Of a stretch of 64,000 bases of DNA, positions 1 to 64,000 are shown piece after piece (position 1 is the first letter of the stretch; each line of letters begins with the position of its first letter). The notes beneath the pieces were generated by a model. It made no database searches. It was not told the origin of the DNA and saw only the letters and a list, made by a program, of their open reading frames with translations. The stretch covers positions 62,001-126,000 of the forward strand of contig JACPUX010000052.1 of the NCBI GenBank assembly GCA_016192065.1, written 5' to 3'. Made by a program: the position numbers and the translations under genes. Source of the stretch: Betaproteobacteria bacterium (lineage in GTDB: Bacteria; Pseudomonadota; Gammaproteobacteria; Burkholderiales; Casimicrobiaceae).

Positions 1-756
1 GAAAAGCTTCGCCTCGTCAAGCGCCTCATGGGTCAAGGTCTGCGGCCTGGGCGCTTGTTGACGGCAAGCGACGCCGATTTGGCGCAACTCGGTGCGCCAG
101 TGGCCGTGCCCGAGGTCGGAGCGGCAGAAGGCGGCGTGTCCGCCACACTCGTGCCCCTAATTCGTCAGCACGATCTGCCCGCGGTCAGTAACGCCCTGCG
201 CCAGACCTTGCACCGCCAAGGCCTTCAGCATTTCGTGCTGGAGACCGTGAGTGTGCTCAATCGCGCCGTCGGTGAGGCCTGGATGCGTGGCGAAATCGAG
301 GTCTTCGAAGAACACCTCTACACCGAACAAATGCAAGCGCTGTTGCGCCAGGCGATCGGCGCTTTGCCTCAAGGCGAGGGGCAGCCGCGGGTTTTGCTCA
401 CTACGGTACCGGAAGAACAGCATGTGTTGGGCCTGCTGATGATCGAGGCCCTGCTCACTTTGGAGGGCGCGCGCTGCATCTCTCTGGGCACGCAAACGCC
501 GCTGGCGGACATCGCCCTGGCGGCCAAAGCGCAACGGGTGGACATCGTTGCTTTGTCGTTTTCCGCGGCCTTTCCGTCGCGGCAAGTTCTGCCGCTCTTG
601 AAACAACTGCGCGCTCGACTCGAAGGCTCCTGCGACCTGTGGGCGGGTGGCGCCGGCGTGGAGCGTTTACGCGCCCCGGAAACGGTGCGTCTGATGCGCC
701 ACTTGCCTGATGCGCTCGAAGGGCTGGCGAGCTGGCGCCGTGAGCACGGGCACTAA
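1..756 (+). CDS. CarH/LitR-type MerR regulator with B12-binding domain (5' partial)
   Basis: The frame is open from the first base, so the gene starts before the window. The first visible residues resemble the end of a MerR DNA-binding domain, so the HTH itself is mostly outside. The remainder is a cobalamin-binding module: a helical bundle with a W-x9-EH motif (AWMRGEIEVFEEH) and then a Rossmann part with E-x-H-x-x-G (EEQHVLG). Family knowledge: these two motifs mark the CarH/LitR adenosylcobalamin photoreceptors, which repress target genes in the dark and release DNA on illumination. By inference it is a light- or B12-responsive repressor, and its nearest target is the flavoprotein gene 36 bp downstream on the same strand. 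Without the N-terminus the DNA-binding half cannot be checked. Confidence 0.8.
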   Translation, partial: EKLRLVKRLMGQGLRPGRLLTASDADLAQLGAPVAVPEVGAAEGGVSATLVPLIRQHDLPAVSNALRQTLHRQGLQHFVLETVSVLNRAVGEAWMRGEIEVFEEHLYTEQMQALLRQAIGALPQGEGQPRVLLTTVPEEQHVLGLLMIEALLTLEGARCISLGTQTPLADIALAAKAQRVDIVALSFSAAFPSRQVLPLLKQLRARLEGSCDLWAGGAGVERLRAPETVRLMRHLPDALEGLASWRREHGH

Positions 757-792
757 GCAACGCAGCGGTTTTTTGCCTCGGAGGCGACGCTT

Positions 793-2589
793 ATGGCCCT
801 GACTTATGACCTTGTGGTGATCGGTGCCGGTTTGTCGGGCACTGCTTTTCTGTGGCATCTGGCCGAGGCGCTCAAGATCGGTGAACCGCGAGTCGGTCGG
901 AACTCGACCGGGCTGCGGCTTCTGGTCCTCGATCGGCAGGTCCGTTTGGGTCCGGGACTGCCCCACAATGCGGATTACGTGCTGCCTTTCCACATCACCA
1001 ACATGTGCGCCGGCGAGATGGGGGTATGCGCCGATGCGCCGGGAGATTTTCAGCGCTGGGTCGCCGAGCATAGAGAGAAGCTCCTGGCCGAGCACCCCGA
1101 ATGGGCGCCTCATTTCGAACCGATGGGCGAAGATCTTGACGATTGCGCCCATTTTCCGCGCGCCGTCATGGGCGAATATCTCCAGGCCCGATGCGCCGAG
1201 GCGCTTGCCCGTTTGCGTGAGCGGGGCGTCGAGGTCGAGGTGCAAACGCATTGCGAAGCCCTCGATTTGCAACGTGGCGACTCCGGTTTTCGAATCACGG
1301 CGCGCCGTCTCGAAGCAGACACAAACTGTGGATTCATCGCCAACCGGGTGCTGTTGACGACCGGACATTGGCTTCCCGAGCGCAGTGCGGCCGATTATTT
1401 CCCCGCGGTTTGGCCCGCGTCAGCCCTGGCGCGGGGTATTCCCAACGGAGCGCGCGTGCTGGTGCTGGGCAGTAGTCTGTCGGCGATCGAAACGGCTTTG
1501 ACCCTCAGCGCCGAAGGTGATTTTCGGCGAGCAAGCAATGGGCGGCTCGAATATCAGCCGCCGCCGTATCCACGACGCCTCAGCCTGTGCTCGCGCAGCG
1601 GTCAGTTGCCGCGGGTGCGCGGCCGGCGTGGCCACCGCGTCAACCAGGTCCTGACCGAAGCGGCGCTGGCAGGTCTTGGTGCGAAGCAGCGCGGTACGCT
1701 GCGGCTCAGCGAGGTGATGAGCCTGCTCGATGCCGAGCTGCGGCTCGCTTATGGCGGCGCTTTCGATTGGGCGCGGGTGATGGCGCCCAGCGCTTCTCCC
1801 TTGCAACAGCTATCGGCTTTTTTGCGCGAGGCCCGTGAAGGAGACGGTGCCGAAGGCGAGGTGCTTTGGCAAACCGTGCTCGCGCCTCTCTTGGCCTGGG
1901 CAAGCCGACTCTATCTTTGCTTGGAAAAAGGCGAGCGCGATCGCTTCGATCGCGAGTTCACCACGCTTTTTTTCTTGCACGCGGCCACGCAGCCGGCGCG
2001 CAACGCCGAAAAGCTGCTTGCCCTTTTGGAAGCGGGCGTGGTGGAAGTGATCAAATTGGGTGAATCTTATCGGCTCGAACGCGATACGGATAAAGGCTGC
2101 TGGCAGCTCACCCATGACCACGGGTCGAGCGCAAGCCCCGCCATTGATGGCGGGGTTAGCGAGACGAAGCGTAGACCAGGGGCCGCAGGCCCCGCTCTAA
2201 CTTGTGGCGAGGAAGCCCCGTCCTTGCAGGGCGGGGTGACTCACAACGAGCGCGGTGACACGCGGCGCGCGGATTTTGACTTCGTGGTGGATGCGCGTGG
2301 CCAGCAGGGGGATTACCGGCGCAATCCAACGCCCTTGGCTCGGGCGCTGTGCCGCAGCGAATGGCTGGTGCTCACCGAAGGCGTTTATCGCAGTGTGGCG
2401 ATCGACCGGCAAACACACGCTGTGCTCGGGCGCGGCCGCGACGGTAGAATTGCGCCGGTGGGTGGGCTTTATGCTTTTGGTGCCATGACGCGCGGCCAAA
2501 TGCTCGATGCCAGCATGGCACGTGGCCTGGTGTTGGCCAGTGCTCAGGTTGCGCGAAGCCTGGCGCGCGAGTTTACGGCCTCGCCCTGA
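793..2589 (+). CDS. FAD/NAD(P)-binding oxidoreductase (FAD-NAD(P)-binding family) with an in-frame insert
   Basis: A 598-residue flavoprotein. A dinucleotide-binding GxGxxG (VVIGAGLSGTAF) sits at the N-terminus and a second nucleotide-binding stretch (VLVLGSSLSAIETAL) near residues 220-234. The C-terminus carries a flavoprotein-like VVDARGQQG and a final GLYAFGAMTRGQML. This layout fits the FAD-NAD(P)-binding (PF13454-like) family of uncharacterised oxidoreductases. The start follows a strong CGGAGG ribosome-binding site. Around residues 443-488 the protein has low-complexity sequence (SSASPAIDGG...ALTCGEEAP) encoded by three successive hairpins. It interrupts an otherwise family-like protein without breaking the frame and is probably acquired DNA (see the mobile element entry). 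The substrate is unknown. The CarH-like regulator just upstream may control it. Confidence 0.75.
   Translation: MALTYDLVVIGAGLSGTAFLWHLAEALKIGEPRVGRNSTGLRLLVLDRQVRLGPGLPHNADYVLPFHITNMCAGEMGVCADAPGDFQRWVAEHREKLLAEHPEWAPHFEPMGEDLDDCAHFPRAVMGEYLQARCAEALARLRERGVEVEVQTHCEALDLQRGDSGFRITARRLEADTNCGFIANRVLLTTGHWLPERSAADYFPAVWPASALARGIPNGARVLVLGSSLSAIETALTLSAEGDFRRASNGRLEYQPPPYPRRLSLCSRSGQLPRVRGRRGHRVNQVLTEAALAGLGAKQRGTLRLSEVMSLLDAELRLAYGGAFDWARVMAPSASPLQQLSAFLREAREGDGAEGEVLWQTVLAPLLAWASRLYLCLEKGERDRFDREFTTLFFLHAATQPARNAEKLLALLEAGVVEVIKLGESYRLERDTDKGCWQLTHDHGSSASPAIDGGVSETKRRPGAAGPALTCGEEAPSLQGGVTHNERGDTRRADFDFVVDARGQQGDYRRNPTPLARALCRSEWLVLTEGVYRSVAIDRQTHAVLGRGRDGRIAPVGGLYAFGAMTRGQMLDASMARGLVLASAQVARSLAREFTASP
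2131..2243. mobile_element. Palindromic insert resembling an IS200/IS605-type element end
   Basis: Three hairpins lie in a row inside the flavoprotein gene: 2136-2155 (CCCCGCCA/TGGCGGGG, loop TTGA), 2179-2193 (GGGGCC/GGCCCC, loop GCA) and 2216-2236 (CCCCGTCC/GGGCGGGG with one G-T wobble, loop TTGCA). Known: C-rich/G-rich hairpins of this style occur at the ends of IS200/IS605 (TnpA/TnpB) elements and of their small non-autonomous derivatives. No transposase gene is present. Boundaries are approximate; the insert reads through in frame. Confidence 0.5.
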
Positions 2590-2683
2590 AGGCCAGCCCG
2601 ATTTGCGTGGGCGCGCAAGGTGCAGGGAACCGCAAAGGATTGAGCGCATCCAAAAGCCGATCAACGAGTAGGAGCACAGGCAA

Positions 2684-3127
2684 GTGAAACGCGCATCTTT
2701 ATGGGCAATTTCGATGGGGATCATCATGAGTTTGACCAGTCACTTCGCCAGCGCCGCTGGCGACGAGAACGACCTGACCGCAGCGCAGGCTTTTGCGGCA
2801 GCCAAAGCCGGCGAGCTGAAGCTCGTCGACATACGCACGCCGCAGGAGTGGAAGCAGACCGGCATCGCGCCCGGTGCGGCAGTGGTCGATTTTTATCGCG
2901 GCCAAGAAGTCTTGCTGCGCGAAATCTTGCAAATGGTCGGGGGCGACAAAAACGCGCCGATCGCGCTCATTTGCCGCACCGGCAACCGCACCACCCAAGC
3001 GCAGCGCCTGCTCCAAGCGCAGGGCTTCACCCGCGTCTACAACGTCAAGGAAGGGATGGCCGGGAGCAGCGCCGGGCCGGGGTGGCTGCGCCAGGGGCTG
3101 CCGACCGAACAATGCCTGAAGTGTTGA
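2684..3127 (+). CDS. Periplasmic single-domain rhodanese
   Basis: A 147-residue protein with an N-terminal signal peptide (cleavage near SHFASAAG) and one rhodanese domain. The catalytic loop is ICRTGNRT with Cys97 as the presumed persulfide carrier. An acidic DIRTPQEW motif near residue 50 and a final Cys pair (CLKC) are also visible. The start is GTG, 8-12 nt after AGGAG. Rhodaneses move sulfane sulfur; this one would act in the periplasm. Its position before an ArsR-rhodanese regulator and near a sulfide:quinone oxidoreductase-like gene supports a role in handling reduced sulfur. The substrate is not evident. Confidence 0.85.
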   Translation: MKRASLWAISMGIIMSLTSHFASAAGDENDLTAAQAFAAAKAGELKLVDIRTPQEWKQTGIAPGAAVVDFYRGQEVLLREILQMVGGDKNAPIALICRTGNRTTQAQRLLQAQGFTRVYNVKEGMAGSSAGPGWLRQGLPTEQCLKC

Positions 3128-3241
3128 ACCGGGTCTGTTCGCCTTGTCACGACGGCCGGAAACCTGCCTTGCCGGGCTGGCCGGCGCGAAGTTTTGCGGT
3201 GAAGATGACACCGTTGGCGCTCGATGCGCCATCCGAGCATA

Positions 3242-3249
3242 ATTCGAAT
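3242..3249. promoter_or_regulatory. ATTCGAAT palindrome upstream of the ArsR-rhodanese gene
   Basis: A perfect 8-bp palindrome in an AT-rich island of an otherwise GC-rich gap, 85 bp before the ArsR-rhodanese start. It shares ATTC/GAAT half-sites with the 16-bp palindrome before the SQR-like gene at 10650-10665. ArsR-family operators, including those of sulfide-responsive members, commonly use such half-sites. It may be an autoregulatory site; the spacing differs between the two sites, so this is tentative. Confidence 0.3.
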
Positions 3250-3333
3250 AGCGCCCACTGACCGCGGCACAGATTTGGCCGCTCGCGGCGCGGACGCAAA
3301 TACAGGCGGGGGCTTTTTCGGTAACATTCACCC

Positions 3334-3993
3334 ATGTCCTCCCACGGCCCCAAACAACAAATCTTTGAACACCTTGCCCGCGTCGGCAAAGGCGTGGCGC
3401 ACGCTTTACGCCTGGAGCTGCTGGAAGCCATGGCGCAAGGAGAGCGCAGCGTCGATGCTTTGGCCAAAGCCTGCGGCCTGCCGCTGGCCAATGCCTCGCA
3501 CCATCTTTTGCTGTTGAAAGATTGCGGTCTCGCCACCTCGCGCAAGGAAGGTTTGCAGGTTTTCTACCGCTTGGCCGACCCCGAAGTGATGACGCTGGTA
3601 TCGGCGCTGCGGCACATCGCCGAGCGGCAACTGGCCGAGGTGGAACGCATCGTGCGGGAAAATTTCGCCAGCCGCGATGCCTTGGCGCCGGTACGTCGCG
3701 AAGAGCTTTTGTTGCGTGCGCGCCGCGGCGAGGCGGTGGTGATCGACGTGCGGCCTGAGGTCGAATATGAAGCCGGGCACATCGCCGGAGCGATCAGTGT
3801 GCCGCTCGATTCCTTGCCACGCTTTCTGAAGAAATTGCCCAAAGAGCAGGAAATCGTCGCGTACTGCCGCGGACCGTACTGCTTACTCGCCTTCGAGGCG
3901 GTGGAGCATCTGCGCCGAAAAGGCTTCCAGGCACGGCGCCTGGAAGAGGGCTTTCCCGAGTGGGCGGCGCAGGCTTTGCCGGTCGAGCGCTGA
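3334..3993 (+). CDS. ArsR-family regulator fused to a rhodanese domain
   Basis: A 219-residue fusion. Residues 1-100 form a winged HTH of the ArsR type (recognition helix in LPLANASHHLLLLKDCGL, wing in SRKEGLQVFYRL). Residues 115-215 form a rhodanese domain with DVRPEVEYEAGHI and an active-site loop CRGPYC (Cys178 and Cys183). Family knowledge: ArsR-rhodanese proteins are common in proteobacteria and are thought to sense sulfur transfer or (per)sulfides through the domain Cys. It follows a periplasmic rhodanese on the same strand. Likely targets by inference are its own promoter (ATTCGAAT at 3242) and the SQR-like gene at 10745, which has an ATTC/GAAT palindrome. Confidence 0.85.
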   Translation: MSSHGPKQQIFEHLARVGKGVAHALRLELLEAMAQGERSVDALAKACGLPLANASHHLLLLKDCGLATSRKEGLQVFYRLADPEVMTLVSALRHIAERQLAEVERIVRENFASRDALAPVRREELLLRARRGEAVVIDVRPEVEYEAGHIAGAISVPLDSLPRFLKKLPKEQEIVAYCRGPYCLLAFEAVEHLRRKGFQARRLEEGFPEWAAQALPVER

Positions 3994-4484
3994 GCGCCTC
4001 AACCGCCCAACACAGCCGATCGCGCCACACCTGACCGATTTAGTCCTGTTTCGGTAGAGCTGGACCATTGGGCGCACGCTCACGTACCGCCGCGATGTTG
4101 ACTGCGGTGGCTGAAGCCACCATGTTGGCGCGGACCACGCCATCCGGAATCGAAAGACGGCGCCCAAGGGCCATGCCAGACCATGCATTGCGCCCGGGTC
4201 GGCTTGCGCGAGGCAAACCTTGGAAGCAAGCGCCGCCCAGGCCATCCGTTCCTACGCGGGCGCGCTTTGCATGCGCACGAGCGGGACACCAACCCGGCGC
4301 CGAGAAGCACTGGGATGCTCCACCGGCAATCCCGGCGCCGACTGAAGGATGTCAATATAATTGACCCAAATCACAGTGTTAGGCGGGGCTTTCCAAGTAT
4401 CATCGCGGCTTCTTTTCCGTCGCGGTTTTTTTGGGAACTGCCATGCTTGGGCCGGCGCGTTCCCGCTTCATGGAGGACCACACA
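3994..4484. other. Intergenic region without a convincing gene
   Basis: About 490 bp between the ArsR-rhodanese gene and the FeS/NrfD operon. Short open frames exist on both strands but none has a ribosome-binding site, a recognisable motif or family-like composition. The last 135 bp hold the palindrome and FNR-like site described separately and the leader of the operon. Confidence 0.6.
4351..4374 (+). promoter_or_regulatory. FNR/CRP-family-like site overlapping a perfect palindrome
   Basis: Positions 4361-4374 read TTGAC-CCAA-ATCAC, close to the FNR/ANR/DNR consensus TTGAT-N4-ATCAA. It overlaps a perfect 15-bp palindrome, GTCAAT-ATA-ATTGAC, at 4351-4365. It lies 111 bp before the start of the FeS protein. 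Anaerobic (or NO-responsive) control of the five-gene electron-transfer operon is a reasonable inference; binding is not shown. Confidence 0.45.
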
Positions 4485-5576
4485 GTGACCCCGAACGAGA
4501 CTCCCTCGGCCTCTGCGGGCCAGGAGCCCAGCTGCACCTGCCCGACGCCACCGGCATCCGCGAACCCTGCGGCGGCGGTTCCGAAGACCACGCGCCGTGA
4601 CTTTCTGAAGACCGGCGGCATGCTGAGCCTGTCTTCCCTGATCGGTACGGCGGCGTTGATGACCCAGTCCGATGACGCCAACGCGGCGATCGAGTGGGCG
4701 GAGCACTTCCAGAAGAACTACCGTCTGATGACGGACAAGGAAAAGGACGAGTCCAGGGCGCGCCTGGAAAAGCGCTACTCGGCGGAGTACGGCAAAGAGG
4801 TCAAAGTGGATACCACCGGCCCTCAGCCGGGCATGCTCATGGGCTACGCCCTGAACATCAGAAAATGCATCGGTTGCCGCCGCTGCGTACACGCCTGCGT
4901 GGCTGAGAACAACCAGTCGCGCGGCGCCAAGCCTGGGGAAAAGATCGAGTGGATCCAGGTACTGCGCATGGAGCGCGGCAAGTTCGAAAAAGAAAAGATG
5001 GATCACGGCTACCCCGAGGGCCTGGGCATCCAGGTGGGCGGTAATGCCTACACCCCCTCCGGCCAGGTGCTCGAAGGCGAGTACCACTACCAGCCCGAGG
5101 CGGTACCGGAGAAAGACGCCACCTACATGCCCATCGCCTGCATGCAGTGCGAGAAACCGCCCTGCGTCAAGGTCTGCCCGGTGCGCACCACCTACCGCGA
5201 GGCCGACGGCCCGGTGGTGATCGACTACAACTGGTGCATCGGCTGCCGCATGTGCATGGGCGCCTGCCCCTACTGGGCGCGGCGCTTCAACGTTGCCAAC
5301 CCGGTGCTGCCCAAGGAAGAGATGAATCCGGTGACGCACTATCTGGGCAACCGTCCGCGCATGCGCGGGGTGGTCGAGAAGTGCCACTGGTGCCTGCAGC
5401 GCACCCGCCACAACCGCTACCCGGCCTGCGTCGAGGTGTGCCCAGTGGGAGCGCGCAAATTCGGCAATCTGCTCGATCCGGAAAGCGAAGTGAGCAAAAT
5501 CCTGGAGCGGAAAAACGTCTTCCGCTTAAAGGCCGAGCTCAACACCTTCCCGAAATTCTTCTACTTCTACGATTGA
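4485..5576 (+). CDS. Tat-exported 4Fe-4S ferredoxin-type subunit (NrfC/PsrB/TtrB-like)
   Basis: A 363-residue iron-sulfur protein. The chosen start is GTG 4485, preceded by TGGAGGA, rather than an in-frame ATG at 4431 without a site. A twin-arginine signal (TTRRDFLKTGG, residues 35-45) indicates export. Four Cys clusters follow: CIGCRRCVHAC (128-138), CMQCEKPPCVKVCP, CIGCRMCMGACP and CHWCLQRTRHNRYPACVEVCP, enough for four cubane clusters. It passes electrons between the NrfD partner encoded 10 bp downstream and a periplasmic partner, here probably the multihaem cytochrome. No catalytic molybdopterin subunit is adjacent, so the complex may be a quinol:cytochrome c electron conduit. It resembles NrfC/NrfD and Geobacter Cbc-type modules in composition. 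Confidence 0.85.
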   Translation: MTPNETPSASAGQEPSCTCPTPPASANPAAAVPKTTRRDFLKTGGMLSLSSLIGTAALMTQSDDANAAIEWAEHFQKNYRLMTDKEKDESRARLEKRYSAEYGKEVKVDTTGPQPGMLMGYALNIRKCIGCRRCVHACVAENNQSRGAKPGEKIEWIQVLRMERGKFEKEKMDHGYPEGLGIQVGGNAYTPSGQVLEGEYHYQPEAVPEKDATYMPIACMQCEKPPCVKVCPVRTTYREADGPVVIDYNWCIGCRMCMGACPYWARRFNVANPVLPKEEMNPVTHYLGNRPRMRGVVEKCHWCLQRTRHNRYPACVEVCPVGARKFGNLLDPESEVSKILERKNVFRLKAELNTFPKFFYFYD

Positions 5577-5586
5577 GGAGCGAGCC

Positions 5587-6801
5587 GTGCAACAAGTATT
5601 CAGCTTTGCTGCCGACTATACGCGCTACGTCTTGAAGGGCGGCCCCAAGTTCTACGCCTGGATGGGCTTTCTGGGCCTCTTCATCCTGGGCATGCTCTAT
5701 GTGTTCTATCTGCAGAACACCGAAGGCTTGATCGTCACCGGCATGACCAGCCAGATTCACGACGGGCTTTATTTCGCCAACTTGGTCTTCCTGGTCGGTG
5801 TGGCCGCTGGGGCGGTGACCATCGTTTTCCCGGCCTATGTCTATCACCACGAAGGCATGCACAAGGTCACGGTGCTGGGCGAGATGCTGGCGATTTCCGC
5901 GGTGATCATGGTGACGATGTTCGTCTTCGCCCACATGGGCCGGCCGGACCGCTTGTGGCACATGATTCCGCTCATCGGCATCTACAACTTCCCGCACTCC
6001 ATGCTGGGTTGGGACGTGATGGTGCTCACCGGCTACCTGATACTCAACGCCATTTGCGGCTTCTATTACCTGTGGGTGAAGTACACTGGCGGCGAGGTTA
6101 ACAAGAAGTGGTTCATGCCGCTGGTGTATGTCTCCATCGTCTGGGCGCTGTCCATCCACACTGTCACGGCCTTCCTCATCGCCACCATGCCGGCGCGTCC
6201 GATGTGGTTCCACAGCATGATGCCCATACGCTTCATCGCCACGGCGTTTGCGGCCGGTCCCTGTCTGATCATCCTGGCCTTCCTGATCATCCGCAACAAC
6301 ACCAAGTTCTGGGTCGAAGACAGCGCCATCGGCCTCTTGACCACCATCGTCACCTGGTGCCTGGGCATCGCGCTCTTCCTCACCATGTCGGAAGTGGTGG
6401 TCGAACTCTACGCCCGCACCGAGCACGCCAATGGCCTTTATTACCTGATGTTCGGGCTCCATGGGCTGACTAAACTCGTGCCCTGGTTCTGGGGGGCGAT
6501 CGTGCTGATGGTCGGCGCCTTCGTGCTGTTCCTGATCCCCAACTTTCGCAACAACATGCAGCTCTTGCCCATTCCCTGCCTCATGGCCTTCGCCGGCATC
6601 TGGATCGAAAAGGGCATGGGGCTGATCGTGCCGGGCTTCATTCCCACCCCCATCGGCGAGGTGACCGAGTACTACCCGAGCTTGGTCGAAGTGCTGATGA
6701 CGCTGGGCATTTGGGCCTTCGGCTTTTTCATCCTGACCATCCTCCTGAAGGGCGCCATCGGCATCCTGCAGGGCGAGATCAAGTACGCCGCGGCAAAGTG
6801 A
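5587..6801 (+). CDS. NrfD/PsrC-family quinone-interacting membrane subunit
   Basis: A 404-residue polytopic protein with about ten hydrophobic helices and the features of the NrfD/PsrC family, including paired motifs such as HMGRPDRLWH and repeated long hydrophobic spans. The start is GTG after TGAGGAGCGAGCC. These subunits bind quinone in the membrane and exchange electrons with a ferredoxin-like subunit, here the gene immediately upstream. It lies in the middle of a tightly packed operon; the cytochrome gene begins 4 bp after its stop. The direction of electron flow (quinol oxidation or quinone reduction) cannot be read from sequence. Confidence 0.9.
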   Translation: MQQVFSFAADYTRYVLKGGPKFYAWMGFLGLFILGMLYVFYLQNTEGLIVTGMTSQIHDGLYFANLVFLVGVAAGAVTIVFPAYVYHHEGMHKVTVLGEMLAISAVIMVTMFVFAHMGRPDRLWHMIPLIGIYNFPHSMLGWDVMVLTGYLILNAICGFYYLWVKYTGGEVNKKWFMPLVYVSIVWALSIHTVTAFLIATMPARPMWFHSMMPIRFIATAFAAGPCLIILAFLIIRNNTKFWVEDSAIGLLTTIVTWCLGIALFLTMSEVVVELYARTEHANGLYYLMFGLHGLTKLVPWFWGAIVLMVGAFVLFLIPNFRNNMQLLPIPCLMAFAGIWIEKGMGLIVPGFIPTPIGEVTEYYPSLVEVLMTLGIWAFGFFILTILLKGAIGILQGEIKYAAAK

Positions 6802-6805
6802 GATC

Positions 6806-7651
6806 ATGATCATGAAAAAACTTGCGATTTACACCGTGGCCCTTGCTCTGTGCGGTAGTGCGCTCTACACGGCGTTCGCCGCTGACCAGCCCACGGACCC
6901 CGCCAAGGTCGCGGCGGCGGCCGCCGAACCGGCCAAGGAAAAGGAACCCCTGGTCTGCTTCGAGGGCCGCAAGGGTGCCACCGAAATCACCCAGCGCGAC
7001 CTCAAGCCCGGCTGGCCCAATGTAAAGTGCTCGCCGACCACCAGCGCGGCCTTGTGGTATGGCGACCCTTACGAAGGTACCGTGCCCATGGGCAAGATGC
7101 CGCAGTTGGAAAACCTCCCCGAAGGCCACGCCGTAGTCCGGCCGCGTTCGGAGAAGTTGAACCTGCTGGCCATGTGCGGCACGGCCTGCCATAACGGCGT
7201 GGGGCCGAAGGCCAATCCGCCGACCTTACCCAAGGACAAGAAGCCGATCCCCATCCCGACCATGGAAGCGATGTACCCCGATTCCAAGGACTTCCAGCAT
7301 GGCCGCGGCCGCATCTGGTGCCTGGATTGCCATCACACCACCCAGCGCAACAAGCTGGTGGACCACTTCGGTGACCCGATCAGCTTCGACCAACCGCAGC
7401 TCCTCTGTGGCAAGTGCCACGGCGACAAATTGCGTGACTGGCGCGACGGCATACACGGCAAGCGCATCGGCGACTTCACCACCGGCGGCAAGAAGCGCTG
7501 GTTCGTGTGTACCGAATGCCACAACCCGCACAACGTGCAGGACGGCGCGCGCAACCGCGGCTTCGCCCAGTTGCAGCCCGAGCCTTCGCCCCAGTTGCCC
7601 AGGGGCATGAAGGACGCCAAGCATGAAAAAGTGCATCCGATTCCGCACTGA
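6806..7651 (+). CDS. Periplasmic multihaem cytochrome c (three CXXCH plus one CX3CH)
   Basis: A 281-residue secreted protein with an N-terminal signal peptide ending near AFAAD. Haem-binding motifs are CLDCH (172-176), CGKCH (201-205) and CTECH (235-239), preceded by an unusual CGTACH (124-129) with three spacer residues. A second ATG at 6812 (MKKLAIYT) is an alternative start. Together with the FeS and NrfD subunits it makes a plausible quinol:periplasm electron-transfer complex. I do not recognise a close named family; composition is like the tetrahaem subunit of NrfBCD or Cbc-type complexes. Whether the CX3CH site carries haem is unknown. Confidence 0.8.
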   Translation: MIMKKLAIYTVALALCGSALYTAFAADQPTDPAKVAAAAAEPAKEKEPLVCFEGRKGATEITQRDLKPGWPNVKCSPTTSAALWYGDPYEGTVPMGKMPQLENLPEGHAVVRPRSEKLNLLAMCGTACHNGVGPKANPPTLPKDKKPIPIPTMEAMYPDSKDFQHGRGRIWCLDCHHTTQRNKLVDHFGDPISFDQPQLLCGKCHGDKLRDWRDGIHGKRIGDFTTGGKKRWFVCTECHNPHNVQDGARNRGFAQLQPEPSPQLPRGMKDAKHEKVHPIPH

Positions 7652-8079
7652 TGACGGATACCCCCCAAGCACCCAAGCCGGAGCGGGGGGACCCCACCTG
7701 GGTTCCTCCGGCGCTGACGCGTGACGAGCAGACTCGCCGGGTCGGCAAAACGCCGGTTTTCTTCGGGCCGCCGCTGGCCATCCTCACCGAGGGCCAGAAA
7801 AACACCATGGAGCTTAGCGGCAAGCTCAACCGCACGGCCGAGCGCTATCTCGAAATTCTGAGGGACCATGGCCTGGAGCTCGCCGAGCCAGAACGCCAGT
7901 GCCTGGCCCACATCTGCCACATCGGCTTCATGTCGCCGCTGGAAATTCGCGAACTGCCTTTCGAAGTCGGCCTTACTGAATTCGACTGCGAAGGGCTGGA
8001 CAAAGCCGCGCTGGCGAAAAAACTCGAAGCCGCGAGCTTCGCCGACCTCGTCGCCGTGGTTGAATCGCTGGGCTTCTGA
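7651..8079 (+). CDS. Small cytoplasmic protein of unknown function in the FeS/NrfD operon
   Basis: 142 residues, not recognised. Its ATG overlaps the stop of the cytochrome gene by one base, indicating translational coupling. No signal peptide, membrane helix or Cys cluster is seen. The N-terminal 30 residues are Pro-rich and charged; the rest looks alpha-helical and acidic, with two Cys (ECxxxxHICHIGF region and one near FDCEGLD). It could be an assembly factor or a cytoplasmic partner of the complex, but this rests only on gene position. Confidence 0.75.
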   Translation: MTDTPQAPKPERGDPTWVPPALTRDEQTRRVGKTPVFFGPPLAILTEGQKNTMELSGKLNRTAERYLEILRDHGLELAEPERQCLAHICHIGFMSPLEIRELPFEVGLTEFDCEGLDKAALAKKLEAASFADLVAVVESLGF

Positions 8080-8081
8080 CT

Positions 8082-8465
8082 GTGGCCAACCGTCTGCAAT
8101 GGCAGCCGCAGTTCAGCGTCATTGACCAGGCGATGGACGCGCAGCACCGAGCGGCCATCGATACCTGCAACACCCTGGCCGATTGCCTGGACACCAGTGA
8201 CGAGCCGCGCTTCGACGCCGTCTTCAAGCAACTCATGGCGCTCGCCCGCGAACACTTCGCCGCCGAGGAAGCCTTACTCCTGTCGCGAGGCTACCCCGAG
8301 ATCGAAGACTACCGCGCCGAACGCGAAGAGTTCGCCTACCTCGCCGACGAAATCATCACCACCGCCAACTTCGACCGCCAGGAATTGCAGAGCTTTCTGG
8401 CGCTGTGGTGGTCGGGGCATATCGTGGGCGCGGCGCGCAAACAGCGGGCGTTCTTCGAGAAGTAA
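8082..8465 (+). CDS. Hemerythrin-like protein with incomplete di-iron ligands
   Basis: 127 residues with the length and motif order of bacteriohemerythrins: an N-terminal WQPQFSVID segment, AQH22, EHFAAEE (His58, Glu62), GYPEIEDYRAEREEF and WWSGHI (His113). Aligned with the classical pattern, the H-x3-H pair after GYP is replaced by Tyr77 and Arg81, and the Asp of HIxxxD is Ala118. Three of seven ligands therefore appear lost. The start is GTG, 2 bp after the upstream stop. Normal hemerythrins bind O2 or NO; this one may bind a single metal, or act structurally or as a sensor. It is the last gene of the operon. Confidence 0.8.
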   Translation: MANRLQWQPQFSVIDQAMDAQHRAAIDTCNTLADCLDTSDEPRFDAVFKQLMALAREHFAAEEALLLSRGYPEIEDYRAEREEFAYLADEIITTANFDRQELQSFLALWWSGHIVGAARKQRAFFEK

Positions 8466-8487
8466 TCCACTTAAGCGTCGCCGTCGG

Positions 8488-10404
8488 CTACGGCGCCTGG
8501 TTTTCAGGGGTAACGCCCGGCGGATGGTCTGGCAGGCTGAAGAAAAAGCTCGCGCCCTGGTCCGGCTGGCCTTCAGCCCATACTCGGCCGCCATGCAAGT
8601 GCACGATGCGCGAAACGGTGGCCAACCCAATGCCGGTGCCTTCGAATTCTTCGGCGCGGTGCAGGCGCTCGAAGGGTTGGAAGAGCTTATCCGCATAACT
8701 CATGTCGAAACCGACGCCATTGTCGGCGATACCAACGACCGTCTCTCCATGGCGACTTTGCGCGGTCACCTTGAGGCGCGCGGGTGTCCTTCCGGCGGTG
8801 AACTTCCAGGCATTGCCCAGCAGGTTTTCCAGCGCCAGGCGCAGCATGCCCGGATCGGCGGTGACGGTGATGCCCTCTTCGACAAACGCTGCCAGCCCGC
8901 GCTCTGGCGCGGCCTGGGCGAGCTGGGCGATGATCGCCTTCGCCATCGCGCTGAGATTCACCTCGGCCAACTTCAACTCGCTGCGCGAGATTCGTGCGAG
9001 GTCGAGAAGATCGTCGATGATTTCGCCCATACGCGCGCTGGCCGCCTGGATGCGCGTCAAATAGGTATACGCATCGACTTCGGTACAGTCGCTGCAAATC
9101 GGCTCCATGAGCTTGGTATAGCCTTGAATGGCGCGCAGCGGGGAACGCAGGTCGTGCGAAACCGAATAACTGAAGGTCTCGAGTTCTCTTACCGTGGCGG
9201 AGAGTTCGCGGGTGCGGCTTTCCACCCGTCTTTCCAATTCCTCTTGCAGGCGCGCCCGTTCTTCATCGAGGCGCACGCGTTCGGTAACATCTTCCTTGAC
9301 CGCGACATAGTGGGTGATGTGCCCGGCGTCGTTGCGAATGGGGGCGATCCAGGTGTCCTCCCAGTAGACATCACCGCTCTTGCGCCGGTTGAGCAGGCGT
9401 CCGCGCCATGCCCCCCCCGACGAAATCGTTCGCCAGAGTCCTTGGTACACGGAGCGCTCGGTGTTGCCGGACTGGAGCATCGAGGTCTTGCGACCCATGA
9501 CCTCGTCGCTTGCATAACCGGTGAACACGGTAAAGCGGGGATTGACGTATTCGATGCGGCCTTCGGCATCGGTGATGATGACGCTGGCGGGACTGTATTC
9601 GATCGCCGAGGAAAGCTTGCGCAGATCCAGATGGGAGGCCTCGAGTTCGCGCATTTGCTGCGCGATCGCATCGGCCATGCGATTGAAGCTCTGGCCCAGG
9701 TCACCGACCTCGTCGCCCGCCCGGATCGCGACCCGCTCATCCCGGTGACCGCTGGCAAAAACCTGGGTCGCGCGGGCAAGCGCATGTAAGGGCCTGACGA
9801 CGCGCCGTCGAAGGGCGAACATCGCCGCGGCGAGCAGGCCGGCAAGTGCTGCACCGAGCGCGAGCAACACCTGGCGGATAGTCCTGTGCCTAGCCTCGAC
9901 CATGGCGGAAAGCGCTCCGGTGAGTGCATCCGCGGCGGCGAAGGTGTCGTTCGCCACCACCTGGAGTGAGGCCAGCGCGGTCTCACGCTGGGGTAGGGCG
10001 TCGACAGCTCCAAACAAATCCCGCGCGAGCCCCTGGAATGCGGCGACGTGGCGCTTCATCTCGGTCAACTGGGGACTCAGTTCGGCGCTCAGGGCCGGCA
10101 CCTGCAAGCCGGTTACCCCGCCGCCGGTTTCGAGCATCTGAAGATGGGCCGCGAGCTGATCGAGGCGCTGTCGCGCGGCATCGGGGTCGCGGCTGAGGCC
10201 CAGGACCAGGCGTCGCAGTTCGAGCTGGGTGTCTCGAGTGAGCCAGCGCAGGCTGCCGGCGAGGTTGACTTGCGCAGCCGTGCCTTCGAGCCGCGCTACC
10301 GCGCGGTCCACCGCCCAGGCACCGGCGATGCCAAGCAGAATGAGCAGCGCCGCCAGCGCGGCAAACTGGCGGCTCAGGCTCAAACGCCAAATCCGTGCGT
10401 CCAT
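8488..10404 (-). CDS. Membrane PAS sensor histidine kinase (orphan)
   Basis: 638 residues. TM helix 1 is at about residues 14-33, followed by a ~140-residue periplasmic helical sensor resembling the NarX/PilJ N-terminal type, TM2 at about 176-200, a HAMP segment, a PAS domain (SAIEYSPASVIITDAEGRI...NPRFTVFTGY), a coiled coil, the HisKA box (FSYSVSHDLRSPLRAIQGY, phospho-His in SHDLRSP) and a HATPase with N (ENLLGNAWKF), G1 (DNGVGF) and G2 (GTGIGLA) boxes. It is convergent with the preceding operon and has no response regulator beside it, so the partner is elsewhere. A nitrate-like or redox ligand is a guess from the sensor type only. Confidence 0.9.
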   Translation of the reverse strand: MDARIWRLSLSRQFAALAALLILLGIAGAWAVDRAVARLEGTAAQVNLAGSLRWLTRDTQLELRRLVLGLSRDPDAARQRLDQLAAHLQMLETGGGVTGLQVPALSAELSPQLTEMKRHVAAFQGLARDLFGAVDALPQRETALASLQVVANDTFAAADALTGALSAMVEARHRTIRQVLLALGAALAGLLAAAMFALRRRVVRPLHALARATQVFASGHRDERVAIRAGDEVGDLGQSFNRMADAIAQQMRELEASHLDLRKLSSAIEYSPASVIITDAEGRIEYVNPRFTVFTGYASDEVMGRKTSMLQSGNTERSVYQGLWRTISSGGAWRGRLLNRRKSGDVYWEDTWIAPIRNDAGHITHYVAVKEDVTERVRLDEERARLQEELERRVESRTRELSATVRELETFSYSVSHDLRSPLRAIQGYTKLMEPICSDCTEVDAYTYLTRIQAASARMGEIIDDLLDLARISRSELKLAEVNLSAMAKAIIAQLAQAAPERGLAAFVEEGITVTADPGMLRLALENLLGNAWKFTAGRTPARLKVTAQSRHGETVVGIADNGVGFDMSYADKLFQPFERLHRAEEFEGTGIGLATVSRIVHLHGGRVWAEGQPDQGASFFFSLPDHPPGVTPENQAP

Positions 10405-10603
10405 GATTCAGTCCCCACCTCCCCAAGATTTGCCGGTGACCCGGAGCTTGTTGTCGCCCGCCCTAGATCGCGGGAGCGTGACGCATATCGAGCCGCAAAA
10501 ATACACCCGAGCGTATCGCGTGACAATAGCGCTTTCGAGTTAGCTGCATTGCGGCACAAGCTTTGAACCGCCTCGATCGACCGCCTTTTGGGCGCAACGG
10601 TCA

Positions 10604-10621
10604 GGACCCTGAAAAGGGTCC
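10604..10621. terminator. Stable GAAA-tetraloop hairpin in the kinase/SQR divergent gap
   Basis: GGACCCT-GAAA-AGGGTCC, a perfect 7-bp stem closed by a GNRA-type loop, in the 340-bp gap between the divergent kinase and SQR-like genes. No T-run follows on either strand, so a classical terminator is unlikely. It could be a leader structure or a transcription-isolating hairpin. No gene was found in the rest of the gap (10405-10744). Confidence 0.35.
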
Positions 10622-10649
10622 CGGTCGCTTGATGAGGGCGGAAATGATA

Positions 10650-10665
10650 ATATTCAAACGAATAT
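10650..10665. promoter_or_regulatory. ATATTC-N4-GAATAT operator candidate before the SQR-like gene
   Basis: A perfect 16-bp palindrome (ATATTC-AAAC-GAATAT) in a conspicuously AT-rich stretch, 80 bp before the SQR-like start. The half-sites ATTC/GAAT are those used by many ArsR-family repressors, including sulfide-responsive ones. The window encodes an ArsR-rhodanese regulator at 3334 that could bind here. Confidence 0.45.
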
Positions 10666-10744
10666 ATGAGGAAGGCTAGCCGCGGACTTGTCCGGCGCGC
10701 CTCTACCCAGGTGCATCGTTGGACGGCGAAGTGGGGTGCAAGAC

Positions 10745-11896
10745 ATGACACATACGGCGATCGTACTGGGCTGCGGGCTTGGCGGACTCGTGGCAGCGCA
10801 GCGTTTGCGGCGGCGCTTGCCTGATGGCGATCGGGTCATCGCCATCGATCGCAGTGCCGAGCACTTCTTTCCGCCTTCCCTTCTGTGGCTGCTGATTGGC
10901 GCACGCGCCCCGGCGGACATCTCGCGCCCGCTTTCTCGGCTGGCCGGACGGGGGGTGGACTTCCGGATGGGCGAGGTGGCGCGTTTGGTGCCCGGCGAAC
11001 GCGAGGTGGAAGTGGCGGGCGAACTGCTGCGCGCCGATGCCTTGGTGCTCGCCCTGGGCGCGGAATATGCGCCCGAGCTCGTTCCCGGACTGGCGGCCGC
11101 CGGGCATAACCTCTATACCCTCGACGGTGCCACGGCGGCACGCGATGCCCTGGCGCAGTTCACAGGCGGCAGGCTCGCGGTGCTGACCGCCGCGCCCGCC
11201 TACAAATGCCCGGCCGCACCCTACGAGGCCGCGCTGCTGGTCGAGGATGCCTTGCGGCGCCGAGGCCTGCGCGAGCGCTGCGAAATCGACTTCTACGCCG
11301 CCGAACCGCAACCCATGGTCGTGGCCGGGCCAGCGGTGGGCGCGGCGGTGCGCGGCATGATCGAGGGCCGGGGCATACGCTATCACCCCGCGCAGCAGGT
11401 GAAAGCCGTCCACTCCACCCGACGACACATCGAGTTCGCCAATGGCCTGGGGGCGGAATATGACCTGCTGCTCTTCGTGCCGCCGCACCGCGCGCCCGCA
11501 GTGGTGCGCGAGGCCGGCTTGTGCAATGACTCGGGCTGGGTGCCGGTGGACCGGTACACCCTGGAAACCCGATTTCCCGGCGTTTTCGCCCTCGGCGACG
11601 TGACCACCATTCCTTTGGCCATGGGGCGCCCTCTGCCCAAAGCCGGCGTGTTCGCCCACCACCAGGCCGAAGTGGTGGCCGACAATCTCGTTCACGCCTG
11701 GACGGGCCACGGGACACCGCGCCGCTTTGCGGGCGAAGGCAGCTGCTTCATCGAGACCGGCGGCGGACGCGCCGGCCTGGGCAAAGGCAATTTCTACGCC
11801 GAGCCGCTGCCGCAGATCGACTTGCGGCAGCCCTCGCGTTGGTGGCATTTGGGCAAAGTGCTCTATGAGTTGTACTGGCTCGGCTGGCGATTCTGA
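10745..11896 (+). CDS. Sulfide:quinone oxidoreductase-like flavoprotein
   Basis: A 383-residue FAD-dependent pyridine-nucleotide-disulfide-type oxidoreductase. The ADP-binding motif is VLGCGLGGLVAAQ (7-19), and FALGDVTTIP (281-290) is the second FAD motif. Two Cys match the positions expected in SQR/flavocytochrome-c relatives: Cys155 in AYKCPAAPYE and Cys334 in EGSCFIETGGG. The C-terminal WWHLGKVLYELYWLGWRF is an amphipathic membrane-anchoring segment as in SQRs. The expected reaction is oxidation of sulfide with quinone reduction at the membrane. The start ATG 10745 is preferred over upstream in-frame codons because the FAD motif begins directly after it. The ATTC/GAAT palindrome upstream and the rhodaneses nearby support a sulfide role. 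Subtype is uncertain. Confidence 0.75.
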   Translation: MTHTAIVLGCGLGGLVAAQRLRRRLPDGDRVIAIDRSAEHFFPPSLLWLLIGARAPADISRPLSRLAGRGVDFRMGEVARLVPGEREVEVAGELLRADALVLALGAEYAPELVPGLAAAGHNLYTLDGATAARDALAQFTGGRLAVLTAAPAYKCPAAPYEAALLVEDALRRRGLRERCEIDFYAAEPQPMVVAGPAVGAAVRGMIEGRGIRYHPAQQVKAVHSTRRHIEFANGLGAEYDLLLFVPPHRAPAVVREAGLCNDSGWVPVDRYTLETRFPGVFALGDVTTIPLAMGRPLPKAGVFAHHQAEVVADNLVHAWTGHGTPRRFAGEGSCFIETGGGRAGLGKGNFYAEPLPQIDLRQPSRWWHLGKVLYELYWLGWRF

Positions 11897-12068
11897 TCGA
11901 GGAGCGGGGTTCCGGTTTCAGGAGTTGCTCGGAGAGTTTTTGTAGCCTGCGCGGCATTCGTTCCGTTTCCGGCATCACGGTGCGAGAAGGGTGTGTGCTG
12001 TTTGCCGCCGACCGCGGGCGAGGCGGGCCGCGTTGTCGAGCGCCACCGACTCGGGCACACTGCCGGGC

Positions 12069-13832
12069 ATGAATTCCGCATCCCCGGCCCGCCCCCCAAA
12101 GCGCATCAAGGCCCGCTTCATCGGCCCGCTGGCGCTGACGCTGAGCTTCATCCTGTGCGTCTTCGCGGTGGCCATCTACGGCATCGAGAAACGCATCCGC
12201 GACCGTGACCTGGTCGAGCGCTCGGCGGGGGTGGTCAAGCTCTTTGCGCAGAAGCTCGACAAGGACACCAACAAGATGATGGCGACGCTGCGCGCCATGA
12301 TGGTCGACGAGGCGATGGAGGAGGCCTTCCGCCGCGGCGACCGCGGCGCGCTGGCACTGCAGGGCGGCGAGCTGTTCCGCGGTCTGAGCACCGCGCACAA
12401 GATCACCCACCTGTATTTCATCCGCCCCGACCTGGTCAGCCTCTACCGCTTTCACAGCCCGGAGGTGTTCGGCGATGAGATTCGCCGCGTGACGTTGCAG
12501 GAGGCCAGGGAAAACCAGAAACCGGCACATGGCCTGGAGCTGGGGCCGATGGGCACGCTGACGCTGCGCCTGGTGGCGCCCTGGCGGCAGGGCGGCGAAC
12601 TGCTCGGCTACCTGGAGATCGGCGAGGAGATCGAGCACCTGCTCGACGAGATCCGCGATGCCCTGGGGATCGATCTGCTGGTCCTGGTGGACAAGCACTA
12701 CCTGACGCCAGAGCAATGGCAACGTGGCCTGGAGCTGATGCATCGCCGTGGCGACTGGGCGCGCTTCGACCATCATGCCGTGCTGGCGCAGACGGCGGAG
12801 CAACTGCCGGCGGCGCTCGACGAGGGTCTGCTGCAGGGGCTGCTCGCCGGCGCTGCCGACGAAATCCGCGACCAGGGCCGCTCCATACACCTTGCCAGCG
12901 TGCCGATCACCGATGCCGGCGGCCGCCATCTCGGTGACCTGGTGGTGATGCGCGACATCACCGCGTTGGAGTCGACCTTCCAGTGGTCGATCGGCGCAGT
13001 GATCCTGATTAGCCTACTGGCCGGCGCCGGCGTTCTGGGCATCTTTTATCTCGCGCTCGAGCGCGTCGAGCGCGATTACCGGCGCCAGCACGACCTCGAA
13101 CACCAGTTGCTGCGCCTGGACAGCGAACATCGCCGCATCCTCCAGCTCGAAAAGCTCTCCGCCGTCGGCACCATGGTCGGCGGCATCGCCCACCAGCTCA
13201 ACAATCCGCTGGTCGGCGTGGTCAACCTGGCGCAATTGGCCGAACGCGAGGCCGACGATCCGGCGCGCACGCGCGAACTGCTGCGCGAGATCCGTAGCGC
13301 CGGCGAGGACTGCCGCGATTTCGTCAAGCGCATGCTGGGCTTCTCCAAGGTGTCCTGCTTCGAGAGCAAGCCGACGCCTATGGCCGAGCTGATCGAGGAC
13401 ACGGTGCTGCTGTTCCGCCAGGCCGAGCGCCGGCATTTGCCGGTGGAGGTCAAGTTGCCAGAGGAGCCGGCGGTGCTGACGGTCGATCCAGTGCTGATGC
13501 GCCACGCGCTGTTCAACCTGCTGGTCAACGCCGCCCAGTCGACGGCGGAGGGGGAAGGGGAGGGCGCCATCGTCATCAGCCTGGCGCGCGAGACCGACAA
13601 GGAGCGCAACCGACCCGGCTGGACGCTGGCGGTCGAGGACCACGGCCGCGGCATGCCGCCGGAGGTGATGGAAAAAGTCTTCGTGCCTTTCTTCACCACG
13701 CGTAGCGACGGCACCGGCCTTGGACTGCCGGTGGTGCTGCACGTGGCCCTGCTGCACGACGGTCAGGTCACGGTGGCGAGCGAGCCGGGGCATGGCACGC
13801 GATTTGCAATGTGGTTGCCAGACCCTGCCTGA
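12069..13832 (+). CDS. Sensor histidine kinase of a sigma-54 two-component system
   Basis: 587 residues. TM1 is at about residues 18-40, then a ~270-residue periplasmic sensor of the double-Cache-like type (MMATLRAMMVDEAMEEAF...LYRFHSPEVFGDEI...RLVAPW), TM2 at about 310-335, a coiled coil, the HisKA box (GGIAHQLNNPLVGVVN, phospho-His in AHQLNNP) and a HATPase (N box NLLVNAAQS; G boxes DHGRGM and GTGLGLPV). It overlaps the response-regulator gene by one base at an ATGA junction. The signal is probably a small extracytoplasmic molecule. Its position next to an NtrC-type activator and a sigma-54 promoter indicates that it controls the cytochrome module downstream. Confidence 0.9.
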   Translation: MNSASPARPPKRIKARFIGPLALTLSFILCVFAVAIYGIEKRIRDRDLVERSAGVVKLFAQKLDKDTNKMMATLRAMMVDEAMEEAFRRGDRGALALQGGELFRGLSTAHKITHLYFIRPDLVSLYRFHSPEVFGDEIRRVTLQEARENQKPAHGLELGPMGTLTLRLVAPWRQGGELLGYLEIGEEIEHLLDEIRDALGIDLLVLVDKHYLTPEQWQRGLELMHRRGDWARFDHHAVLAQTAEQLPAALDEGLLQGLLAGAADEIRDQGRSIHLASVPITDAGGRHLGDLVVMRDITALESTFQWSIGAVILISLLAGAGVLGIFYLALERVERDYRRQHDLEHQLLRLDSEHRRILQLEKLSAVGTMVGGIAHQLNNPLVGVVNLAQLAEREADDPARTRELLREIRSAGEDCRDFVKRMLGFSKVSCFESKPTPMAELIEDTVLLFRQAERRHLPVEVKLPEEPAVLTVDPVLMRHALFNLLVNAAQSTAEGEGEGAIVISLARETDKERNRPGWTLAVEDHGRGMPPEVMEKVFVPFFTTRSDGTGLGLPVVLHVALLHDGQVTVASEPGHGTRFAMWLPDPA

Positions 13833-15232
13833 TGCGCCCGAAACGACCCAACATGTCGCAGAAGATCCTGGTGGTCGACGACGACCGCCACACCCGCATC
13901 CTGCTCGACCGCCTGCTGGCGAAGTCGGCGAGCGTGAGCCTCGCCACCGACGGCGCCGAGGCGCGGCGCCTGTTCGCCGCCGACGACTACAATCTGGTGC
14001 TGATGGATCAGCGCTTGCCCGACGCCAATGGCATCGACCTGCTGCGCGAGTTCCGCGCGACGCGACCCCACCTCGTGAGCATTCTGATGACCGGCTTCGC
14101 CGAAGTGCGCGACGCCGTCGCGGCGGTGCGCGAGGGCATTTTCGATTATCAGACCAAGCCGTTCGACGACCTTGAAGCGATTGAAGCGGTCATCGGCAAG
14201 GCGCTCGAACTGGATCGCGCCTACCGCGAGATCGATGGGTTGCGCGCGCGGCTGACCACCGAGTCGGATGCCTTCATCGGTCAGTCCGCCGCCATGGAGC
14301 GCGTGCTCGGCCAAATCCGCCAGGTCGCCGGCCTCGACACCACCGTGTTGCTGGAAGGCGAGAGCGGCACCGGCAAGGACCTCGCCGCCAAGATGATCCA
14401 TGCCCTCAGCCCGCGCGCGGATCAGCCATTCCTCGAAGTGAATTGCGGCGGCCTGCCGGAGAGTCTGCTGGAGAGCCTGCTTTTCGGCTACGAGAGGGGC
14501 GCCTTTACCGGCGCCAGCCAGGCCAACGCCGGCTATTTCGAAAAGGCCGATGGCGGAAACCTGTTTCTCGACGAAATCGCCGACATGAGTCCGAAGTTGC
14601 AATCGAGCCTGCTGCGCGTGTTGCAGGACCACAGCTTCATGCGCATCGGCAGCACGCAGCCCCGCAAGGCGGACTTCCGACTGATTTGCGCGACCAACCG
14701 GCCGCTGCTCAACGAAGTGCGGGATGGGCGCTTCCGCGAGGACCTTTATTACCGCATCGCCGTGGTGACCATCGTCATGCCGCCGCTGCGCGAACGCGCG
14801 GGCGATATCGTGGCGCTGGCGACGCATTTCCTCGACATCTACAGCAAGAAGTTCGGCAAGGCCTGCGGTCCGTTCACGCCGGCCGCCATGGAGAAGCTGG
14901 AAAGCGGTCGCTGGGAGGGCAATGTGCGCCAGTTGCAGCACTGCGTCGAGCGCGCCGTAGCTCTTCATGTCGGTGGCCCGGTCGATAGCCTTCACCTGTT
15001 CCCGTCGGGCTTGCCGAAGCCGGGTGGGGAGCAGGATGCGAACCAGCGGGCGCCGGAAGCCAACCTGAGTTACCAGGAGGCGCGCGCGGCCTTCGAGCGC
15101 GATTATCTACAGCGTCTGCTGGACGGAACGGGGGGAAATGTCTCGGAGGCGGCGCGCCTTAGCGGTATTCCGCGGCAGAATTTCTACGTCAAAGTGAAGC
15201 GCTGGGGATTGTCACTAAAAAGCGACAACTGA
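13832..15232 (+). CDS. NtrC-family sigma-54 response regulator
   Basis: Three domains in order. A receiver (KILVVDDD; phospho-Asp in LVLMDQRLPD) spans about the first 120 residues. The AAA+ domain has Walker A (GESGTGKD), the sigma-54 contact loop GAFTGA (YERGAFTGASQ) and Walker B (GGNLFLDEI). A Fis-type HTH closes the protein (GTGGNVSEAARLSGIPRQNFY). The start is placed at ATG 13832, overlapping the kinase stop; ATG 13853 (MSQKIL) is equally possible. It activates sigma-54 RNA polymerase from upstream sites. The nearest target is the perfect sigma-54 promoter at 15289, 57 bp after its own stop. Confidence 0.93.
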   Translation: MRPKRPNMSQKILVVDDDRHTRILLDRLLAKSASVSLATDGAEARRLFAADDYNLVLMDQRLPDANGIDLLREFRATRPHLVSILMTGFAEVRDAVAAVREGIFDYQTKPFDDLEAIEAVIGKALELDRAYREIDGLRARLTTESDAFIGQSAAMERVLGQIRQVAGLDTTVLLEGESGTGKDLAAKMIHALSPRADQPFLEVNCGGLPESLLESLLFGYERGAFTGASQANAGYFEKADGGNLFLDEIADMSPKLQSSLLRVLQDHSFMRIGSTQPRKADFRLICATNRPLLNEVRDGRFREDLYYRIAVVTIVMPPLRERAGDIVALATHFLDIYSKKFGKACGPFTPAAMEKLESGRWEGNVRQLQHCVERAVALHVGGPVDSLHLFPSGLPKPGGEQDANQRAPEANLSYQEARAAFERDYLQRLLDGTGGNVSEAARLSGIPRQNFYVKVKRWGLSLKSDN

Positions 15233-15239
15233 CACAAAT

Positions 15240-15256
15240 CAACGACAGTTTCGTTG
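15240..15256. promoter_or_regulatory. Inverted repeat, candidate activator site
   Basis: CAACGA-CAGTT-TCGTTG, two 6-bp arms with a 5-bp spacer, right after the response-regulator stop and about 45 bp before the sigma-54 promoter. It is the only clear dyad in the gap. Enhancer-binding proteins usually bind dyads, often 80-150 bp upstream, so this is slightly close. Confidence 0.35.
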
Positions 15257-15288
15257 CAGTGCAAGGAGGAATTGCGGGCGAATCGTCG

Positions 15289-15305
15289 TGGCACAGGGAT
15301 TGCAT
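15289..15305 (+). promoter_or_regulatory. Sigma-54 (-24/-12) promoter
   Basis: TGGCAC-AGGGA-TTGCAT matches the sigma-54 consensus TGGCAC-N5-TTGCA in every conserved base. The GG element is at 15290-15291 and the GC element at 15302-15303; initiation is expected near 15315. It sits 46 bp before the EB_dh-like gene and directly behind a sigma-54 activator gene. Confidence 0.85.
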
Positions 15306-15350
15306 TGAAGCGGGTATCCGTACGACAACCTTACCCGCGAGGTGATCAAA

Positions 15351-16700
15351 ATGGGCCAACGCACTGCGAGCTTTTCCGATCTGAAAGTGAAAATCCTGGC
15401 GGCCACCGTTGCCGCCGCCGTCGCCGCCGGGCTCGTCGCCTGCGCCGGCGGGCCCACCCGGGGCACCGACACGAGTGGCATCGACTGGAGCAAAGTGCCA
15501 GCCACCAAGCTGGTGCTGTTCTATCCGGGCAAATCGTCCTACGAATGGCTGCGCGACCCGGCGGCGCACAAGGGCGCGGCCAGCGAGACGGCGCGTGGTG
15601 ATTCCTGCGTCTCCTGCCACGACGACGCCAAGGAAGAGCAGCGCCAGGGCGCCAAGATCCTCAGTGGCAAGCATCCTCTCGAGCCGATTGCCCCGCCCGG
15701 CAAGCCGGGCCACGTCGACGTGGCCGTCCAGGCCGCCTTCGACGACAAGAACGTCTATCTGCGCTATCAGTGGAAGGGCAGCAACGACATCGAGTACCCC
15801 TACTACCGCTTCGACGGCAAGGAGTGGAAGGTCTATGGCGGTCCGCGCCTGGACAAGCCCGTCCAGGAAGGCATGCAGCCGGCCATTTACGAGGCGCGCA
15901 TGTCGCTCATGCTCGACGACGGCAAGGTGCCGATGTTCAAGGAGCAGGGCTGCTGGCTCACCTGCCACGAGGGCGAGCGCGACCTGAATCCCGCCACGAC
16001 CGATCAGGTGAAGGCCAATGCGGCGATGCAGGCCTACAAGAAGTCCGACGTGCGCAAGTACTTGCCGGCCTCGCGCAGCGATCCCTCCGACTGGAAGACC
16101 GGCAAGTCGCTCGACGAGATCGCGAAGATCAAGGCGGCCGGCGGCTTCGCCGACCTGATCCAGTGGCGCGCCCACCGTACCAACCCGGTCGGTGGCACCG
16201 ACGACGGTTACGTGCTGGAATGGCGCAATTTCGATGCCGGCAAGAACCACTTCGCCTCGAACCTGAACGCAACCACCAAGCAGCCCAACTTCATGTTCGA
16301 CGCCGCCAAGTTCGGCACCAAGGCGGTCAGCGCCGATCAGGTGCGCACCAAGGACAACTTCCTGATCAAGGGCGCCAATGCCGTGCCCTTCGATCCGAAC
16401 GCCGGCTGGAAGGCGGGCGACATGCTGCCGCGTTATGTCCTGCAGCCGGCCGACGCCTCCGGTTCTGCCGCCGACAACAAAGGCTACGGCATGTGGAAGG
16501 ACAGCCTGTGGACGGTTGTCGTCGTGCGCCCCCTCAATTTGGCCAATCCCGACGACAAGGCCCTGAAACCGGGCGGCGTATACAACGTCGGCTTCGCTCT
16601 GCACAGCGACAACATCACTACGCGCGGCCACTACGTGTCTTACACCAAGACGCTGGGCATCGGCGCCAAGGCCGACATCGTGGCGGTGAAGCAGCCCTGA
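15351..16700 (+). CDS. Lipoprotein cytochrome with ethylbenzene-dehydrogenase-gamma-like (EB_dh) haem-binding domain
   Basis: 449 residues. A lipobox (GLVAC, Cys31) predicts membrane anchoring on the periplasmic side. CVSCH (86-90) is a c-type haem site, and CWLTCH (201-206) is a second, atypical CX3CH site. The body (VDVAVQAAFDDKNVYLRYQW..., AHRTNPVGGTDDGYVLEWRN, LWTVVVVRPL near the end) looks like the EB_dh domain that binds haem b in gamma subunits of type II DMSO reductases. Start ATG 15351 follows GCGAGGTGATCAAA; GTG 15342 is possible. First gene after the sigma-54 promoter. No molybdenum subunit is adjacent, so it works apart from an Mo enzyme here, probably passing electrons to or from the cytochromes encoded downstream. 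Confidence 0.8.
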   Translation: MGQRTASFSDLKVKILAATVAAAVAAGLVACAGGPTRGTDTSGIDWSKVPATKLVLFYPGKSSYEWLRDPAAHKGAASETARGDSCVSCHDDAKEEQRQGAKILSGKHPLEPIAPPGKPGHVDVAVQAAFDDKNVYLRYQWKGSNDIEYPYYRFDGKEWKVYGGPRLDKPVQEGMQPAIYEARMSLMLDDGKVPMFKEQGCWLTCHEGERDLNPATTDQVKANAAMQAYKKSDVRKYLPASRSDPSDWKTGKSLDEIAKIKAAGGFADLIQWRAHRTNPVGGTDDGYVLEWRNFDAGKNHFASNLNATTKQPNFMFDAAKFGTKAVSADQVRTKDNFLIKGANAVPFDPNAGWKAGDMLPRYVLQPADASGSAADNKGYGMWKDSLWTVVVVRPLNLANPDDKALKPGGVYNVGFALHSDNITTRGHYVSYTKTLGIGAKADIVAVKQP

Positions 16701-16706
16701 TCCCGT

Positions 16707-16731
16707 CCGGCCCCGGTAGTTCCGGGGCCGG
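16707..16731. terminator. Strong intercistronic hairpin after the EB_dh gene
   Basis: CCGGCCCCGG-TAGTT-CCGGGGCCGG, a perfect 10-bp GC stem, 6 bp after the EB_dh stop and before the next gene's ribosome-binding site. No T-run follows. It more likely stabilises the upstream message or attenuates read-through, making the first cistron more abundant, than terminates fully. Confidence 0.5.
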
Positions 16732-16764
16732 GCCGCTTTCTGTCCATCGATTGGAGAACCTGAA

Positions 16765-17115
16765 ATGTCGCAACAAGCCAAGCGTAGCCTCCTGATCGCG
16801 TTCGTCGCCTTCGCCGGCCTCTATCTGTCGATGCCTGCCCTCGCTCAGGTGGACGCTGAGGCGGCAGAAAACGTCTTCAAAGACAACGACTGCCACAAGT
16901 GCCACCACGCGACCAAGGCCAAGAAAGGCCCTTCGCTGAAGAAAATCGCCGCCAAGTACAAGGAGAAGAAACTCGACGAGAAGGAGGCCATCAAGCACAT
17001 GACCGCCGGACAAAAGGTGAAGCTCGACGACGGCAAGGAAGAGGACCACAAGATCATCGACACCAAGGACGCCAAGGTGCAGACCAACGTCGCTCGATGG
17101 ATGCTCTCCCATTGA
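16765..17115 (+). CDS. Small monohaem cytochrome c
   Basis: 116 residues with a cleavable signal peptide (ending PALAQ) and one haem motif, CHKCH, near residues 43-47. The mature part is very rich in Lys, Glu and Asp, so it is a soluble periplasmic carrier. A Met (HMTAGQKV) can serve as distal ligand. It is sandwiched between the EB_dh lipoprotein and the nine-haem membrane cytochrome. The obvious role is shuttling electrons between them. Confidence 0.88.
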   Translation: MSQQAKRSLLIAFVAFAGLYLSMPALAQVDAEAAENVFKDNDCHKCHHATKAKKGPSLKKIAAKYKEKKLDEKEAIKHMTAGQKVKLDDGKEEDHKIIDTKDAKVQTNVARWMLSH

Positions 17116-17135
17116 CCTGAAAGGGGCGCCGGACC

Positions 17136-19112
17136 ATGAATAGGGGAACTCTCCTGTCGCTGTTTCTGGCCGGCGCCGCCTGTCTGGCGTGGCTTGCGCC
17201 GTCATCAGTTTTCGCCGTCGCGGACAAGCTCGACAACGTCGGCTGCCTCGAATGCCACGAGAGCGGCAAAAAGAAAATCGAAGTGCCAGGCAAGGACGGC
17301 GAAAAGCGCGCTCTGGCGCACATCAACACCGGCAAGTTCACCAAGAGCACTCACGGCGAGATGCCCTGCGTCGCCTGTCATACGGAGATCGTCGACAGCC
17401 AGGTCAACCACGCCAAGGCGAAGGACGCCAAGCCAGCCAATTGCGTTTCCTGCCACCAGGCGCTCTGGGAGAACGTCAAGAAGGAGAAGCTCACCGAGGA
17501 AAAGGAGCGCCTGGGCCTGGTGGTCAAGAACATCGAAGCCTACAAGAACTCCTTCCACGCCAAGCCGGACAAGGACGATCCTTCGCGGCCGATGGCCACC
17601 TGCGAGGATTGCCATAGTTCCCACGAATTCAACGTGCCGCCCAAGGGAACGACGCGTCGCACCGTCTGGCACAAGGGCATTCCGGACACCTGCGGCGCGA
17701 AATGCCATGAAGACCAGCTCGACGCCTATACCGCCTCGGTCCACGGCGAGGAAGTGCTCGAAAAGGGCAACGTCAAGGGCGCGGTGTGCACCGACTGCCA
17801 CACCTCGCACAGCATCGCCGGCACCGCTTCCGAATCCTTCAAGCTCGCCAACGTCCAGGCCTGCGGCGACTGCCACAAGGAACGGCTGACGACCTTTTCC
17901 GACACCTATCACGGCCAGGTGCGGGGCCTCGGCTACGCCTATGCAGCCAAGTGCGCCGACTGCCACGAGAGCCACAAGATCCTGCCGGCCGACCATCCGA
18001 AATCCACGATCAACCCGAAGAACTTGCTGAAGACCTGCACCAAGTGCCACAGCGACAAGAAGCCGGGCATGCGCGACGCCACGCCGGGCTTCGTCACGTT
18101 CGGCCCGCACGCCAACAGCCACGACTTCGAGAAGTATCCGCAGATGTGGATCGCCTCGAAGTTCATGATCGGGCTGCTGATCTTCGTCTTCGCCTTCTTC
18201 TGGGCGCATTCCGGGCTGTGGTATTACCGCGAATGGCAGGACCGCCGGCAAGGCAAGCGCGCGCGGTTTGTCGACGTCGCCGCGCTCGGACTCGATCCGG
18301 CCAAGCACTTCCGGCGCTTCCACTGGGGCTGGCGCATCGGCCACCTGGTCTTCGCCCTGGTCACCATGACCCTGGTGTTGACCGGCACCACCGCCTTGTT
18401 CGCCCACAGTCCCTGGGCACCGACCGTGGCCCAGATGCTCGGCGGACCGAAAGTGCTCGGCCTCGTCCACCGCGTCGCCGCCGCCCTGTTCATCGGCATC
18501 TTCGTCATCCACTTCATCTACGTGATGCAGAAGCTCTTGCGCGACAGGAGCTTCCGTTGGTTCGGGCCGGATTCGCTGATTCCGAACTGGAAGGACTTCA
18601 GCGACTGCTGGGGCATGTTCAAGTGGTTCGTAGGCCGTGGGCCGCGGCCGCAATTCGACCGCTGGGCCTACTACGAGAAATTCGACTATTGGGCGGTGTT
18701 CTGGGGTGTGAACATCATCGGCTGGAGCGGTCTGATGCTGGCCTTCCCGCACGTCACGGCGAAGTACCTGCCCGGCTGGGTGTTCAATGTCGGCACGCTA
18801 GTGCACGGCGAAGAAGCCTTCCTTGCGGCGGTGTTCCTGTTCACCGTGCATTTCTTCAACAACCACTTCCGCCCCGACAAGCTGCCGCCGCCGGACGTGG
18901 TGATGTTCACTGGCACGCAATCGTTCGACGAGTTCCGCCACGACCATCCGGCGCACTTCCAGCGCTTGATGGAATCGGGCGAGCTGCAGAAGTATCTGGT
19001 CGAGCAACCGTCGCGCCCGTTCCATATCGGCTCGGTGATCCTCGGGCTGACCCTGATTGGCATCGGCCTGCTGCTGCTAGTTCTGGTGGGAATCGGCTTC
19101 TTCAGCGGATAG
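17136..19112 (+). CDS. Nine-haem cytochrome c fused to a membrane cytochrome b
   Basis: 658 residues with a signal peptide. The periplasmic half has eight CXXCH sites (Cys at 37, 78, 103, 156, 218, 243, 273 and 301) and one CX3CH (CGAKCH, 186-191), with many extra His for axial ligation. From about residue 340 it has five or more membrane helices of the cytochrome b561/PhsC/FdnI type, with conserved His in HWGWRIGHLV, LVHRVAAALF and FTVHFFNNHFRPD. Such fusions oxidise or reduce quinone in the membrane and wire it to the periplasm. It closes the sigma-54-controlled module and is the natural quinol:cytochrome c link. The final electron acceptor or donor is unknown. Confidence 0.85.
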   Translation: MNRGTLLSLFLAGAACLAWLAPSSVFAVADKLDNVGCLECHESGKKKIEVPGKDGEKRALAHINTGKFTKSTHGEMPCVACHTEIVDSQVNHAKAKDAKPANCVSCHQALWENVKKEKLTEEKERLGLVVKNIEAYKNSFHAKPDKDDPSRPMATCEDCHSSHEFNVPPKGTTRRTVWHKGIPDTCGAKCHEDQLDAYTASVHGEEVLEKGNVKGAVCTDCHTSHSIAGTASESFKLANVQACGDCHKERLTTFSDTYHGQVRGLGYAYAAKCADCHESHKILPADHPKSTINPKNLLKTCTKCHSDKKPGMRDATPGFVTFGPHANSHDFEKYPQMWIASKFMIGLLIFVFAFFWAHSGLWYYREWQDRRQGKRARFVDVAALGLDPAKHFRRFHWGWRIGHLVFALVTMTLVLTGTTALFAHSPWAPTVAQMLGGPKVLGLVHRVAAALFIGIFVIHFIYVMQKLLRDRSFRWFGPDSLIPNWKDFSDCWGMFKWFVGRGPRPQFDRWAYYEKFDYWAVFWGVNIIGWSGLMLAFPHVTAKYLPGWVFNVGTLVHGEEAFLAAVFLFTVHFFNNHFRPDKLPPPDVVMFTGTQSFDEFRHDHPAHFQRLMESGELQKYLVEQPSRPFHIGSVILGLTLIGIGLLLLVLVGIGFFSG

Positions 19113-19267
19113 CCGGCGCCGCCGAAGCCGAGATCGGCCGGCATCCCTGGCCAGGTTGCCTTTACCCCCCGACGCCCGCTCCAGCACGTGCGGCAGCGCG
19201 CACCTTGCCGGGCCGGGGTGCAGCCTCGATCGTGGTGAAGGCCTCCGGCGCGAGTGGGCAGGGGTGT

Positions 19268-20041
19268 TCATGCGACACCTGTTGCCGCCTGCTCTTCGCT
19301 CCAACGAAGACTGCGATAATCAAAGCCTCCCGCCAAGGTCGGTTTGACGATTTCAAAATAGGGCGAGATGTCGAAATCGCGGGGCACGAACAAGCTGTGA
19401 TGCCGGATGTGCAGGATTTCGTCGTAGCATTCGTTGCAATCCTCGCGCGGCGCGGGGCGTCGCGTGATTTGCGGCAGTATCGGGTAGCGTACGGACTGAA
19501 AGGCCTGGGCGATCAGGGTCGAGCAGATCGCTCGGGTGGGGTCGCCGCTGCCCAGCGCCAGCATGCGGCGCCGCCAGCGCATCGGCACCGGCGGCTGCGG
19601 CAGAAGGTAGCGCACCAGATCGAAGATGTTCTTCAGATCATAACGCTGACCGAGGCGAGCCAGGCTGTGGTCGATGATGCGGCGCAGATCTTCATCGCGC
19701 AAGCCCACGGGGCGGCAAATGCGAGTATGCAGGGCCGCGTATTTTTCCAGCGGCACGGCCAGGACCCCCTGGACCACGTCGGCCTCGATCAGCCACTGGC
19801 GCGTCTCCTTGACGGGCAGCACATCACCCACGTACAAAGCGGCGTGTGACCAGGTGGACTGGCTCAAGTACTTGATGGCTTTACTGAAGCGCGTGTTGCC
19901 TTCGACCAGCAGCACGTCGCCGGGCCGGATGGTGGCCGCCAGCGCCTCGTAATTGCTGGTGGCCAGCGGCTGGTAGCGCGGATCGGCCTGGCTGAGGTAG
20001 CGGGCCAGGCGGTTCCCCAAGCGGCTCAATATCGGGTTCAT
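19268..20041 (-). CDS. YiiX/YebB-like NlpC/P60-superfamily cysteine hydrolase
   Basis: 257 residues of the permuted papain-like fold. IRPGDVLLVEG opens the domain, the catalytic His is in STWSHAALYVG and the catalytic Cys in RAICSTLIAQAF. This order (His before Cys) is the circularly permuted arrangement of YiiX-type proteins. The start is ATG 20041 (MNPILSRL) after a GAAAGGGCG site. Members hydrolyse peptide or acyl bonds of cell-wall or lipid substrates; the substrate is unknown. No signal peptide is evident. It stands alone between the cytochrome module and a divergent DUF3047 gene. Confidence 0.78.
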   Translation of the reverse strand: MNPILSRLGNRLARYLSQADPRYQPLATSNYEALAATIRPGDVLLVEGNTRFSKAIKYLSQSTWSHAALYVGDVLPVKETRQWLIEADVVQGVLAVPLEKYAALHTRICRPVGLRDEDLRRIIDHSLARLGQRYDLKNIFDLVRYLLPQPPVPMRWRRRMLALGSGDPTRAICSTLIAQAFQSVRYPILPQITRRPAPREDCNECYDEILHIRHHSLFVPRDFDISPYFEIVKPTLAGGFDYRSLRWSEEQAATGVA

Positions 20042-20244
20042 GAACGCTTCGCCCTTTCGTCGATCGCAAGCGGCGGGTGTAGGACCATTAGACTGGCCAG
20101 ACCGCAAGAACTTACAGTTCACCCGGCGCGGTGTCCACTGCCCGATTGCGCGTGCCGGGCCACCACCGGGTTCGTGGTGTAAGGTTTTTTGGGGTCGCGC
20201 CGTCTAATGCCGGTCGATCCTGTCTTCGGCTGGGAGTTTTGCTC

Positions 20245-21114
20245 ATGTTTGCGACCATCGAATCCAATTCGTGCCGCGCCTTGTGTCGTTCTTGTCGCCT
20301 TGGCTCGTTTGGGCCACTTCGGAACGGTTGGTGCTGGTTCGGTGGGTTTCCCCTGAGCTTGGGCCGCCAGTTGGGGGCGACGGGGTGGCCGAGACCGGGT
20401 CGCTGGTGGATTCTCTTGGTCTTGGCGCTCGCCGCCGGAGTGCAGGCCGAACCCGTTTGGGTTGGGCGGTTCCCGTCCGCCGGAGAGATTCCCGCACCCT
20501 GGCAATTGGAGAAGCTGAACCAGGATATTCCAGCAACGCGTTACCGACTGCGTGAATGGGACGGAGTGAACGCGGTGGAAGCTCATGCCCTCGGCAGCAT
20601 GGCGCTATTGGGGCGGCCGCTGACCATCGATCTGGTCAAGACCCCTGTCCTTTGCTGGCGCTGGCGCATCGACGCACCCTTGAAGAAGGCCGACATGACC
20701 AGAAAATCCGGCGACGATTATGCCGCGCGCGTCTACCTCAGTTTTGCCGTGCCGCCCGATACTCTGAGCCTGGGCACCCGCCTGGCTCTGGGCGTGGCGC
20801 GTGCGCTACGGGGCGACCAAGTGCCCGATGCGGCGATCAACTACATCTGGGACAACCGGCATCCCGTGGGCACCTGGCAGGCCAATACCTATACCGATCG
20901 CGCACGCATGCGGGTCACGCGCAGCGGTGCGGCCGACGCCGGGCGTTGGGTGAGCGAGCGGCGGCAGGTCGCGGACGACTTTCGACAGGCCTTTGGGCAC
21001 GCTCCGCTGCGCCTGACCGGTATCGCCCTGGCGAGCGACACCGACAATACTGGCGAAGAAGCGCACGCGGGCTTCGCTGATTTTCGTTTCGTGGGGCGGG
21101 AGGAAGCGTGCTGA
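20245..21114 (+). CDS. Secreted DUF3047 protein
   Basis: 289 residues from ATG 20245, which has a GGGAG site. A hydrophobic segment (RWWILLVLALAAGVQA) near residues 53-68 is probably a signal peptide, so initiation at TTG 20359 or 20371 is possible and would shorten the odd Cys/Trp-rich N-region. The mature part matches DUF3047 (RYRLREWDGVNAVEAHALGSM, LCWRWRIDAPL, DDYAARVYLSF, ALASDTDNTGE). These proteins are periplasmic and uncharacterised. The family is carbohydrate-binding-like in fold, by inference only. Confidence 0.75.
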   Translation: MFATIESNSCRALCRSCRLGSFGPLRNGWCWFGGFPLSLGRQLGATGWPRPGRWWILLVLALAAGVQAEPVWVGRFPSAGEIPAPWQLEKLNQDIPATRYRLREWDGVNAVEAHALGSMALLGRPLTIDLVKTPVLCWRWRIDAPLKKADMTRKSGDDYAARVYLSFAVPPDTLSLGTRLALGVARALRGDQVPDAAINYIWDNRHPVGTWQANTYTDRARMRVTRSGAADAGRWVSERRQVADDFRQAFGHAPLRLTGIALASDTDNTGEEAHAGFADFRFVGREEAC

Positions 21115-21257
21115 GCTGGGCAGGTAGGGCTTGCTGCGAGATCCGTGCGATTCAAGCGGGAAGGCGCGATCGCCTGCCTGCGGGCGCGGTACAAAAAACC
21201 GATCAAGCGCGACTTCCACGGCAGGGGACAAAGCGCGTCGTGGTTCCCGAGAGCGTA

Positions 21258-21713
21258 TCAGCGTCGACCCAGTAGGCGGCCCATTGGTTTGAGGGGCGCA
21301 TCCGCGCACCAGGCGTACAGGGCGTCGTAGAGCACCATGCCGTGGCGCAGCATCTCGTGGTCGTCGCTGAAGTTGAGCGAGAGTCCTTTTGAAACGGCGA
21401 GCAGACCGGCTGCTTCTTGGGCCAGTTGCGGCTGACCGCAATCGGCAGCACGCACGATGAGGGCCAACTTCTCCAGAGCAGCATCTCGCAGGGCGTATTG
21501 GGCGATGAAAGCATCGAAGCTGCAACGATCGCCTTGGTGGCCTAACTCGACGCCCGGCACGTCATAAGGCGTTGCGCCGATTTCGGCGGCGATTTTCGAC
21601 ACTTCGCCGGCCGGTACGTAAAGAAATTCCGGGTTGTCGTCGATGAATCGCGCGACCAGCCATGGACAGGCGATGCGATCGATTTTCGGGCGTTCCCGGG
21701 TAATCCACTTCAT
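21258..21713 (-). CDS. chrB: ChrB C-terminal-type chromate resistance protein
   Basis: 151 residues equal to the C-terminal domain of ChrB (RIACPWLVARFIDDNPEF, GVELGHQGDRCSFDAFI). The N-terminal DNA-binding part of full-length ChrB is absent. Last gene of a minus-strand operon with chrA and an MBL-fold protein. ChrB-type proteins regulate or assist chromate efflux. Confidence 0.85.
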   Translation of the reverse strand: MKWITRERPKIDRIACPWLVARFIDDNPEFLYVPAGEVSKIAAEIGATPYDVPGVELGHQGDRCSFDAFIAQYALRDAALEKLALIVRAADCGQPQLAQEAAGLLAVSKGLSLNFSDDHEMLRHGMVLYDALYAWCADAPLKPMGRLLGRR

Positions 21714-21724
21714 GATTGCTCCTT

Positions 21725-22660
21725 TCAGAAGTTCTCGGCTTCACTCTCCAAAAAGGCTTGATAGGCGTTGCGGCCGTTCAAGTCGGCGAAATTGGCCAGT
21801 GTCTTCCAGGGCGCGGCATCAAAACTAGCCTTCGCCGATTCGAGATCGATGCCCTTCTTCACCGCTTCGTCCATGTGGGCTGCCAGCCGCGCCAAATAAT
21901 CGCGCGTCGGGTGTTCGAAGTCGGCGAGGGGACCGGGTGCGCCGTGGCCCGGTACGAACACCGCGGCGTCACTCGCGCGCAGGGCTTCGTAAGCCGCCAG
22001 CCAGGCGCGCACGCTGCCGTCTGGAATGAGAGCGGGCAGACGTCCGCGGTAGAGAATGTCGCCGGCGAATACGACGCGATCGGGGTGCGATTCCACGACG
22101 AGACTACCTTTGGTGTGGGCGGTTCCGAGGTGACGCACGCGCAGCACCACGCCGCCGAGATCGAGCTCGACCGTTTCGCCTGCGGCGAGCAAGCGGTCCG
22201 GGGCCGCCGGTGCCGCGAAGCTGGTCACGCCGAGGGTGCTTGCCGCTTGGGCGGCCATGGCGCGACCGTCGTTGGCCATGCGCTGCGCGGCCTCCCGGCT
22301 GGCGAGAATTTGCGCGCCGGCCGCGCCGAACACCCGATTGCCAAGGAAGCGATGGGGCTGGGAATTGGTGTTGATCACATAACGAATCGGCGCCGCCGTC
22401 AGCTTGCGGACATGGCGCAACATCGCCTGGGCCATGTCGGGAGAGTAACCGCTGTCGATGATGGCGACGCTTTGGGTTCCCACGATGAAGCCCAGATTCA
22501 TGCGAAAGCCGCCGTTCTCCCGTGTGGGGCCGCCATAGGGACCGATCCAGGCCCAGGCGTGCGGTGATAGCGGACGCGGCTCCGGGAAGGTGTCCGCAAG
22601 GCTCGGCGAAGTCGAGAGCAAACCAGCAAAGAAGCTCAGGCTGCGCAATAGGGCCTTCAT
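21725..22660 (-). CDS. Secreted metallo-beta-lactamase-fold protein with altered metal motif
   Basis: 311 residues with a signal peptide (SFFAGLLSTSPSLA). The MBL fold is clear: VGTQSVAIIDSG, LGTAHTKGSLVV, VVFAGDILYRG, VFVPGHGAPG. But the hallmark HxHxDH is NSQPHR (residues 99-104), while the later His (AHT), Asp (GDI) and His (GHG) remain. Zinc binding at site 1 is therefore doubtful. It lies 8 bp after chrA and 11 bp before chrB. A role in chromate stress is inferred only from position. Confidence 0.8.
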   Translation of the reverse strand: MKALLRSLSFFAGLLSTSPSLADTFPEPRPLSPHAWAWIGPYGGPTRENGGFRMNLGFIVGTQSVAIIDSGYSPDMAQAMLRHVRKLTAAPIRYVINTNSQPHRFLGNRVFGAAGAQILASREAAQRMANDGRAMAAQAASTLGVTSFAAPAAPDRLLAAGETVELDLGGVVLRVRHLGTAHTKGSLVVESHPDRVVFAGDILYRGRLPALIPDGSVRAWLAAYEALRASDAAVFVPGHGAPGPLADFEHPTRDYLARLAAHMDEAVKKGIDLESAKASFDAAPWKTLANFADLNGRNAYQAFLESEAENF

Positions 22661-22668
22661 GCCGTGGC

Positions 22669-24024
22669 CTAGCGGATGAATGCGCTGAGCAGGCCGAGCA
22701 GCGCGCAGCCGCCGATCACCGGCATGATGCCGATCTTGTAGCGCAACAAGGCGATGGCGGCCGCCAGGCCGATGAGCGCGGAAAACCACTCGAAGTCTCC
22801 GGCGAAGGGGCGGGCGGGCGTAGCTTGCGGCCACAGGACGTGCCAGGCAAAAAATACCGCGAGGTTGACGATGACGCCGACCACGGCGGCGGTAATGCCG
22901 GTCAGCGGGGCGGTGAATTTAATGTCGCCGTGGGTGGCTTCCACGAGCGGACCGCCGATGAGAATGAAGAGAAAGGAGGGCAGGAAAGTAAAGAAGGTGG
23001 CCGCCGCCGCGCCTGCCGCGCCAGCGAGGAACAGCGATTCGGGGCCGAAGATTGCCTTGGTCCAGCCGCCCACGAAACCGACGAAGGCCACCACCATGAT
23101 CAGGGGCCCGGGCGTAGTTTCGCCCAGGGCGAGGCCGTCGATCATCTGAGTGCCGGTGATCCAGCCGTAGTGCTCCACACCACCTTGATAAACATAGGGC
23201 AGCACCGCGTAGGCGCCGCCAAAAGTGAGTAAGGCGGCCTTGGTGAAGAACCAACCCATTTGAGCCAACACGCCGTTCCAACTGCTTTGTGCCGTCAGCA
23301 GTGCCAAAGTACCGCCCCAAAGCCCCAAACCCACAGCGCTATAGCCCACCAGTCGCGCCCAGGAGAAGCGCACCCAGGCGGGGGGCGGCGTATCGTCGTC
23401 GATGAGGGCGGGGCCGAAGTGCTGATCGGTCGGGCCGTGGCTGCCCCCGCCTTGGAACTTGTGCGGTGCCACTTGTCCGCCGACATAACCCAGGAAAGCG
23501 GCACCAAGGACGATGGCCGGGAAGGGGACCTCGAAGGCGAAGATAGCGATGAAGGCGGCCGCGGCCATCGACCAAAGCAGACCGTTTTTCAGCGCCCGGG
23601 AGCTGATGCGCCAGGCGGCGAAAATGACGATGGCGGTCACCGCCGGTTTGATGCCATAAAGAACCCCGGCCACCAGCGGCAGGTGGCCCGCGGCCAGATA
23701 AACCCAAGTGAGCAGGATGAGCAGGACGAGCGAGGGCAGCACGAACAACACGCCGGCGATGATGCCGCCCAGCGTGCGGTGCATCATCCAGCCGATGTAC
23801 ACCGCGAGCTGCGTGGCCTCGGGACCGGGCAGCAACATGCAGTAGTTGAGCGCATGCAGAAAGCGCCGCTCGGAAATCCAGCGCCGTCGTTCGACCAACT
23901 CCTGGTGCATCATGGCGATCTGCCCCGCGGGGCCACCGAAGCTGATGAAGCCGAGCTTGAGCCAGTAGCGGAAGGCTGCGCCGAAAGTGGGTGCGGGCGG
24001 CGGGGGGGTGGGGAAGTTACTCAA
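22669..24024 (-). CDS. chrA: Chromate transporter ChrA (two-domain)
   Basis: 451 residues with two homologous CHR halves: FRYWLKLGFISFGGPAGQIAMMH and, in the second half, FTKAALLTFGGAYAVLPYV, each followed by several helices and a GPL/PGP motif (LLPGPEATQLAVYIG; TTPGPLIMVVAFVG). This is the long-chain CHR family that exports chromate with the membrane potential. The start is TTG 24024 with a good AGGAGAG site. First gene of the chrA-MBL-chrB unit. The loop with DDDTPPP separates the halves. Confidence 0.92.
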   Translation of the reverse strand: MSNFPTPPPPAPTFGAAFRYWLKLGFISFGGPAGQIAMMHQELVERRRWISERRFLHALNYCMLLPGPEATQLAVYIGWMMHRTLGGIIAGVLFVLPSLVLLILLTWVYLAAGHLPLVAGVLYGIKPAVTAIVIFAAWRISSRALKNGLLWSMAAAAFIAIFAFEVPFPAIVLGAAFLGYVGGQVAPHKFQGGGSHGPTDQHFGPALIDDDTPPPAWVRFSWARLVGYSAVGLGLWGGTLALLTAQSSWNGVLAQMGWFFTKAALLTFGGAYAVLPYVYQGGVEHYGWITGTQMIDGLALGETTPGPLIMVVAFVGFVGGWTKAIFGPESLFLAGAAGAAAATFFTFLPSFLFILIGGPLVEATHGDIKFTAPLTGITAAVVGVIVNLAVFFAWHVLWPQATPARPFAGDFEWFSALIGLAAAIALLRYKIGIMPVIGGCALLGLLSAFIR

Positions 24025-24106
24025 GGACGCTCTCCTGCCGGAGGTCGCTGTAGACGCGGTTGATCGACACGCTGCCGGTGAAAGCGCGCATTTTGCCCAG
24101 GGAGGT

Positions 24107-27100
24107 TCACGCCGCTATCGCCGTTGCCCGTACAGCCGCCAGGAGTTGCACCAGTTCATCCACCTGCCCGGAACTAAAAAGTCCATCAGGTCCGCGTGGT
24201 GTGAGGTCCGTAAATGGTGATTCGTAGAGCATTGCCGCTTCCATCACGCCGTGCTCGGTGAGCTGATTCACGATCAGGTTCACGAACTCGATCTGATTCG
24301 CGCTCCAAGTCTTGCCGTTGAGGAACCCAGCCAAGGCTTCTTTCGCCGCTTGCCGGTCAAGGCCAACGAGTGACCGCACAAACAGTCCTAGCCCTTGCGA
24401 CTCTTCGGCGGCGTGCTCAATGTCGTCGGCAGCGCCAACCCCGCTCTCGGTCAACATGCGCTGAAGTTCCGCGAGATCGGCGGGCGTCAATGCCTTCATC
24501 ATGCGGAGTTTATAGACTGCAACGTGGTCCTGGTGAGCGCGCAGGAAGGCCTGCGCCTTGGCGCGGAACTTGGCGTAGTCGGTGCCGTGGCCAAAGCCCG
24601 GCAGCTCGACCGCAATCTCCCTACCCATCTCGTCTTCGAAGTCCGTGTAGATAGGCTTGCGCTTCTGCTTTTCGATCAACTTGATCAGATCACGCAGCCG
24701 ACGGCGCATCCCCTCCAGCATCGGGACAGTTACGTCTTGCCACCATTCGTCGGTCTGCACCTCGTGGATCAGTGTCAGCTGGCCGCGCACCATCGGAATC
24801 GCCGACTTTTCTTCCAACAGACCAGCAAGCTCCTTGACCTGATCGCGCAGCCGGGCGAAACCAGGCTCCGACCGCAGTATCGCAAGCTGGAGATGTAAAA
24901 CCAGCAGGTCGAAGCGCTTGGCTTCTTCGCTTTCTGGGTCCAGCTCCGAGGGCAAGCCCGCAACCTGGTGCGACAGCTCCGACAGCGCCTCCGGCGACAA
25001 GACCGCCCAGGCCTCAAACCTGGCGTATTTTTCGACCATGCGCCGCCGCGGTCGCACGACGAAGTTGGCTGGATTCATGGCGACGACTTCTTGCTGGAGC
25101 AACGCCGCAACTTGCGTGCGCACCTCGTCATCTGACTCAGGGTGCACAAGAGGTGGCGCCAGTTGTTCGCGCGCCGAATTGCGGTCAGATTCAGTCAGCT
25201 TCCTGTCCAGCTCGCCGATCAACTCCAAGCGTGCATTGAACAGCCGCTTGCTCAGTGACTCGATCAGCGCGCCCTGGGTGGCGGGGATGTTCTGGCTGAA
25301 GTACTCCAGGTTCTGGCAGTAGTCGAAGACGCAGAAGAACTGCTTGTCCTTGCCCGGTCCGAACAGGCCCGCACACAGGCGCGTGCCACGGCCGAGCATC
25401 TGCCAGAACTTGGTCTTGGAGCGCACCAGCTTGAAGAACACCAGATTCACGACTTCGGGAATGTCGATACCGGTGTCGAGCATGTCCACCGAGATGGCGA
25501 TGTGCGGCGCCTTGTCCTTGGCCGAGAAGTTGTCGATCAGGCTCTGCGCGTACTCGGTCTTGAACGTGATCACGCGCGCGAACTCGCCCTTGTAGTGCGG
25601 GTAGTTGGCGTTGAAACGCTCGGCGATGAACTCGGCGTGGTGCTGGTTCTTGGCGAACAGGATGGTCTTGCCGAGCCGGTCGCCGCCAGCCACCGTCAGG
25701 CCCCGGGTCATCAGGTGCTCCAGCACCTTGTCCACCGTGTCCTTGTTGAACAGCCACTTATTGACCGCCTCGGCCTCCACGCGATCGGGCACGCTGCCCT
25801 CTTCGTCCCACTCCAGCGCGTCCCACTGATCCTTGTCCTCGTCGGATAGCTCGTCGTACTTGATTCCCTCGCGCTGGAACTTCAGCGGCACCGATACGGC
25901 CTTCGGTGGTACGAGAAAGCCGTCGCGCACCGCCTCGTCGAGCCCGTAGGCGTCGGTGGGCACGCCGTTCTCCAAGTCGAACAGGCTGTAGGTGTTGCGG
26001 TCCACCTCGTCCTTCGGCGTGGCCGTGAGCCCGACCAGCAGCGAGTCGAAGTAGTCGAAGATGGCGCGGTACTTCTGGAACACCGAGCGGTGTGCTTCGT
26101 CGATGATCACCAGATCGAAGTGGCCCACGCCGAAGCGCCGCTGGCCTTCGCGGGTTTCGTCGATGAGGCCCATCATGGTCGGATAGGTGGAGACGAAAAC
26201 CCGTCCCTCGGCGTCCTTCTCGGTGACCAGGTTCACCGGCGAGGCGTCGGGCAGGTGGTGCTTGAAGGCATTGACTGCCTGATTCACCAGCGCCACGCGG
26301 TCGGCAAGGAACAGCACGCGCTTGACCCAATTGCAGCGCATCAGCAGATCAGCGAGCGCAATGACCGTGCGAGTCTTGCCGGCGCCGGTCGCCATCACCA
26401 CCAGCGCCTTGCGGTCGTGGTCGCGCTCGAAGGCCTCGGCGATGCGCCGGATGCCGCGTGTCTGGTAGTAGCGCTCGACGATGGCAGGATTGATCTCGCC
26501 CGCAGCCAGCGGCTTGCGCGTACTGCGTCGTTGGATCGCAAGTTCCAGCTCCGCCTTCGTGTAAAAGCCCTGCACCGCGCGCGGCGGATAGCGCGTGTCG
26601 TCCCAGAGCCAATGCTCGTAGCCGTTGGAGTAGAAGATGAGCGGGCGCTGGCCGAACTGGTGCTCCAGGCAGTCCGCGTACAGCCTCGCCTGCTGCTGGC
26701 CGACGCGCGCGTCGCGCCGGGTTCGTTTGGCTTCAACGAGCCCCAGTGGCTTGCCGTTGTCGCCCCAGAGCACATAGTCAACGAAGCCCTTGCCCTGCTT
26801 GTTGGGCATGCCGGCGACTTCGAACTCCCGGTCCAGTGGCTGGTCGAGCGGCCAACCAGCTTCTTTCAACAGCAGGTCGATGAAGTAGTCGCGGGTATCG
26901 GCCTCGGAGTAGTCGTGGGTGTCGGGCTGCGCTGCTGCGGCCTGCTTGGCCGCCGCCACCTCGGCGCGCAGGCGCGTGAGCTCCTCGTCGAGCGTGGTCT
27001 TGTCGGCCAGCAAGGTGGCGAGCTTCTCGTCGCGCTCGCGCAGACCCGCTTCAAGCTGTTGCAGTTGCTCGGCAGTCTGCCCGCGCACCGGGGTCGCCTT

Positions 27101-27529
27101 CGGCAACGCGCCCGCGTCGAAGGTCAGGCCCGGTGCCGGTCGCGCCGCGCGACCGTAGCTGCGGGCGAGCCAGTAAGTCACATGGAACAGCTCGCGCACC
27201 GCGACCATCGCGTCGTCGAGTGGGATTGCTCGATGCCCATGCACCGCGCGGTTGCCCAGCGTGTTGATGACCCGCGCCTTGCTGAACACCGCCTCGCCTG
27301 CGGTTTCTTTGAAACTGGGGTCGTGGATCAACGCCGACAGGTTGTCCTGGTACGGCAGCTTGAGTGCTGCATCGTGCTTGTAGGCCCAGGTGATTGCCAG
27401 TTCCAGCGTACGGCGGGCGTAGAAGCAGGCCGTACGTGGATCGGCATGCACAGTCGCCTCCGCACGCACGGCGGCATCGTGAACCGCCGACCATTCCCGC
27501 TGCAGGAAGCCAAACTGGCTCATTTGCAC
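24107..27529 (-). CDS. hsdR: Type I restriction endonuclease subunit R
   Basis: 1140 residues. An N-terminal DUF4145-like helical domain (about 1-125) is followed by a coiled coil (150-200). The HsdR nuclease domain has Asp251 and ExK at 266-268 (LVEAK). The SF2 motor has Walker A ATGAGKT (380-386) and DEAH (477-480), then GLTATP and [11 protein letters not shown]. An EcoEI-type C-terminal domain ends the protein. It translocates DNA and cleaves unmodified targets with HsdM and HsdS. It is separated from hsdMS by an AlbA_2-type gene and a 148-bp promoter-like gap with TTGCAA dyads, so it may be expressed separately from the methylase. Confidence 0.94.
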
Positions 27530-27579
27530 GCGCCAATGCCCGGTGTGGCTGGCTTATGGTGCCCGGCACATTGCTTCTG

Positions 27580-27708
27580 GATTGCAACCAGTCTCGCGTC
27601 AGTTGCAATCTTGCGGTTATGTAACCCATTATGATTCATGGGCTTACCTGACACCCGCCCGCTGTCGATTGCAAATTTCATCGCGATGCCTCCCTGAGGT
27701 TGCAATCG
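27580..27708 (-). promoter_or_regulatory. Cluster of TTGCAA dyads upstream of hsdR
   Basis: Four TTGCAA cores form two perfect 9-bp inverted repeats: GATTGCAAC (27580-27588) with GTTGCAATC (27602-27610), and CGATTGCAA (27666-27674) with TTGCAATCG (27700-27708). The last arm lies inside the 3' end of the AlbA_2-type gene. The first pair are spaced two helical turns apart. Position before hsdR suggests an operator for delayed nuclease expression. The binding protein is not known. Confidence 0.45.
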
Positions 27709-29333
27709 GGGTCGACACCGGGAACCCAGCGCGCCGCTCGGGTGGCCCCGACGCTGTGTACGAGCCGATCCTTGCGCAACTCCCGAAGCAGCACCTGAAT
27801 CTGGCTTCGCGACAGCGCCGGCAGCACCTGCCGGAATTCCTCCATCTGCGCGCCGCTCGTCGCATTGTCCTGGATGTGCTTGAGCAGCAGCGCCTTGTTC
27901 GTCTCTCGATCGAGCCCCTTCGTCCGCGTGTAAGCTCCCTTGCCGCCCAACGCGGCGTAAAGCCCCCGCGCCAGGATGTACCGGGTCCCCCGTCCGCGCC
28001 CGATCGACTCCACCGCGCCGGCGGAAATCAACCCCGGCAGAGACGCCTTGAGATGCTCCGGCACGGCTTGCTCGCGCCGGAGATAGTCGAGCGCAAGGAA
28101 GTCGTAGGTTGAGAACGACTTGAGCTTCTCCTCGCCCAGCCTCTCGATGAAACGCACGAATGCCGGGCTGCCGACCGTTCCATACAGCGTCAGCCGCACC
28201 TCGTGCGCCGACGTGCCCACGAAGCTGGGCAACGCCTTGCCCTGCCGGATCGCGCTTTCGAACATCAGGTTCATGCCCTGGCCGGAGCGTTCGATCAGCC
28301 CGCACTTCGCCAGCGCCTCGGCCAGCCGCCGATTGCGCGGGTTCTGCTGGTCGAGGATGTTCGCCGGGGTGATCCCCGTTGGTAGGCCGCCGGGGCTCAC
28401 CACCTCGAGCCTCTGGGAATACTGCCGAACGAACACCGAACCACCGAGCCGATAGTCCCGATGCGCCACGGCGTTAAGCAGCGCTTCGCGCACCGAGACC
28501 TCATCGAAGGTGGGCAGTTCGACGCGGAACAACCCATCCTGATAGCTCTGCCGGTCGTTGCGCAGATTGATCTTGTTCCAGATGGCGTCGTGCCAGAGGA
28601 AGAACCCTTCCCGGTACTCCTCGCGATCTGCCGCAGGGCCCGACGCCTCGGAGGACCGGTACTCGAACACGAGCTCCGCCTGCGCCAGCCAGCGCCCCAG
28701 CGCCGCGCGCGTGCCGAACATGATCAGTGCCGCGTAGGTGATGCGCCACTCCAGCAGCAGCTCGGCGTTGGCGAGCGTCTGCTCGTCGGTCCATCGCGTC
28801 TTGCGCTCGTCGCGCGTCTTGGTGGCCCACCGGCCCCGAAACGCCGCGATCGCTTGCGGCGACAGGTCGCCGATGCCTGCGCCTGCACAGACCTCCGCCG
28901 AGAAGTCGGGCCCCGTCTCGGCGAACATGGCCTTCAGTTCCGCATCGCTCAGCCCGGTCAGCTCGTCGCCTGCGCGCTTGAGATACTTCCCGTCGATCTG
29001 CCAGGCGGTGCCCGGAAGGCGCGGCGGCACGTGGACGATCAGCACCCGTCCGTCGGCGGTTCGCACCTCCTCCACCGGAATGCGATGCGACAGCCGGTCG
29101 TGCAGTCCGGCCTCGGTGCGCCCCGGCTCAGCGAACGCTGCCGTGCCGACGATTCGGCGCGGGCGCCGGTCGGTCACGCCGAGGATGATCTTGCCGCCGC
29201 CTTCGTTGGCCAGGGCCACGCAGTACTCCACCAGTTTCTCGAAGTGATAGTTCTGCTTCGCTTCCTTGAACTCCAGGCGAGTGCCTTCTGGTTCGGCCAG
29301 CCAGTGCAGAAGTTGTTCGTGAGTTGTTGGCAT
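27678..29333 (-). CDS. AlbA_2 (Schlafen-type) ATP-binding protein in the hsd locus
   Basis: 551 residues. The N-terminal AlbA_2 domain shows TRLEFKEAKQNYHFEKLVEY and ANEGGGKIILGVTD. A middle HATPase_c_4-like part has VREALLNAVAHRDYRLGG and RNRRLAEALAKCGLIERSGQGM. The C-terminus is winged-helix-like (ALSRSQIQVLLRELRKDRLVH). The start is ATG 29333, 2 bp after the hsdS stop. Such genes are often found inside type I restriction loci and defence islands and are annotated as transcriptional regulators or helix-turn-helix ATPases. Whether this one regulates hsdR (next gene) or acts in defence is open. Confidence 0.85.
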   Translation of the reverse strand: MPTTHEQLLHWLAEPEGTRLEFKEAKQNYHFEKLVEYCVALANEGGGKIILGVTDRRPRRIVGTAAFAEPGRTEAGLHDRLSHRIPVEEVRTADGRVLIVHVPPRLPGTAWQIDGKYLKRAGDELTGLSDAELKAMFAETGPDFSAEVCAGAGIGDLSPQAIAAFRGRWATKTRDERKTRWTDEQTLANAELLLEWRITYAALIMFGTRAALGRWLAQAELVFEYRSSEASGPAADREEYREGFFLWHDAIWNKINLRNDRQSYQDGLFRVELPTFDEVSVREALLNAVAHRDYRLGGSVFVRQYSQRLEVVSPGGLPTGITPANILDQQNPRNRRLAEALAKCGLIERSGQGMNLMFESAIRQGKALPSFVGTSAHEVRLTLYGTVGSPAFVRFIERLGEEKLKSFSTYDFLALDYLRREQAVPEHLKASLPGLISAGAVESIGRGRGTRYILARGLYAALGGKGAYTRTKGLDRETNKALLLKHIQDNATSGAQMEEFRQVLPALSRSQIQVLLRELRKDRLVHSVGATRAARWVPGVDPDCNLREASR

Positions 29334-29335
29334 GG

Positions 29336-30523
29336 CTACAGCAAGCCGCGGAAGGCGCGGTGCTGGAGGGAGGCGAAGAGCGAGTCGAACTCGGCTAGCG
29401 AATTCCGATGCATGGACTTCAGTTTCTCGACGCCAGCCACTCGACAAGCGAACTCATTCTGAACCCGGACCGGCGGCTGCGGAATCCGGATTGCCTGCAC
29501 CTCCGTCGCGTTGATGTTCGCCATGCCAACTATGCTCTTGCACATCCCGCGAAGCACGCGCTTCGAATAAGCAGTATTCAGGAAACAGGCGAGATACTCC
29601 GGGTCGTTCTCACGGTTCACACGTAGGCGAATCAAATAGCCTGCGTAGGCCATCGGTCGCGCCTCGCGAAAGATGGCCGTCTTGCCGACCAACTCTGGAC
29701 TGTTCGTGCGGTTGAAAAGGACGTCTCCAGTTCGCACCAAATAGCGATCGCGTTCGCCCTCGTCCAAATTCATGTACTTCAAATCCGAGAGGTCTGTATC
29801 CCCGGTGCGCGAGATATTGTTCATCCGCAAGACCGGGAACTCTCCAGTGGCTTCAGACTTCTCGCTGGTCCCGTAGGACGCTGATTCAAGAAGGTCGCCA
29901 GTCGTCCGCACCGGCCAGCCCTTCGGATTCGTGGCGGGGTCGCCGAACATGTCGAGGAAGATGGATTGGGTGAGGGTGTCGAGCTGGGCGAGGGCCGCGC
30001 GGCGCTTGGCCCGCAGCGCGTCCGCCTTGTCCAGGATCTCCGCAATCCGCCGCTGCTCGGGGATCGGGGGCAACGGGACCCGAATTGCCTTGATTTTTTC
30101 CAGCGTTAGTCGACGGATCGCGACACCTACCATTCCGTCGAGAATCCGGCGTTTGACAAGTGGAGCGTTGAGCCAATGGCACAAGAATTCGGGCGTTAGC
30201 ACCGCAGCCCTTGGGCGCAGCAACGCCACGCTCGACAGCATGCTGAACTCGAAAGCGTATCGGTTGACTGCAGCGATACCTGTCGTAGCACCATCCTTGA
30301 TGTAAAGCACGTCACCCGGTCTCGGATCGCAGCGGGAGAAGATCGCGCGATGATCATCCTCACTTACGAACCATGGATCCGAAAAGAAATCACACCCGTC
30401 TTCCTTGATGTGCTTCGCCGTGACGTACGGAACACCTGCAGACTGAATGGGCGGAGAGTGATGCGTACCGTCCGTGATCTTCTCGCAGGCATCGGCGAGC
30501 GGCATGGTCTTCCACCCGTTCAC
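29336..30523 (-). CDS. hsdS: Type I restriction specificity subunit S
   Basis: 395 residues with two target-recognition domains. The first ends in the conserved VPLPPIPEQRRIAEILDKADAL helix, the second in IRIPQPPVRVQNEFACRVAGVEKL. The two halves recognise the two parts of a bipartite DNA site; the sequence recognised cannot be read. The start is GTG overlapping the hsdM stop (GTGA), so the two are translationally coupled. Confidence 0.93.
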   Translation of the reverse strand: MNGWKTMPLADACEKITDGTHHSPPIQSAGVPYVTAKHIKEDGCDFFSDPWFVSEDDHRAIFSRCDPRPGDVLYIKDGATTGIAAVNRYAFEFSMLSSVALLRPRAAVLTPEFLCHWLNAPLVKRRILDGMVGVAIRRLTLEKIKAIRVPLPPIPEQRRIAEILDKADALRAKRRAALAQLDTLTQSIFLDMFGDPATNPKGWPVRTTGDLLESASYGTSEKSEATGEFPVLRMNNISRTGDTDLSDLKYMNLDEGERDRYLVRTGDVLFNRTNSPELVGKTAIFREARPMAYAGYLIRLRVNRENDPEYLACFLNTAYSKRVLRGMCKSIVGMANINATEVQAIRIPQPPVRVQNEFACRVAGVEKLKSMHRNSLAEFDSLFASLQHRAFRGLL

Positions 30524-32070
30524 CTCAGCATGCCCTCCAAATTCTCGATTCCCCGATGAATCTCCTCCTCCAGCTTCGCGAGGTCGGCGAGGATTTCCTT
30601 CGGCGCTCGGTGCTCGACTGCCTCGTGCACCACTTCCTTGTAGCGGTTGAGCGAGAGGTCGTAGCCCTGCGCCGCGATGTCGGCCTTGGGCACGCAGAAG
30701 CTCTGCGCGGTGCGCGGCCGTTCGCGCTCGGCGCTGTTGCGCCCGGCCCAGCGCGCCAGCACGTCGGGCAGGTTGTTCTTGGCGTGCTCGTCCGCAGCGA
30801 GCGCGGTGCGTGGCACGGGCCCGAGCTTCTCGTCCGGCAGCAGCGGCGTGCGCTTGTCGTCGAGGCTCCAGCCGTCGGCCCCGATGTCGTAGAACCAGAC
30901 CTGGTCGGTGCCGCCGGAGTTGGTCTTGGTGAAGAGCAGGATGGCGGTGGACACGCCAGCGTAGGGCCGGAACACGCCGCCGGGCAGCTTGACGACGGCG
31001 TCGAGCTTCTGGTCTTCGACCAGCATGCGGCGCAGTTCCTTGTGCGCGGTGCTGGAGCCGAACAGCACGCCGTCGGGCACGATCACCGCGGCGCGGCCGC
31101 CGGGCTTCAAGAGGCGCAGGAACAGGGCCAGGAACAGTAGCTCCGTCTTCTTGGTCTTGACGATCTGCAGCAGATCCTTGGCGGTGTTTTCGTAGTCGAG
31201 GCTGCCGGCAAAGGGCGGATTGGCCAGCACCAGCGTGTACTTCTCCTCCTCGCCGGCGTGGTCCTGCGCCAGCGAGTCGCGGTAGCGGATGTCGGGGTTC
31301 TCCACGCCGTGCAGCAGCATGTTCATGCTGCCGATGCGCAGCATGGTGTTGTCGAAGTCGAAGCCGTGGAACATGCGGTGGTGGAAGTGCTCGCGCAGCT
31401 TCGCGTCGTGCAGGATGTTCGGGTGGCGCTCGCGCAGGTATTCTCCCGCCGCGACGAGGAAACCCGCCGTGCCGCAGGCCGGGTCGCAGATGACGTCGGT
31501 CGGTTGCGGCGCGGTCAGCTCGACCATCAGACGTATGATGTGGCGCGGCGTGCGGAACTGGCCATTCTGCCCGGCGCTGGCGATCTTGCCGAGCATGTAC
31601 TCGTAGACGTCGCCCTTGGTGTCGCGGTCCTCCATCGGCACGGCGTCGAGCAGGTCCACCACCTTGGCCAGCAGCGCCGGTGTGGGGATGGTGAAGCGCG
31701 CGTCCTTCATGTGGTGCGCGTAGGTGGAGTCGTCGCCGCCCAGCGTCCTGAGGAACGGGAAAACGTGCTCACCGACCACGGTGTACATGTCACCCGGGGC
31801 GAAGTCCTTGAAGCGCGACCAGCGCAGGTCGTCGTAGGGGCGGCCCCCATCCCTGCCAATCCCGTCGTTGCCCTCGGGGAAGACCCGGCGTTCCATCGGC
31901 CGCTTGAACCGGGCGGACTTGTTCTCCTCCAGCGTGTGCAGGTCGTTCAGCCGGCGCAGGAACAGGAGGTAGGTGATCTGCTCGATCACCTCCAGCGGGT
32001 TGGAGATGCCGCCTGACCAGAAGGCGTTCCAGATCTGGTCGATCTGGCTCTTGATGTTGCCGGTGATCAT
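30520..32070 (-). CDS. hsdM: Type I restriction adenine methyltransferase subunit M
   Basis: 516 residues. The N-terminal HsdM_N helical domain (ITGNIKSQIDQIWNAFWSGG) is followed by the N6-adenine methylase core, with SAM motif DPACGTAGF (196-204) and catalytic NPPF (284-287). The start is ATG 32070. Frames extend upstream, but the family begins here. First gene of the minus-strand hsdM-hsdS-AlbA_2-hsdR run. Confidence 0.94.
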   Translation of the reverse strand: MITGNIKSQIDQIWNAFWSGGISNPLEVIEQITYLLFLRRLNDLHTLEENKSARFKRPMERRVFPEGNDGIGRDGGRPYDDLRWSRFKDFAPGDMYTVVGEHVFPFLRTLGGDDSTYAHHMKDARFTIPTPALLAKVVDLLDAVPMEDRDTKGDVYEYMLGKIASAGQNGQFRTPRHIIRLMVELTAPQPTDVICDPACGTAGFLVAAGEYLRERHPNILHDAKLREHFHHRMFHGFDFDNTMLRIGSMNMLLHGVENPDIRYRDSLAQDHAGEEEKYTLVLANPPFAGSLDYENTAKDLLQIVKTKKTELLFLALFLRLLKPGGRAAVIVPDGVLFGSSTAHKELRRMLVEDQKLDAVVKLPGGVFRPYAGVSTAILLFTKTNSGGTDQVWFYDIGADGWSLDDKRTPLLPDEKLGPVPRTALAADEHAKNNLPDVLARWAGRNSAERERPRTAQSFCVPKADIAAQGYDLSLNRYKEVVHEAVEHRAPKEILADLAKLEEEIHRGIENLEGMLR

Positions 32071-32492
32071 GTTGAAACTTTCGGAGGCTTTTGGTTTAGG
32101 TGAAATGCGACCGTCCCCGGCAGGGGTATGCATTCGCCTCGGCATACTGCCGCAAGCCTGTCGGATTATCAATCTGCACGGCTAACCGCAGCCAGGTGCT
32201 GGTGCCCTGCGGCCATCGGCTCGGTGCTCGCGGCCGGGCGCGCCGACGCGGTGCTCGCCGTGGTGCTCGATACTTGGGCCGGTGATCGCCTCGGGCGTCG
32301 TCGTTGTTTGATCGCCCTGTCCCTGCTTTTGCTGTTGTGCGAAGGTCTCGTGGATATAGACGTGTCGACGCGCCCGCCTTGGGCCATTGCCGAGGTGGCG
32401 CCGCAAGAGCGGGAAGGCAAGAGCGGGAAGGATTGCCGTCACGGTTTCATTTTGCTACGATAGGCCACAAATGTAGCAATCCGGAGAACGCC
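32071..32492. other. Gap between divergent hsdM and ParD/RelE-like genes
   Basis: About 420 bp. It must hold the hsdM promoter on the minus strand and the toxin-antitoxin promoter on the plus strand. Open frames here lack ribosome-binding sites and family motifs. The only clear structure is the TTGCTAC/GTAGCAA dyad near its right end. Confidence 0.5.
32452..32479. promoter_or_regulatory. TTGCTAC/GTAGCAA operator of the ParD/RelE-like pair
   Basis: A perfect 7-bp inverted repeat with a 14-bp spacer ends 13 bp before the antitoxin start codon. Antitoxins of this type usually repress their own operon by binding such dyads. Confidence 0.5.
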
Positions 32493-32720
32493 GTGAGCAT
32501 GCCCGTCCGCATCGACGACGAACTGTACGAACAGGCCAAGGCCGCCTCGAAGGGCGAGTGCCGCAGCATCGCCGGCCAACTCGAATTCTGGGCCAAGATT
32601 GGCAAGGCCGCGCTCGACAATCCCGATCTGCCTATCGACTTCGTCCGGGAACTGCTGATCGCGCGGGCGGAAGACCGCAAGCAACTGCCCGGCTTCGCGC
32701 CGGGCCAGTTCCGTGACTAA
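32493..32720 (+). CDS. ParD-like antitoxin
   Basis: 75 residues. A ribbon-helix-helix-type N-terminus (MPVRIDDELYEQAKAASKGE) is followed by RSIAGQLEFWAKIGKAALDNPDLP, typical of the ParD-like antitoxin family. GTG 32493 has a well-placed GGAGA; ATG 32499 is the alternative. The end overlaps the toxin start by 8 bp. It neutralises the toxin and likely represses the operon at the TTGCTAC dyad. Confidence 0.82.
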   Translation: MSMPVRIDDELYEQAKAASKGECRSIAGQLEFWAKIGKAALDNPDLPIDFVRELLIARAEDRKQLPGFAPGQFRD

Positions 32721-32988
32721 GGTCGCGGTCCTTCAGACCAGCGCCTTTCTGCGCGCCTACAAGAAGCTGCACAACAAACAGAAGGATGCGGTCGACCGGG
32801 CGGTCGCCGACATTGTGCGCGACCCGACGCTGGGCGAGGCCAAGAAAGGCGACCTGGCCGGCGTCTTGATCTACAAGTTTGACTGTGTCAAGCAGTTGTA
32901 TCTACTGGCTTACGAATACGATTCGGCCACGCGCGTGCTGCTGCTGGTCGGGACGCACGAAAATTTCTACCGGAACCTCAAGCGCTGA
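32713..32988 (+). CDS. RelE/ParE-superfamily toxin
   Basis: 91 residues, basic, with RelE-like spacing: LQTSAFLRAYKKLHNKQKDAVDRAV, then LIYKFDCVKQLYLLAYEYD and a final VGTHENFYRNLKR. The start is GTG overlapping the antitoxin. Members cleave mRNA on ribosomes or poison gyrase; which applies here is not evident. It forms a complete toxin-antitoxin pair within the restriction island. Confidence 0.82.
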   Translation: MTKVAVLQTSAFLRAYKKLHNKQKDAVDRAVADIVRDPTLGEAKKGDLAGVLIYKFDCVKQLYLLAYEYDSATRVLLLVGTHENFYRNLKR

Positions 32989-33054
32989 AGTCGCCCTTGC
33001 GCGCTGCGGACACGAATACTGCCGCTTACCCGCTGCGCAGGAGGGCGGCTTCGT

Positions 33055-33525
33055 TCAGGGTTTCATGGCCAAGAAATTGGCGCCGCGCACGCCGTATTTG
33101 CGCGCGGTTTTTTCCTTGCTGGTGCCGGCGAAGGAATCGAAATACTCCACCACCCGGCAGCGTGTGAATCCAACTTCTTCGAGCAACGCGAGGTAGCCTG
33201 CAGACTGCAGAGCGCCCGCGATTCAGCCGACCCAGAGTTCGATGTCGTTGCGCGCGGCTTCGGACAATTCGCCATCGATGACGATATCGGCAAACTGCAC
33301 TTGCCCACCGGGGCGGATAACCCGAAAAAGCTCTCTGAACACTTGCCGTTTTTCGGGGCTGAGATTGATCACCCCGTTGGAGATGGCGACATCCATCGCC
33401 GCATCTTCCGAGGGCAAATCGCCGATGTCGGCTTTCTCGAAGCGCACCTGTGGCATGGCCGCGGTTTCGGCGCCGGCGCGCGCTTGAAGTCCAATGGAGC
33501 GAAGAGAAAGGCCCTGGCCACTGTT
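33055..33525 (-). pseudogene. Truncated arsenite-methyltransferase-like gene with in-frame TGA
   Basis: The frame encodes the C-terminal two thirds of an ArsM-like SAM methyltransferase: MPQVRFEKADIGDLPSED, VAISNGVINLSPEKRQVF, VIRPGGQVQFADIV, DIELWVG, then TGA (33223-33225), then IAGALQSAGYLALLEEVGF and the intact C-terminus KTARKYGVRGANFLAMKP. In relatives the TGA position is a conserved Cys (WxGCIAGAL). The 5' part with SAM motif I is missing: two in-frame stops precede it and the HigBA genes lie just beyond. The simplest reading is a decaying gene fragment. A hairpin just after the TGA raises a selenocysteine alternative, discussed in the findings. Confidence 0.7.
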
Positions 33526-33593
33526 TCAGGCCCCTTATGCGCGAGGCTACAGGTGCGGCACCGCGGCAACCGCCGTTTCGTGCCGATCGGTCT

Positions 33594-33890
33594 CTACGCG
33601 GCCTGTTTCTCGTGGCGCGCGGGCAATTGGCCGGCCATTCGCCGTTCCGCTCGCCAGAGGTCATGGCGCATCTGCATGTCGATCCACAGTTGCGGGCCGT
33701 TGCCGAAGAAGGCGCCCAGGCGCAGCGCCATCTCCGGCGACACCGACGACCGCTCGGAGAGGATGCTATGCACCATCTGCCTCGACACTCCAAGCGCCCG
33801 CGCGAAGGCGGCCACCGACATATTCAGAGCCGGGAGGCTGTCCTCCCGCAAAATTTGGCCGGGATGGGTCGGGCAGCGTGTCTTGCGCAT
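33594..33890 (-). CDS. higA: HigA-type antitoxin (XRE family)
   Basis: 98 residues. The HTH (MSVAAFARALGVSRQMVHSILSERSSVSPEMALRL) and the HPGQILREDSL start are typical of HigA/VapI antitoxins. It follows higB in the same direction with a 10-bp gap, the toxin-first order usual for HigBA. It binds the toxin and the operon's own promoter. Confidence 0.88.
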   Translation of the reverse strand: MRKTRCPTHPGQILREDSLPALNMSVAAFARALGVSRQMVHSILSERSSVSPEMALRLGAFFGNGPQLWIDMQMRHDLWRAERRMAGQLPARHEKQAA

Positions 33891-33900
33891 GGTTCGTTCC

Positions 33901-34176
33901 TCAGTGGTAGTTTTCTAGATCGACTTCGATGGCGTTATCGCCTTCCCAGCCGAAGGTGATGCACCACGGGCCATTGACATGCACGCTATAACGCTGCGGT
34001 TCGCCCTTCAGCGGATGGAAATCGAAGCCCGGCACCCGCAAGGCCTCTGGCGTCTTGGCTGCGGCGATGGCATCCAGTCGTCGGACCGCACGCGCCCATA
34101 GATCGGGTCGCACTCTGGCGGATTTGCCCGCTCGTGCCAGCGCCTCTAATCCCCGGTGCCTGAAGCTCGCAATCAC
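33901..34176 (-). CDS. higB: HigB-type toxin
   Basis: 91 residues of the RelE/HigB ribosome-dependent mRNase family: IASFRHRGLEALARAG at the start and GEPQRYSVHVNGPWCITFGWEGDNAIEVDLENYH at the end, both hallmarks. The start is taken at GTG 34176, just behind a good promoter. It is a complete HigB with no truncation. Confidence 0.88.
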   Translation of the reverse strand: MIASFRHRGLEALARAGKSARVRPDLWARAVRRLDAIAAAKTPEALRVPGFDFHPLKGEPQRYSVHVNGPWCITFGWEGDNAIEVDLENYH

Positions 34177-34182
34177 CGAAAG

Positions 34183-34211
34183 AGTGTAAAAGCAGGCTTG
34201 ACATCCGTCAA
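34183..34211 (-). promoter_or_regulatory. higBA promoter with overlapping operator
   Basis: Reading the minus strand: TTGACG (34211-34206), 17 bp, TACACT (34188-34183), then the HigB GTG at 34176. The message would be nearly leaderless. The -35 box is embedded in a palindrome, TTGAC-GGAT-GTCAA (34198-34211), well placed for autorepression by HigA. Confidence 0.6.
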
Positions 34212-34344
34212 TGGTGGTTTGACAGCAATTTTCCGGCACGAGACAAATGCGCCAAGACGGACATCGCCGCCGGCGGAGACGCGCTGGTATTCGCCTGCGC
34301 CGCGGCGATGAAGTGCCCTGCTTACTGTGGCGCGGGTGACGGGG

Positions 34345-34800
34345 CTATTTCACATCTTTGATCGCCGTCTTCAGGGCCTCGTGCGCCGGCTTGGGCTCTT
34401 TGGCCATTAGTCGCCCTTCCTGCTTGTGTTTGGCGACACCTTCGACTTCGAGGATATCGGCCAGCTCGGTGAAGCTCACCATGCCGTTGCCCTTGCCGCC
34501 GTCTTCGGCGATCAGTTCGTCACCGTAGAACACCGCCGGCGCTTTGGCGCCGGGGCCGGCGAGGGCGTGGGGCACGATTTTCACCGGCAGCAGGTAGATA
34601 TTGGTGAGTTCGGCGGCGACCTGCATGTTGTTGTTGCAGCGGACCCAGGGCGGGTCGCGCACCACCAGCGTCAGAACCTTCTGGTCGCCCAGCTTAGTGG
34701 CGCCGGGCGTGCCCGCCCATGCCGGGAAGGGGAGACTGCCCAAGTGCAAAACGGTAGCGGCCAACAGCGCCATCGGCAACGCGCGCGGCAGGGTGTTCAT
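34345..34800 (-). CDS. Secreted protein of unknown function
   Basis: 151 residues with a signal peptide (cleavage near FPAWAG). Not recognised. The mature part has one Cys (PPWVRCNNN) in a context loosely like a thioredoxin-fold redox motif, a Gly-rich stretch (EDGGKGNGMVSF) and a Lys-rich tail. It is divergent from another small secreted protein with only 78 bp between them, so the two may share control. Confidence 0.7.
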   Translation of the reverse strand: MNTLPRALPMALLAATVLHLGSLPFPAWAGTPGATKLGDQKVLTLVVRDPPWVRCNNNMQVAAELTNIYLLPVKIVPHALAGPGAKAPAVFYGDELIAEDGGKGNGMVSFTELADILEVEGVAKHKQEGRLMAKEPKPAHEALKTAIKDVK

Positions 34801-34835
34801 GGGAAGCTCCTTCGGTTGATTGCCGGATCGGTGGA

Positions 34836-34851
34836 GAGTATTCTAGTACTC
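34836..34851. promoter_or_regulatory. GAGTA/TACTC dyad in the divergent promoter
   Basis: GAGTA-TTCTAG-TACTC lies midway between the divergent starts at 34800 and 34879. It is the only dyad in this 78-bp gap and could coordinate both genes. Confidence 0.35.
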
Positions 34852-34878
34852 GTTTGAACATTGGTCGAGGAGGCAGAC

Positions 34879-35241
34879 ATGGCGGGACGAATCTTTGGCC
34901 TGCTGCTCCTGGCGGCAGTCTCGATTGCGCCGGTAGCAGCCGCTGATGAAGCGACGCCCATGGCCGGGTTTATCCTCGGGCGGCCTTGCGCCGAAGCCGG
35001 CCGCGTCGGCGAGTGTCCGCTGAAGTGGGCCGACGCCATGGTGTTTCGCAGCATGCAGGGCAAGATCTATGACATCGACCTTGCCGCGAGCGGCATCAAG
35101 CAAGAGCGCCTGGACGAAGCTTATGGCCTGGAAGTCGAGTTGTACGGAAAAGTGAGCGTGGCCGGAAGGGAAAGTCGTGTCGCGATTGCCCAACTCAACA
35201 TCGTCAAGCCGCCGGGCAGTCGTGAGTTTTTCAAGGGCTGA
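34879..35241 (+). CDS. Small secreted protein of unknown function
   Basis: 120 residues; ATG 34879 follows GAGGAGG. The signal peptide ends near PVAAADEA. The mature domain has two Cys (GRPCAEAGRVGECPLKW) and a beta-rich centre (AYGLEVELYGKVSVAGRESRVAIAQLNIV) that could be an OB-like fold. No family recognised. It precedes the tandem repeat and the molybdoenzyme operon on the same strand. Confidence 0.72.
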   Translation: MAGRIFGLLLLAAVSIAPVAAADEATPMAGFILGRPCAEAGRVGECPLKWADAMVFRSMQGKIYDIDLAASGIKQERLDEAYGLEVELYGKVSVAGRESRVAIAQLNIVKPPGSREFFKG

Positions 35242-35347
35242 CTGTGAGTTCGCGTCCCCGGTTCGGGGCAAGAGAACACCCTCCCCCGAAAACGCAGTTT
35301 CAGAGGAGGCTAATGCCCGCGCCAACGGGCGTTATGCCGGAACTCAA

Positions 35348-35565
35348 TCGCCGCTTTGCGGCGATCTCCCCTCAAGGGGCAGAAACACTCGGGGCGGCCC
35401 TTCGTGTGGCAAGGTCCACCCCGAAATCGCCGCTTCGCGACGATCTCCCCTCAAGGGGCAGAAACACTCGGGGCGGCCCTTCGTGTGGCATGGTCCACCC
35501 CGAAATCGCCGCTTCGCGACGATCTCCCCTCAAGGGGCAGAAACACTCGGGACGGCCCTTCGTGT
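35348..35565. repeat. 79-bp tandem repeat, 2.8 copies
   Basis: Copies start at 35348, 35427 and 35506; the last stops after 60 bp. They differ at only a few positions. Each contains CCCC-TCAA-GGGG, a short hairpin. The period is not a multiple of three and the region has no convincing gene, so it is non-coding. It fills most of the 342-bp gap (35242-35583) and ends 18 bp before the operon's first start codon. Confidence 0.9.
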
Positions 35566-35583
35566 TTCTGGTGAGCTGAAACG

Positions 35584-36474
35584 ATGATGCAGTGGATCGC
35601 CCTCCTTGCTGGAATGACTGTGGCGCTGGTGGTTCAGGTGGCGCAGGCGCAGGGTTATGCGCGGCCGGAGCTGCTGATCGAGACCGAGGAGCTGGCGCGC
35701 ATCCTTGACCAGAAGCACCTGCGTCTGGTGGACGCTGGCGACGGGGCCACCTACCGGCGCGCCCACTTGCCCGGCGCGGTGAACATTCCCTATCTCGAGC
35801 TCTCCCGCATCGATGAGCGCCGCGGCACCGGGCAGCCCACCAGCAACTTCGAGGCCGAGCGCATTTTTGGCGGGGCCGGCATCGAAGCCGGCACGCTGGT
35901 GGTGGTCTACGACGGCGGCGAAGGTGCGCCGGCCACCGGCGTCTGGTTCGTGCTCGACTTCTTCGGCCACCAGCGGGTGCGGGTGTTGAACGGGGGCTTT
36001 CGCAAATGGCTGAAGGAGGGGCGACCGGTCACGCAGGCGGTGCCGGTTATCGAGCGCAAGAAATTCGTGCCGTCGCCGCAGCCGGAGAAGATCGTCACGC
36101 GCGATTGGGTGAGACGAAATCTCGGCGCCAAGGGCGTCGTCTTTGCCGACACGCGTTCCTTCAACGAATACATCGGCCGCGAGCAGCCGCCGGGCGCGGC
36201 GCGCGGCGGCCACATCCCCGGGGCCATCCATCTCGAGTGGACGAATTTCTCCGCCGACACCGCTTCCTTCAAGGGCGCCGCCGAGATCGAGGCGGCGCTG
36301 AAGGCACGTGGCATCAAACGCGAGACCCAGGTCGTCACCTACTGCCAGGGGGGCTTGGGCCGCTCCACCGATGTCGCCTTCGCCATGAAGCTGATCGGCT
36401 GGGACAAAGTCGTCGAGTATCCCGGCTCCTGGGAGGAGTGGTCGGCCGATCCGCGCCTGCCGCTGGAAAAATGA
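35584..36474 (+). CDS. Periplasmic two-domain sulfurtransferase (SseA/thiosulfate sulfurtransferase type)
   Basis: 296 residues with a signal peptide (LVVQVAQAQ). Two rhodanese domains: an inactive N-terminal one (LRLVDAGDGATYRRAHLPGAVN) and a catalytic C-terminal one with loop YCQGGLGRST (Cys in CQGGLGR). This is the thiosulfate/3-mercaptopyruvate sulfurtransferase layout, though the loop differs from the CRxGxT(S) of rhodaneses and the CG(S)GV(T) of 3-MST. It is the first gene of the TlpA/molybdoenzyme operon. A sulfur compound as substrate or product of the operon is a fair inference. Confidence 0.88.
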   Translation: MMQWIALLAGMTVALVVQVAQAQGYARPELLIETEELARILDQKHLRLVDAGDGATYRRAHLPGAVNIPYLELSRIDERRGTGQPTSNFEAERIFGGAGIEAGTLVVVYDGGEGAPATGVWFVLDFFGHQRVRVLNGGFRKWLKEGRPVTQAVPVIERKKFVPSPQPEKIVTRDWVRRNLGAKGVVFADTRSFNEYIGREQPPGAARGGHIPGAIHLEWTNFSADTASFKGAAEIEAALKARGIKRETQVVTYCQGGLGRSTDVAFAMKLIGWDKVVEYPGSWEEWSADPRLPLEK

Positions 36475-36487
36475 AAGAGCATTTGAA

Positions 36488-36569
36488 CCGCAGATTTCGC
36501 AGATTTCCGCAGATCTCAAAAACAAAGTGTTTTTTGCAATGGGTCTGCGTCAATCTGTGTCATCTGCGG
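36488..36569. repeat. Palindromic repeat copy 1 (between sulfurtransferase and TlpA genes)
   Basis: The left arm starts CCGCAGATTTCGCAGATT and the right arm ends with AATCTGTGTCATCTGCGG, an imperfect dyad of about 82 bp built on a CGCAGATT repeat. Two further copies lie at 39840 and 41014. Copy 1 ends exactly at the base before the TlpA ATG. Confidence 0.9.
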
Positions 36570-37073
36570 ATGGCTTTGCTTCTACTTGCAGTCGTGATTG
36601 CTTCGGGACCATCGTTTGCCGCCAACGCACTGAAGCCTTTTTCAGGCACGGCGACCGACTTCGCCGCGCAGGATATGCAGGGTAAGCCGGTGCGTTTCTC
36701 GGCCTATCGCGGCAAGGTGGTGCTGCTCAACTTCTGGGCCACCTGGTGCCCGCCCTGCCGCAAGGAGATGCCGGCGATGGAGCGCCTGCACCGGGCCTAT
36801 CGCGAACGCGGGCTGGTGGTGCTGGCGGTGTCGCAGGACGAGGCGCCGCTGGAGGACGTGCGCCGCTTCGCCGCCTCGATGGAACTGACTTTTCCCGTCT
36901 GGCACGACCGCGCGCGCGAGGCGGCGCAACATATCAGCGTGCCGGGCGTGCCGACCTCCTACCTGATCGCTGCTGACGGCCAACTCGCGTACCGCGTGCT
37001 GGGCGAATACGACTGGAGCGGCAAAGAGGCGATCGGCGTGATCGAGCTGCTGCTCGACGAGGCGGAGAAATAG
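36570..37073 (+). CDS. TlpA/ResA-like periplasmic thioredoxin
   Basis: 167 residues with a signal peptide (LLLAVVIASGPSFAA) and a thioredoxin fold. The active site is WATWCPPCRKEM and the cis-Pro loop VPGVPTSYL. The start ATG touches the end of palindromic repeat 1, so the repeat supplies the upstream leader. It probably keeps cytochrome or enzyme thiols reduced in the periplasm, for example during haem attachment to the gamma subunit. The next gene begins right after its stop. Confidence 0.9.
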   Translation: MALLLLAVVIASGPSFAANALKPFSGTATDFAAQDMQGKPVRFSAYRGKVVLLNFWATWCPPCRKEMPAMERLHRAYRERGLVVLAVSQDEAPLEDVRRFAASMELTFPVWHDRAREAAQHISVPGVPTSYLIAADGQLAYRVLGEYDWSGKEAIGVIELLLDEAEK

Positions 37074-39824
37074 ATGGTCTCGCGGCGCGATTTCATCAAG
37101 TCGGGTGCAGCCTGCGGCCTCATGGCAGGGCTGCCCGACGAATTGCTGGCGCGCATCCAGGACCCCAGCAATCCGCTATCAAGCTACCCCTACCGCGAAT
37201 GGGAGGACTTCTACCGCAAGGAGCTGGCGGACACGCGCGGCGACAGTCGGGGCTGGGCCTTTCATTGCTCCAACTGCCAGGGCAATTGCGCCTTCCGCGT
37301 GTATGCGAAAGACGGTGTGGTGACGCGCGAAGAGCAACTTGCCGAATACCCGCAGCTGAATCCGAACCTTCCCGACCCCAATCCGCGCGGCTGCAACAAG
37401 GGCACCATCCACTCGCAGGCGATGTACGAGAAGGACCGCTTGCACTATCCCTTGAAGCGCGCCGGGGCGCGCGGTTCGGGCAAATGGCAGCGCGTCTCCT
37501 GGGACGAGGCGCTGGGCGATATCGCGGAGAAGATGGTCGACACGCTGATGAAGGACGGGCCAGCCGCGGTTATGATTTATGCCGGCACCGGCATCGTCTC
37601 GCAGGGCAAGCGCGCCGGGCCGCTGCGTCTCGGCTCCCTGCTGGGCGCGCAACGCCTCTATCCCTCCAGCGCGGTGGGCGACATGTTCACCGGAGCGAGC
37701 CTGGCCTACGGTATCCCCAACGTCGGCACTTCGCTCGACGCTTGGTTCGAGATGGACTATATCGTCCTGTGGAGCTTCAACCCGAACACCACGCGCATCC
37801 CCGATGCCCACTACCTGTGGGAGGCGAAATGGCGCGGCGCCAAGATTGTCGTCATCTCGCCCGACTACAACCCGACCGCCATCCACGCCGACCTGTGGAT
37901 CCCGATTCAGCCCGGCACCGACAGCTTCCTGGCGATGTCGCTGGTGCAGGTGGTGCTCGCCGAGAAGCTCTACAAGGAAGACTTCATTCGCGAGCAGACC
38001 GATCTCACCTTCCTGGTGAGGGAAGACAATGGGCAGCTCCTGCGCCTGTCCGACCTCAGGAAGGGCGGGCGCGACGACGTCTTCTACTGCTGGGACGAGG
38101 CGAGCGGCAAACACCAGGCCATGCCCGGCACCCGCGGCCACTTTCGCAAGACGCTGCGCCTGGGGGCGTTGAAGCCGGCGCTCTCCGGCCGCTACGAGGT
38201 GAAGGGCGCCGACGGCGGGGCCATCCCCGTCACTACCGTGTTCGAGAAGCTGCGCGCCGAAGCGGCGAAGTTTTCGCCCGAGGCGACGCAGCGCCACACC
38301 GGCATCCATCCCGACGTGGTGCGGCGTCTGGCGCGCGAATACGCGGCGGCGCACGACCCGGGGCTCACCATCGGTTTCTCGCTGCACAAGTACGCCTGGG
38401 GGATTTTGGCCTGCTGGGGCCAGGCGCTCTTTTGCGCGCTCACCGGCCACGACGTGGTGGACACCGAGCATCAGTGGAGCCTGGGCGGCATCGGCCCACT
38501 ATCCAACCCGAAGCCGGCGCGCTTCGGCTCCGGTTTCTACGGCGAGTGGATGGCCGGACGCATGTGGGAGACCTTCCGCCGCCATTATGGCAACGGGCCG
38601 GAGTTCGCCCGCCGCGCCGGCCTGGCGCCTGAGGAACTGGTGGAGCTGGCCGAAACCGCGCGCGAAAAGAAGTGGACGACCTACCACGGCCAGCCGAAGG
38701 TGCGCCTCTTGTTCGCCGAGAACATCTTCCGCCGCAACAAATCCACGGCACACTACCGAAAAGCGGTGCTGGACGCCACCGAGCTCTACGTCAACGTCAA
38801 CTTTCGCATGGATTCCTCGGCCGAGTACGCCGACTATGTACTGCCCGCGACCAGCCACTACGAGGCCTGGGACATCCGCGGCGAGGTCGGCTACCACCGC
38901 TACGCCAACCTCACCATGCCGCCGCCGGGTCTGAAGCCGGTGGGCGAATCGAAGTCCGAGTGGGAGATCTGCCGCCTGCTGGCGGAGAAGATCCAGCAAA
39001 CGGCGAAGCGTCGCGGCCTTGGCCCGATTGCCGATCCAGAATTCACCGTCGAGCGGCAAGGAAAGAAGGTGCCGGTCACGCGCGATCTCGACATCCTGCA
39101 CGACGAGTTCACGATGCTTGGCCGCGTGACCACGGACAAGGACGTGGTGAAGTGGCTGATCGAGAACGTGCCGGCCTTCCAGCCCTGGAAGTTCGAGGAC
39201 GTGGTGCGTAACGGTTACCTCACGCTCAACAGCAACGCCGGCCTCACCTCGCCGCTCTACCACGACAAGCCCTACCGCTCCTTCGAAGAGCAGTTTTATC
39301 TCAAGAAACCGTACCCAACGCTCTCCGGCCGCCAGCAGTTCTACATCGACCAGGAGGTGTTCCTGAAACTCAAGTGCGCCGTGCCGACGGCGCGCGAGCC
39401 GCTCGCCCCGGCGAAATTCCCGCTCAAGTTCTATTCGCCGCACACGCGCTGGGGCATCCATTCCACCTGGCGCACGAACAAATACATGTTGCGCCAGCAG
39501 CGCGGCGTGCCGCACGTGAACCTCAATCCGCGTGATGCCGCGGCGCGTGGCATTCGCGACGGCGACACGGTGCGCGTCTTCAACGACATCGGCGAATTCC
39601 GCGCCATGGCCAAGCTGATGCCGGGCGTGCGCCCCGGCACGCTGATCATGGACCACGCCTGGGAACCGCAACAGTTCATCAAGCGCCTCGGCATGGACGA
39701 GCCGGTGGCCGGCCTGGTCTCACCGCTGGAACTGGCCGGCGGTTGGGGCCACCTGCAGTTCGGCGCCGAGTGGGACGGCAACCAGCTGGCCTATGAATCC
39801 TCCGTGGACGTGGCCAAGGCTTGA
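37074..39824 (+). CDS. Type II DMSO-reductase-family molybdoenzyme, catalytic alpha subunit
   Basis: 916 residues with a Tat signal (SRRDFIKSG, residues 3-11). The N-terminal FeS site is His64-x3-Cys68-x3-Cys72...Cys107, the His-type motif of the type II group (nitrate, selenate, chlorate, perchlorate reductases; dimethylsulfide and ethylbenzene dehydrogenases). The probable Mo ligand is Asp203 in VGDMFTGASLAYG. Molybdopterin-binding motifs continue to the end (YSPHTRWGIHSTWR, HVNLNPRDAAARGI). It oxidises or reduces a substrate in the periplasm with the beta and gamma subunits encoded downstream. The substrate cannot be assigned; no TorD-type chaperone gene is adjacent, unlike most relatives. 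Confidence 0.88.
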   Translation: MVSRRDFIKSGAACGLMAGLPDELLARIQDPSNPLSSYPYREWEDFYRKELADTRGDSRGWAFHCSNCQGNCAFRVYAKDGVVTREEQLAEYPQLNPNLPDPNPRGCNKGTIHSQAMYEKDRLHYPLKRAGARGSGKWQRVSWDEALGDIAEKMVDTLMKDGPAAVMIYAGTGIVSQGKRAGPLRLGSLLGAQRLYPSSAVGDMFTGASLAYGIPNVGTSLDAWFEMDYIVLWSFNPNTTRIPDAHYLWEAKWRGAKIVVISPDYNPTAIHADLWIPIQPGTDSFLAMSLVQVVLAEKLYKEDFIREQTDLTFLVREDNGQLLRLSDLRKGGRDDVFYCWDEASGKHQAMPGTRGHFRKTLRLGALKPALSGRYEVKGADGGAIPVTTVFEKLRAEAAKFSPEATQRHTGIHPDVVRRLAREYAAAHDPGLTIGFSLHKYAWGILACWGQALFCALTGHDVVDTEHQWSLGGIGPLSNPKPARFGSGFYGEWMAGRMWETFRRHYGNGPEFARRAGLAPEELVELAETAREKKWTTYHGQPKVRLLFAENIFRRNKSTAHYRKAVLDATELYVNVNFRMDSSAEYADYVLPATSHYEAWDIRGEVGYHRYANLTMPPPGLKPVGESKSEWEICRLLAEKIQQTAKRRGLGPIADPEFTVERQGKKVPVTRDLDILHDEFTMLGRVTTDKDVVKWLIENVPAFQPWKFEDVVRNGYLTLNSNAGLTSPLYHDKPYRSFEEQFYLKKPYPTLSGRQQFYIDQEVFLKLKCAVPTAREPLAPAKFPLKFYSPHTRWGIHSTWRTNKYMLRQQRGVPHVNLNPRDAAARGIRDGDTVRVFNDIGEFRAMAKLMPGVRPGTLIMDHAWEPQQFIKRLGMDEPVAGLVSPLELAGGWGHLQFGAEWDGNQLAYESSVDVAKA

Positions 39825-39839
39825 AGGAAAATTCATGAA

Positions 39840-39924
39840 CCACAGATTACGCAGATGGACGCAGATTCACAGCGAAAAGCCTCTTCTGGTTTTTGGGATC
39901 TGCGGAAGTCTGCGCAATCTGCGG
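39840..39924. repeat. Palindromic repeat copy 2 (between alpha and beta genes)
   Basis: Starts CCACAGATTACGCAGATGG and ends TCTGCGCAATCTGCGG, same architecture as copies 1 and 3, about 85 bp. It fills nearly the entire alpha-beta gap, in a family of genes normally spaced by a few bases. Confidence 0.9.
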
Positions 39925-39940
39925 ACTGCCTGAGCTACCT

Positions 39941-40993
39941 ATGTCGAAACGCCAGCTCGCCATGGTCATGGACCTCAACAAGTGCATCGGCTGCCAGACC
40001 TGCACCTCGGCCTGCAAAACCCAGTGGACCAACCGCAACGGCCGCGACTACATGTACTGGAACAACGTCGAGACCCATCCCGGCAGCGGCTATCCGCGCA
40101 AGTGGCGCGAATTCGGCGGGGGCTTCGACGCGACGGGTAAGGTGAGGCAAGGGCGCATCCCCGACCTTGCGCGCGACTACGGCCTGCCCTTCGATCTGAA
40201 CTACGCGGAGGCGCTGAATGCAAAAGGGGCGCAGGGCGCGCCCAACGATGCCGAGCACCCCAAGAGTGCTTCCTTCAGGGCGCCGCCGCATCTTCAGCCA
40301 CTGACTCCGCCTACCTTCGGCCCGGGCTGGGACGAGGACGCCGGCGCCGGCGAGTATCCGAACACACACTTCTTCTACCTGCCACGCATCTGCAACCACT
40401 GCTCGAACCCGGCCTGCCTGGCTGCCTGCCCGCGCGGCGCTATTTACAAGCGCGAGGAGGACGGCATCGTGCTGGTCGACCAGGAGCGCTGCCGCGGCTA
40501 CCAACATTGCGTCGGCGCCTGTCCCTACAAGAAGGTGTACTTCAACCCGCTCTTCCGCCGCGCGGAGAAATGTATCTTCTGCTATCCGCGCATCGAGCAG
40601 GGTCTGGCGCCGGCCTGTGCGCGGCAGTGTGCCGGTCGCATCCGTTTCGTCAGCTTTCTCGACGACCATGCAGGGCCGGTGCACAAGCTGGTGACGAAAT
40701 GGCAGGTGGCGTTGCCGCTCTTCGCCGAGTTCGGCACGCAGCCCAACGTCTACTACGTCCCGCCGCTCTCGCCGAGCAAGCTCGACACGCAGGGGCGCCC
40801 CACCGGCGAGCGGCGCATCCCGGAGGCCTTCCTCGTCGAGCTGTTCGGCCCGCGCGTGCCGGAAGTGCTGAAAGTGCTGGAGACTGAACGCGAGAAGAAA
40901 CGGCGAGGCGAAACCTCCGAGCTGATGGACCTCCTCATCGCCTATAAGCACGAGGAAATGTTCAAGCTCGATTCACCGAAGGGGAAGGCATGA
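39941..40993 (+). CDS. Molybdoenzyme beta subunit (four FeS clusters)
   Basis: 350 residues. Cluster motifs are CIGCQTCTSAC, CNHCSNPACLAACP, CRGYQHCVGACP and CIFCYPRIEQGLAPACARQC. In the third, a Tyr replaces one Cys (CxxYxxC), the place where NarH-type subunits have Trp and hold a 3Fe-4S cluster, so one 3Fe-4S and three 4Fe-4S are expected. YKKVYFN after that motif is also type II specific. It transfers electrons between alpha and the haem-b/c gamma subunit. It has no signal peptide and should be co-exported with alpha by the Tat system. Start ATG 39941 lies 16 bp after repeat 2. Confidence 0.92.
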   Translation: MSKRQLAMVMDLNKCIGCQTCTSACKTQWTNRNGRDYMYWNNVETHPGSGYPRKWREFGGGFDATGKVRQGRIPDLARDYGLPFDLNYAEALNAKGAQGAPNDAEHPKSASFRAPPHLQPLTPPTFGPGWDEDAGAGEYPNTHFFYLPRICNHCSNPACLAACPRGAIYKREEDGIVLVDQERCRGYQHCVGACPYKKVYFNPLFRRAEKCIFCYPRIEQGLAPACARQCAGRIRFVSFLDDHAGPVHKLVTKWQVALPLFAEFGTQPNVYYVPPLSPSKLDTQGRPTGERRIPEAFLVELFGPRVPEVLKVLETEREKKRRGETSELMDLLIAYKHEEMFKLDSPKGKA

Positions 40994-42051
40994 GTCTGCC
41001 TGAAAACCCTCCTCCGCAGATTTCGCAGAGTTCCACCGATTCCAAAAACATCCCGATGCGGTCGCTTTTAATCTGCGCAAATCTGCGTCATCTGCGGTTC
41101 GCCCTTTTCTTTTCATTGTTCTATTCGCTCCTGGCTGCCGCAGCCGACATCCCATTGCTGCGAATCGAAGGCGAGCCTGCGGCTGACCCGTTCAGCCCGG
41201 CTTGGCTCAAACAAGCGCCGGTGGCCGTGGCGCTTTATCCCCAGGTCAGCGTCCCGCCAGCGGCGAAGACCGGCAAAAGCAGCGTGAAGGTGCGCGCCCA
41301 GCGTGGCGCGACCACGCTGGCGCTGCATCTTGAATGGGCTGACCGCAAACCTGCCAAACAGCGCCGCATCGGCGCCTTCGCCGACGCCGCTGCGGTGCAG
41401 TGGCCGCAGCGCCCGCAAGCGGAGTTGCCCTTCATCGGCATGGGCCACCGCGGCGCGCCGGTGACGCTGTGGTTTTGGCGCGCCGATGGCACGGCGGAGC
41501 TGCTGGCCGCCGAGGGCTTCGGTACGCTCACCAAGCAGTCCGACGCTGGCGTGTTGGCCCGCGGCAAGTGGAAGAACGGCCTCTGGCGCGTGGTGCTGTC
41601 CCGCGCGGTGGAGCCTTCACCGGAGTCGTGGCCGGTAGCGTTTGCACTCTGGAACGGCGAGGGCGGCGAGCGTGGTGGCGTCAAGCGCCTCTCGGCGTGG
41701 CAAACACTGCGCTTTGGCGGTCCGGGGACCACTGGCAAGGCAATGCTGCCGGGCAACGCTGCACGGGGCAAGCGCCTCATGTCGGAGAGGGGATGCGCCG
41801 CTTGCCACAGCTATCCCGGCAATCCGACCCAGCCGACCCAGCTGACCATCGGCCCGGATCTAACCTACGCCGGCGGCCTGCACGCGCCGGCGTATCTCGA
41901 AGAGTCCCTGCGCGAGCCTTCGAAAATCGTCCTGCCCTGCAGGTCTTGCTTCGTCGAGCAGAACGGACAACGCATTTCCATCATGCCCCCCTTCGAGGGC
42001 AGCGAGAAAGACCGCACTGACCTTTTGAGCTACCTTCGTAGCCTGCGTTGA
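40990..42051 (+). CDS. Molybdoenzyme gamma subunit: EB_dh haem-b domain fused to cytochrome c
   Basis: 353 residues, start ATG overlapping the beta stop (ATGA). The N-region up to about residue 36 is encoded by palindromic repeat 3. A hydrophobic signal segment follows (FALFFSLFYSLLAAAAD). The EB_dh-type domain (LALHLEWADRKP, VTLWFWRADGTAE, GLWRVVLSRAV, PVAFALWNGEGGERGG) would bind haem b via Met/Lys as in EbdC/DdhC. The C-terminus is a monohaem cytochrome c with CAACH and IMPPF (distal Met). Known gamma subunits lack the c domain, so the enzyme may exchange electrons directly with soluble cytochromes. Internal ATG 41056 gives a shorter, equally plausible signal peptide. Confidence 0.85.
   Translation: MSLPENPPPQISQSSTDSKNIPMRSLLICANLRHLRFALFFSLFYSLLAAAADIPLLRIEGEPAADPFSPAWLKQAPVAVALYPQVSVPPAAKTGKSSVKVRAQRGATTLALHLEWADRKPAKQRRIGAFADAAAVQWPQRPQAELPFIGMGHRGAPVTLWFWRADGTAELLAAEGFGTLTKQSDAGVLARGKWKNGLWRVVLSRAVEPSPESWPVAFALWNGEGGERGGVKRLSAWQTLRFGGPGTTGKAMLPGNAARGKRLMSERGCAACHSYPGNPTQPTQLTIGPDLTYAGGLHAPAYLEESLREPSKIVLPCRSCFVEQNGQRISIMPPFEGSEKDRTDLLSYLRSLR
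41014..41097. repeat. Palindromic repeat copy 3 (inside the gamma N-terminus)
   Basis: Starts CCGCAGATTTCGCAGAG and ends AATCTGCGTCATCTGCGG-like, about 84 bp. It is read in frame within the gamma gene, adding around 28 residues before the hydrophobic core of the signal peptide. A new in-frame ATG (41056) lies inside it. Confidence 0.9.
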
Positions 42052-42412
42052 ATCCTTCATCCCCTGCGGCCGCAAACAGACTCTGCGGCAAGGGACTCGG
42101 CCCAATGCCCCATTCGCCACGACACGCGGGAAATTCATTGCTTGGACGACGAGGGTCCTTCAATACCCGCCTCCTGAACCACCAGGTCGGTGCAAGCTTA
42201 CACACTACCCTTGCGGTCGCAGACATCGTATCCTTCCATGCCGTGAGAAGACCCCTATGAGCAAAATTGCTTGGTCCCTATTCACCTTTTGGGTAACGGT
42301 CATCACGCGACCGAACCGGGTGACCCAGGGCGCGAAGGTGTCTTCCGTCGGGCATGAAACGGCCGAGGCATCGGTGAAGAACCTGAAACAACGCATCCAA
42401 CGAGGAGTCGCA
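42052..42412. other. Gap before the OmpA-family gene
   Basis: About 360 bp with no convincing gene. An in-frame upstream ATG (42257) would extend the OmpA-family protein by 52 residues but lacks a ribosome-binding site and would bury the signal peptide. No clear promoter motif was found. Confidence 0.5.
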
Positions 42413-43435
42413 ATGTCATCAATGCAATGGGCGCGCCATGCGGCGCTGGTGCTGTTGGGTTTAGCAGGCATGCTGGGCGCCGCTCTGGCGCAGGCACAGG
42501 ACATGGCCGGTGCCAAGGACCACCCGGCCGTCAAGCGCTTCGGGGGCAGCAGCATCGTGGGCTACGAGATGCGCAACTTCGACGCGGTGGAGTTCCAGAC
42601 CTCCACCTTCAAAGAATTCGACCTGGGCGTCGGACTGCGGCGCTATGTGCAGCCGCCCTTGCAGCTCGAAGGTAGGCTCACGCGCTTTTGGTACGAAGCG
42701 CCGGGCGATACGCGCGCCCTGGAGCTGTACCGCAACTACGTCAACGAGCTGACGGCCGGCGGATTCCAGACGCTCTACGACTCCACCAAAGATCCGGCTG
42801 CGGGCAAGTGGACCAACTTCCTGGCGAGCTTCAGCAGTGGCAAAAAGGACTTCGTCAAGAACGTGCGCTCGGAATATGTGATGTATGCCGCCGAGGCCAA
42901 TTCCATTCGCACCGGCACCTTTCAAAAAGACCACGTGACCGTGCGCGTGGTCGCCATCGACTGGCCCAAAGAGGACCGCATCTACAAGTCACGGCAGGGG
43001 GCCTACATCGCGGTCGATGTGCTGGAGACCAAGGCCATGCAGCAGAACATGGTGGTGGTGAGCGCCACGGAAATCGGCAAGTCGCTGACCGCGCAGGGCA
43101 AGGTGGCAATCTACGGCATCTACTTCGATACCGGCAAGGCGGAGATCAAGCCCGAATCCAAGCCTTCGCTTGATCAGATTGCCGCCTTCCTCAAGGGGGA
43201 AGCGAATGTCAAGCTGCATGTGGTGGGCCACACCGACAGCGTGGGTGGGTTCGAGAGCAACCTCGCCTTATCTCGCCGGCGGGCGGAGGCCGTAACCGCG
43301 GCCTTGGTCAAGAGTTATGGCGTGGCCGCCGGGCGCCTGATGGGCAACGGTGTGGCCTCACTGGCGCCTGTGGCCAGCAATGCCAGCGAAGAGGGACGCG
43401 CGAAGAACCGGCGGGTGGAGCTGGTGTTGCAGTAA
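42413..43435 (+). CDS. OmpA-family outer-membrane/periplasmic protein
   Basis: 340 residues from ATG 42413 (CGAGGAG site), signal peptide ending AALAQAQ. The first 200 residues are a DUF4892-like domain (KRFGGSSIVGYEMRNFDAVEF, RLTRFWYEAPGDTRALELYRNY). The C-terminal OmpA domain has IYFDTGKAEIKPESKPSLDQIA and HVVGHTDSVGGFESNLALSRRRAEAV, including the NxxLSxxRA-type peptidoglycan-binding core (NLALSRRRA). It anchors the envelope to peptidoglycan. It is unlikely to be part of the molybdoenzyme operon (361-bp gap). Confidence 0.85.
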   Translation: MSSMQWARHAALVLLGLAGMLGAALAQAQDMAGAKDHPAVKRFGGSSIVGYEMRNFDAVEFQTSTFKEFDLGVGLRRYVQPPLQLEGRLTRFWYEAPGDTRALELYRNYVNELTAGGFQTLYDSTKDPAAGKWTNFLASFSSGKKDFVKNVRSEYVMYAAEANSIRTGTFQKDHVTVRVVAIDWPKEDRIYKSRQGAYIAVDVLETKAMQQNMVVVSATEIGKSLTAQGKVAIYGIYFDTGKAEIKPESKPSLDQIAAFLKGEANVKLHVVGHTDSVGGFESNLALSRRRAEAVTAALVKSYGVAAGRLMGNGVASLAPVASNASEEGRAKNRRVELVLQ

Positions 43436-43524
43436 AGCTGTCTGGAATTCAAGGCACTCGCCGGTTCACCGATCAGCAGAATGAACGACAGGCAAATTGC
43501 CGTGCTGGCAGAGGGTCTGCCGGC

Positions 43525-45204
43525 CTAACGTCCCGCCGGCACCGCCGCGCGCAAATCATCCAGCGAGGCGTTGGGCGTGATGGCCTGCGGATCGAGCTGA
43601 AGTTCCAAGAGCGCCGGTCGCCCGGCGGCGAGGGCGCGCTCCAAGGCGGGTGCGAAATCTTCGGTGCGGCTCACGGTTTCGCCCAAGGCACCGAAGGCGC
43701 GCGCGTAGGCGGCGAAATCCGGGTTGGTGAGGGTGGTGCCGCAGACGCGCCCGGGGTAGCGCCGCTCTTGATGCATGCGGATGGTGCCGTACATGCCGTT
43801 GTTGATCACCAGAAATAGCACGGCGGCGTTGTATTGGACGGCGGTAGCGAGCTCCTGGCCGTTCATCATAAAGCAGCCATCACCCGCGAAACAGACTACG
43901 GTGCGCTGGGGCTGAACGATTCTGGCGGCGATGGCGGCAGGCACGCCGTAGCCCATGGCGCCGCTGGTGGGCGCGAGCTGGGTGCGGAAAGCGGGGTAGC
44001 GGTAATAACGATGCAGCCAGGTGGCGTAGTTCCCCGCGCCGTTGGTGAGGATGGCGTCTTCGGGCAGGCGTGCCGAAAGCGTTTGCATCACCGCCCACAT
44101 ATCGAGTGTGCCCGGGACGGCGACGCGCGTTTGGCGGGCTTCATAATCGGCGCGCGCGGCAACAACAGTTGCGCGCCAGGCCGCCGGGTCCACCGGTGGT
44201 AGATTCGCTAAGGCGGCGGCCATCGGCACCATGCTGGCGTTGATCATGAGGTCGGCCGCATAAACCCGCCCGAGTTCTTCTGCACCGGCGTGGATGTGGA
44301 TGAGCTGCTGGCGCGGCCTGGGCACTTCGAGCAGGGTGTAGCCGCTGGTGGTCATTTCACCCAGGCGGGCGCCGATCACCAGCAGGAGGTCCGCCTCCGC
44401 GATGCGCTGCGCCAGCCGTGGGTTGATGCCGATGCCGACATCCCCGCAGTAGTTCGGATGGCGATTGTCGAACAAGTCCTGGAAGCGGAAGGCACAGGCC
44501 ACGGGCAGGTGGTTGGCTTCGATGAATTGGCGCAGTGCGGCGCAGGCGCCCGCGTTCCAGCCGCTGCCGCCGAGGATCACGAGCGGGCGTTGCGCGGCGG
44601 CGAGGCGTTGACGCAAGCTGGCCAGGTCGGCGGCGCCGGGGTGGGCAGGCACGGGCTGGTAGCGCGGCGCATCGGCGACCGTGGCGGTGGCTTCGAGCAT
44701 GTCTTCGGGCAAGGCCAGCACCACCGGCCCGGGTCGGCCGGATGTGGCACGGTGGAAGGCCTGGCTCACCAATTCGGGGATGCGGTCGGCGCGGTCGATC
44801 TGCGCCACCCACTTGGCCATAGGCCCGAACATCCGCCGGTAGTCGATCTCCTGAAACGCCTCGCGCTCGACGCAATCGCTGCCGACTTGCCCAATGAACA
44901 GAATCATTGGTGTGGAGTCTTGGAACGCCGTGTGTACGCCGATGCTGGCGTTGGTGGCGCCGGGGCCACGGGTCACGAAGCAAATGCCGGGTCTGCCGGT
45001 GAGTTTGCCGTAGGCCTCGGCCATGTTGGCAGCACCCCCTTCGTGGCGGCAGACGATCAGGCGAATCGCCTCTTGCGCGTCGTGCAAGGCGTCGAGCACG
45101 GCGAGATAACTTTCGCCGGGCACGCAGAAGGCGTGATCGACGCCGTGGCCTTTGAGGGCATCGACCAGAATCTGGCCGCCGCAGCGCGGCAGGGAAGCAG
45201 TCAT
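43525..45204 (-). CDS. ThDP-dependent acetolactate-synthase-like enzyme
   Basis: 559 residues with three domains. The PYR domain has the catalytic Glu in RHEGGAANMAEAYGKLTG. A central Rossmann-like domain has RPLVILGGSGWN. The PP domain has the ThDP motif GDGCFMMNGQELATAVQYN...NNG. This is the acetolactate synthase/oxalyl-CoA decarboxylase/sulfopyruvate decarboxylase superfamily; the specific substrate is unknown. No regulatory subunit is nearby, so it is probably not the biosynthetic AHAS. It is last in the minus-strand run with TRAP transporter and 5-oxoprolinase genes, 114 bp after the latter. Confidence 0.82.
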   Translation of the reverse strand: MTASLPRCGGQILVDALKGHGVDHAFCVPGESYLAVLDALHDAQEAIRLIVCRHEGGAANMAEAYGKLTGRPGICFVTRGPGATNASIGVHTAFQDSTPMILFIGQVGSDCVEREAFQEIDYRRMFGPMAKWVAQIDRADRIPELVSQAFHRATSGRPGPVVLALPEDMLEATATVADAPRYQPVPAHPGAADLASLRQRLAAAQRPLVILGGSGWNAGACAALRQFIEANHLPVACAFRFQDLFDNRHPNYCGDVGIGINPRLAQRIAEADLLLVIGARLGEMTTSGYTLLEVPRPRQQLIHIHAGAEELGRVYAADLMINASMVPMAAALANLPPVDPAAWRATVVAARADYEARQTRVAVPGTLDMWAVMQTLSARLPEDAILTNGAGNYATWLHRYYRYPAFRTQLAPTSGAMGYGVPAAIAARIVQPQRTVVCFAGDGCFMMNGQELATAVQYNAAVLFLVINNGMYGTIRMHQERRYPGRVCGTTLTNPDFAAYARAFGALGETVSRTEDFAPALERALAAGRPALLELQLDPQAITPNASLDDLRAAVPAGR

Positions 45205-45318
45205 GAGGTAGGCGAGGGGCGCGAGAAGGATGGCGCATGGTACACACTTCGCGTTGCCGGAAAAACCGGCAAGGCGACATCAAGTTTGCGCCGCTTCCCT
45301 TTGCACCAACGGCGCAGA

Positions 45319-48969
<3,651 letters not shown>

Positions 48970-49017
48970 GAGGGAGGTTCCTTGCCTGCGCCGTGCCGAG
49001 ATCGCGGTTCGGCGGAT

Positions 49018-50010
49018 TTATGGTGCCCGGGCGGTGAGCCGGGGCTCGGTGAAATAGGGGATGAAGACGTCGTTGGCCTGGTGGCCCACCTGGTGGATCC
49101 ATTCGCGCGTGAAACGCTCGCCCAGGCGTTTCAAGTGACGCTCGAAGTCTTCAGGGACGCGGTCCACCACCATTCCTTGCGCGCGCAAGCGGGCCGCGGC
49201 CTCGCGCGCAAGTTCTTCGCTGCGGCTCCAGCCGCGTGCTTCGGCGGCCTGGGCGGCGCTTTGCACGGCGGCCCGTTCGTCCAGGCGCAATTGCTGCCAC
49301 GCCCCGGCATTGACGTACACCATGTTCTTGGGAAACCAGGCGTTGAGTTCATAGTAGTAGTGAAGGTGGTTCCAGACCTGGTTCTCCACTCCGGTCACCG
49401 CCGAGGTGATCATGTTGTCGATGCGCCGCTGCGCGAACGCCGCACCCACCTGCGGCATCGGCACATCCACCGGACTGGCGCCCAACATTTCGGCGATGCG
49501 CACCGTGGCCGCGTTGTAGGTGCGCATGCGGGTGCCCTTGAAATCCGCCGCGCCGCGTATCGGCCGGCTTGAATACAGGCCTTGCGGCGGCCACGGTACG
49601 GCGTACAGCAGCACCAGGCCGCGGGCGGCGAGTTGGCGTTCCAGGACCGGGCGCTGCAGGCGCCACAAGCGCTGGGCATCGGCGTAGTTGTCAACGACAA
49701 AGGGGATGGAATCGACTCCGGCAATCGGCAGTTCCTTGCTGATGCCGGAAAGGATGGATTCGCCCGCTTGCACTCTGCCGCGTTCCACCGCGACGAGCAT
49801 GTCCCCGAGCTTGATCAGACTATTGTTGGGGTGCAGTTGGATGGTGAGACCACCTTTGGTTTTGGCATCGACCTCGCGGGCGAATTGCGCCAGGTTCTCG
49901 GTATGAAACGATTCAGCCCGGTACCCGGTGGCGAGGTTCCAAGTGGTCGGTGCGGCGCTTGCCGTGGCGGCGAACAGGCTGATGGCACAGAACGAAAGCG
50001 TGATTCTCAT
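49018..50010 (-). CDS. dctP: TRAP transporter substrate-binding protein, DctP type (second copy)
   Basis: 330 residues with a signal peptide (LFAATASAAP). DctP-family motifs: TWNLATGYRAESFHTENL, AGESILSGISKELPIAGVDSIPF, and the ligand-carboxylate Arg region in GTRMRTYNAATVRIAEMLGA. ATG 50010 follows AAGGAG. It delivers an organic acid to DctQM. It lies just downstream of dctM, while another dctP sits upstream of dctQ. The two share the same layout, so they are probably paralogues with different ligands. Confidence 0.88.
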   Translation of the reverse strand: MRITLSFCAISLFAATASAAPTTWNLATGYRAESFHTENLAQFAREVDAKTKGGLTIQLHPNNSLIKLGDMLVAVERGRVQAGESILSGISKELPIAGVDSIPFVVDNYADAQRLWRLQRPVLERQLAARGLVLLYAVPWPPQGLYSSRPIRGAADFKGTRMRTYNAATVRIAEMLGASPVDVPMPQVGAAFAQRRIDNMITSAVTGVENQVWNHLHYYYELNAWFPKNMVYVNAGAWQQLRLDERAAVQSAAQAAEARGWSRSEELAREAAARLRAQGMVVDRVPEDFERHLKRLGERFTREWIHQVGHQANDVFIPYFTEPRLTARAP

Positions 50011-50033
50011 CTCGGACTCCTTTTTGGATCGGC

Positions 50034-51326
50034 TCACATCCGGGTGGGCAACCACAGCGCCAGGTCCGGTATCAGGTACAGGCCGAGCACCGCCGCGATC
50101 ATCAGCAGGAATAGTGGCAGGGCATGGCGCGCCAGTTCGGTGATTTCCCGCTTGGTGAGCGATTGCAGGACGAAAAGGTTGAATCCGACGGGCGGCGTGA
50201 TTTGTGCCGCCTCCACCACCAATACGATGAAGATGCCGAACCAGATCAGGTCGATGCCGGCGCGCTCGACGGTGGGGAGCAGTACCGCCATGGTCAGCAC
50301 TACCATGGAGATGCCATCGAGAAAGCAACCGAGGAGCATGAAGAACGCGGTGAGCATTACGATCAGCAGGAAGGGTGGCAAATGCAAACCACCGATCAGT
50401 TCGGCGAGGTGGCGGGGCAGGCCGAGAAAACCCATGGCCAGGGTAAGAAAGGCCGCGCCGGCGAGGATCAGGCCGATCATGCAATAAACCCGCGTGGCGG
50501 CAACCAGCCCTTCCTGGAAGCGCGCCCAATCGAGCGAGCCTTCGAGTGCAGCCACCGCCAGTGCCCCGGCCACGCCCAGCGCCGCCGCCTCGGTGGCGGT
50601 GGCGAGTCCGGAGTAGATCGACCCCAGCACCAGCGCGATCAAGGTGATCACCGGAACGAGGTGGCGCGAAGCCCAGAGCTTTTCCTTGAGACTCGTCCTT
50701 GGGTCGGCCGGCGGAATCTGCCCCGGGTGGCGCAACGCCCAGACCACGATGTAGCCCATGAACAGCGTGGCCAGCACCAGGCCGGGAAGCACGCCGGCGA
50801 CGAAGAGCTTGGCAATGGAGACATTGGCCGCGACGCCGTAAACGATCATGATGATCGAAGGCGGAATCAAGAGCCCCAGCGTGCCGGCACCGGCCAAGCT
50901 GCCGATGGCGATGCTGTCGGGATAGCCCCGCTTCTTCAGCTCGGGCAGGGTGATCTTGCCGATGGTGGCGCAGGTTGCCGCGGAGGAGCCGGAAACCGCG
51001 GCGAAGATCGTGCAGCCGATCACGTTGGTGTGCAACAAGCGGCCGGGCAGGCGATTCAGCCAGGGCGCGAGTCCGCGAAACATGTCTTCCGAGAGCTTGG
51101 AGCGAAAGAGGATTTCCCCCATCCACAGGAAGAGCGGCAGCGCGGTCAGTGTCCAGGTCGAAGTGGCGCCCCAGATGGTGAGCGCCATGCCGTCGCCCAC
51201 CGGCCGCAGGGAGAACAATTCCATCGCCAGCACGCCGACGCCAAGGAGCGACAGTCCGATCCACATGCCGGAGCCGAGGACCACGAACAGCGCGACGATG
51301 AGCAGAAGGGCGACCAGAAGTTCCAT
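50034..51326 (-). CDS. dctM: TRAP transporter large membrane subunit
   Basis: 430 residues, about 12 membrane helices; family motifs are LIPPSIIMIVYGVAANVSIAKLFVAGVLPG and GAGTLGLLIP. It translocates the substrate with sodium or proton coupling. It is 24 bp upstream of the second dctP and 18 bp after dctQ. Confidence 0.94.
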   Translation of the reverse strand: MELLVALLLIVALFVVLGSGMWIGLSLLGVGVLAMELFSLRPVGDGMALTIWGATSTWTLTALPLFLWMGEILFRSKLSEDMFRGLAPWLNRLPGRLLHTNVIGCTIFAAVSGSSAATCATIGKITLPELKKRGYPDSIAIGSLAGAGTLGLLIPPSIIMIVYGVAANVSIAKLFVAGVLPGLVLATLFMGYIVVWALRHPGQIPPADPRTSLKEKLWASRHLVPVITLIALVLGSIYSGLATATEAAALGVAGALAVAALEGSLDWARFQEGLVAATRVYCMIGLILAGAAFLTLAMGFLGLPRHLAELIGGLHLPPFLLIVMLTAFFMLLGCFLDGISMVVLTMAVLLPTVERAGIDLIWFGIFIVLVVEAAQITPPVGFNLFVLQSLTKREITELARHALPLFLLMIAAVLGLYLIPDLALWLPTRM

Positions 51327-51344
51327 TGGTGTTCGATCCTCGGG

Positions 51345-51860
51345 CTATTCGGCGCGGGCGATTTCCGCCTCGCCGCCGGGAGTGAAGACCAGACGCCCGC
51401 GCAGCCGCGCCAGCAGGGCTTCGACGAAGGCCAGGGCGAGGCCCCAGCAGCCCAGCGCCATCAGGCTTTGCGGCAGCCACAAGGGCGTCGCATCGGCGGC
51501 GGGGGATACGTCGTGGGTCAGGTAGGAGGTCCAGACCAGGCGCAGCGCGTACCACGCTAGATAAGCGGCGAGGGCGAGACCCGCAGTGAGGCACCAGTAT
51601 TCCAGAGCATTGCGGTGGGCTGGCGCGAGTCGTTGCAAAAGCAACGATACGCGGATGTGCTCGCCCTTGCGCAAGGTCTCCGGCAGGGCCAGGAACAAGG
51701 CCGCGGCGATGGCGAAGCCGGCGTAGGCGTCGAGCCCGGGAAGGTCCCATTGGAACTGTCTCGCCAGGATGCCCAGCATGATGCAAGCAAAGGCGGAAAC
51801 CAGTGCCAGGCAGGCGAGAACGATCAGCAGGCGATAGAAATTGACGACGAGTCGAGCCAT
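51345..51860 (-). CDS. dctQ: TRAP transporter small membrane subunit
   Basis: 171 residues with four membrane helices in the DctQ pattern (LACLALVSAFACIMLGILARQFQW; LPETLRKGEHIRVSLLLQRL). It forms the membrane complex with DctM. Its ATG is 93 bp after the upstream dctP stop. Confidence 0.9.
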   Translation of the reverse strand: MARLVVNFYRLLIVLACLALVSAFACIMLGILARQFQWDLPGLDAYAGFAIAAALFLALPETLRKGEHIRVSLLLQRLAPAHRNALEYWCLTAGLALAAYLAWYALRLVWTSYLTHDVSPAADATPLWLPQSLMALGCWGLALAFVEALLARLRGRLVFTPGGEAEIARAE

Positions 51861-51953
51861 GGCGCGGCCTCCTGGCGGCGTGTTCGAGGTGGAAGCGCGG
51901 GCTTCCGCGGGCAGAATTGGGGGCGCCCCGCGGGCAGCCCCGGCAGGTGCGGC

Positions 51954-52913
51954 CTAGCGGCGGTAGGCGGCGATGATCGCCTGGCCGTCGGGTCCGGCGG
52001 TCTTGAGCCACTCGGCGGTCATGGTTTCACCGATGGTTTGCAATTCTCGACGCAGCGGTTCCGAGGGCGGGTTCACTTTCATGCCGCGTGCGCTCAGCTC
52101 GCGCACGTACTCGGCGTCGCGCTCGGCGCTGGTCTTCCAGCCACGCGTCTCGGCCGCCGTGGCGGCCTGAAGCAGCGCTTCCTGGGTGGGCTTGTCCAAG
52201 GCCTCGAAGGCTTTGAAACTCACCACGGTGGCGTTGCGTGGCAGCCAACCGTTGATCGGGTAGAAGTACTTGGTTTGCTCGAAGAGTTTGTTTTCGATGC
52301 CGCTGGCGCTGGAGGTCAGGAAATTCTCGACCGTCCCGGTGGCCAGCGCCTGACCCAGTTCCGCGAGCTGGATGGTGGTGGGCTGCGCCTTGAGCAGCTG
52401 GGCGATGCGCGTGGTGGCGGGGTTATAGGCCCGCATCTTGGTCCCCTTGAAATCCTCGGGGGCGTTGATCGGCTTCACCGAGTACAAGGACTGCCCCGGC
52501 CAGGGCACGGAAAACAGCAGTTTCATGCCCTGGCTCGCCAGGAGCTTTTCCAGCGACGGCCGGGCCGCTTGATAGAGCTTGCGCGCCTCATCGTAGCTGG
52601 TGGCGAGAAAGGGGATCGAATCGACGCCAAAAAGCGCGTTCTCGTTCGAGGCGCCGGAGAGTATGAACTCGCCCGCTTGAACCTGCCCGGTCTGCACCGC
52701 GCGCTTGATCTCGTTGGCCTTGAACAGCGAGGCATTGACATGCAGCGTGATCTTCAGCTTGCCGCCGGTCGCCAGCTCGACTTCCTGGGCGAACTGCTGC
52801 ACGTTCTGAGTCTGAAAGCTGTTCGGGGCATAAGCCGTGGGCAGATCCCATTTGGTCTGAGCATGAACCAAGGGGGCGAGCAGGGTGGCGAGCAGCAAGA
52901 GCGAACGTTTCAT
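51954..52913 (-). CDS. dctP: TRAP transporter substrate-binding protein, DctP type (first copy)
   Basis: 319 residues with a signal peptide (LLATLLAPLVHAQ). Motifs: TKWDLPTAYAPNSFQTQNVQ, AGEFILSGASNENALFGVDSIPF, and the ligand region GTKMRAYNPATTRIAQLLKA. It lacks no expected segment. The gene begins 62 bp after the DUF1445 gene and belongs to the same operon. Sequence is clearly related to the other dctP in this locus but not identical. Confidence 0.88.
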   Translation of the reverse strand: MKRSLLLLATLLAPLVHAQTKWDLPTAYAPNSFQTQNVQQFAQEVELATGGKLKITLHVNASLFKANEIKRAVQTGQVQAGEFILSGASNENALFGVDSIPFLATSYDEARKLYQAARPSLEKLLASQGMKLLFSVPWPGQSLYSVKPINAPEDFKGTKMRAYNPATTRIAQLLKAQPTTIQLAELGQALATGTVENFLTSSASGIENKLFEQTKYFYPINGWLPRNATVVSFKAFEALDKPTQEALLQAATAAETRGWKTSAERDAEYVRELSARGMKVNPPSEPLRRELQTIGETMTAEWLKTAGPDGQAIIAAYRR

Positions 52914-52975
52914 GGGTGAACTCCTCGGGTTGGTGAGGTGCCTTGGTCGGGCACTCGATGTGGAATCAGGACGCC

Positions 52976-53800
52976 TCAGAAGCTGGCGAGCTGGTTGTTC
53001 TTCAGGTCGGTAATCAGCATGGCGCCGGGTGCGTGGGTGATGCAGAAGTCGAGCTTGGCCCCAGTCAGCGCAGCTTGCGGGGTCACCCCACAGGCCCAGA
53101 AGACCGGCAACTCCCCGGGCAGGATTTCGATCGGGTCGCCGTAATCCGGGTGCGCCAGGTCGGCAATGCCGATCTCGCGCGGGTCGCCCACATGAACCGG
53201 CGCGCCATGCACTTGTGGAAAGCGCGAGGTAATCTGCACCGAGCGGATCGCCGCCGCGGCCGGCAGGGGGCGCATCGACACCACCATCGGCCCGGCGAAA
53301 CGACCCGCGGGTCGGGTCATGAGGGAGCTGCGGTACATGGCGACGTTTTTGCCGGCTTCGAGATGGCGCAGGCGTATGCCGGATTCGAGTAATGCTTGTT
53401 CGAAGGAAAACGAGCACCCCAGCACGAAACTCACCAGGTCCTCGCGCCAGAGCGCTTGCACGTCGGCTGGTTCGGCCACCACTTCGCCGTCGCGCCAGAC
53501 CCGGTAGCGCGGCAAGTCGGTGCGCAGATCGAGATCGGCCCCCAGCGCGGGAATTCTGGGCGAGCCCGGGTCGGCTACGCCCAGCAGCGGGCACGGCTTG
53601 GGATTGCGCTGGCAATAGAGCAGGAAGTCGGCCGCGTGTTCGGCCGGCAACACCACCAGATTGCCTTGGACATAGTCCGCTGCCATGCCGCCGGTGTGCG
53701 TGGTCCAGGCGCCGCTGCGAATGAGATGGCGCGCCTGGGCGGCGAGGCCCGGCTGAGGCGTCATTTCCGACCTTGGTTTCACGGCAAGGGCTTCACACAT
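52976..53800 (-). CDS. DUF1445/UPF0317 family protein (D-glutamate-cyclase-like hydro-lyase)
   Basis: 274 residues. Family motifs: [62 protein letters not shown], and a C-terminal [37 protein letters not shown] 53800 has GGAG upstream; ATG 53764 is possible. The family includes B. subtilis YcsI and the related part of mammalian D-glutamate cyclase, which makes 5-oxo-D-proline. Here a 5-oxoprolinase is in the same operon, which fits. First gene after the LysR regulator. Confidence 0.82.
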
Positions 53801-53881
53801 GGGGCGTCTCCGGCAAACCACTGAATCATGCCGGGCATTGTGTGGCTGGCGCTGGTGACGCGCAAACGAAAAAAATATCGT

Positions 53882-54820
53882 TCAACTGATCGATTTTTTC
53901 GATGCTTTGGCAACTCCGCGCGCCCGCGCGGGTCGCTCGCGCTTGGCCGGAGGGAACAGCGCGAGAATTGAATCGACGACCGTGGCGATCAAGGGCGAGG
54001 ACGGATCGGCGCGGTAGTTCAAGTGGATGGGCAAAGGCGGCAGCGTGAAGGGAAGCTTGAGCACTCGCAGATCGGCGGTCGCCACCATGCGCTCGACCGC
54101 GGCCCGCGGCAGCGTGGCCACGCCGAAACCGGCATGCACCAACTGCACGATGGCGGAGAGTGAGGAAATGCAATGTACCCGCCGCGGCTCCAGAGCGCGC
54201 AGGCGGAACAACTCGTTGAGCGCGACGTGGGGTTGCGAGCCGCGTTGAAAGGTGAGGAGTTCGAGTTCGGCCAGTTCCGCCAGATCATAGGCGCGTCGGC
54301 GATGCAGGCGGGCATTTCCCACCAGCACCATGTCCATGGGCGGCAAGGCCAGACTGCGAATGCCGTCCAGGCCGGCAGGCTGCGCGGTGAATACCAGATC
54401 CAAGGCGCCGCGCCGGATTTGGTCGACCAGTACCGGCGTGGTTTCGACCGTGAGTTCCAATTCAATCGCCGGGGTTTCGGTCCGCAGCTTGCCAATCCAC
54501 GGAACGAGCCAGGAGTGCAGTACGGATTCGATCGCGCCGATGCGCATCGATACTGGGAGGACCGCCTCGGCGCCGATTTCCGCCTTGATGCTGCGCTGCA
54601 TTTCGAGCAGCCGCTGCGCGTGGGCATAGAAGCGCGTGCCCGCGACGGTAAGCCGGAAGCGGCGGTCGCGGCGGTCCAAGAGCAGCACGCCCAGCTCTTC
54701 CTCCAATGCCGAGATGCGGCTCGACATCGCTGACTGAGTGAGGTAGAGCTTGTCCGCGGCCCGGGTGACGCTTTTCAGCGTTACCACCCAATAGTAGGCT
54801 TCGACGAAGCGTAGATTCAT
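53882..54820 (-). CDS. LysR-family transcriptional regulator
   Basis: 312 residues. The N-terminal HTH (FVEAYYWVVTLKSVTRAADKLYLTQSAMSSRISALEEELG) is followed by a LysR effector domain (GAIESVLHSWLVPWIGKLR...). Start ATG 54820 (MNLRFVEAYY). It lies at the head of the minus-strand run with the DUF1445, TRAP, 5-oxoprolinase and ThDP-enzyme genes and is their likely activator. The gap to the DUF1445 start is 81 bp. Confidence 0.92.
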   Translation of the reverse strand: MNLRFVEAYYWVVTLKSVTRAADKLYLTQSAMSSRISALEEELGVLLLDRRDRRFRLTVAGTRFYAHAQRLLEMQRSIKAEIGAEAVLPVSMRIGAIESVLHSWLVPWIGKLRTETPAIELELTVETTPVLVDQIRRGALDLVFTAQPAGLDGIRSLALPPMDMVLVGNARLHRRRAYDLAELAELELLTFQRGSQPHVALNELFRLRALEPRRVHCISSLSAIVQLVHAGFGVATLPRAAVERMVATADLRVLKLPFTLPPLPIHLNYRADPSSPLIATVVDSILALFPPAKRERPARARGVAKASKKSIS

Positions 54821-55162
54821 TCCCGGCGACCTCGATTTGATGGCGGGGGTGGCGCCACGGCGGCCACTTCTCGGCATGATGCATGCATTTTCCGGGCGCC
54901 GCCAACTGCCTAGTCACTATGGCCTGAAGTCTTCACCTTTCCGGAGAAGAAATGAGTCGAAGAGGTGAATTTGGGCGATTTACAAGGGGGCTCGCCCGCT
55001 TGTTCCTGGCGGGGGCTATACAAGGGGTTTCTCCCCTTGTTGGTAGGAGGATTTGTTCGCCGTTTGCTCCCGCGCGGCGATCCTCTTTGGATCCGGCTTG
55101 TCCGGCTTAGGGGGAGGGCAAAATCGCGGTACCATGTGCTGTGGTGTTCACGCGGTGACGAG
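54821..55162. other. Divergent gap with hairpin and a possible 52-residue frame
   Basis: About 340 bp between LysR and the hydrolase gene. It contains CAAGGGG-TTTCT-CCCCTTG at 55021-55039. An open frame of 52 codons (54952-55110, plus strand) has a GGAGA site before its ATG and an Arg-rich product (MSRRGEFGRFTRGLARLF...), but no family support. It is not annotated as a gene. Confidence 0.4.
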
Positions 55163-56860
55163 ATGAAACTAGGTTCATGGTTGGGCGCTTGTGTGGCGCT
55201 GTTGACTGGGGTGGCGGCGGTAGCCGCGCAAGACCCCTTGGCCCGGGTTGCGGCTCTTCCTCCGGGACCGCACCTGGCGGCATGCAGCAACGTGGCGCAG
55301 GATTTTTCGCGGCTGATGGGTGAAACGGCGGAGAGTTTTTGGGAGGGTACGCCCCACGAGGGGCAGTATCGGTACCTCAGCCTGCTGCTCAGCGAAGCGT
55401 CCTCGAGCCTGCGGTTCACCATCACTCCTCCGGCCACCGAGTTGTTTCCGCGCTTTCACGGCAATGCCGTGGAATACGTCGCGCTATTCTGTTACCCCAC
55501 GGCGGCGACCAATACCCGCCCCGACTATCCCTTGCCCAACGGCCGCGCCGTGCCACGCATGGAGCGTGCAGGCGAGGCGCCGATCTGGGCCGGGGCGGGC
55601 GCCCGTTATCCGCTGCTGGTGTATTCCCATGGTCTGGGCGGCAGTCCCTTGTCCGACGAATATCTCGGTTCGATCACCCGCTTCGTCAGCCATGGCTATG
55701 CGGTGCTGGCGATGTTCCATGGCGACCCGCGGTTTTCGCGGGTTCGGCTGGAGGACTTGGGCGACTATTTCTACGCCGTGCGCAACTTCAACGAGATTGT
55801 CGAAATGCAGGCGGTCAGACCGCTGTCCGTGGTGGCCGGGCTGGATATGCTGCTGGCCGACGCGCGCTACGGCGATCATCTCGACCCCGCGCGTATCGGC
55901 ATCTTCGGCACCAGCCTCGGTGGCGAGACCGCGCTCCTGACGGTCGGCGCCAAACTTACCGCCAGCCTGGGTCTGTCCGCACAGACGGTGGTGCAGGACC
56001 CGCGAATCAAGGCCATCACCGGCTATGTGCCCTATTCCGGACAAAGCTTTTTGCCCGCTTTCGGCGACAATCAGAGCGGTGTCGATGGCCTGGGTGTGCC
56101 GTATCTGGGCATCGGCGGGACGGCTGATTTCACCGCGCCGATCGGCCTGACCGAACAGGCGGTCAATCGCCTGTCGGGCAGCCGCTTTCTGGTGGCCTTC
56201 CAAGGGGTGGGCCACCGCTACGACGCGAGCCTCGTGCCGGATATCTTCACCTGGACCATCAACTTCTTCGACGGCTTTCTCAAAGACGACGCGGCGGCCA
56301 AGGTGCGCCTGGCGCGCCTGGAGGAAGTGCTTGAAGGCCCCAACGACGGCACTCGCATCGACTATCTGGCGCCGACCGCGCCCAGCGGCGCGGAAGCGCT
56401 GGTGCCTGAGTTCTACCATCCGGGGCTAAAGCACTTCTTCTTGACCGCCAGTGTGGCCGAGGCGGCGGGCATCGATGGTGGTGCCGCGGGTGCCGGTTGG
56501 CAACGCACTGGCCTGGCCTTCAAGGCCTTGAATCTGGGCGCGCCCTTGGCCGCGCCGGTCTGCCGCTTCTACGGTACGCCGGGGCTCGGCCCCAACTCCC
56601 ATTTCTACACCGCCCACGCGGGTGAATGCGGGTTCGTGAAAACCGTTCCAAGCTGGTTCTACGAAGGATTGGCTTTCGCCGTGGAGGTGCCGGCGGACGG
56701 TGTGTGCCCGGCCAACCGGGTGCCGGTCTATCGCGCCTACAACAACGGCTTTCCGCAAAACGATTCCAACCATCGCTACACCACCAGTCGCAGCAGCTAT
56801 GCGGCAAGCCTCGGCGCCAACTGGGTGGCGGAGGGCTTGGTATTCTGCGCCATGCCTTGA
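55163..56860 (+). CDS. Secreted alpha/beta hydrolase with C-terminal DUF5648 domain
   Basis: 565 residues; signal peptide ends GVAAVAAQ. The first ~420 residues look like a PAF-acetylhydrolase/dienelactone-hydrolase-like alpha/beta hydrolase, with LLVYSHGLGGSP, a nucleophile elbow IGIFGTSLGGETAL (Ser251) and a late His in FQGVGHRYDAS. The final ~130 residues match DUF5648: FYHPGLKHFFLTASVAEAAGI, CRFYGTPGLGPNSHFYTAHAGECGFV and VPVYRAYNNG. DUF5648 occurs on many secreted bacterial proteins and is thought to bind surfaces or ligands. Start ATG 55163 is chosen for the signal peptide. Substrate unknown. Confidence 0.8.
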   Translation: MKLGSWLGACVALLTGVAAVAAQDPLARVAALPPGPHLAACSNVAQDFSRLMGETAESFWEGTPHEGQYRYLSLLLSEASSSLRFTITPPATELFPRFHGNAVEYVALFCYPTAATNTRPDYPLPNGRAVPRMERAGEAPIWAGAGARYPLLVYSHGLGGSPLSDEYLGSITRFVSHGYAVLAMFHGDPRFSRVRLEDLGDYFYAVRNFNEIVEMQAVRPLSVVAGLDMLLADARYGDHLDPARIGIFGTSLGGETALLTVGAKLTASLGLSAQTVVQDPRIKAITGYVPYSGQSFLPAFGDNQSGVDGLGVPYLGIGGTADFTAPIGLTEQAVNRLSGSRFLVAFQGVGHRYDASLVPDIFTWTINFFDGFLKDDAAAKVRLARLEEVLEGPNDGTRIDYLAPTAPSGAEALVPEFYHPGLKHFFLTASVAEAAGIDGGAAGAGWQRTGLAFKALNLGAPLAAPVCRFYGTPGLGPNSHFYTAHAGECGFVKTVPSWFYEGLAFAVEVPADGVCPANRVPVYRAYNNGFPQNDSNHRYTTSRSSYAASLGANWVAEGLVFCAMP

Positions 56861-57044
56861 GCTGCCGCGGGTAGTGGCCTGGGTGGGAGAAGGGTGGGAG
56901 GCGCTTGGTGGATTCGCGCGCGCGGGCAAGCGTTGGATCGGCCCCCGCCAAGACCACAAGCTTCACAGAATCGTCACACAAGACGTAGAAAATGTAGGGC
57001 GGTCAAGACCTGTCGTCTTGCCCTATCCTCAGGAGCCAGGAATC

Positions 57045-57284
57045 ATGCGTCAAGCGTTCATCGTTCTCGCCGTCGCGGGTCTGTTTGCCGGTTGTGCCAG
57101 CACCGCCGCGGTCACCGCGGACAAGAAGGTCGAAGTCGCCAAAGTGCCTCAGTGCTACTCCGGCGATGCCGGGCGGTTCTTCAATGTTGGTGACAAGACC
57201 ACCATCTCTGGTCTGGAGGTGAGCTGCGTGGCGACTTCGGACGGCAAGTCCGGGCAGTGGATGGGCGCCAAGCACCACAAGTAG
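57045..57284 (+). CDS. Small lipoprotein of unknown function
   Basis: 79 residues. The lipobox is LFAGCAST (Cys in AGC), start ATG 57045 after AGGAG. The mature part has two Cys (VPQCYSGDAGRF and EVSCVATSDGK) that could form a disulfide, and ends with QWMGAKHHK. No family recognised. It is followed by a strong hairpin between convergent genes. Confidence 0.8.
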   Translation: MRQAFIVLAVAGLFAGCASTAAVTADKKVEVAKVPQCYSGDAGRFFNVGDKTTISGLEVSCVATSDGKSGQWMGAKHHK

Positions 57285-57313
57285 TTCTGGGTCGGATATT
57301 GCGCGGCTAGCGG

Positions 57314-57345
57314 CGATGGCGCGGGCCGGAACGGCCCCGCCATCG
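57314..57345. terminator. Bidirectional hairpin between convergent genes
   Basis: CGATGGC.GGGCCG-GAA-CGGCCC.GCCATCG with one bulged base, a 14-bp GC-rich stem. It lies between the small lipoprotein stop (57284) and the ETF-QO stop (57383), read from opposite sides. No T-run is present on either strand. Confidence 0.6.
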
Positions 57346-57382
57346 GCCCGGCGCTTGCTCTTGCGGGCGCGGCCCCGCGCGC

Positions 57383-59038
57383 CTACATGTTGGAATAGTT
57401 TGGTCCACCGCCGCCTTCGGGGGTGACCCACTGGATGTTTTGGGTGGGATCCTTGATGTCGCAGGTCTTGCAGTGTACGCAGTTCTGGGCATTGATCTGC
57501 AGGCGCTGGCCGCCGCCCTCGGCGGCGACGAATTCGTAGACACCGGCGGGGCAGAAGCGCTGTTCCGGTCCGGCGTACTTCGCCAGGTTCACTGCCACCG
57601 GCACGCTCGCGTCACGCAGCCGCAGGTGGCAGGGCTGGTCCTCTTCGTGATTGGTGTTGGAAAGATAGACCGAAGAGAGTCTGTCAAAGGAAATCACCCC
57701 GTCGTATTTCGGATAGGCGATGGGGACACAGTCGGCGGCCGATTTCAGGCTTTCGTGGTCGGGTCGATCGTGGCGCAGCGTCCACGGCACCAGCGCGCCC
57801 AGACCGAGGTCGTTCAGCCACATGTGCAGGCCGCCGTGCAGGGTACCCAGCCACAGTCCCCACTTGAGCCCGGGTTTGACGTTTCTGACCTTGTAGAGGT
57901 CGGCGTAGGCCCAAGAGCGACGGAACGCCCCGGGATAGGCTTGAAGCTCGTCATGGGCGCGGTTCTCGCCCAAGGCGGCGAAGGCGGCTTCAGCGGCGAG
58001 CATGCCGGACTTCATGGCGTTGTGCGAGCCCTTGATGCGCGGCACGTTGAGAAAGCCAGCGCTGCAACCGATCAGCGCCCCACCGGGGAAGGTGAGCTTG
58101 GGGATCGATTGCAGGCCACCCTCGTTGATGGCGCGCGCGCCATAGGCGATGCGTTTGCCACCGGCGAATACGCCGCGAATCTCGGGGTGGGTCTTGAAGC
58201 GCTGGAATTCGTCGTAGGGCGAAAGATGCGGGTTCTCGTAGTTGAGGTGCAACACGAAACCCACGGACACCAGGTTCTCGCCGAAGTGATAGAGAAATGA
58301 ACCGCCGCCAGTCCGGGAATCGAGCGGCCAGCCCTGGCTGTGCATCACCAGTCCCCGCTTGTGCCGGGCCGGATCAACCTGCCAGAGTTCCTTGATGCCG
58401 ATGCCGTATTTTTGCGGATCAACTCCGTCACGCAGGTTGTAGTGCTTCATCAGCTCTTGGGACAAGGAGCCGCGCACGCCTTCGGCGAAGAGTGTGTACT
58501 TGGCACGCAGTTCCATGCCGGGCTGGTATTCGCTCTTCCGAGTGCCGTCCTTGGCCAGGCCCAGGTCGCCGGTGGCGACACCGCTGACCGCGCCGTCGTC
58601 GCGGTACAGCACTTCCGCGGCAGGAAAGCCGGGGTAGATTTCCACCCCCAGGGCTTCGGCCTGAGCGCCCAGCCAGCGGCAGACATTGCCCAGGCTCGCG
58701 ATGTATTTGCCGTGGTTGTTCATCAGCGGCGGCAATAGCCAAGTGGGAATGCCGTAGGCGTTTTGTTCGGTGAGAATGAGGAATCGGTCCTCCGTGACCG
58801 GGGTGTCGAGCGGCGCGTTCTTCGCTTGCCAGTCGGGCATGAGTTCGTTGAGGGCGATCGGGTCGAGTACCGCGCCGGAGAGAATGTGGGCGCCGATTTC
58901 CGAACCCTTTTCCAGCAGACAGACGCTCACTTCGCGCTGTGCTTGCGCCGCCAGTTGCTTGAGTCGTATGGCCGCCGCCAGGCCCGCTGGTCCGCCACCC
59001 ACGATGACCACGTCGTATTCCATCATTTCGCGCTGCAT
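57383..59038 (-). CDS. Electron transfer flavoprotein:ubiquinone oxidoreductase
   Basis: 551 residues. FAD motif [19 protein letters not shown] at the start, and [29 protein letters not shown] in the middle. The C-terminal ferredoxin-like domain has CPAGVYEF and [18 protein letters not shown], the 4Fe-4S site typical of ETF-QO. It takes electrons from ETF (fed by acyl-CoA and other dehydrogenases) and reduces ubiquinone in the membrane. Full length, with no frame break. It stands alone on the minus strand, divergent from the thioesterase/AACS operon. Confidence 0.95.
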
Positions 59039-59118
59039 GCCCCGCTCCCCATGGTTCCGCCGTTTGCCGCAAGCGCACGATTATATGACAAAGCACAAGC
59101 CGGCCACCTTCGCCAGCG

Positions 59119-59124
59119 TATAAT
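59119..59124 (+). promoter_or_regulatory. TATAAT -10 box of the thioesterase operon
   Basis: A perfect TATAAT 27 bp before the ATG at 59152, in the 113-bp gap between divergent genes. No good TTGACA lies 17 bp upstream, so it is an extended or activator-dependent promoter. Confidence 0.45.
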
Positions 59125-59151
59125 GTGGCCTTTTAACCAAGCGCTGAATTC

Positions 59152-59571
59152 ATGCCCAAAGATACCCGCCTGCTGGTGCATACCGAGATCATGCCGATGC
59201 GCTGGGGTGACATGGACGCCCTGGGGCACATCAACAACACCGTCTATTTCCGCTACATGGAACAGGCCCGCATCGGCTGGATCATTGCCAACGGCTTCAC
59301 CGTGGACACCCGCCACCCGCACGGGCCGGTGATCGTCAATGCTTCATGTACCTTTCTGAAGCCCTTGGTTTATCCGGGCGAGGTCGAGGTGCGCATGTAC
59401 CTCGACGATCTGGGACGCACCAGCGTCGGCAGTTGGTATGAGCTCATTTGCGACCGCGAACTCTACGCCGAAGGGGCCGCCAAGATCGTCTGGATGGATT
59501 ACGCCTCGGGCAAGTCCGTGCCGCTGCCGGCCTCGGTCATCGATCTGTTGACGATGAGAGAAGAGGGCTAA
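59152..59571 (+). CDS. Hot-dog acyl-CoA thioesterase (4HBT family)
   Basis: 139 residues. The 4-hydroxybenzoyl-CoA thioesterase signature [25 protein letters not shown] carries the catalytic Asp (GDMD). It hydrolyses an acyl-CoA. It precedes acetoacetyl-CoA synthetase by 5 bp and is presumably co-transcribed with it. Confidence 0.9.
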
Positions 59572-59576
59572 GCATC

Positions 59577-61529
<1,953 letters not shown>

Positions 61530-61544
61530 CCCACGGCAGGCCCC

Positions 61545-62087
61545 ATGCTCATTAACCGCGCCCACTCCAGCCTCTTGGTGATCGATTTGCAGCAAAAGCT
61601 CCTGCCGGCGATCGACGGCGGGGCGGCGGTGATCGAGCATGCGGTCTGGCTAATCCGCCTCGCGCAGCGCCTGGGGGTGCCGGTGGCGGCGAGCGAGCAA
61701 TACCCGGAAGGTCTGGGCCCGACCGTCGCCGCGGTACGCGATCTGCTCCCGGACCAGGCGATCGGCGGCAAACTTCACTTCTCATGTGTGCGCGCCGGAT
61801 GTCTCGCCGGGCTGCCGGGAAGCGAGCGGCGCCAGCGCGTGGTGATCGGTACCGAAGCCCATGTCTGCGTGCTCCAGACGGTGCTGGGCCTGTTGCGCGA
61901 GGGCCATGAGGTCTTTGTCGTCGAAGAGGCGGTCGGATCGCGCCGCGCCTCCGACCGGGCGGCGGGGCTTGCGCGCATGCGCCAGGAAGGCGCACGCATC
62001 GTCAGTCGCGAGATGGTCGCCTTCGAATGGCTGGAAGCGGCCGGCAGCGACGAGTTCCGCGAGATCAGCAAGAGTTTCTTGCGGTAG
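61545..62087 (+). CDS. Isochorismatase-family hydrolase
   Basis: 180 residues with the cysteine-hydrolase catalytic set: Asp in LLVIDLQQKLLP, Lys in AIGGKLHFSC and Cys in GTEAHVCVLQTVLGLL. This is the YcaC/nicotinamidase-like family. The substrate is unknown. It begins 15 bp after the AACS stop. Confidence 0.9.
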   Translation: MLINRAHSSLLVIDLQQKLLPAIDGGAAVIEHAVWLIRLAQRLGVPVAASEQYPEGLGPTVAAVRDLLPDQAIGGKLHFSCVRAGCLAGLPGSERRQRVVIGTEAHVCVLQTVLGLLREGHEVFVVEEAVGSRRASDRAAGLARMRQEGARIVSREMVAFEWLEAAGSDEFREISKSFLR

Positions 62088-62184
62088 CGGCGAGCGGCCG
62101 GCCGGGGCAAAGGGCGGGGCGAGGATGGCGGGCAATACCAAGTCGCAGCGACCTTGGCCGCGAATCCCAGGACTATTTGCCCGA

Positions 62185-62220
62185 GCCGCGATGCGCGGGC
62201 AAGCCCGCTCCTACCGCGGC
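62185..62220. repeat. REP-like palindrome
   Basis: GCGGGC-AA-GCCCGC nested in an outer GCCGCG...CGCGGC stem, within the 248-bp gap between the hydrolase and the CobD-like gene. It resembles the GGGCAAGCCCGC-type REP sequences widespread in pseudomonads and other proteobacteria. Nothing else was recognised in the gap. Confidence 0.7.
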
Positions 62221-62335
62221 TGATGGACCGCAGGCGGCAGCGGCGGCGCGCAAAAGCCGAATTTTCCATATTCCCCGCAAGGCCCGTGGAATGGTATCTT
62301 CGGGGCATCGTTCGAATCCCTGAAGCGCGCCGTTC

Positions 62336-63274
62336 ATGAATTTTCTTGCCCTCCTGCTCGCTCTCGCCTTGGAGCAGTTGCACTCCACGCCATTGCGTGG
62401 CGTTCTGCATCGGGGCTTCGTGCGCTATGCCAATCTGCTGGAGCGTGAACTCAACGCCGGGGAAACCCGCCACGGCCTGATTGCTCTGCTTGCCGCGGTG
62501 CTGCCGCCGGCACTCCTGGCTTTTGCCATCTTCTGGGTTCTAGCCAGCCTCAACCCTTTGCTGGGCCTTGCCTGGAACGCGCTGGTGCTGTACCTCAGCC
62601 TGGGTTTGCGGCAGTTCAGCCACCCGTTCACGGCCATCGCCGAAGCGCTGCGCGCCGGGGACGTGAACGAAGCCCGGCGCCTATTGGCCGAGTGGCGCGG
62701 CGGACGCGGACTGGAACTGTCCAGCAGCGAAATCGCCCGACTGTCGATCGAGCAGGGTCTCTTGGAGAGCCATCGTCACGTTTTTGGCACCATCGCCTGG
62801 TATCTGGTCCTGCCTGGACCAAGCGGCGCCGTGCTCTACCGCTGCCTGGCGATTCTCGCGCAAAAGTGGAGCGGCGATGCGAGCACGCCCATGGGTCAGG
62901 AACTGGCCGAATTCGGGCGCCCGGCGCGGCGGTTTTTCGCCCTCATCGACTGGCTTCCGGTGCGGCTGACGGCGATGTCCTACGCCATCGTTGGCGACTT
63001 TGAAGACGCTGTGTACTGTTGGCGCACCCAAGCCGCGGCCTGGACCCTGCCGGAGCAGGGTATCGTTCTGGCCGCCGGGGCCGGCGCCATCGGGGTACGC
63101 CTGGGCGAGCCCTTGCGTGAAGTCGGCGGCGGGCTGATCTACCGCCCCGACCTGGGGGTGGGCGACGCCGCCGACAGCGACCTCATGCAAAGCGCCGTTG
63201 GCCTCATCTGGCGCGCCCTCGCCGTGTGGATGGTGCTGATTCTGCTGGCGACGCTGGCGTATTGGGTTGGTTGA
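62336..63274 (+). CDS. CobD/CbiB-like membrane protein
   Basis: 312 residues with about five hydrophobic helices (LIALLAAVLPPALLAFAIFWVLA; final WMVLILLATLAYWVG). Motifs HRHVFGTIAWYLVLPGPSGAVLYR and RLTAMSYAIVGDFEDAVYCWRTQA match the CobD/CbiB family members found next to central-metabolism genes in betaproteobacteria. In cobalamin synthesis CobD makes adenosylcobinamide, but no cob genes are near, so this may be the AmpE/regulatory-type paralogue. Function not certain. Confidence 0.82.
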   Translation: MNFLALLLALALEQLHSTPLRGVLHRGFVRYANLLERELNAGETRHGLIALLAAVLPPALLAFAIFWVLASLNPLLGLAWNALVLYLSLGLRQFSHPFTAIAEALRAGDVNEARRLLAEWRGGRGLELSSSEIARLSIEQGLLESHRHVFGTIAWYLVLPGPSGAVLYRCLAILAQKWSGDASTPMGQELAEFGRPARRFFALIDWLPVRLTAMSYAIVGDFEDAVYCWRTQAAAWTLPEQGIVLAAGAGAIGVRLGEPLREVGGGLIYRPDLGVGDAADSDLMQSAVGLIWRALAVWMVLILLATLAYWVG

Positions 63275-63315
63275 ACCAAGCCACGCCTCAGCAGCGTGAC
63301 CAACGCAACTCGTCC

Positions 63316-63795
63316 TCAGCGTGGGGTGCGCGCAGGTGTGGGCGATGCGCCAACGGTGCCCAGCCGCTCGATCGCCTCCCGATTTGACCAGGAGAAGACC
63401 TTGCCGGCGGCTTCGGCCCAGGGCAGCCAGAGGTGGGCGAGGTGCTCGCGTGGCGCGAGCTTCACCGGCACAGGCCCGGGTACTTCCAGGGCGAAGACGT
63501 GTTCGGTGTTGTGGGTGGTGCCTTCTGGATAGCGATGGCGCCAGCGGGGGTAGATTTCATACACGGTGCTGAGCCGCCAGTCGATCAAGCCGCCATGCAC
63601 GGCGGCATCGATGCCGGTCTCTTCGGCCAGTTCGCGGGTGGCGGTTTCGAGCAGGGTTTCGCCCGGCTCCTGGCTACCGGTGACGCTTTGCCAATAGCCG
63701 GGAAAGTCGGCGCGCTCCAGCAGCAGCACGGCGCGGTCCCGGGTATGAACGAGCACCAGGGTGGAGACCGGCAGTTTGGTGCCTGCGCCAGACAA
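63316..63795 (-). CDS. nudB: Dihydroneopterin triphosphate diphosphatase (Nudix)
   Basis: 159 residues. The Nudix box is GSQEPGETLLETATRELAEETGI (GX5EX7REUXEEXGU). The VLVLVHTRDRAVLLLERADFPGYWQSVTGS start and THNTEHVFALEVP are typical of NudB, which trims dihydroneopterin triphosphate in folate synthesis. The first start codon in this frame after the barstar gene is TTG 63795; an earlier start inside the barstar gene is possible. Barstar then nudB is a common betaproteobacterial order. Confidence 0.88.
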   Translation of the reverse strand: MSGAGTKLPVSTLVLVHTRDRAVLLLERADFPGYWQSVTGSQEPGETLLETATRELAEETGIDAAVHGGLIDWRLSTVYEIYPRWRHRYPEGTTHNTEHVFALEVPGPVPVKLAPREHLAHLWLPWAEAAGKVFSWSNREAIERLGTVGASPTPARTPR

Positions 63796-63797
63796 GT

Positions 63798-64000
63798 TCA
63801 GTCCAGGAAAACGTGGAAGGGCCGGCCGTGTTCCTTCCAGAAAGCCGCTGCTTCAGCGAAGACATCCTGGGCGGTGGCGTAGTCTTCGGCGGCGGCTGTG
63901 GCAAAGGTTTGGGCGGAAGTCCACAGCAGTACGCAACCGGCCGGCGGCAGCCAGTCGCGGTCCATCAGGCAGTCGGCGAGCGCGTCCCAGTTCTGGCCGA
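63798..64000 (-). CDS. Barstar-family protein (5' end outside the window)
   Basis: The last 66 codons of a barstar family protein: GQNWDALADCLMDRDWLPPA, then VLLWTSAQTFATAAAEDYAT and a stop after HGRPFHVFLD. The motif NWDALADCL is diagnostic. Barstars inhibit ribonucleases; the family member beside nudB is of unknown function. The gene begins beyond position 64000 on the minus strand. Confidence 0.85.
   Translation of the reverse strand, partial: GQNWDALADCLMDRDWLPPAGCVLLWTSAQTFATAAAEDYATAQDVFAEAAAFWKEHGRPFHVFLD

Follow-up and report, generated by a model that had tools for sequence, protein, structure and literature searches.

The type II DMSO reductase family comprises selenate, chlorate and perchlorate reductases as well as hydrocarbon and dimethylsulfide dehydrogenases. 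The described systems nearest to the locus studied here, which lies in a 64,000-nucleotide stretch of betaproteobacterial DNA (the window), are the DdhA-like and type II chlorate reductase (ClrA-II) loci, namely, those of Stutzerimonas chloritidismutans AW-1 (L086) and of Rhodobacterales with kinase/regulator neighbours; the DdhA label of this sister clade (clade B) is one that we presume from synteny. Both sides have a Tat-exported alpha subunit with an Asp ligand, a beta subunit and a gamma subunit with heme b, and the alpha subunits are 47-50% identical (L083-L123). However, the DdhA-like/ClrA-II loci carry a TorD chaperone gene and ApbC/YCF48-like genes, and have neither the rhodanese/TlpA pair nor a CxxCH motif in gamma (counts below). 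The type I systems SerABDC and ClrABDC (Ideonella) belong to the same family; SerA-type loci partly share DsrE, NifS, MGL and MTase genes with our locus type, and sometimes occur in the same genome, but the window alpha is only 43% identical to the alpha of the SerA-type locus L165 and 41% to Ideonella ClrA. Loci were assigned to the SerA type from their 80-84% identity to Ideonella ClrA, and PMC12724226 puts SerA and ClrA at 83.6% identity. PcrA (4ydd) and EbdA (2ivf) have the family fold and the Fe-S motif in common with the window alpha but lie in far clades, and the aromatic stretch FYDWYGD of PcrA reads YPSSAVGD in the window.

Sulfur disproportionators have MOLY and YTD clusters, which resemble our locus type in a Mo enzyme or a YedE-DsrE sulfur module, with unproven chemistry. 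According to PMC12998232, which treats MOLY alongside PhsA and TtrA, that cluster includes a TorD/DmsD chaperone, while YTD is typically made up of yedE, tusA, dsrE and hypothetical genes, without a Mo enzyme. Selenocysteine (Sec)-containing YeeE/YedE, DsrE-like and TlpA-like selenoproteins are also on record (PMC13188914), and we found a TGA-split YedE in several sister loci and a TGA-containing DsrE in L053. Our literature search returned no published description of the gene set analysed below or of its h126 gene, which does not establish absence from print.

Subunits and phylogenetic position of the enzyme

The five genes that the initial annotation had named (rhodanese, TlpA, alpha, beta and gamma) all lie on the plus strand at the positions given in Table 1. 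The alpha subunit matches TIGR03479 over its full length (E 2.3e-294), its 979 bits falling 6 bits short of the curated cut-off of 984.75. As initially proposed, it has a Tat signal (PF10518, E 7.2e-5, barely above cut-off), and both its motif His64-x3-Cys68-x3-Cys72...Cys107 and Asp203 align with the Fe-S motif and the Asp ligand of Mo in the type II family. The beta subunit exceeds the cut-off of TIGR03478 (524.5 against 480.7 bits), and the gamma subunit matches TIGR03477 nearly over its full length with 124.8 bits (cut-off 169.85). Gamma combines a PF09459 EB_dh domain (E 3e-19, over cut-off) with a PF00034 cytochrome c domain (E 2e-8) bearing the motif CAACH.

Table 1. Features of the locus in the window
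Feature	Position	Strand	Remarks
h151, thioredoxin-like, secreted (by eye)	34345..34800	-	one invariant Cys (PPxxRC)
h126, OB-fold-like, secreted (by eye), predicted tail K-G-Sec-Leu	34879..35247	+	start codon inferred
End of h126: TGA (predicted Sec), Leu, stop	35239-35241, 35242-35244, 35245-35247	+	
Hairpin CCCCG-GTT-CGGGG, candidate bacterial SECIS	35256..35268	+	
Two-domain rhodanese, secreted (by eye)	35584..36474	+	PF00581, two stretches, E 8.9e-33
TlpA/ResA-like thiol-disulfide oxidoreductase, WCPPC	36570..37073	+	PF00578, E 3.8e-28; start near 36570 inferred
Alpha, catalytic subunit with molybdopterin, exported by Tat; clade A of the type II DMSO reductase family	37074..39824	+	
Beta, Fe-S subunit	39893..40993	+	TIGR03478; start likely near 39941
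Gamma, EB_dh (heme b) domain with fused cytochrome c domain (CAACH)	40990..42051	+	

We compared the window alpha with 79 loci, the best 79 of 485 confirmed candidates, many of which come from metagenome-assembled genomes and some of which may be mis-binned (e.g. L048). The enzyme had been described as an orphan; instead, it belongs to a widespread, conserved family, since 38 related loci form one group with it, hereafter clade A (local support 99 in the tree of all 39 rows, and 100/100 in a tree with 13 representatives). Among the carriers of the set is a cultured bacterium, Thioalkalivibrio denitrificans ALJD (L073). The nearest sister of clade A is the DdhA-like/ClrA-II clade (support of the union 100/98), to which the window alpha is sister rather than an inside member, and a quick tree with 23 representatives gives the same arrangement. 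The window alpha also falls outside the SerA/ClrA-I clade, the two being separate clades (100/100), and outside the PcrA, EbdA and NarG clades (NarG was placed in the quick tree only). Thus, as had been anticipated, it lies inside no characterised clade among those placed, which did not include named rows for NxrA, S25dA, CmdA, Thauera SerA or Rhodovulum DdhA; the score of NxrA chain 7b04 is no higher than 126 bits. In these sequence trees, then, the window alpha sits on an unassigned branch within the family of selenate/chlorate/dimethylsulfide enzymes; we found no reaction assigned to any part of this clade, whose set of partners is unusual and conserved.

Conserved partners of clade A

We recounted neighbouring genes by tblastn, with queries partly drawn from the counted loci themselves, in addition to drawing cluster maps by a greedy choice of open reading frames, in which genes are lost to frames on the opposite strand. 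A rhodanese gene lies upstream of alpha on the same strand in all of the 30 upstream-complete clade A loci and a TlpA gene in 26 of them, whereas neither was found in the sister clade (0/34 each); the pairing seen in the window is therefore conserved, as the initial annotation had supposed. The absence of a TorD-type chaperone gene after alpha also holds across clade A: a TorD-like sequence follows alpha in 0/26 clade A loci that have 3 kb or more of downstream sequence, in contrast to 38/38 in the sister clade. The second-domain loop of the window rhodanese is YCQGGLGRST (CX5R), and the catalytic Cys loop conforms to YC[QNH]xG[IL]GRST in 33/34 copies, the copy in L066 being unmatched by the pattern; the loop of classical rhodaneses is one residue shorter. 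Within the G754 family (249 genomes, which we infer to be Rhodocyclaceae from its EbdA, PcrA and L047/L062 members), an orthologue of this rhodanese occurs in 4/4 clade-bearing but only 1/245 other genomes (Fisher p 3e-8); this and the Fisher tests below ignore kinship.

The gamma subunit is more variable. A CxxCH motif is present in the window and in 19/29 other matched clade A loci, as opposed to 0/38 gamma frames on the sister side, so that the proposed direct wiring to c-type cytochromes stands for these loci, but not for five clade A relatives whose gamma ends without a cytochrome c domain. In L077 and L078, a gamma-like stretch comes after a Rieske protein and a cytochrome b, and that of L077 sits within a 593-aa frame with five CxxCH motifs. 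Sister loci carry genes for a YedE/TsuA-like transporter, DsrE, SQR-like, TauE, NifS and ArsR-rhodanese proteins; their occurrence is patchy (YedE 10/30 and DsrE 6/30 upstream-complete clade loci), and neither YedE nor DsrE was seen at the window's own locus. DsrE was rejected as a specific partner, with matches in 73/249 G754-family genomes.

Two small proteins and a probable selenocysteine tail

The locus extends beyond the five genes noted initially, positions 34345-35247 encoding a secreted thioredoxin-like protein (h151) and a selenoprotein candidate (h126). The h126 gene, which ends FFKG-TGA-CTG-stop, was found by tblastn upstream of alpha in 29/30 upstream-complete clade A loci versus 0/34 sister-clade loci, and six clade loci gave no h126 match. 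When identical DNA is counted once (L030/L046 and L047/L163), 14 distinct loci have TGA as the tail codon and 19 have TGC/TGT, and Leu-stop comes next in every one. The window genome harbors both SelB (G000:C72:174292-176169) and tRNA-Sec (G000:C72:174168-174259, 73.4 bits). Taken together, the exchange of TGA for TGC/TGT before a Leu-stop tail and the Sec machinery argue that h126 probably represents a new family of selenoproteins ending in Gly-Sec-Leu, a tail that ordinary gene calling would truncate.

In bacteria, SECIS hairpins generally lie a short way (16-37 nt) past the UGA. The apical loop of the candidate hairpin in the window begins at nt 23 (U of UGA = 1), and the hairpin is present in all 14 distinct TGA loci with a loop start at nt 20-23. 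However, the window hairpin is not significantly stable by itself (z 0.30), and RNAalifold covariation is weak, the alignment of the 3' regions being of little help because loop lengths differ; we therefore dropped RNA thermodynamics as proof of a SECIS. These two results, along with the lack of a SelB match over cut-off in some TGA-type genomes (e.g. G1029, G1053 and G1060), would fit a chance TGA-CTG-stop context in which h126 truly stops at TGA. We consider this very unlikely, given that 14/14 TGA loci continue with a Leu codon and a stop, exactly mirroring the C-L-stop end found in the 19 Cys loci, that their hairpin loops keep to nt 20-23, that SelB and tRNA-Sec occur in the window's own genome, and that further Sec/Cys pairs exist in sister loci.

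The h151 gene lies upstream of alpha, on either strand, in 24/30 upstream-complete clade A loci (tblastn) and has a TGA (predicted Sec) form in L053. The AlphaFold model of h151 (pLDDT 88) has mostly thioredoxins as its top Foldseek matches (best E 0.013), and that of h126 (pLDDT 82) matches OB folds (best E 0.01). Neither protein matches any Pfam or NCBIfam model, which sets both apart from known Sec families, including the type III SQR selenoprotein NF049943. The Cys/Sec exchanges point to the redox-active residues of the pathway and render them testable.

Possible substrate and direction

Since the alpha subunit forms its own branch, with a constant rhodanese neighbour and a selenoprotein-like neighbour, the Mo enzyme probably handles inorganic sulfur or selenium. 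The neighbourhood thus strengthens the original suggestion of a possibly sulfur-containing substrate, but short of proof, a selenium oxyanion being a live alternative. Our preferred reading, which we hold tentatively and at a little under even confidence, is a periplasmic chalcogen oxidoreductase, most likely one that oxidises inorganic sulfur species handled by the rhodanese and feeds c-type cytochromes; we infer the substrate, the direction, the export of the small proteins and what the relay proteins do. In this scheme the secreted rhodanese, whose CX5R loop is conserved, would take up or cleave an inorganic sulfur compound, e.g. thiosulfate or polysulfide, and the secreted thiol/selenol proteins (TlpA, h151 and the Sec-tailed h126) would receive sulfane sulfur and hand it on. 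The Mo-bisMGD alpha subunit may then oxidise, at its Asp-ligated Mo, whichever sulfur species remains or results, like DdhA of the sister clade, which oxidises the sulfur of dimethylsulfide. Electrons would pass through the Fe-S clusters of beta to heme b of gamma, on to the cytochrome c domain fused to it, and into the pool of periplasmic cytochromes. SoxB scores over cut-off in 26/37 clade A genomes, the window's included, versus 10/40 sister-clade genomes (Fisher p 9e-5, kinship ignored), and this excess, the separate clade, the rhodanese in 30/30 loci and its tracking of alpha in the G754 family, the sulfur genes of sister loci and the gamma CxxCH suggest sulfur oxidation. Against oxidation stand the co-occurrence of SerA-type genes, the lack of a SoxB match in four members at the base of the clade (Thermodesulfovibrio, Deferribacteres and two Nitrospinota MAGs), the gammas without cytochrome c and the patchy sulfur neighbours; the Rieske/cytochrome b layout of two of these basal members, L077 and L078, also suits a reductase and counts against oxidation as well.

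The main rival, because SerA-type genes co-occur with clade A, is a selenium-oxyanion reductase, in which alpha would reduce periplasmic selenate or selenite with electrons arriving via cytochromes, while handling of the selenium formed would fall to rhodanese, YedE, NifS and the Sec proteins. Genes of the SerA type, with 91-100% identity to the alpha of L165, occur in 5/36 clade A versus 0/40 sister-clade genomes (Fisher p 0.02; L048 and L074 were left out of the 38 clade A loci in these genome searches), and within the G754 family in 3/4 clade A versus 2/245 other genomes (Fisher p 1.6e-5), neither test accounting for kinship. In two genomes the SerA-type and clade A alphas are about 16 and 23 kb apart, and two SerA-type loci in genomes without a clade A match share accessory genes (L168: DsrE, NifS, MGL, MTase and ArsR-rhodanese; L130: DsrE, NifS and SQR). 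SelA, SelB or SelD lies near six clade loci (L049, L051, L052, L053, L056 and L073), and the Rieske/cytochrome b neighbours of L077/L078 fit a reductase too. We nevertheless regard selenium reduction as the less likely reading: a SerA-type gene is missing from 31/36 clade A genomes and from that of the window, SoxB is common in clade A, the SerA-type locus L167 is without the accessory set, SelA/B/D may just serve the selenoproteins of the locus, and Sec-YedE scores best against the thiosulfate transporter TsuA, yet far below cut-off. Another reading is a dehydrogenase of the DdhA kind that acts on dimethylsulfide or methanethiol as organic sulfide, rhodanese and TlpA being there by accident or for protection. 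It draws on the presumed DdhA-like loci of the sister clade (kinase/regulator neighbours) and on a shared fold and Asp ligand; the presence of rhodanese in 30/30 clade A loci versus 0/34 in the sister clade, and segments around Asp203 that read YPSSAVGDMFTG versus DIFTDVGDLNTG in L114 and L118, make it improbable. It is likewise hard to credit that rhodanese and TlpA are maturation factors (for cofactor sulfuration and apocytochrome reduction) in place of TorD, and so uninformative on the substrate. TorD is indeed absent in 26/26 loci, and the c-type heme of gamma requires reduced cysteines; but the rhodanese, judged by eye, carries a secretion signal at its N terminus while the molybdenum cofactor is inserted prior to Tat export, and L062, L065, L069 and L080 keep rhodanese and TlpA with a gamma that has no cytochrome c.

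It is possible, though less likely than not, that the locus encodes a dedicated periplasmic chalcogen pathway, with rhodanese and a selenol relay (the new Sec-tailed OB-fold protein and the thioredoxin-like one with Cys or Sec) as constant partners of the Mo enzyme. In that case the enzyme would be the first in the type II DMSO family to act on inorganic sulfane sulfur, or else would carry out the selenite/elemental-selenium step that SerA leaves unfilled. Knowing the substrate of clade A would fill in a further step of sulfur or selenium cycling in groundwater, in sediment and in bacteria that oxidise sulfur.

Several other assignments were rejected. The enzyme is not the SerA selenate reductase itself, as alpha does not belong to the SerA/ClrA-I clade and is the sole match (E<=1e-150) to the SerA-type query in the window genome. 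An arsenite lead (PMC6620896) points to soeABC. A chlorate reductase was discarded, with a chlorite-dismutase match in only L086 of the 79 loci and in none of L130 and L163-L168.

Enzyme subunits and their phylogenetic placement

ORF and profile checks recovered the rhodanese, TlpA, alpha, beta and gamma genes, all five of them where the initial annotation had located an orphan type II DMSO-reductase-family enzyme with its accessory proteins. In alignment with the family, alpha shows the Fe-S motif H64-C68-C72-C107 and the Mo ligand Asp203, and the closest solved structures are PcrA (4ydd, 486 bits) and EbdA (2ivf, 398 bits). The window corresponds to G000:C52:62001-126000. The locus also occurs in another genome of the same genus (G001; alpha identity 91%), and TIGR03479 matches at E<=1e-100 are rare, being found in 7/369 genomes of the class and 5/399 of the order, with the window's own counted in both. 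PF09459 has six matches in the window's genome, two of them within one ORF.

Features of the window
Feature	Position	Strand	Observation
Second EB_dh protein	15342-16700	+	452 aa; lipoprotein-like (by eye); CVSCH motif
Region upstream of the locus	29336-34239		restriction-modification genes of type I, with small pairs resembling toxin-antitoxin modules (by eye, ORFs)
h151	34345-34800	-	thioredoxin-like, secreted (by eye)
h126	34879-35247	+	OB-fold-like selenoprotein candidate, secreted (by eye)
Tandem repeat between h126 and rhodanese	35346-35565		79-bp unit, 2.8 copies, 97% matches
alpha	37074-39824	+	full-length TIGR03479 match, 979 bits, E 2.3e-294, 6 bits under the curated cut-off
beta		+	over the TIGR03478 cut-off
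gamma		+	EB_dh heme b domain fused to a cytochrome c domain (CAACH); TIGR03477 match below its cut-off

In a scan of genome contigs, the best 79 of 485 confirmed candidates were taken as loci; they fall into clade A (L045-L082, 38 loci), to which the window alpha also belongs, and its sister clade B (L083-L123, 41 loci). Clade A hosts include Sulfuritalea, Thiobacillus, Sulfuricella, Thioalkalivibrio denitrificans, Rhodocyclaceae, Nitrospirota, Nitrospinota and Deferribacteres, among others. The window alpha's clade is separate from both clade B and the SerA/ClrA-I group: in a PMSF tree with bootstraps, built from 33 rows, support was 100/100 for clade A (13 rows), 100/100 for clade B, 100/98 for their union and 100/100 for SerA/ClrA-I, which lies outside that union, with PcrA and EbdA more distant. 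A quick tree with 54 rows was consistent with this, and FastTree recovered all 39 clade A rows and 42 clade B rows each as a single group (support 99 and 100). Since the only chlorite-dismutase match among these best 79 of 485 loci is in Stutzerimonas chloritidismutans AW-1, a clade B member, and since clade B also holds Rhodobacterales loci with kinase/regulator neighbours, we read it as ClrA type II plus what we take to be DdhA-like enzymes. Elsewhere, the alphas of L130, L135, L137, L139, L140 and L145 share 80-84% identity with Ideonella ClrA, and no chlorite-dismutase match was found at L130 or L163-L168; as Thauera SerA and Ideonella ClrA are 83.6% identical according to PMC12724226, we labelled such loci SerA-type.

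Conserved neighbours of clade A

Clade A loci have a conserved rhodanese and no TorD chaperone gene. By tblastn, the 30 loci whose upstream flank spans 3.5 kb or more contain there the rhodanese on the same strand (30/30), h126 (29/30), TlpA (26/30; missing from L053, L077, L078 and L079), h151 (24/30, 19 on the same strand), YedE (10/30) and DsrE (6/30), and TorD was found at 0/26 loci having 3 kb or more of downstream flank, as against 0/34 for the upstream genes and 38/38 for TorD in clade B. In the family of G754 (249 genomes, probably Rhodocyclaceae), a rhodanese orthologue (E<=1e-40) occurs in 4/4 clade-A genomes versus 1/245 others, the latter at 36% identity (p 3e-8; this and all other Fisher tests are uncorrected for relatedness). 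The second-domain loop YC[QNH]xG[IL]GRST is present in 33/34 rhodanese copies. Sister loci further carry YedE/TsuA-like sulfur transporters, small rhodaneses, DsrE-type proteins, TauE, NifS, an SQR-like flavoprotein (best model NF049943), methionine-gamma-lyase-like enzymes and an ArsR-rhodanese fusion, and SelA, SelB or SelD are among the neighbours at six loci (L049, L051, L052, L053, L056 and L073); from the accessory genes, the window map shows h151, h126, rhodanese and TlpA only. In one Rhodocyclales genome, the stretch upstream of the clade A locus (L163:4482-7755) holds a pair that by eye resembles the arsenite oxidase AioB/AioA, one protein being Rieske-like and the other a large molybdopterin subunit.

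Cys/TGA exchange in h126

The h126 gene of the window ends in GAG TTT TTC AAG GGC TGA CTG TGA, and the first TGA site exchanges with cysteine: it is TGA in 14 distinct loci and TGC or TGT in 19, followed in each by Leu and a stop, six clade loci (L048, L051, L054, L055, L058 and L059) yielding no match. A hairpin folds at each TGA locus, its apical loop starting at nt 20-23 counted from the U, and the median energy of this 30-nt stretch is -11.5 kcal/mol at TGA loci versus -4.2 at Cys loci (p 7e-5), GC also being higher in the former (0.75 vs 0.58). Covariation is weak, and the window copy is no more stable than shuffles (z 0.30). SelB and tRNA-Sec are adjacent on another contig of the window's genome (C72). 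YedE is interrupted by TGA in nine sister loci, at a site that is Cys in a homologue, and in L053 TGA replaces Cys in SelD, an h151-type protein (L053:17657) and a DsrE-type protein (L053:15793), the latter two adding to the Cys/Sec pairs. Structure models suggest an OB fold for h126 and a thioredoxin fold for h151; neither protein has a match in Pfam or NCBIfam, nor do the models in Foldseek at E<=0.001.

Sulfur or selenium as the possible substrate

Our leading but tentative reading is that the locus encodes a periplasmic chalcogen oxidoreductase coupled to the rhodanese; its most likely role is to oxidise inorganic sulfur and pass electrons to c-type cytochromes, the substrate, direction and relay order of the system being what we infer. 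We counted the following for sulfur: SoxB is over the cut-off in 26/37 clade-A genomes, the window's own included, versus 10/40 clade-B genomes (p 9e-5); sulfur is the atom oxidised by the sister enzyme DdhA; and gamma has CxxCH in the window and in 19/29 other clade A loci with a gamma match, versus 0/38 clade-B-side gamma ORFs. Five clade A gammas lack cytochrome c (L062, L065, L068, L069 and L080), four of them in relatives that are also SerA-bearing (L062, L065, L069 and L080), those of L054, L055 and L067 apparently run into contig ends, and those of L077 and L078 differ. In L077, the genes after beta encode a Rieske protein, a cytochrome b and a cytochrome that has five hemes and, at its C-terminus, a stretch resembling gamma; L078 looks alike, and this layout is compatible with either reaction direction.

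A reductase of selenium oxyanions is the next, less likely reading after sulfur oxidation, and for selenium we counted SerA-type co-occurrence, shared accessory genes and SelB enrichment. SerA-type genes occur in 5/36 clade-A versus 0/40 clade-B genomes (p 0.02) and, in the G754 family, in 3/4 clade-A versus 2/245 other genomes (p 1.6e-5), with the clade A gene at a distance of about 16 kb in one case and 23 kb in another. Two SerA-type loci in genomes without a clade A match share accessory genes, namely DsrE, NifS, MGL, MTase and ArsR-rhodanese at L168 and DsrE, NifS and SQR at L130; the SerA-type locus L167 is without that set. SelB is over the cut-off in 21/37 clade-A versus 10/40 clade-B genomes (p 0.006). 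DsrE has matches in 73/249 G754-family genomes, which argues against specificity.

Three clade-A-bearing genomes encode a further alpha type (G1033:C33, G1032:C38 and G1059:C250), 48-49% identical to the SerA-type alpha of L165. Another genome, G179, has several type II alphas (L132, L032 and L038), among them one divergent (31% to the window), one in clade B and one near EbdA.
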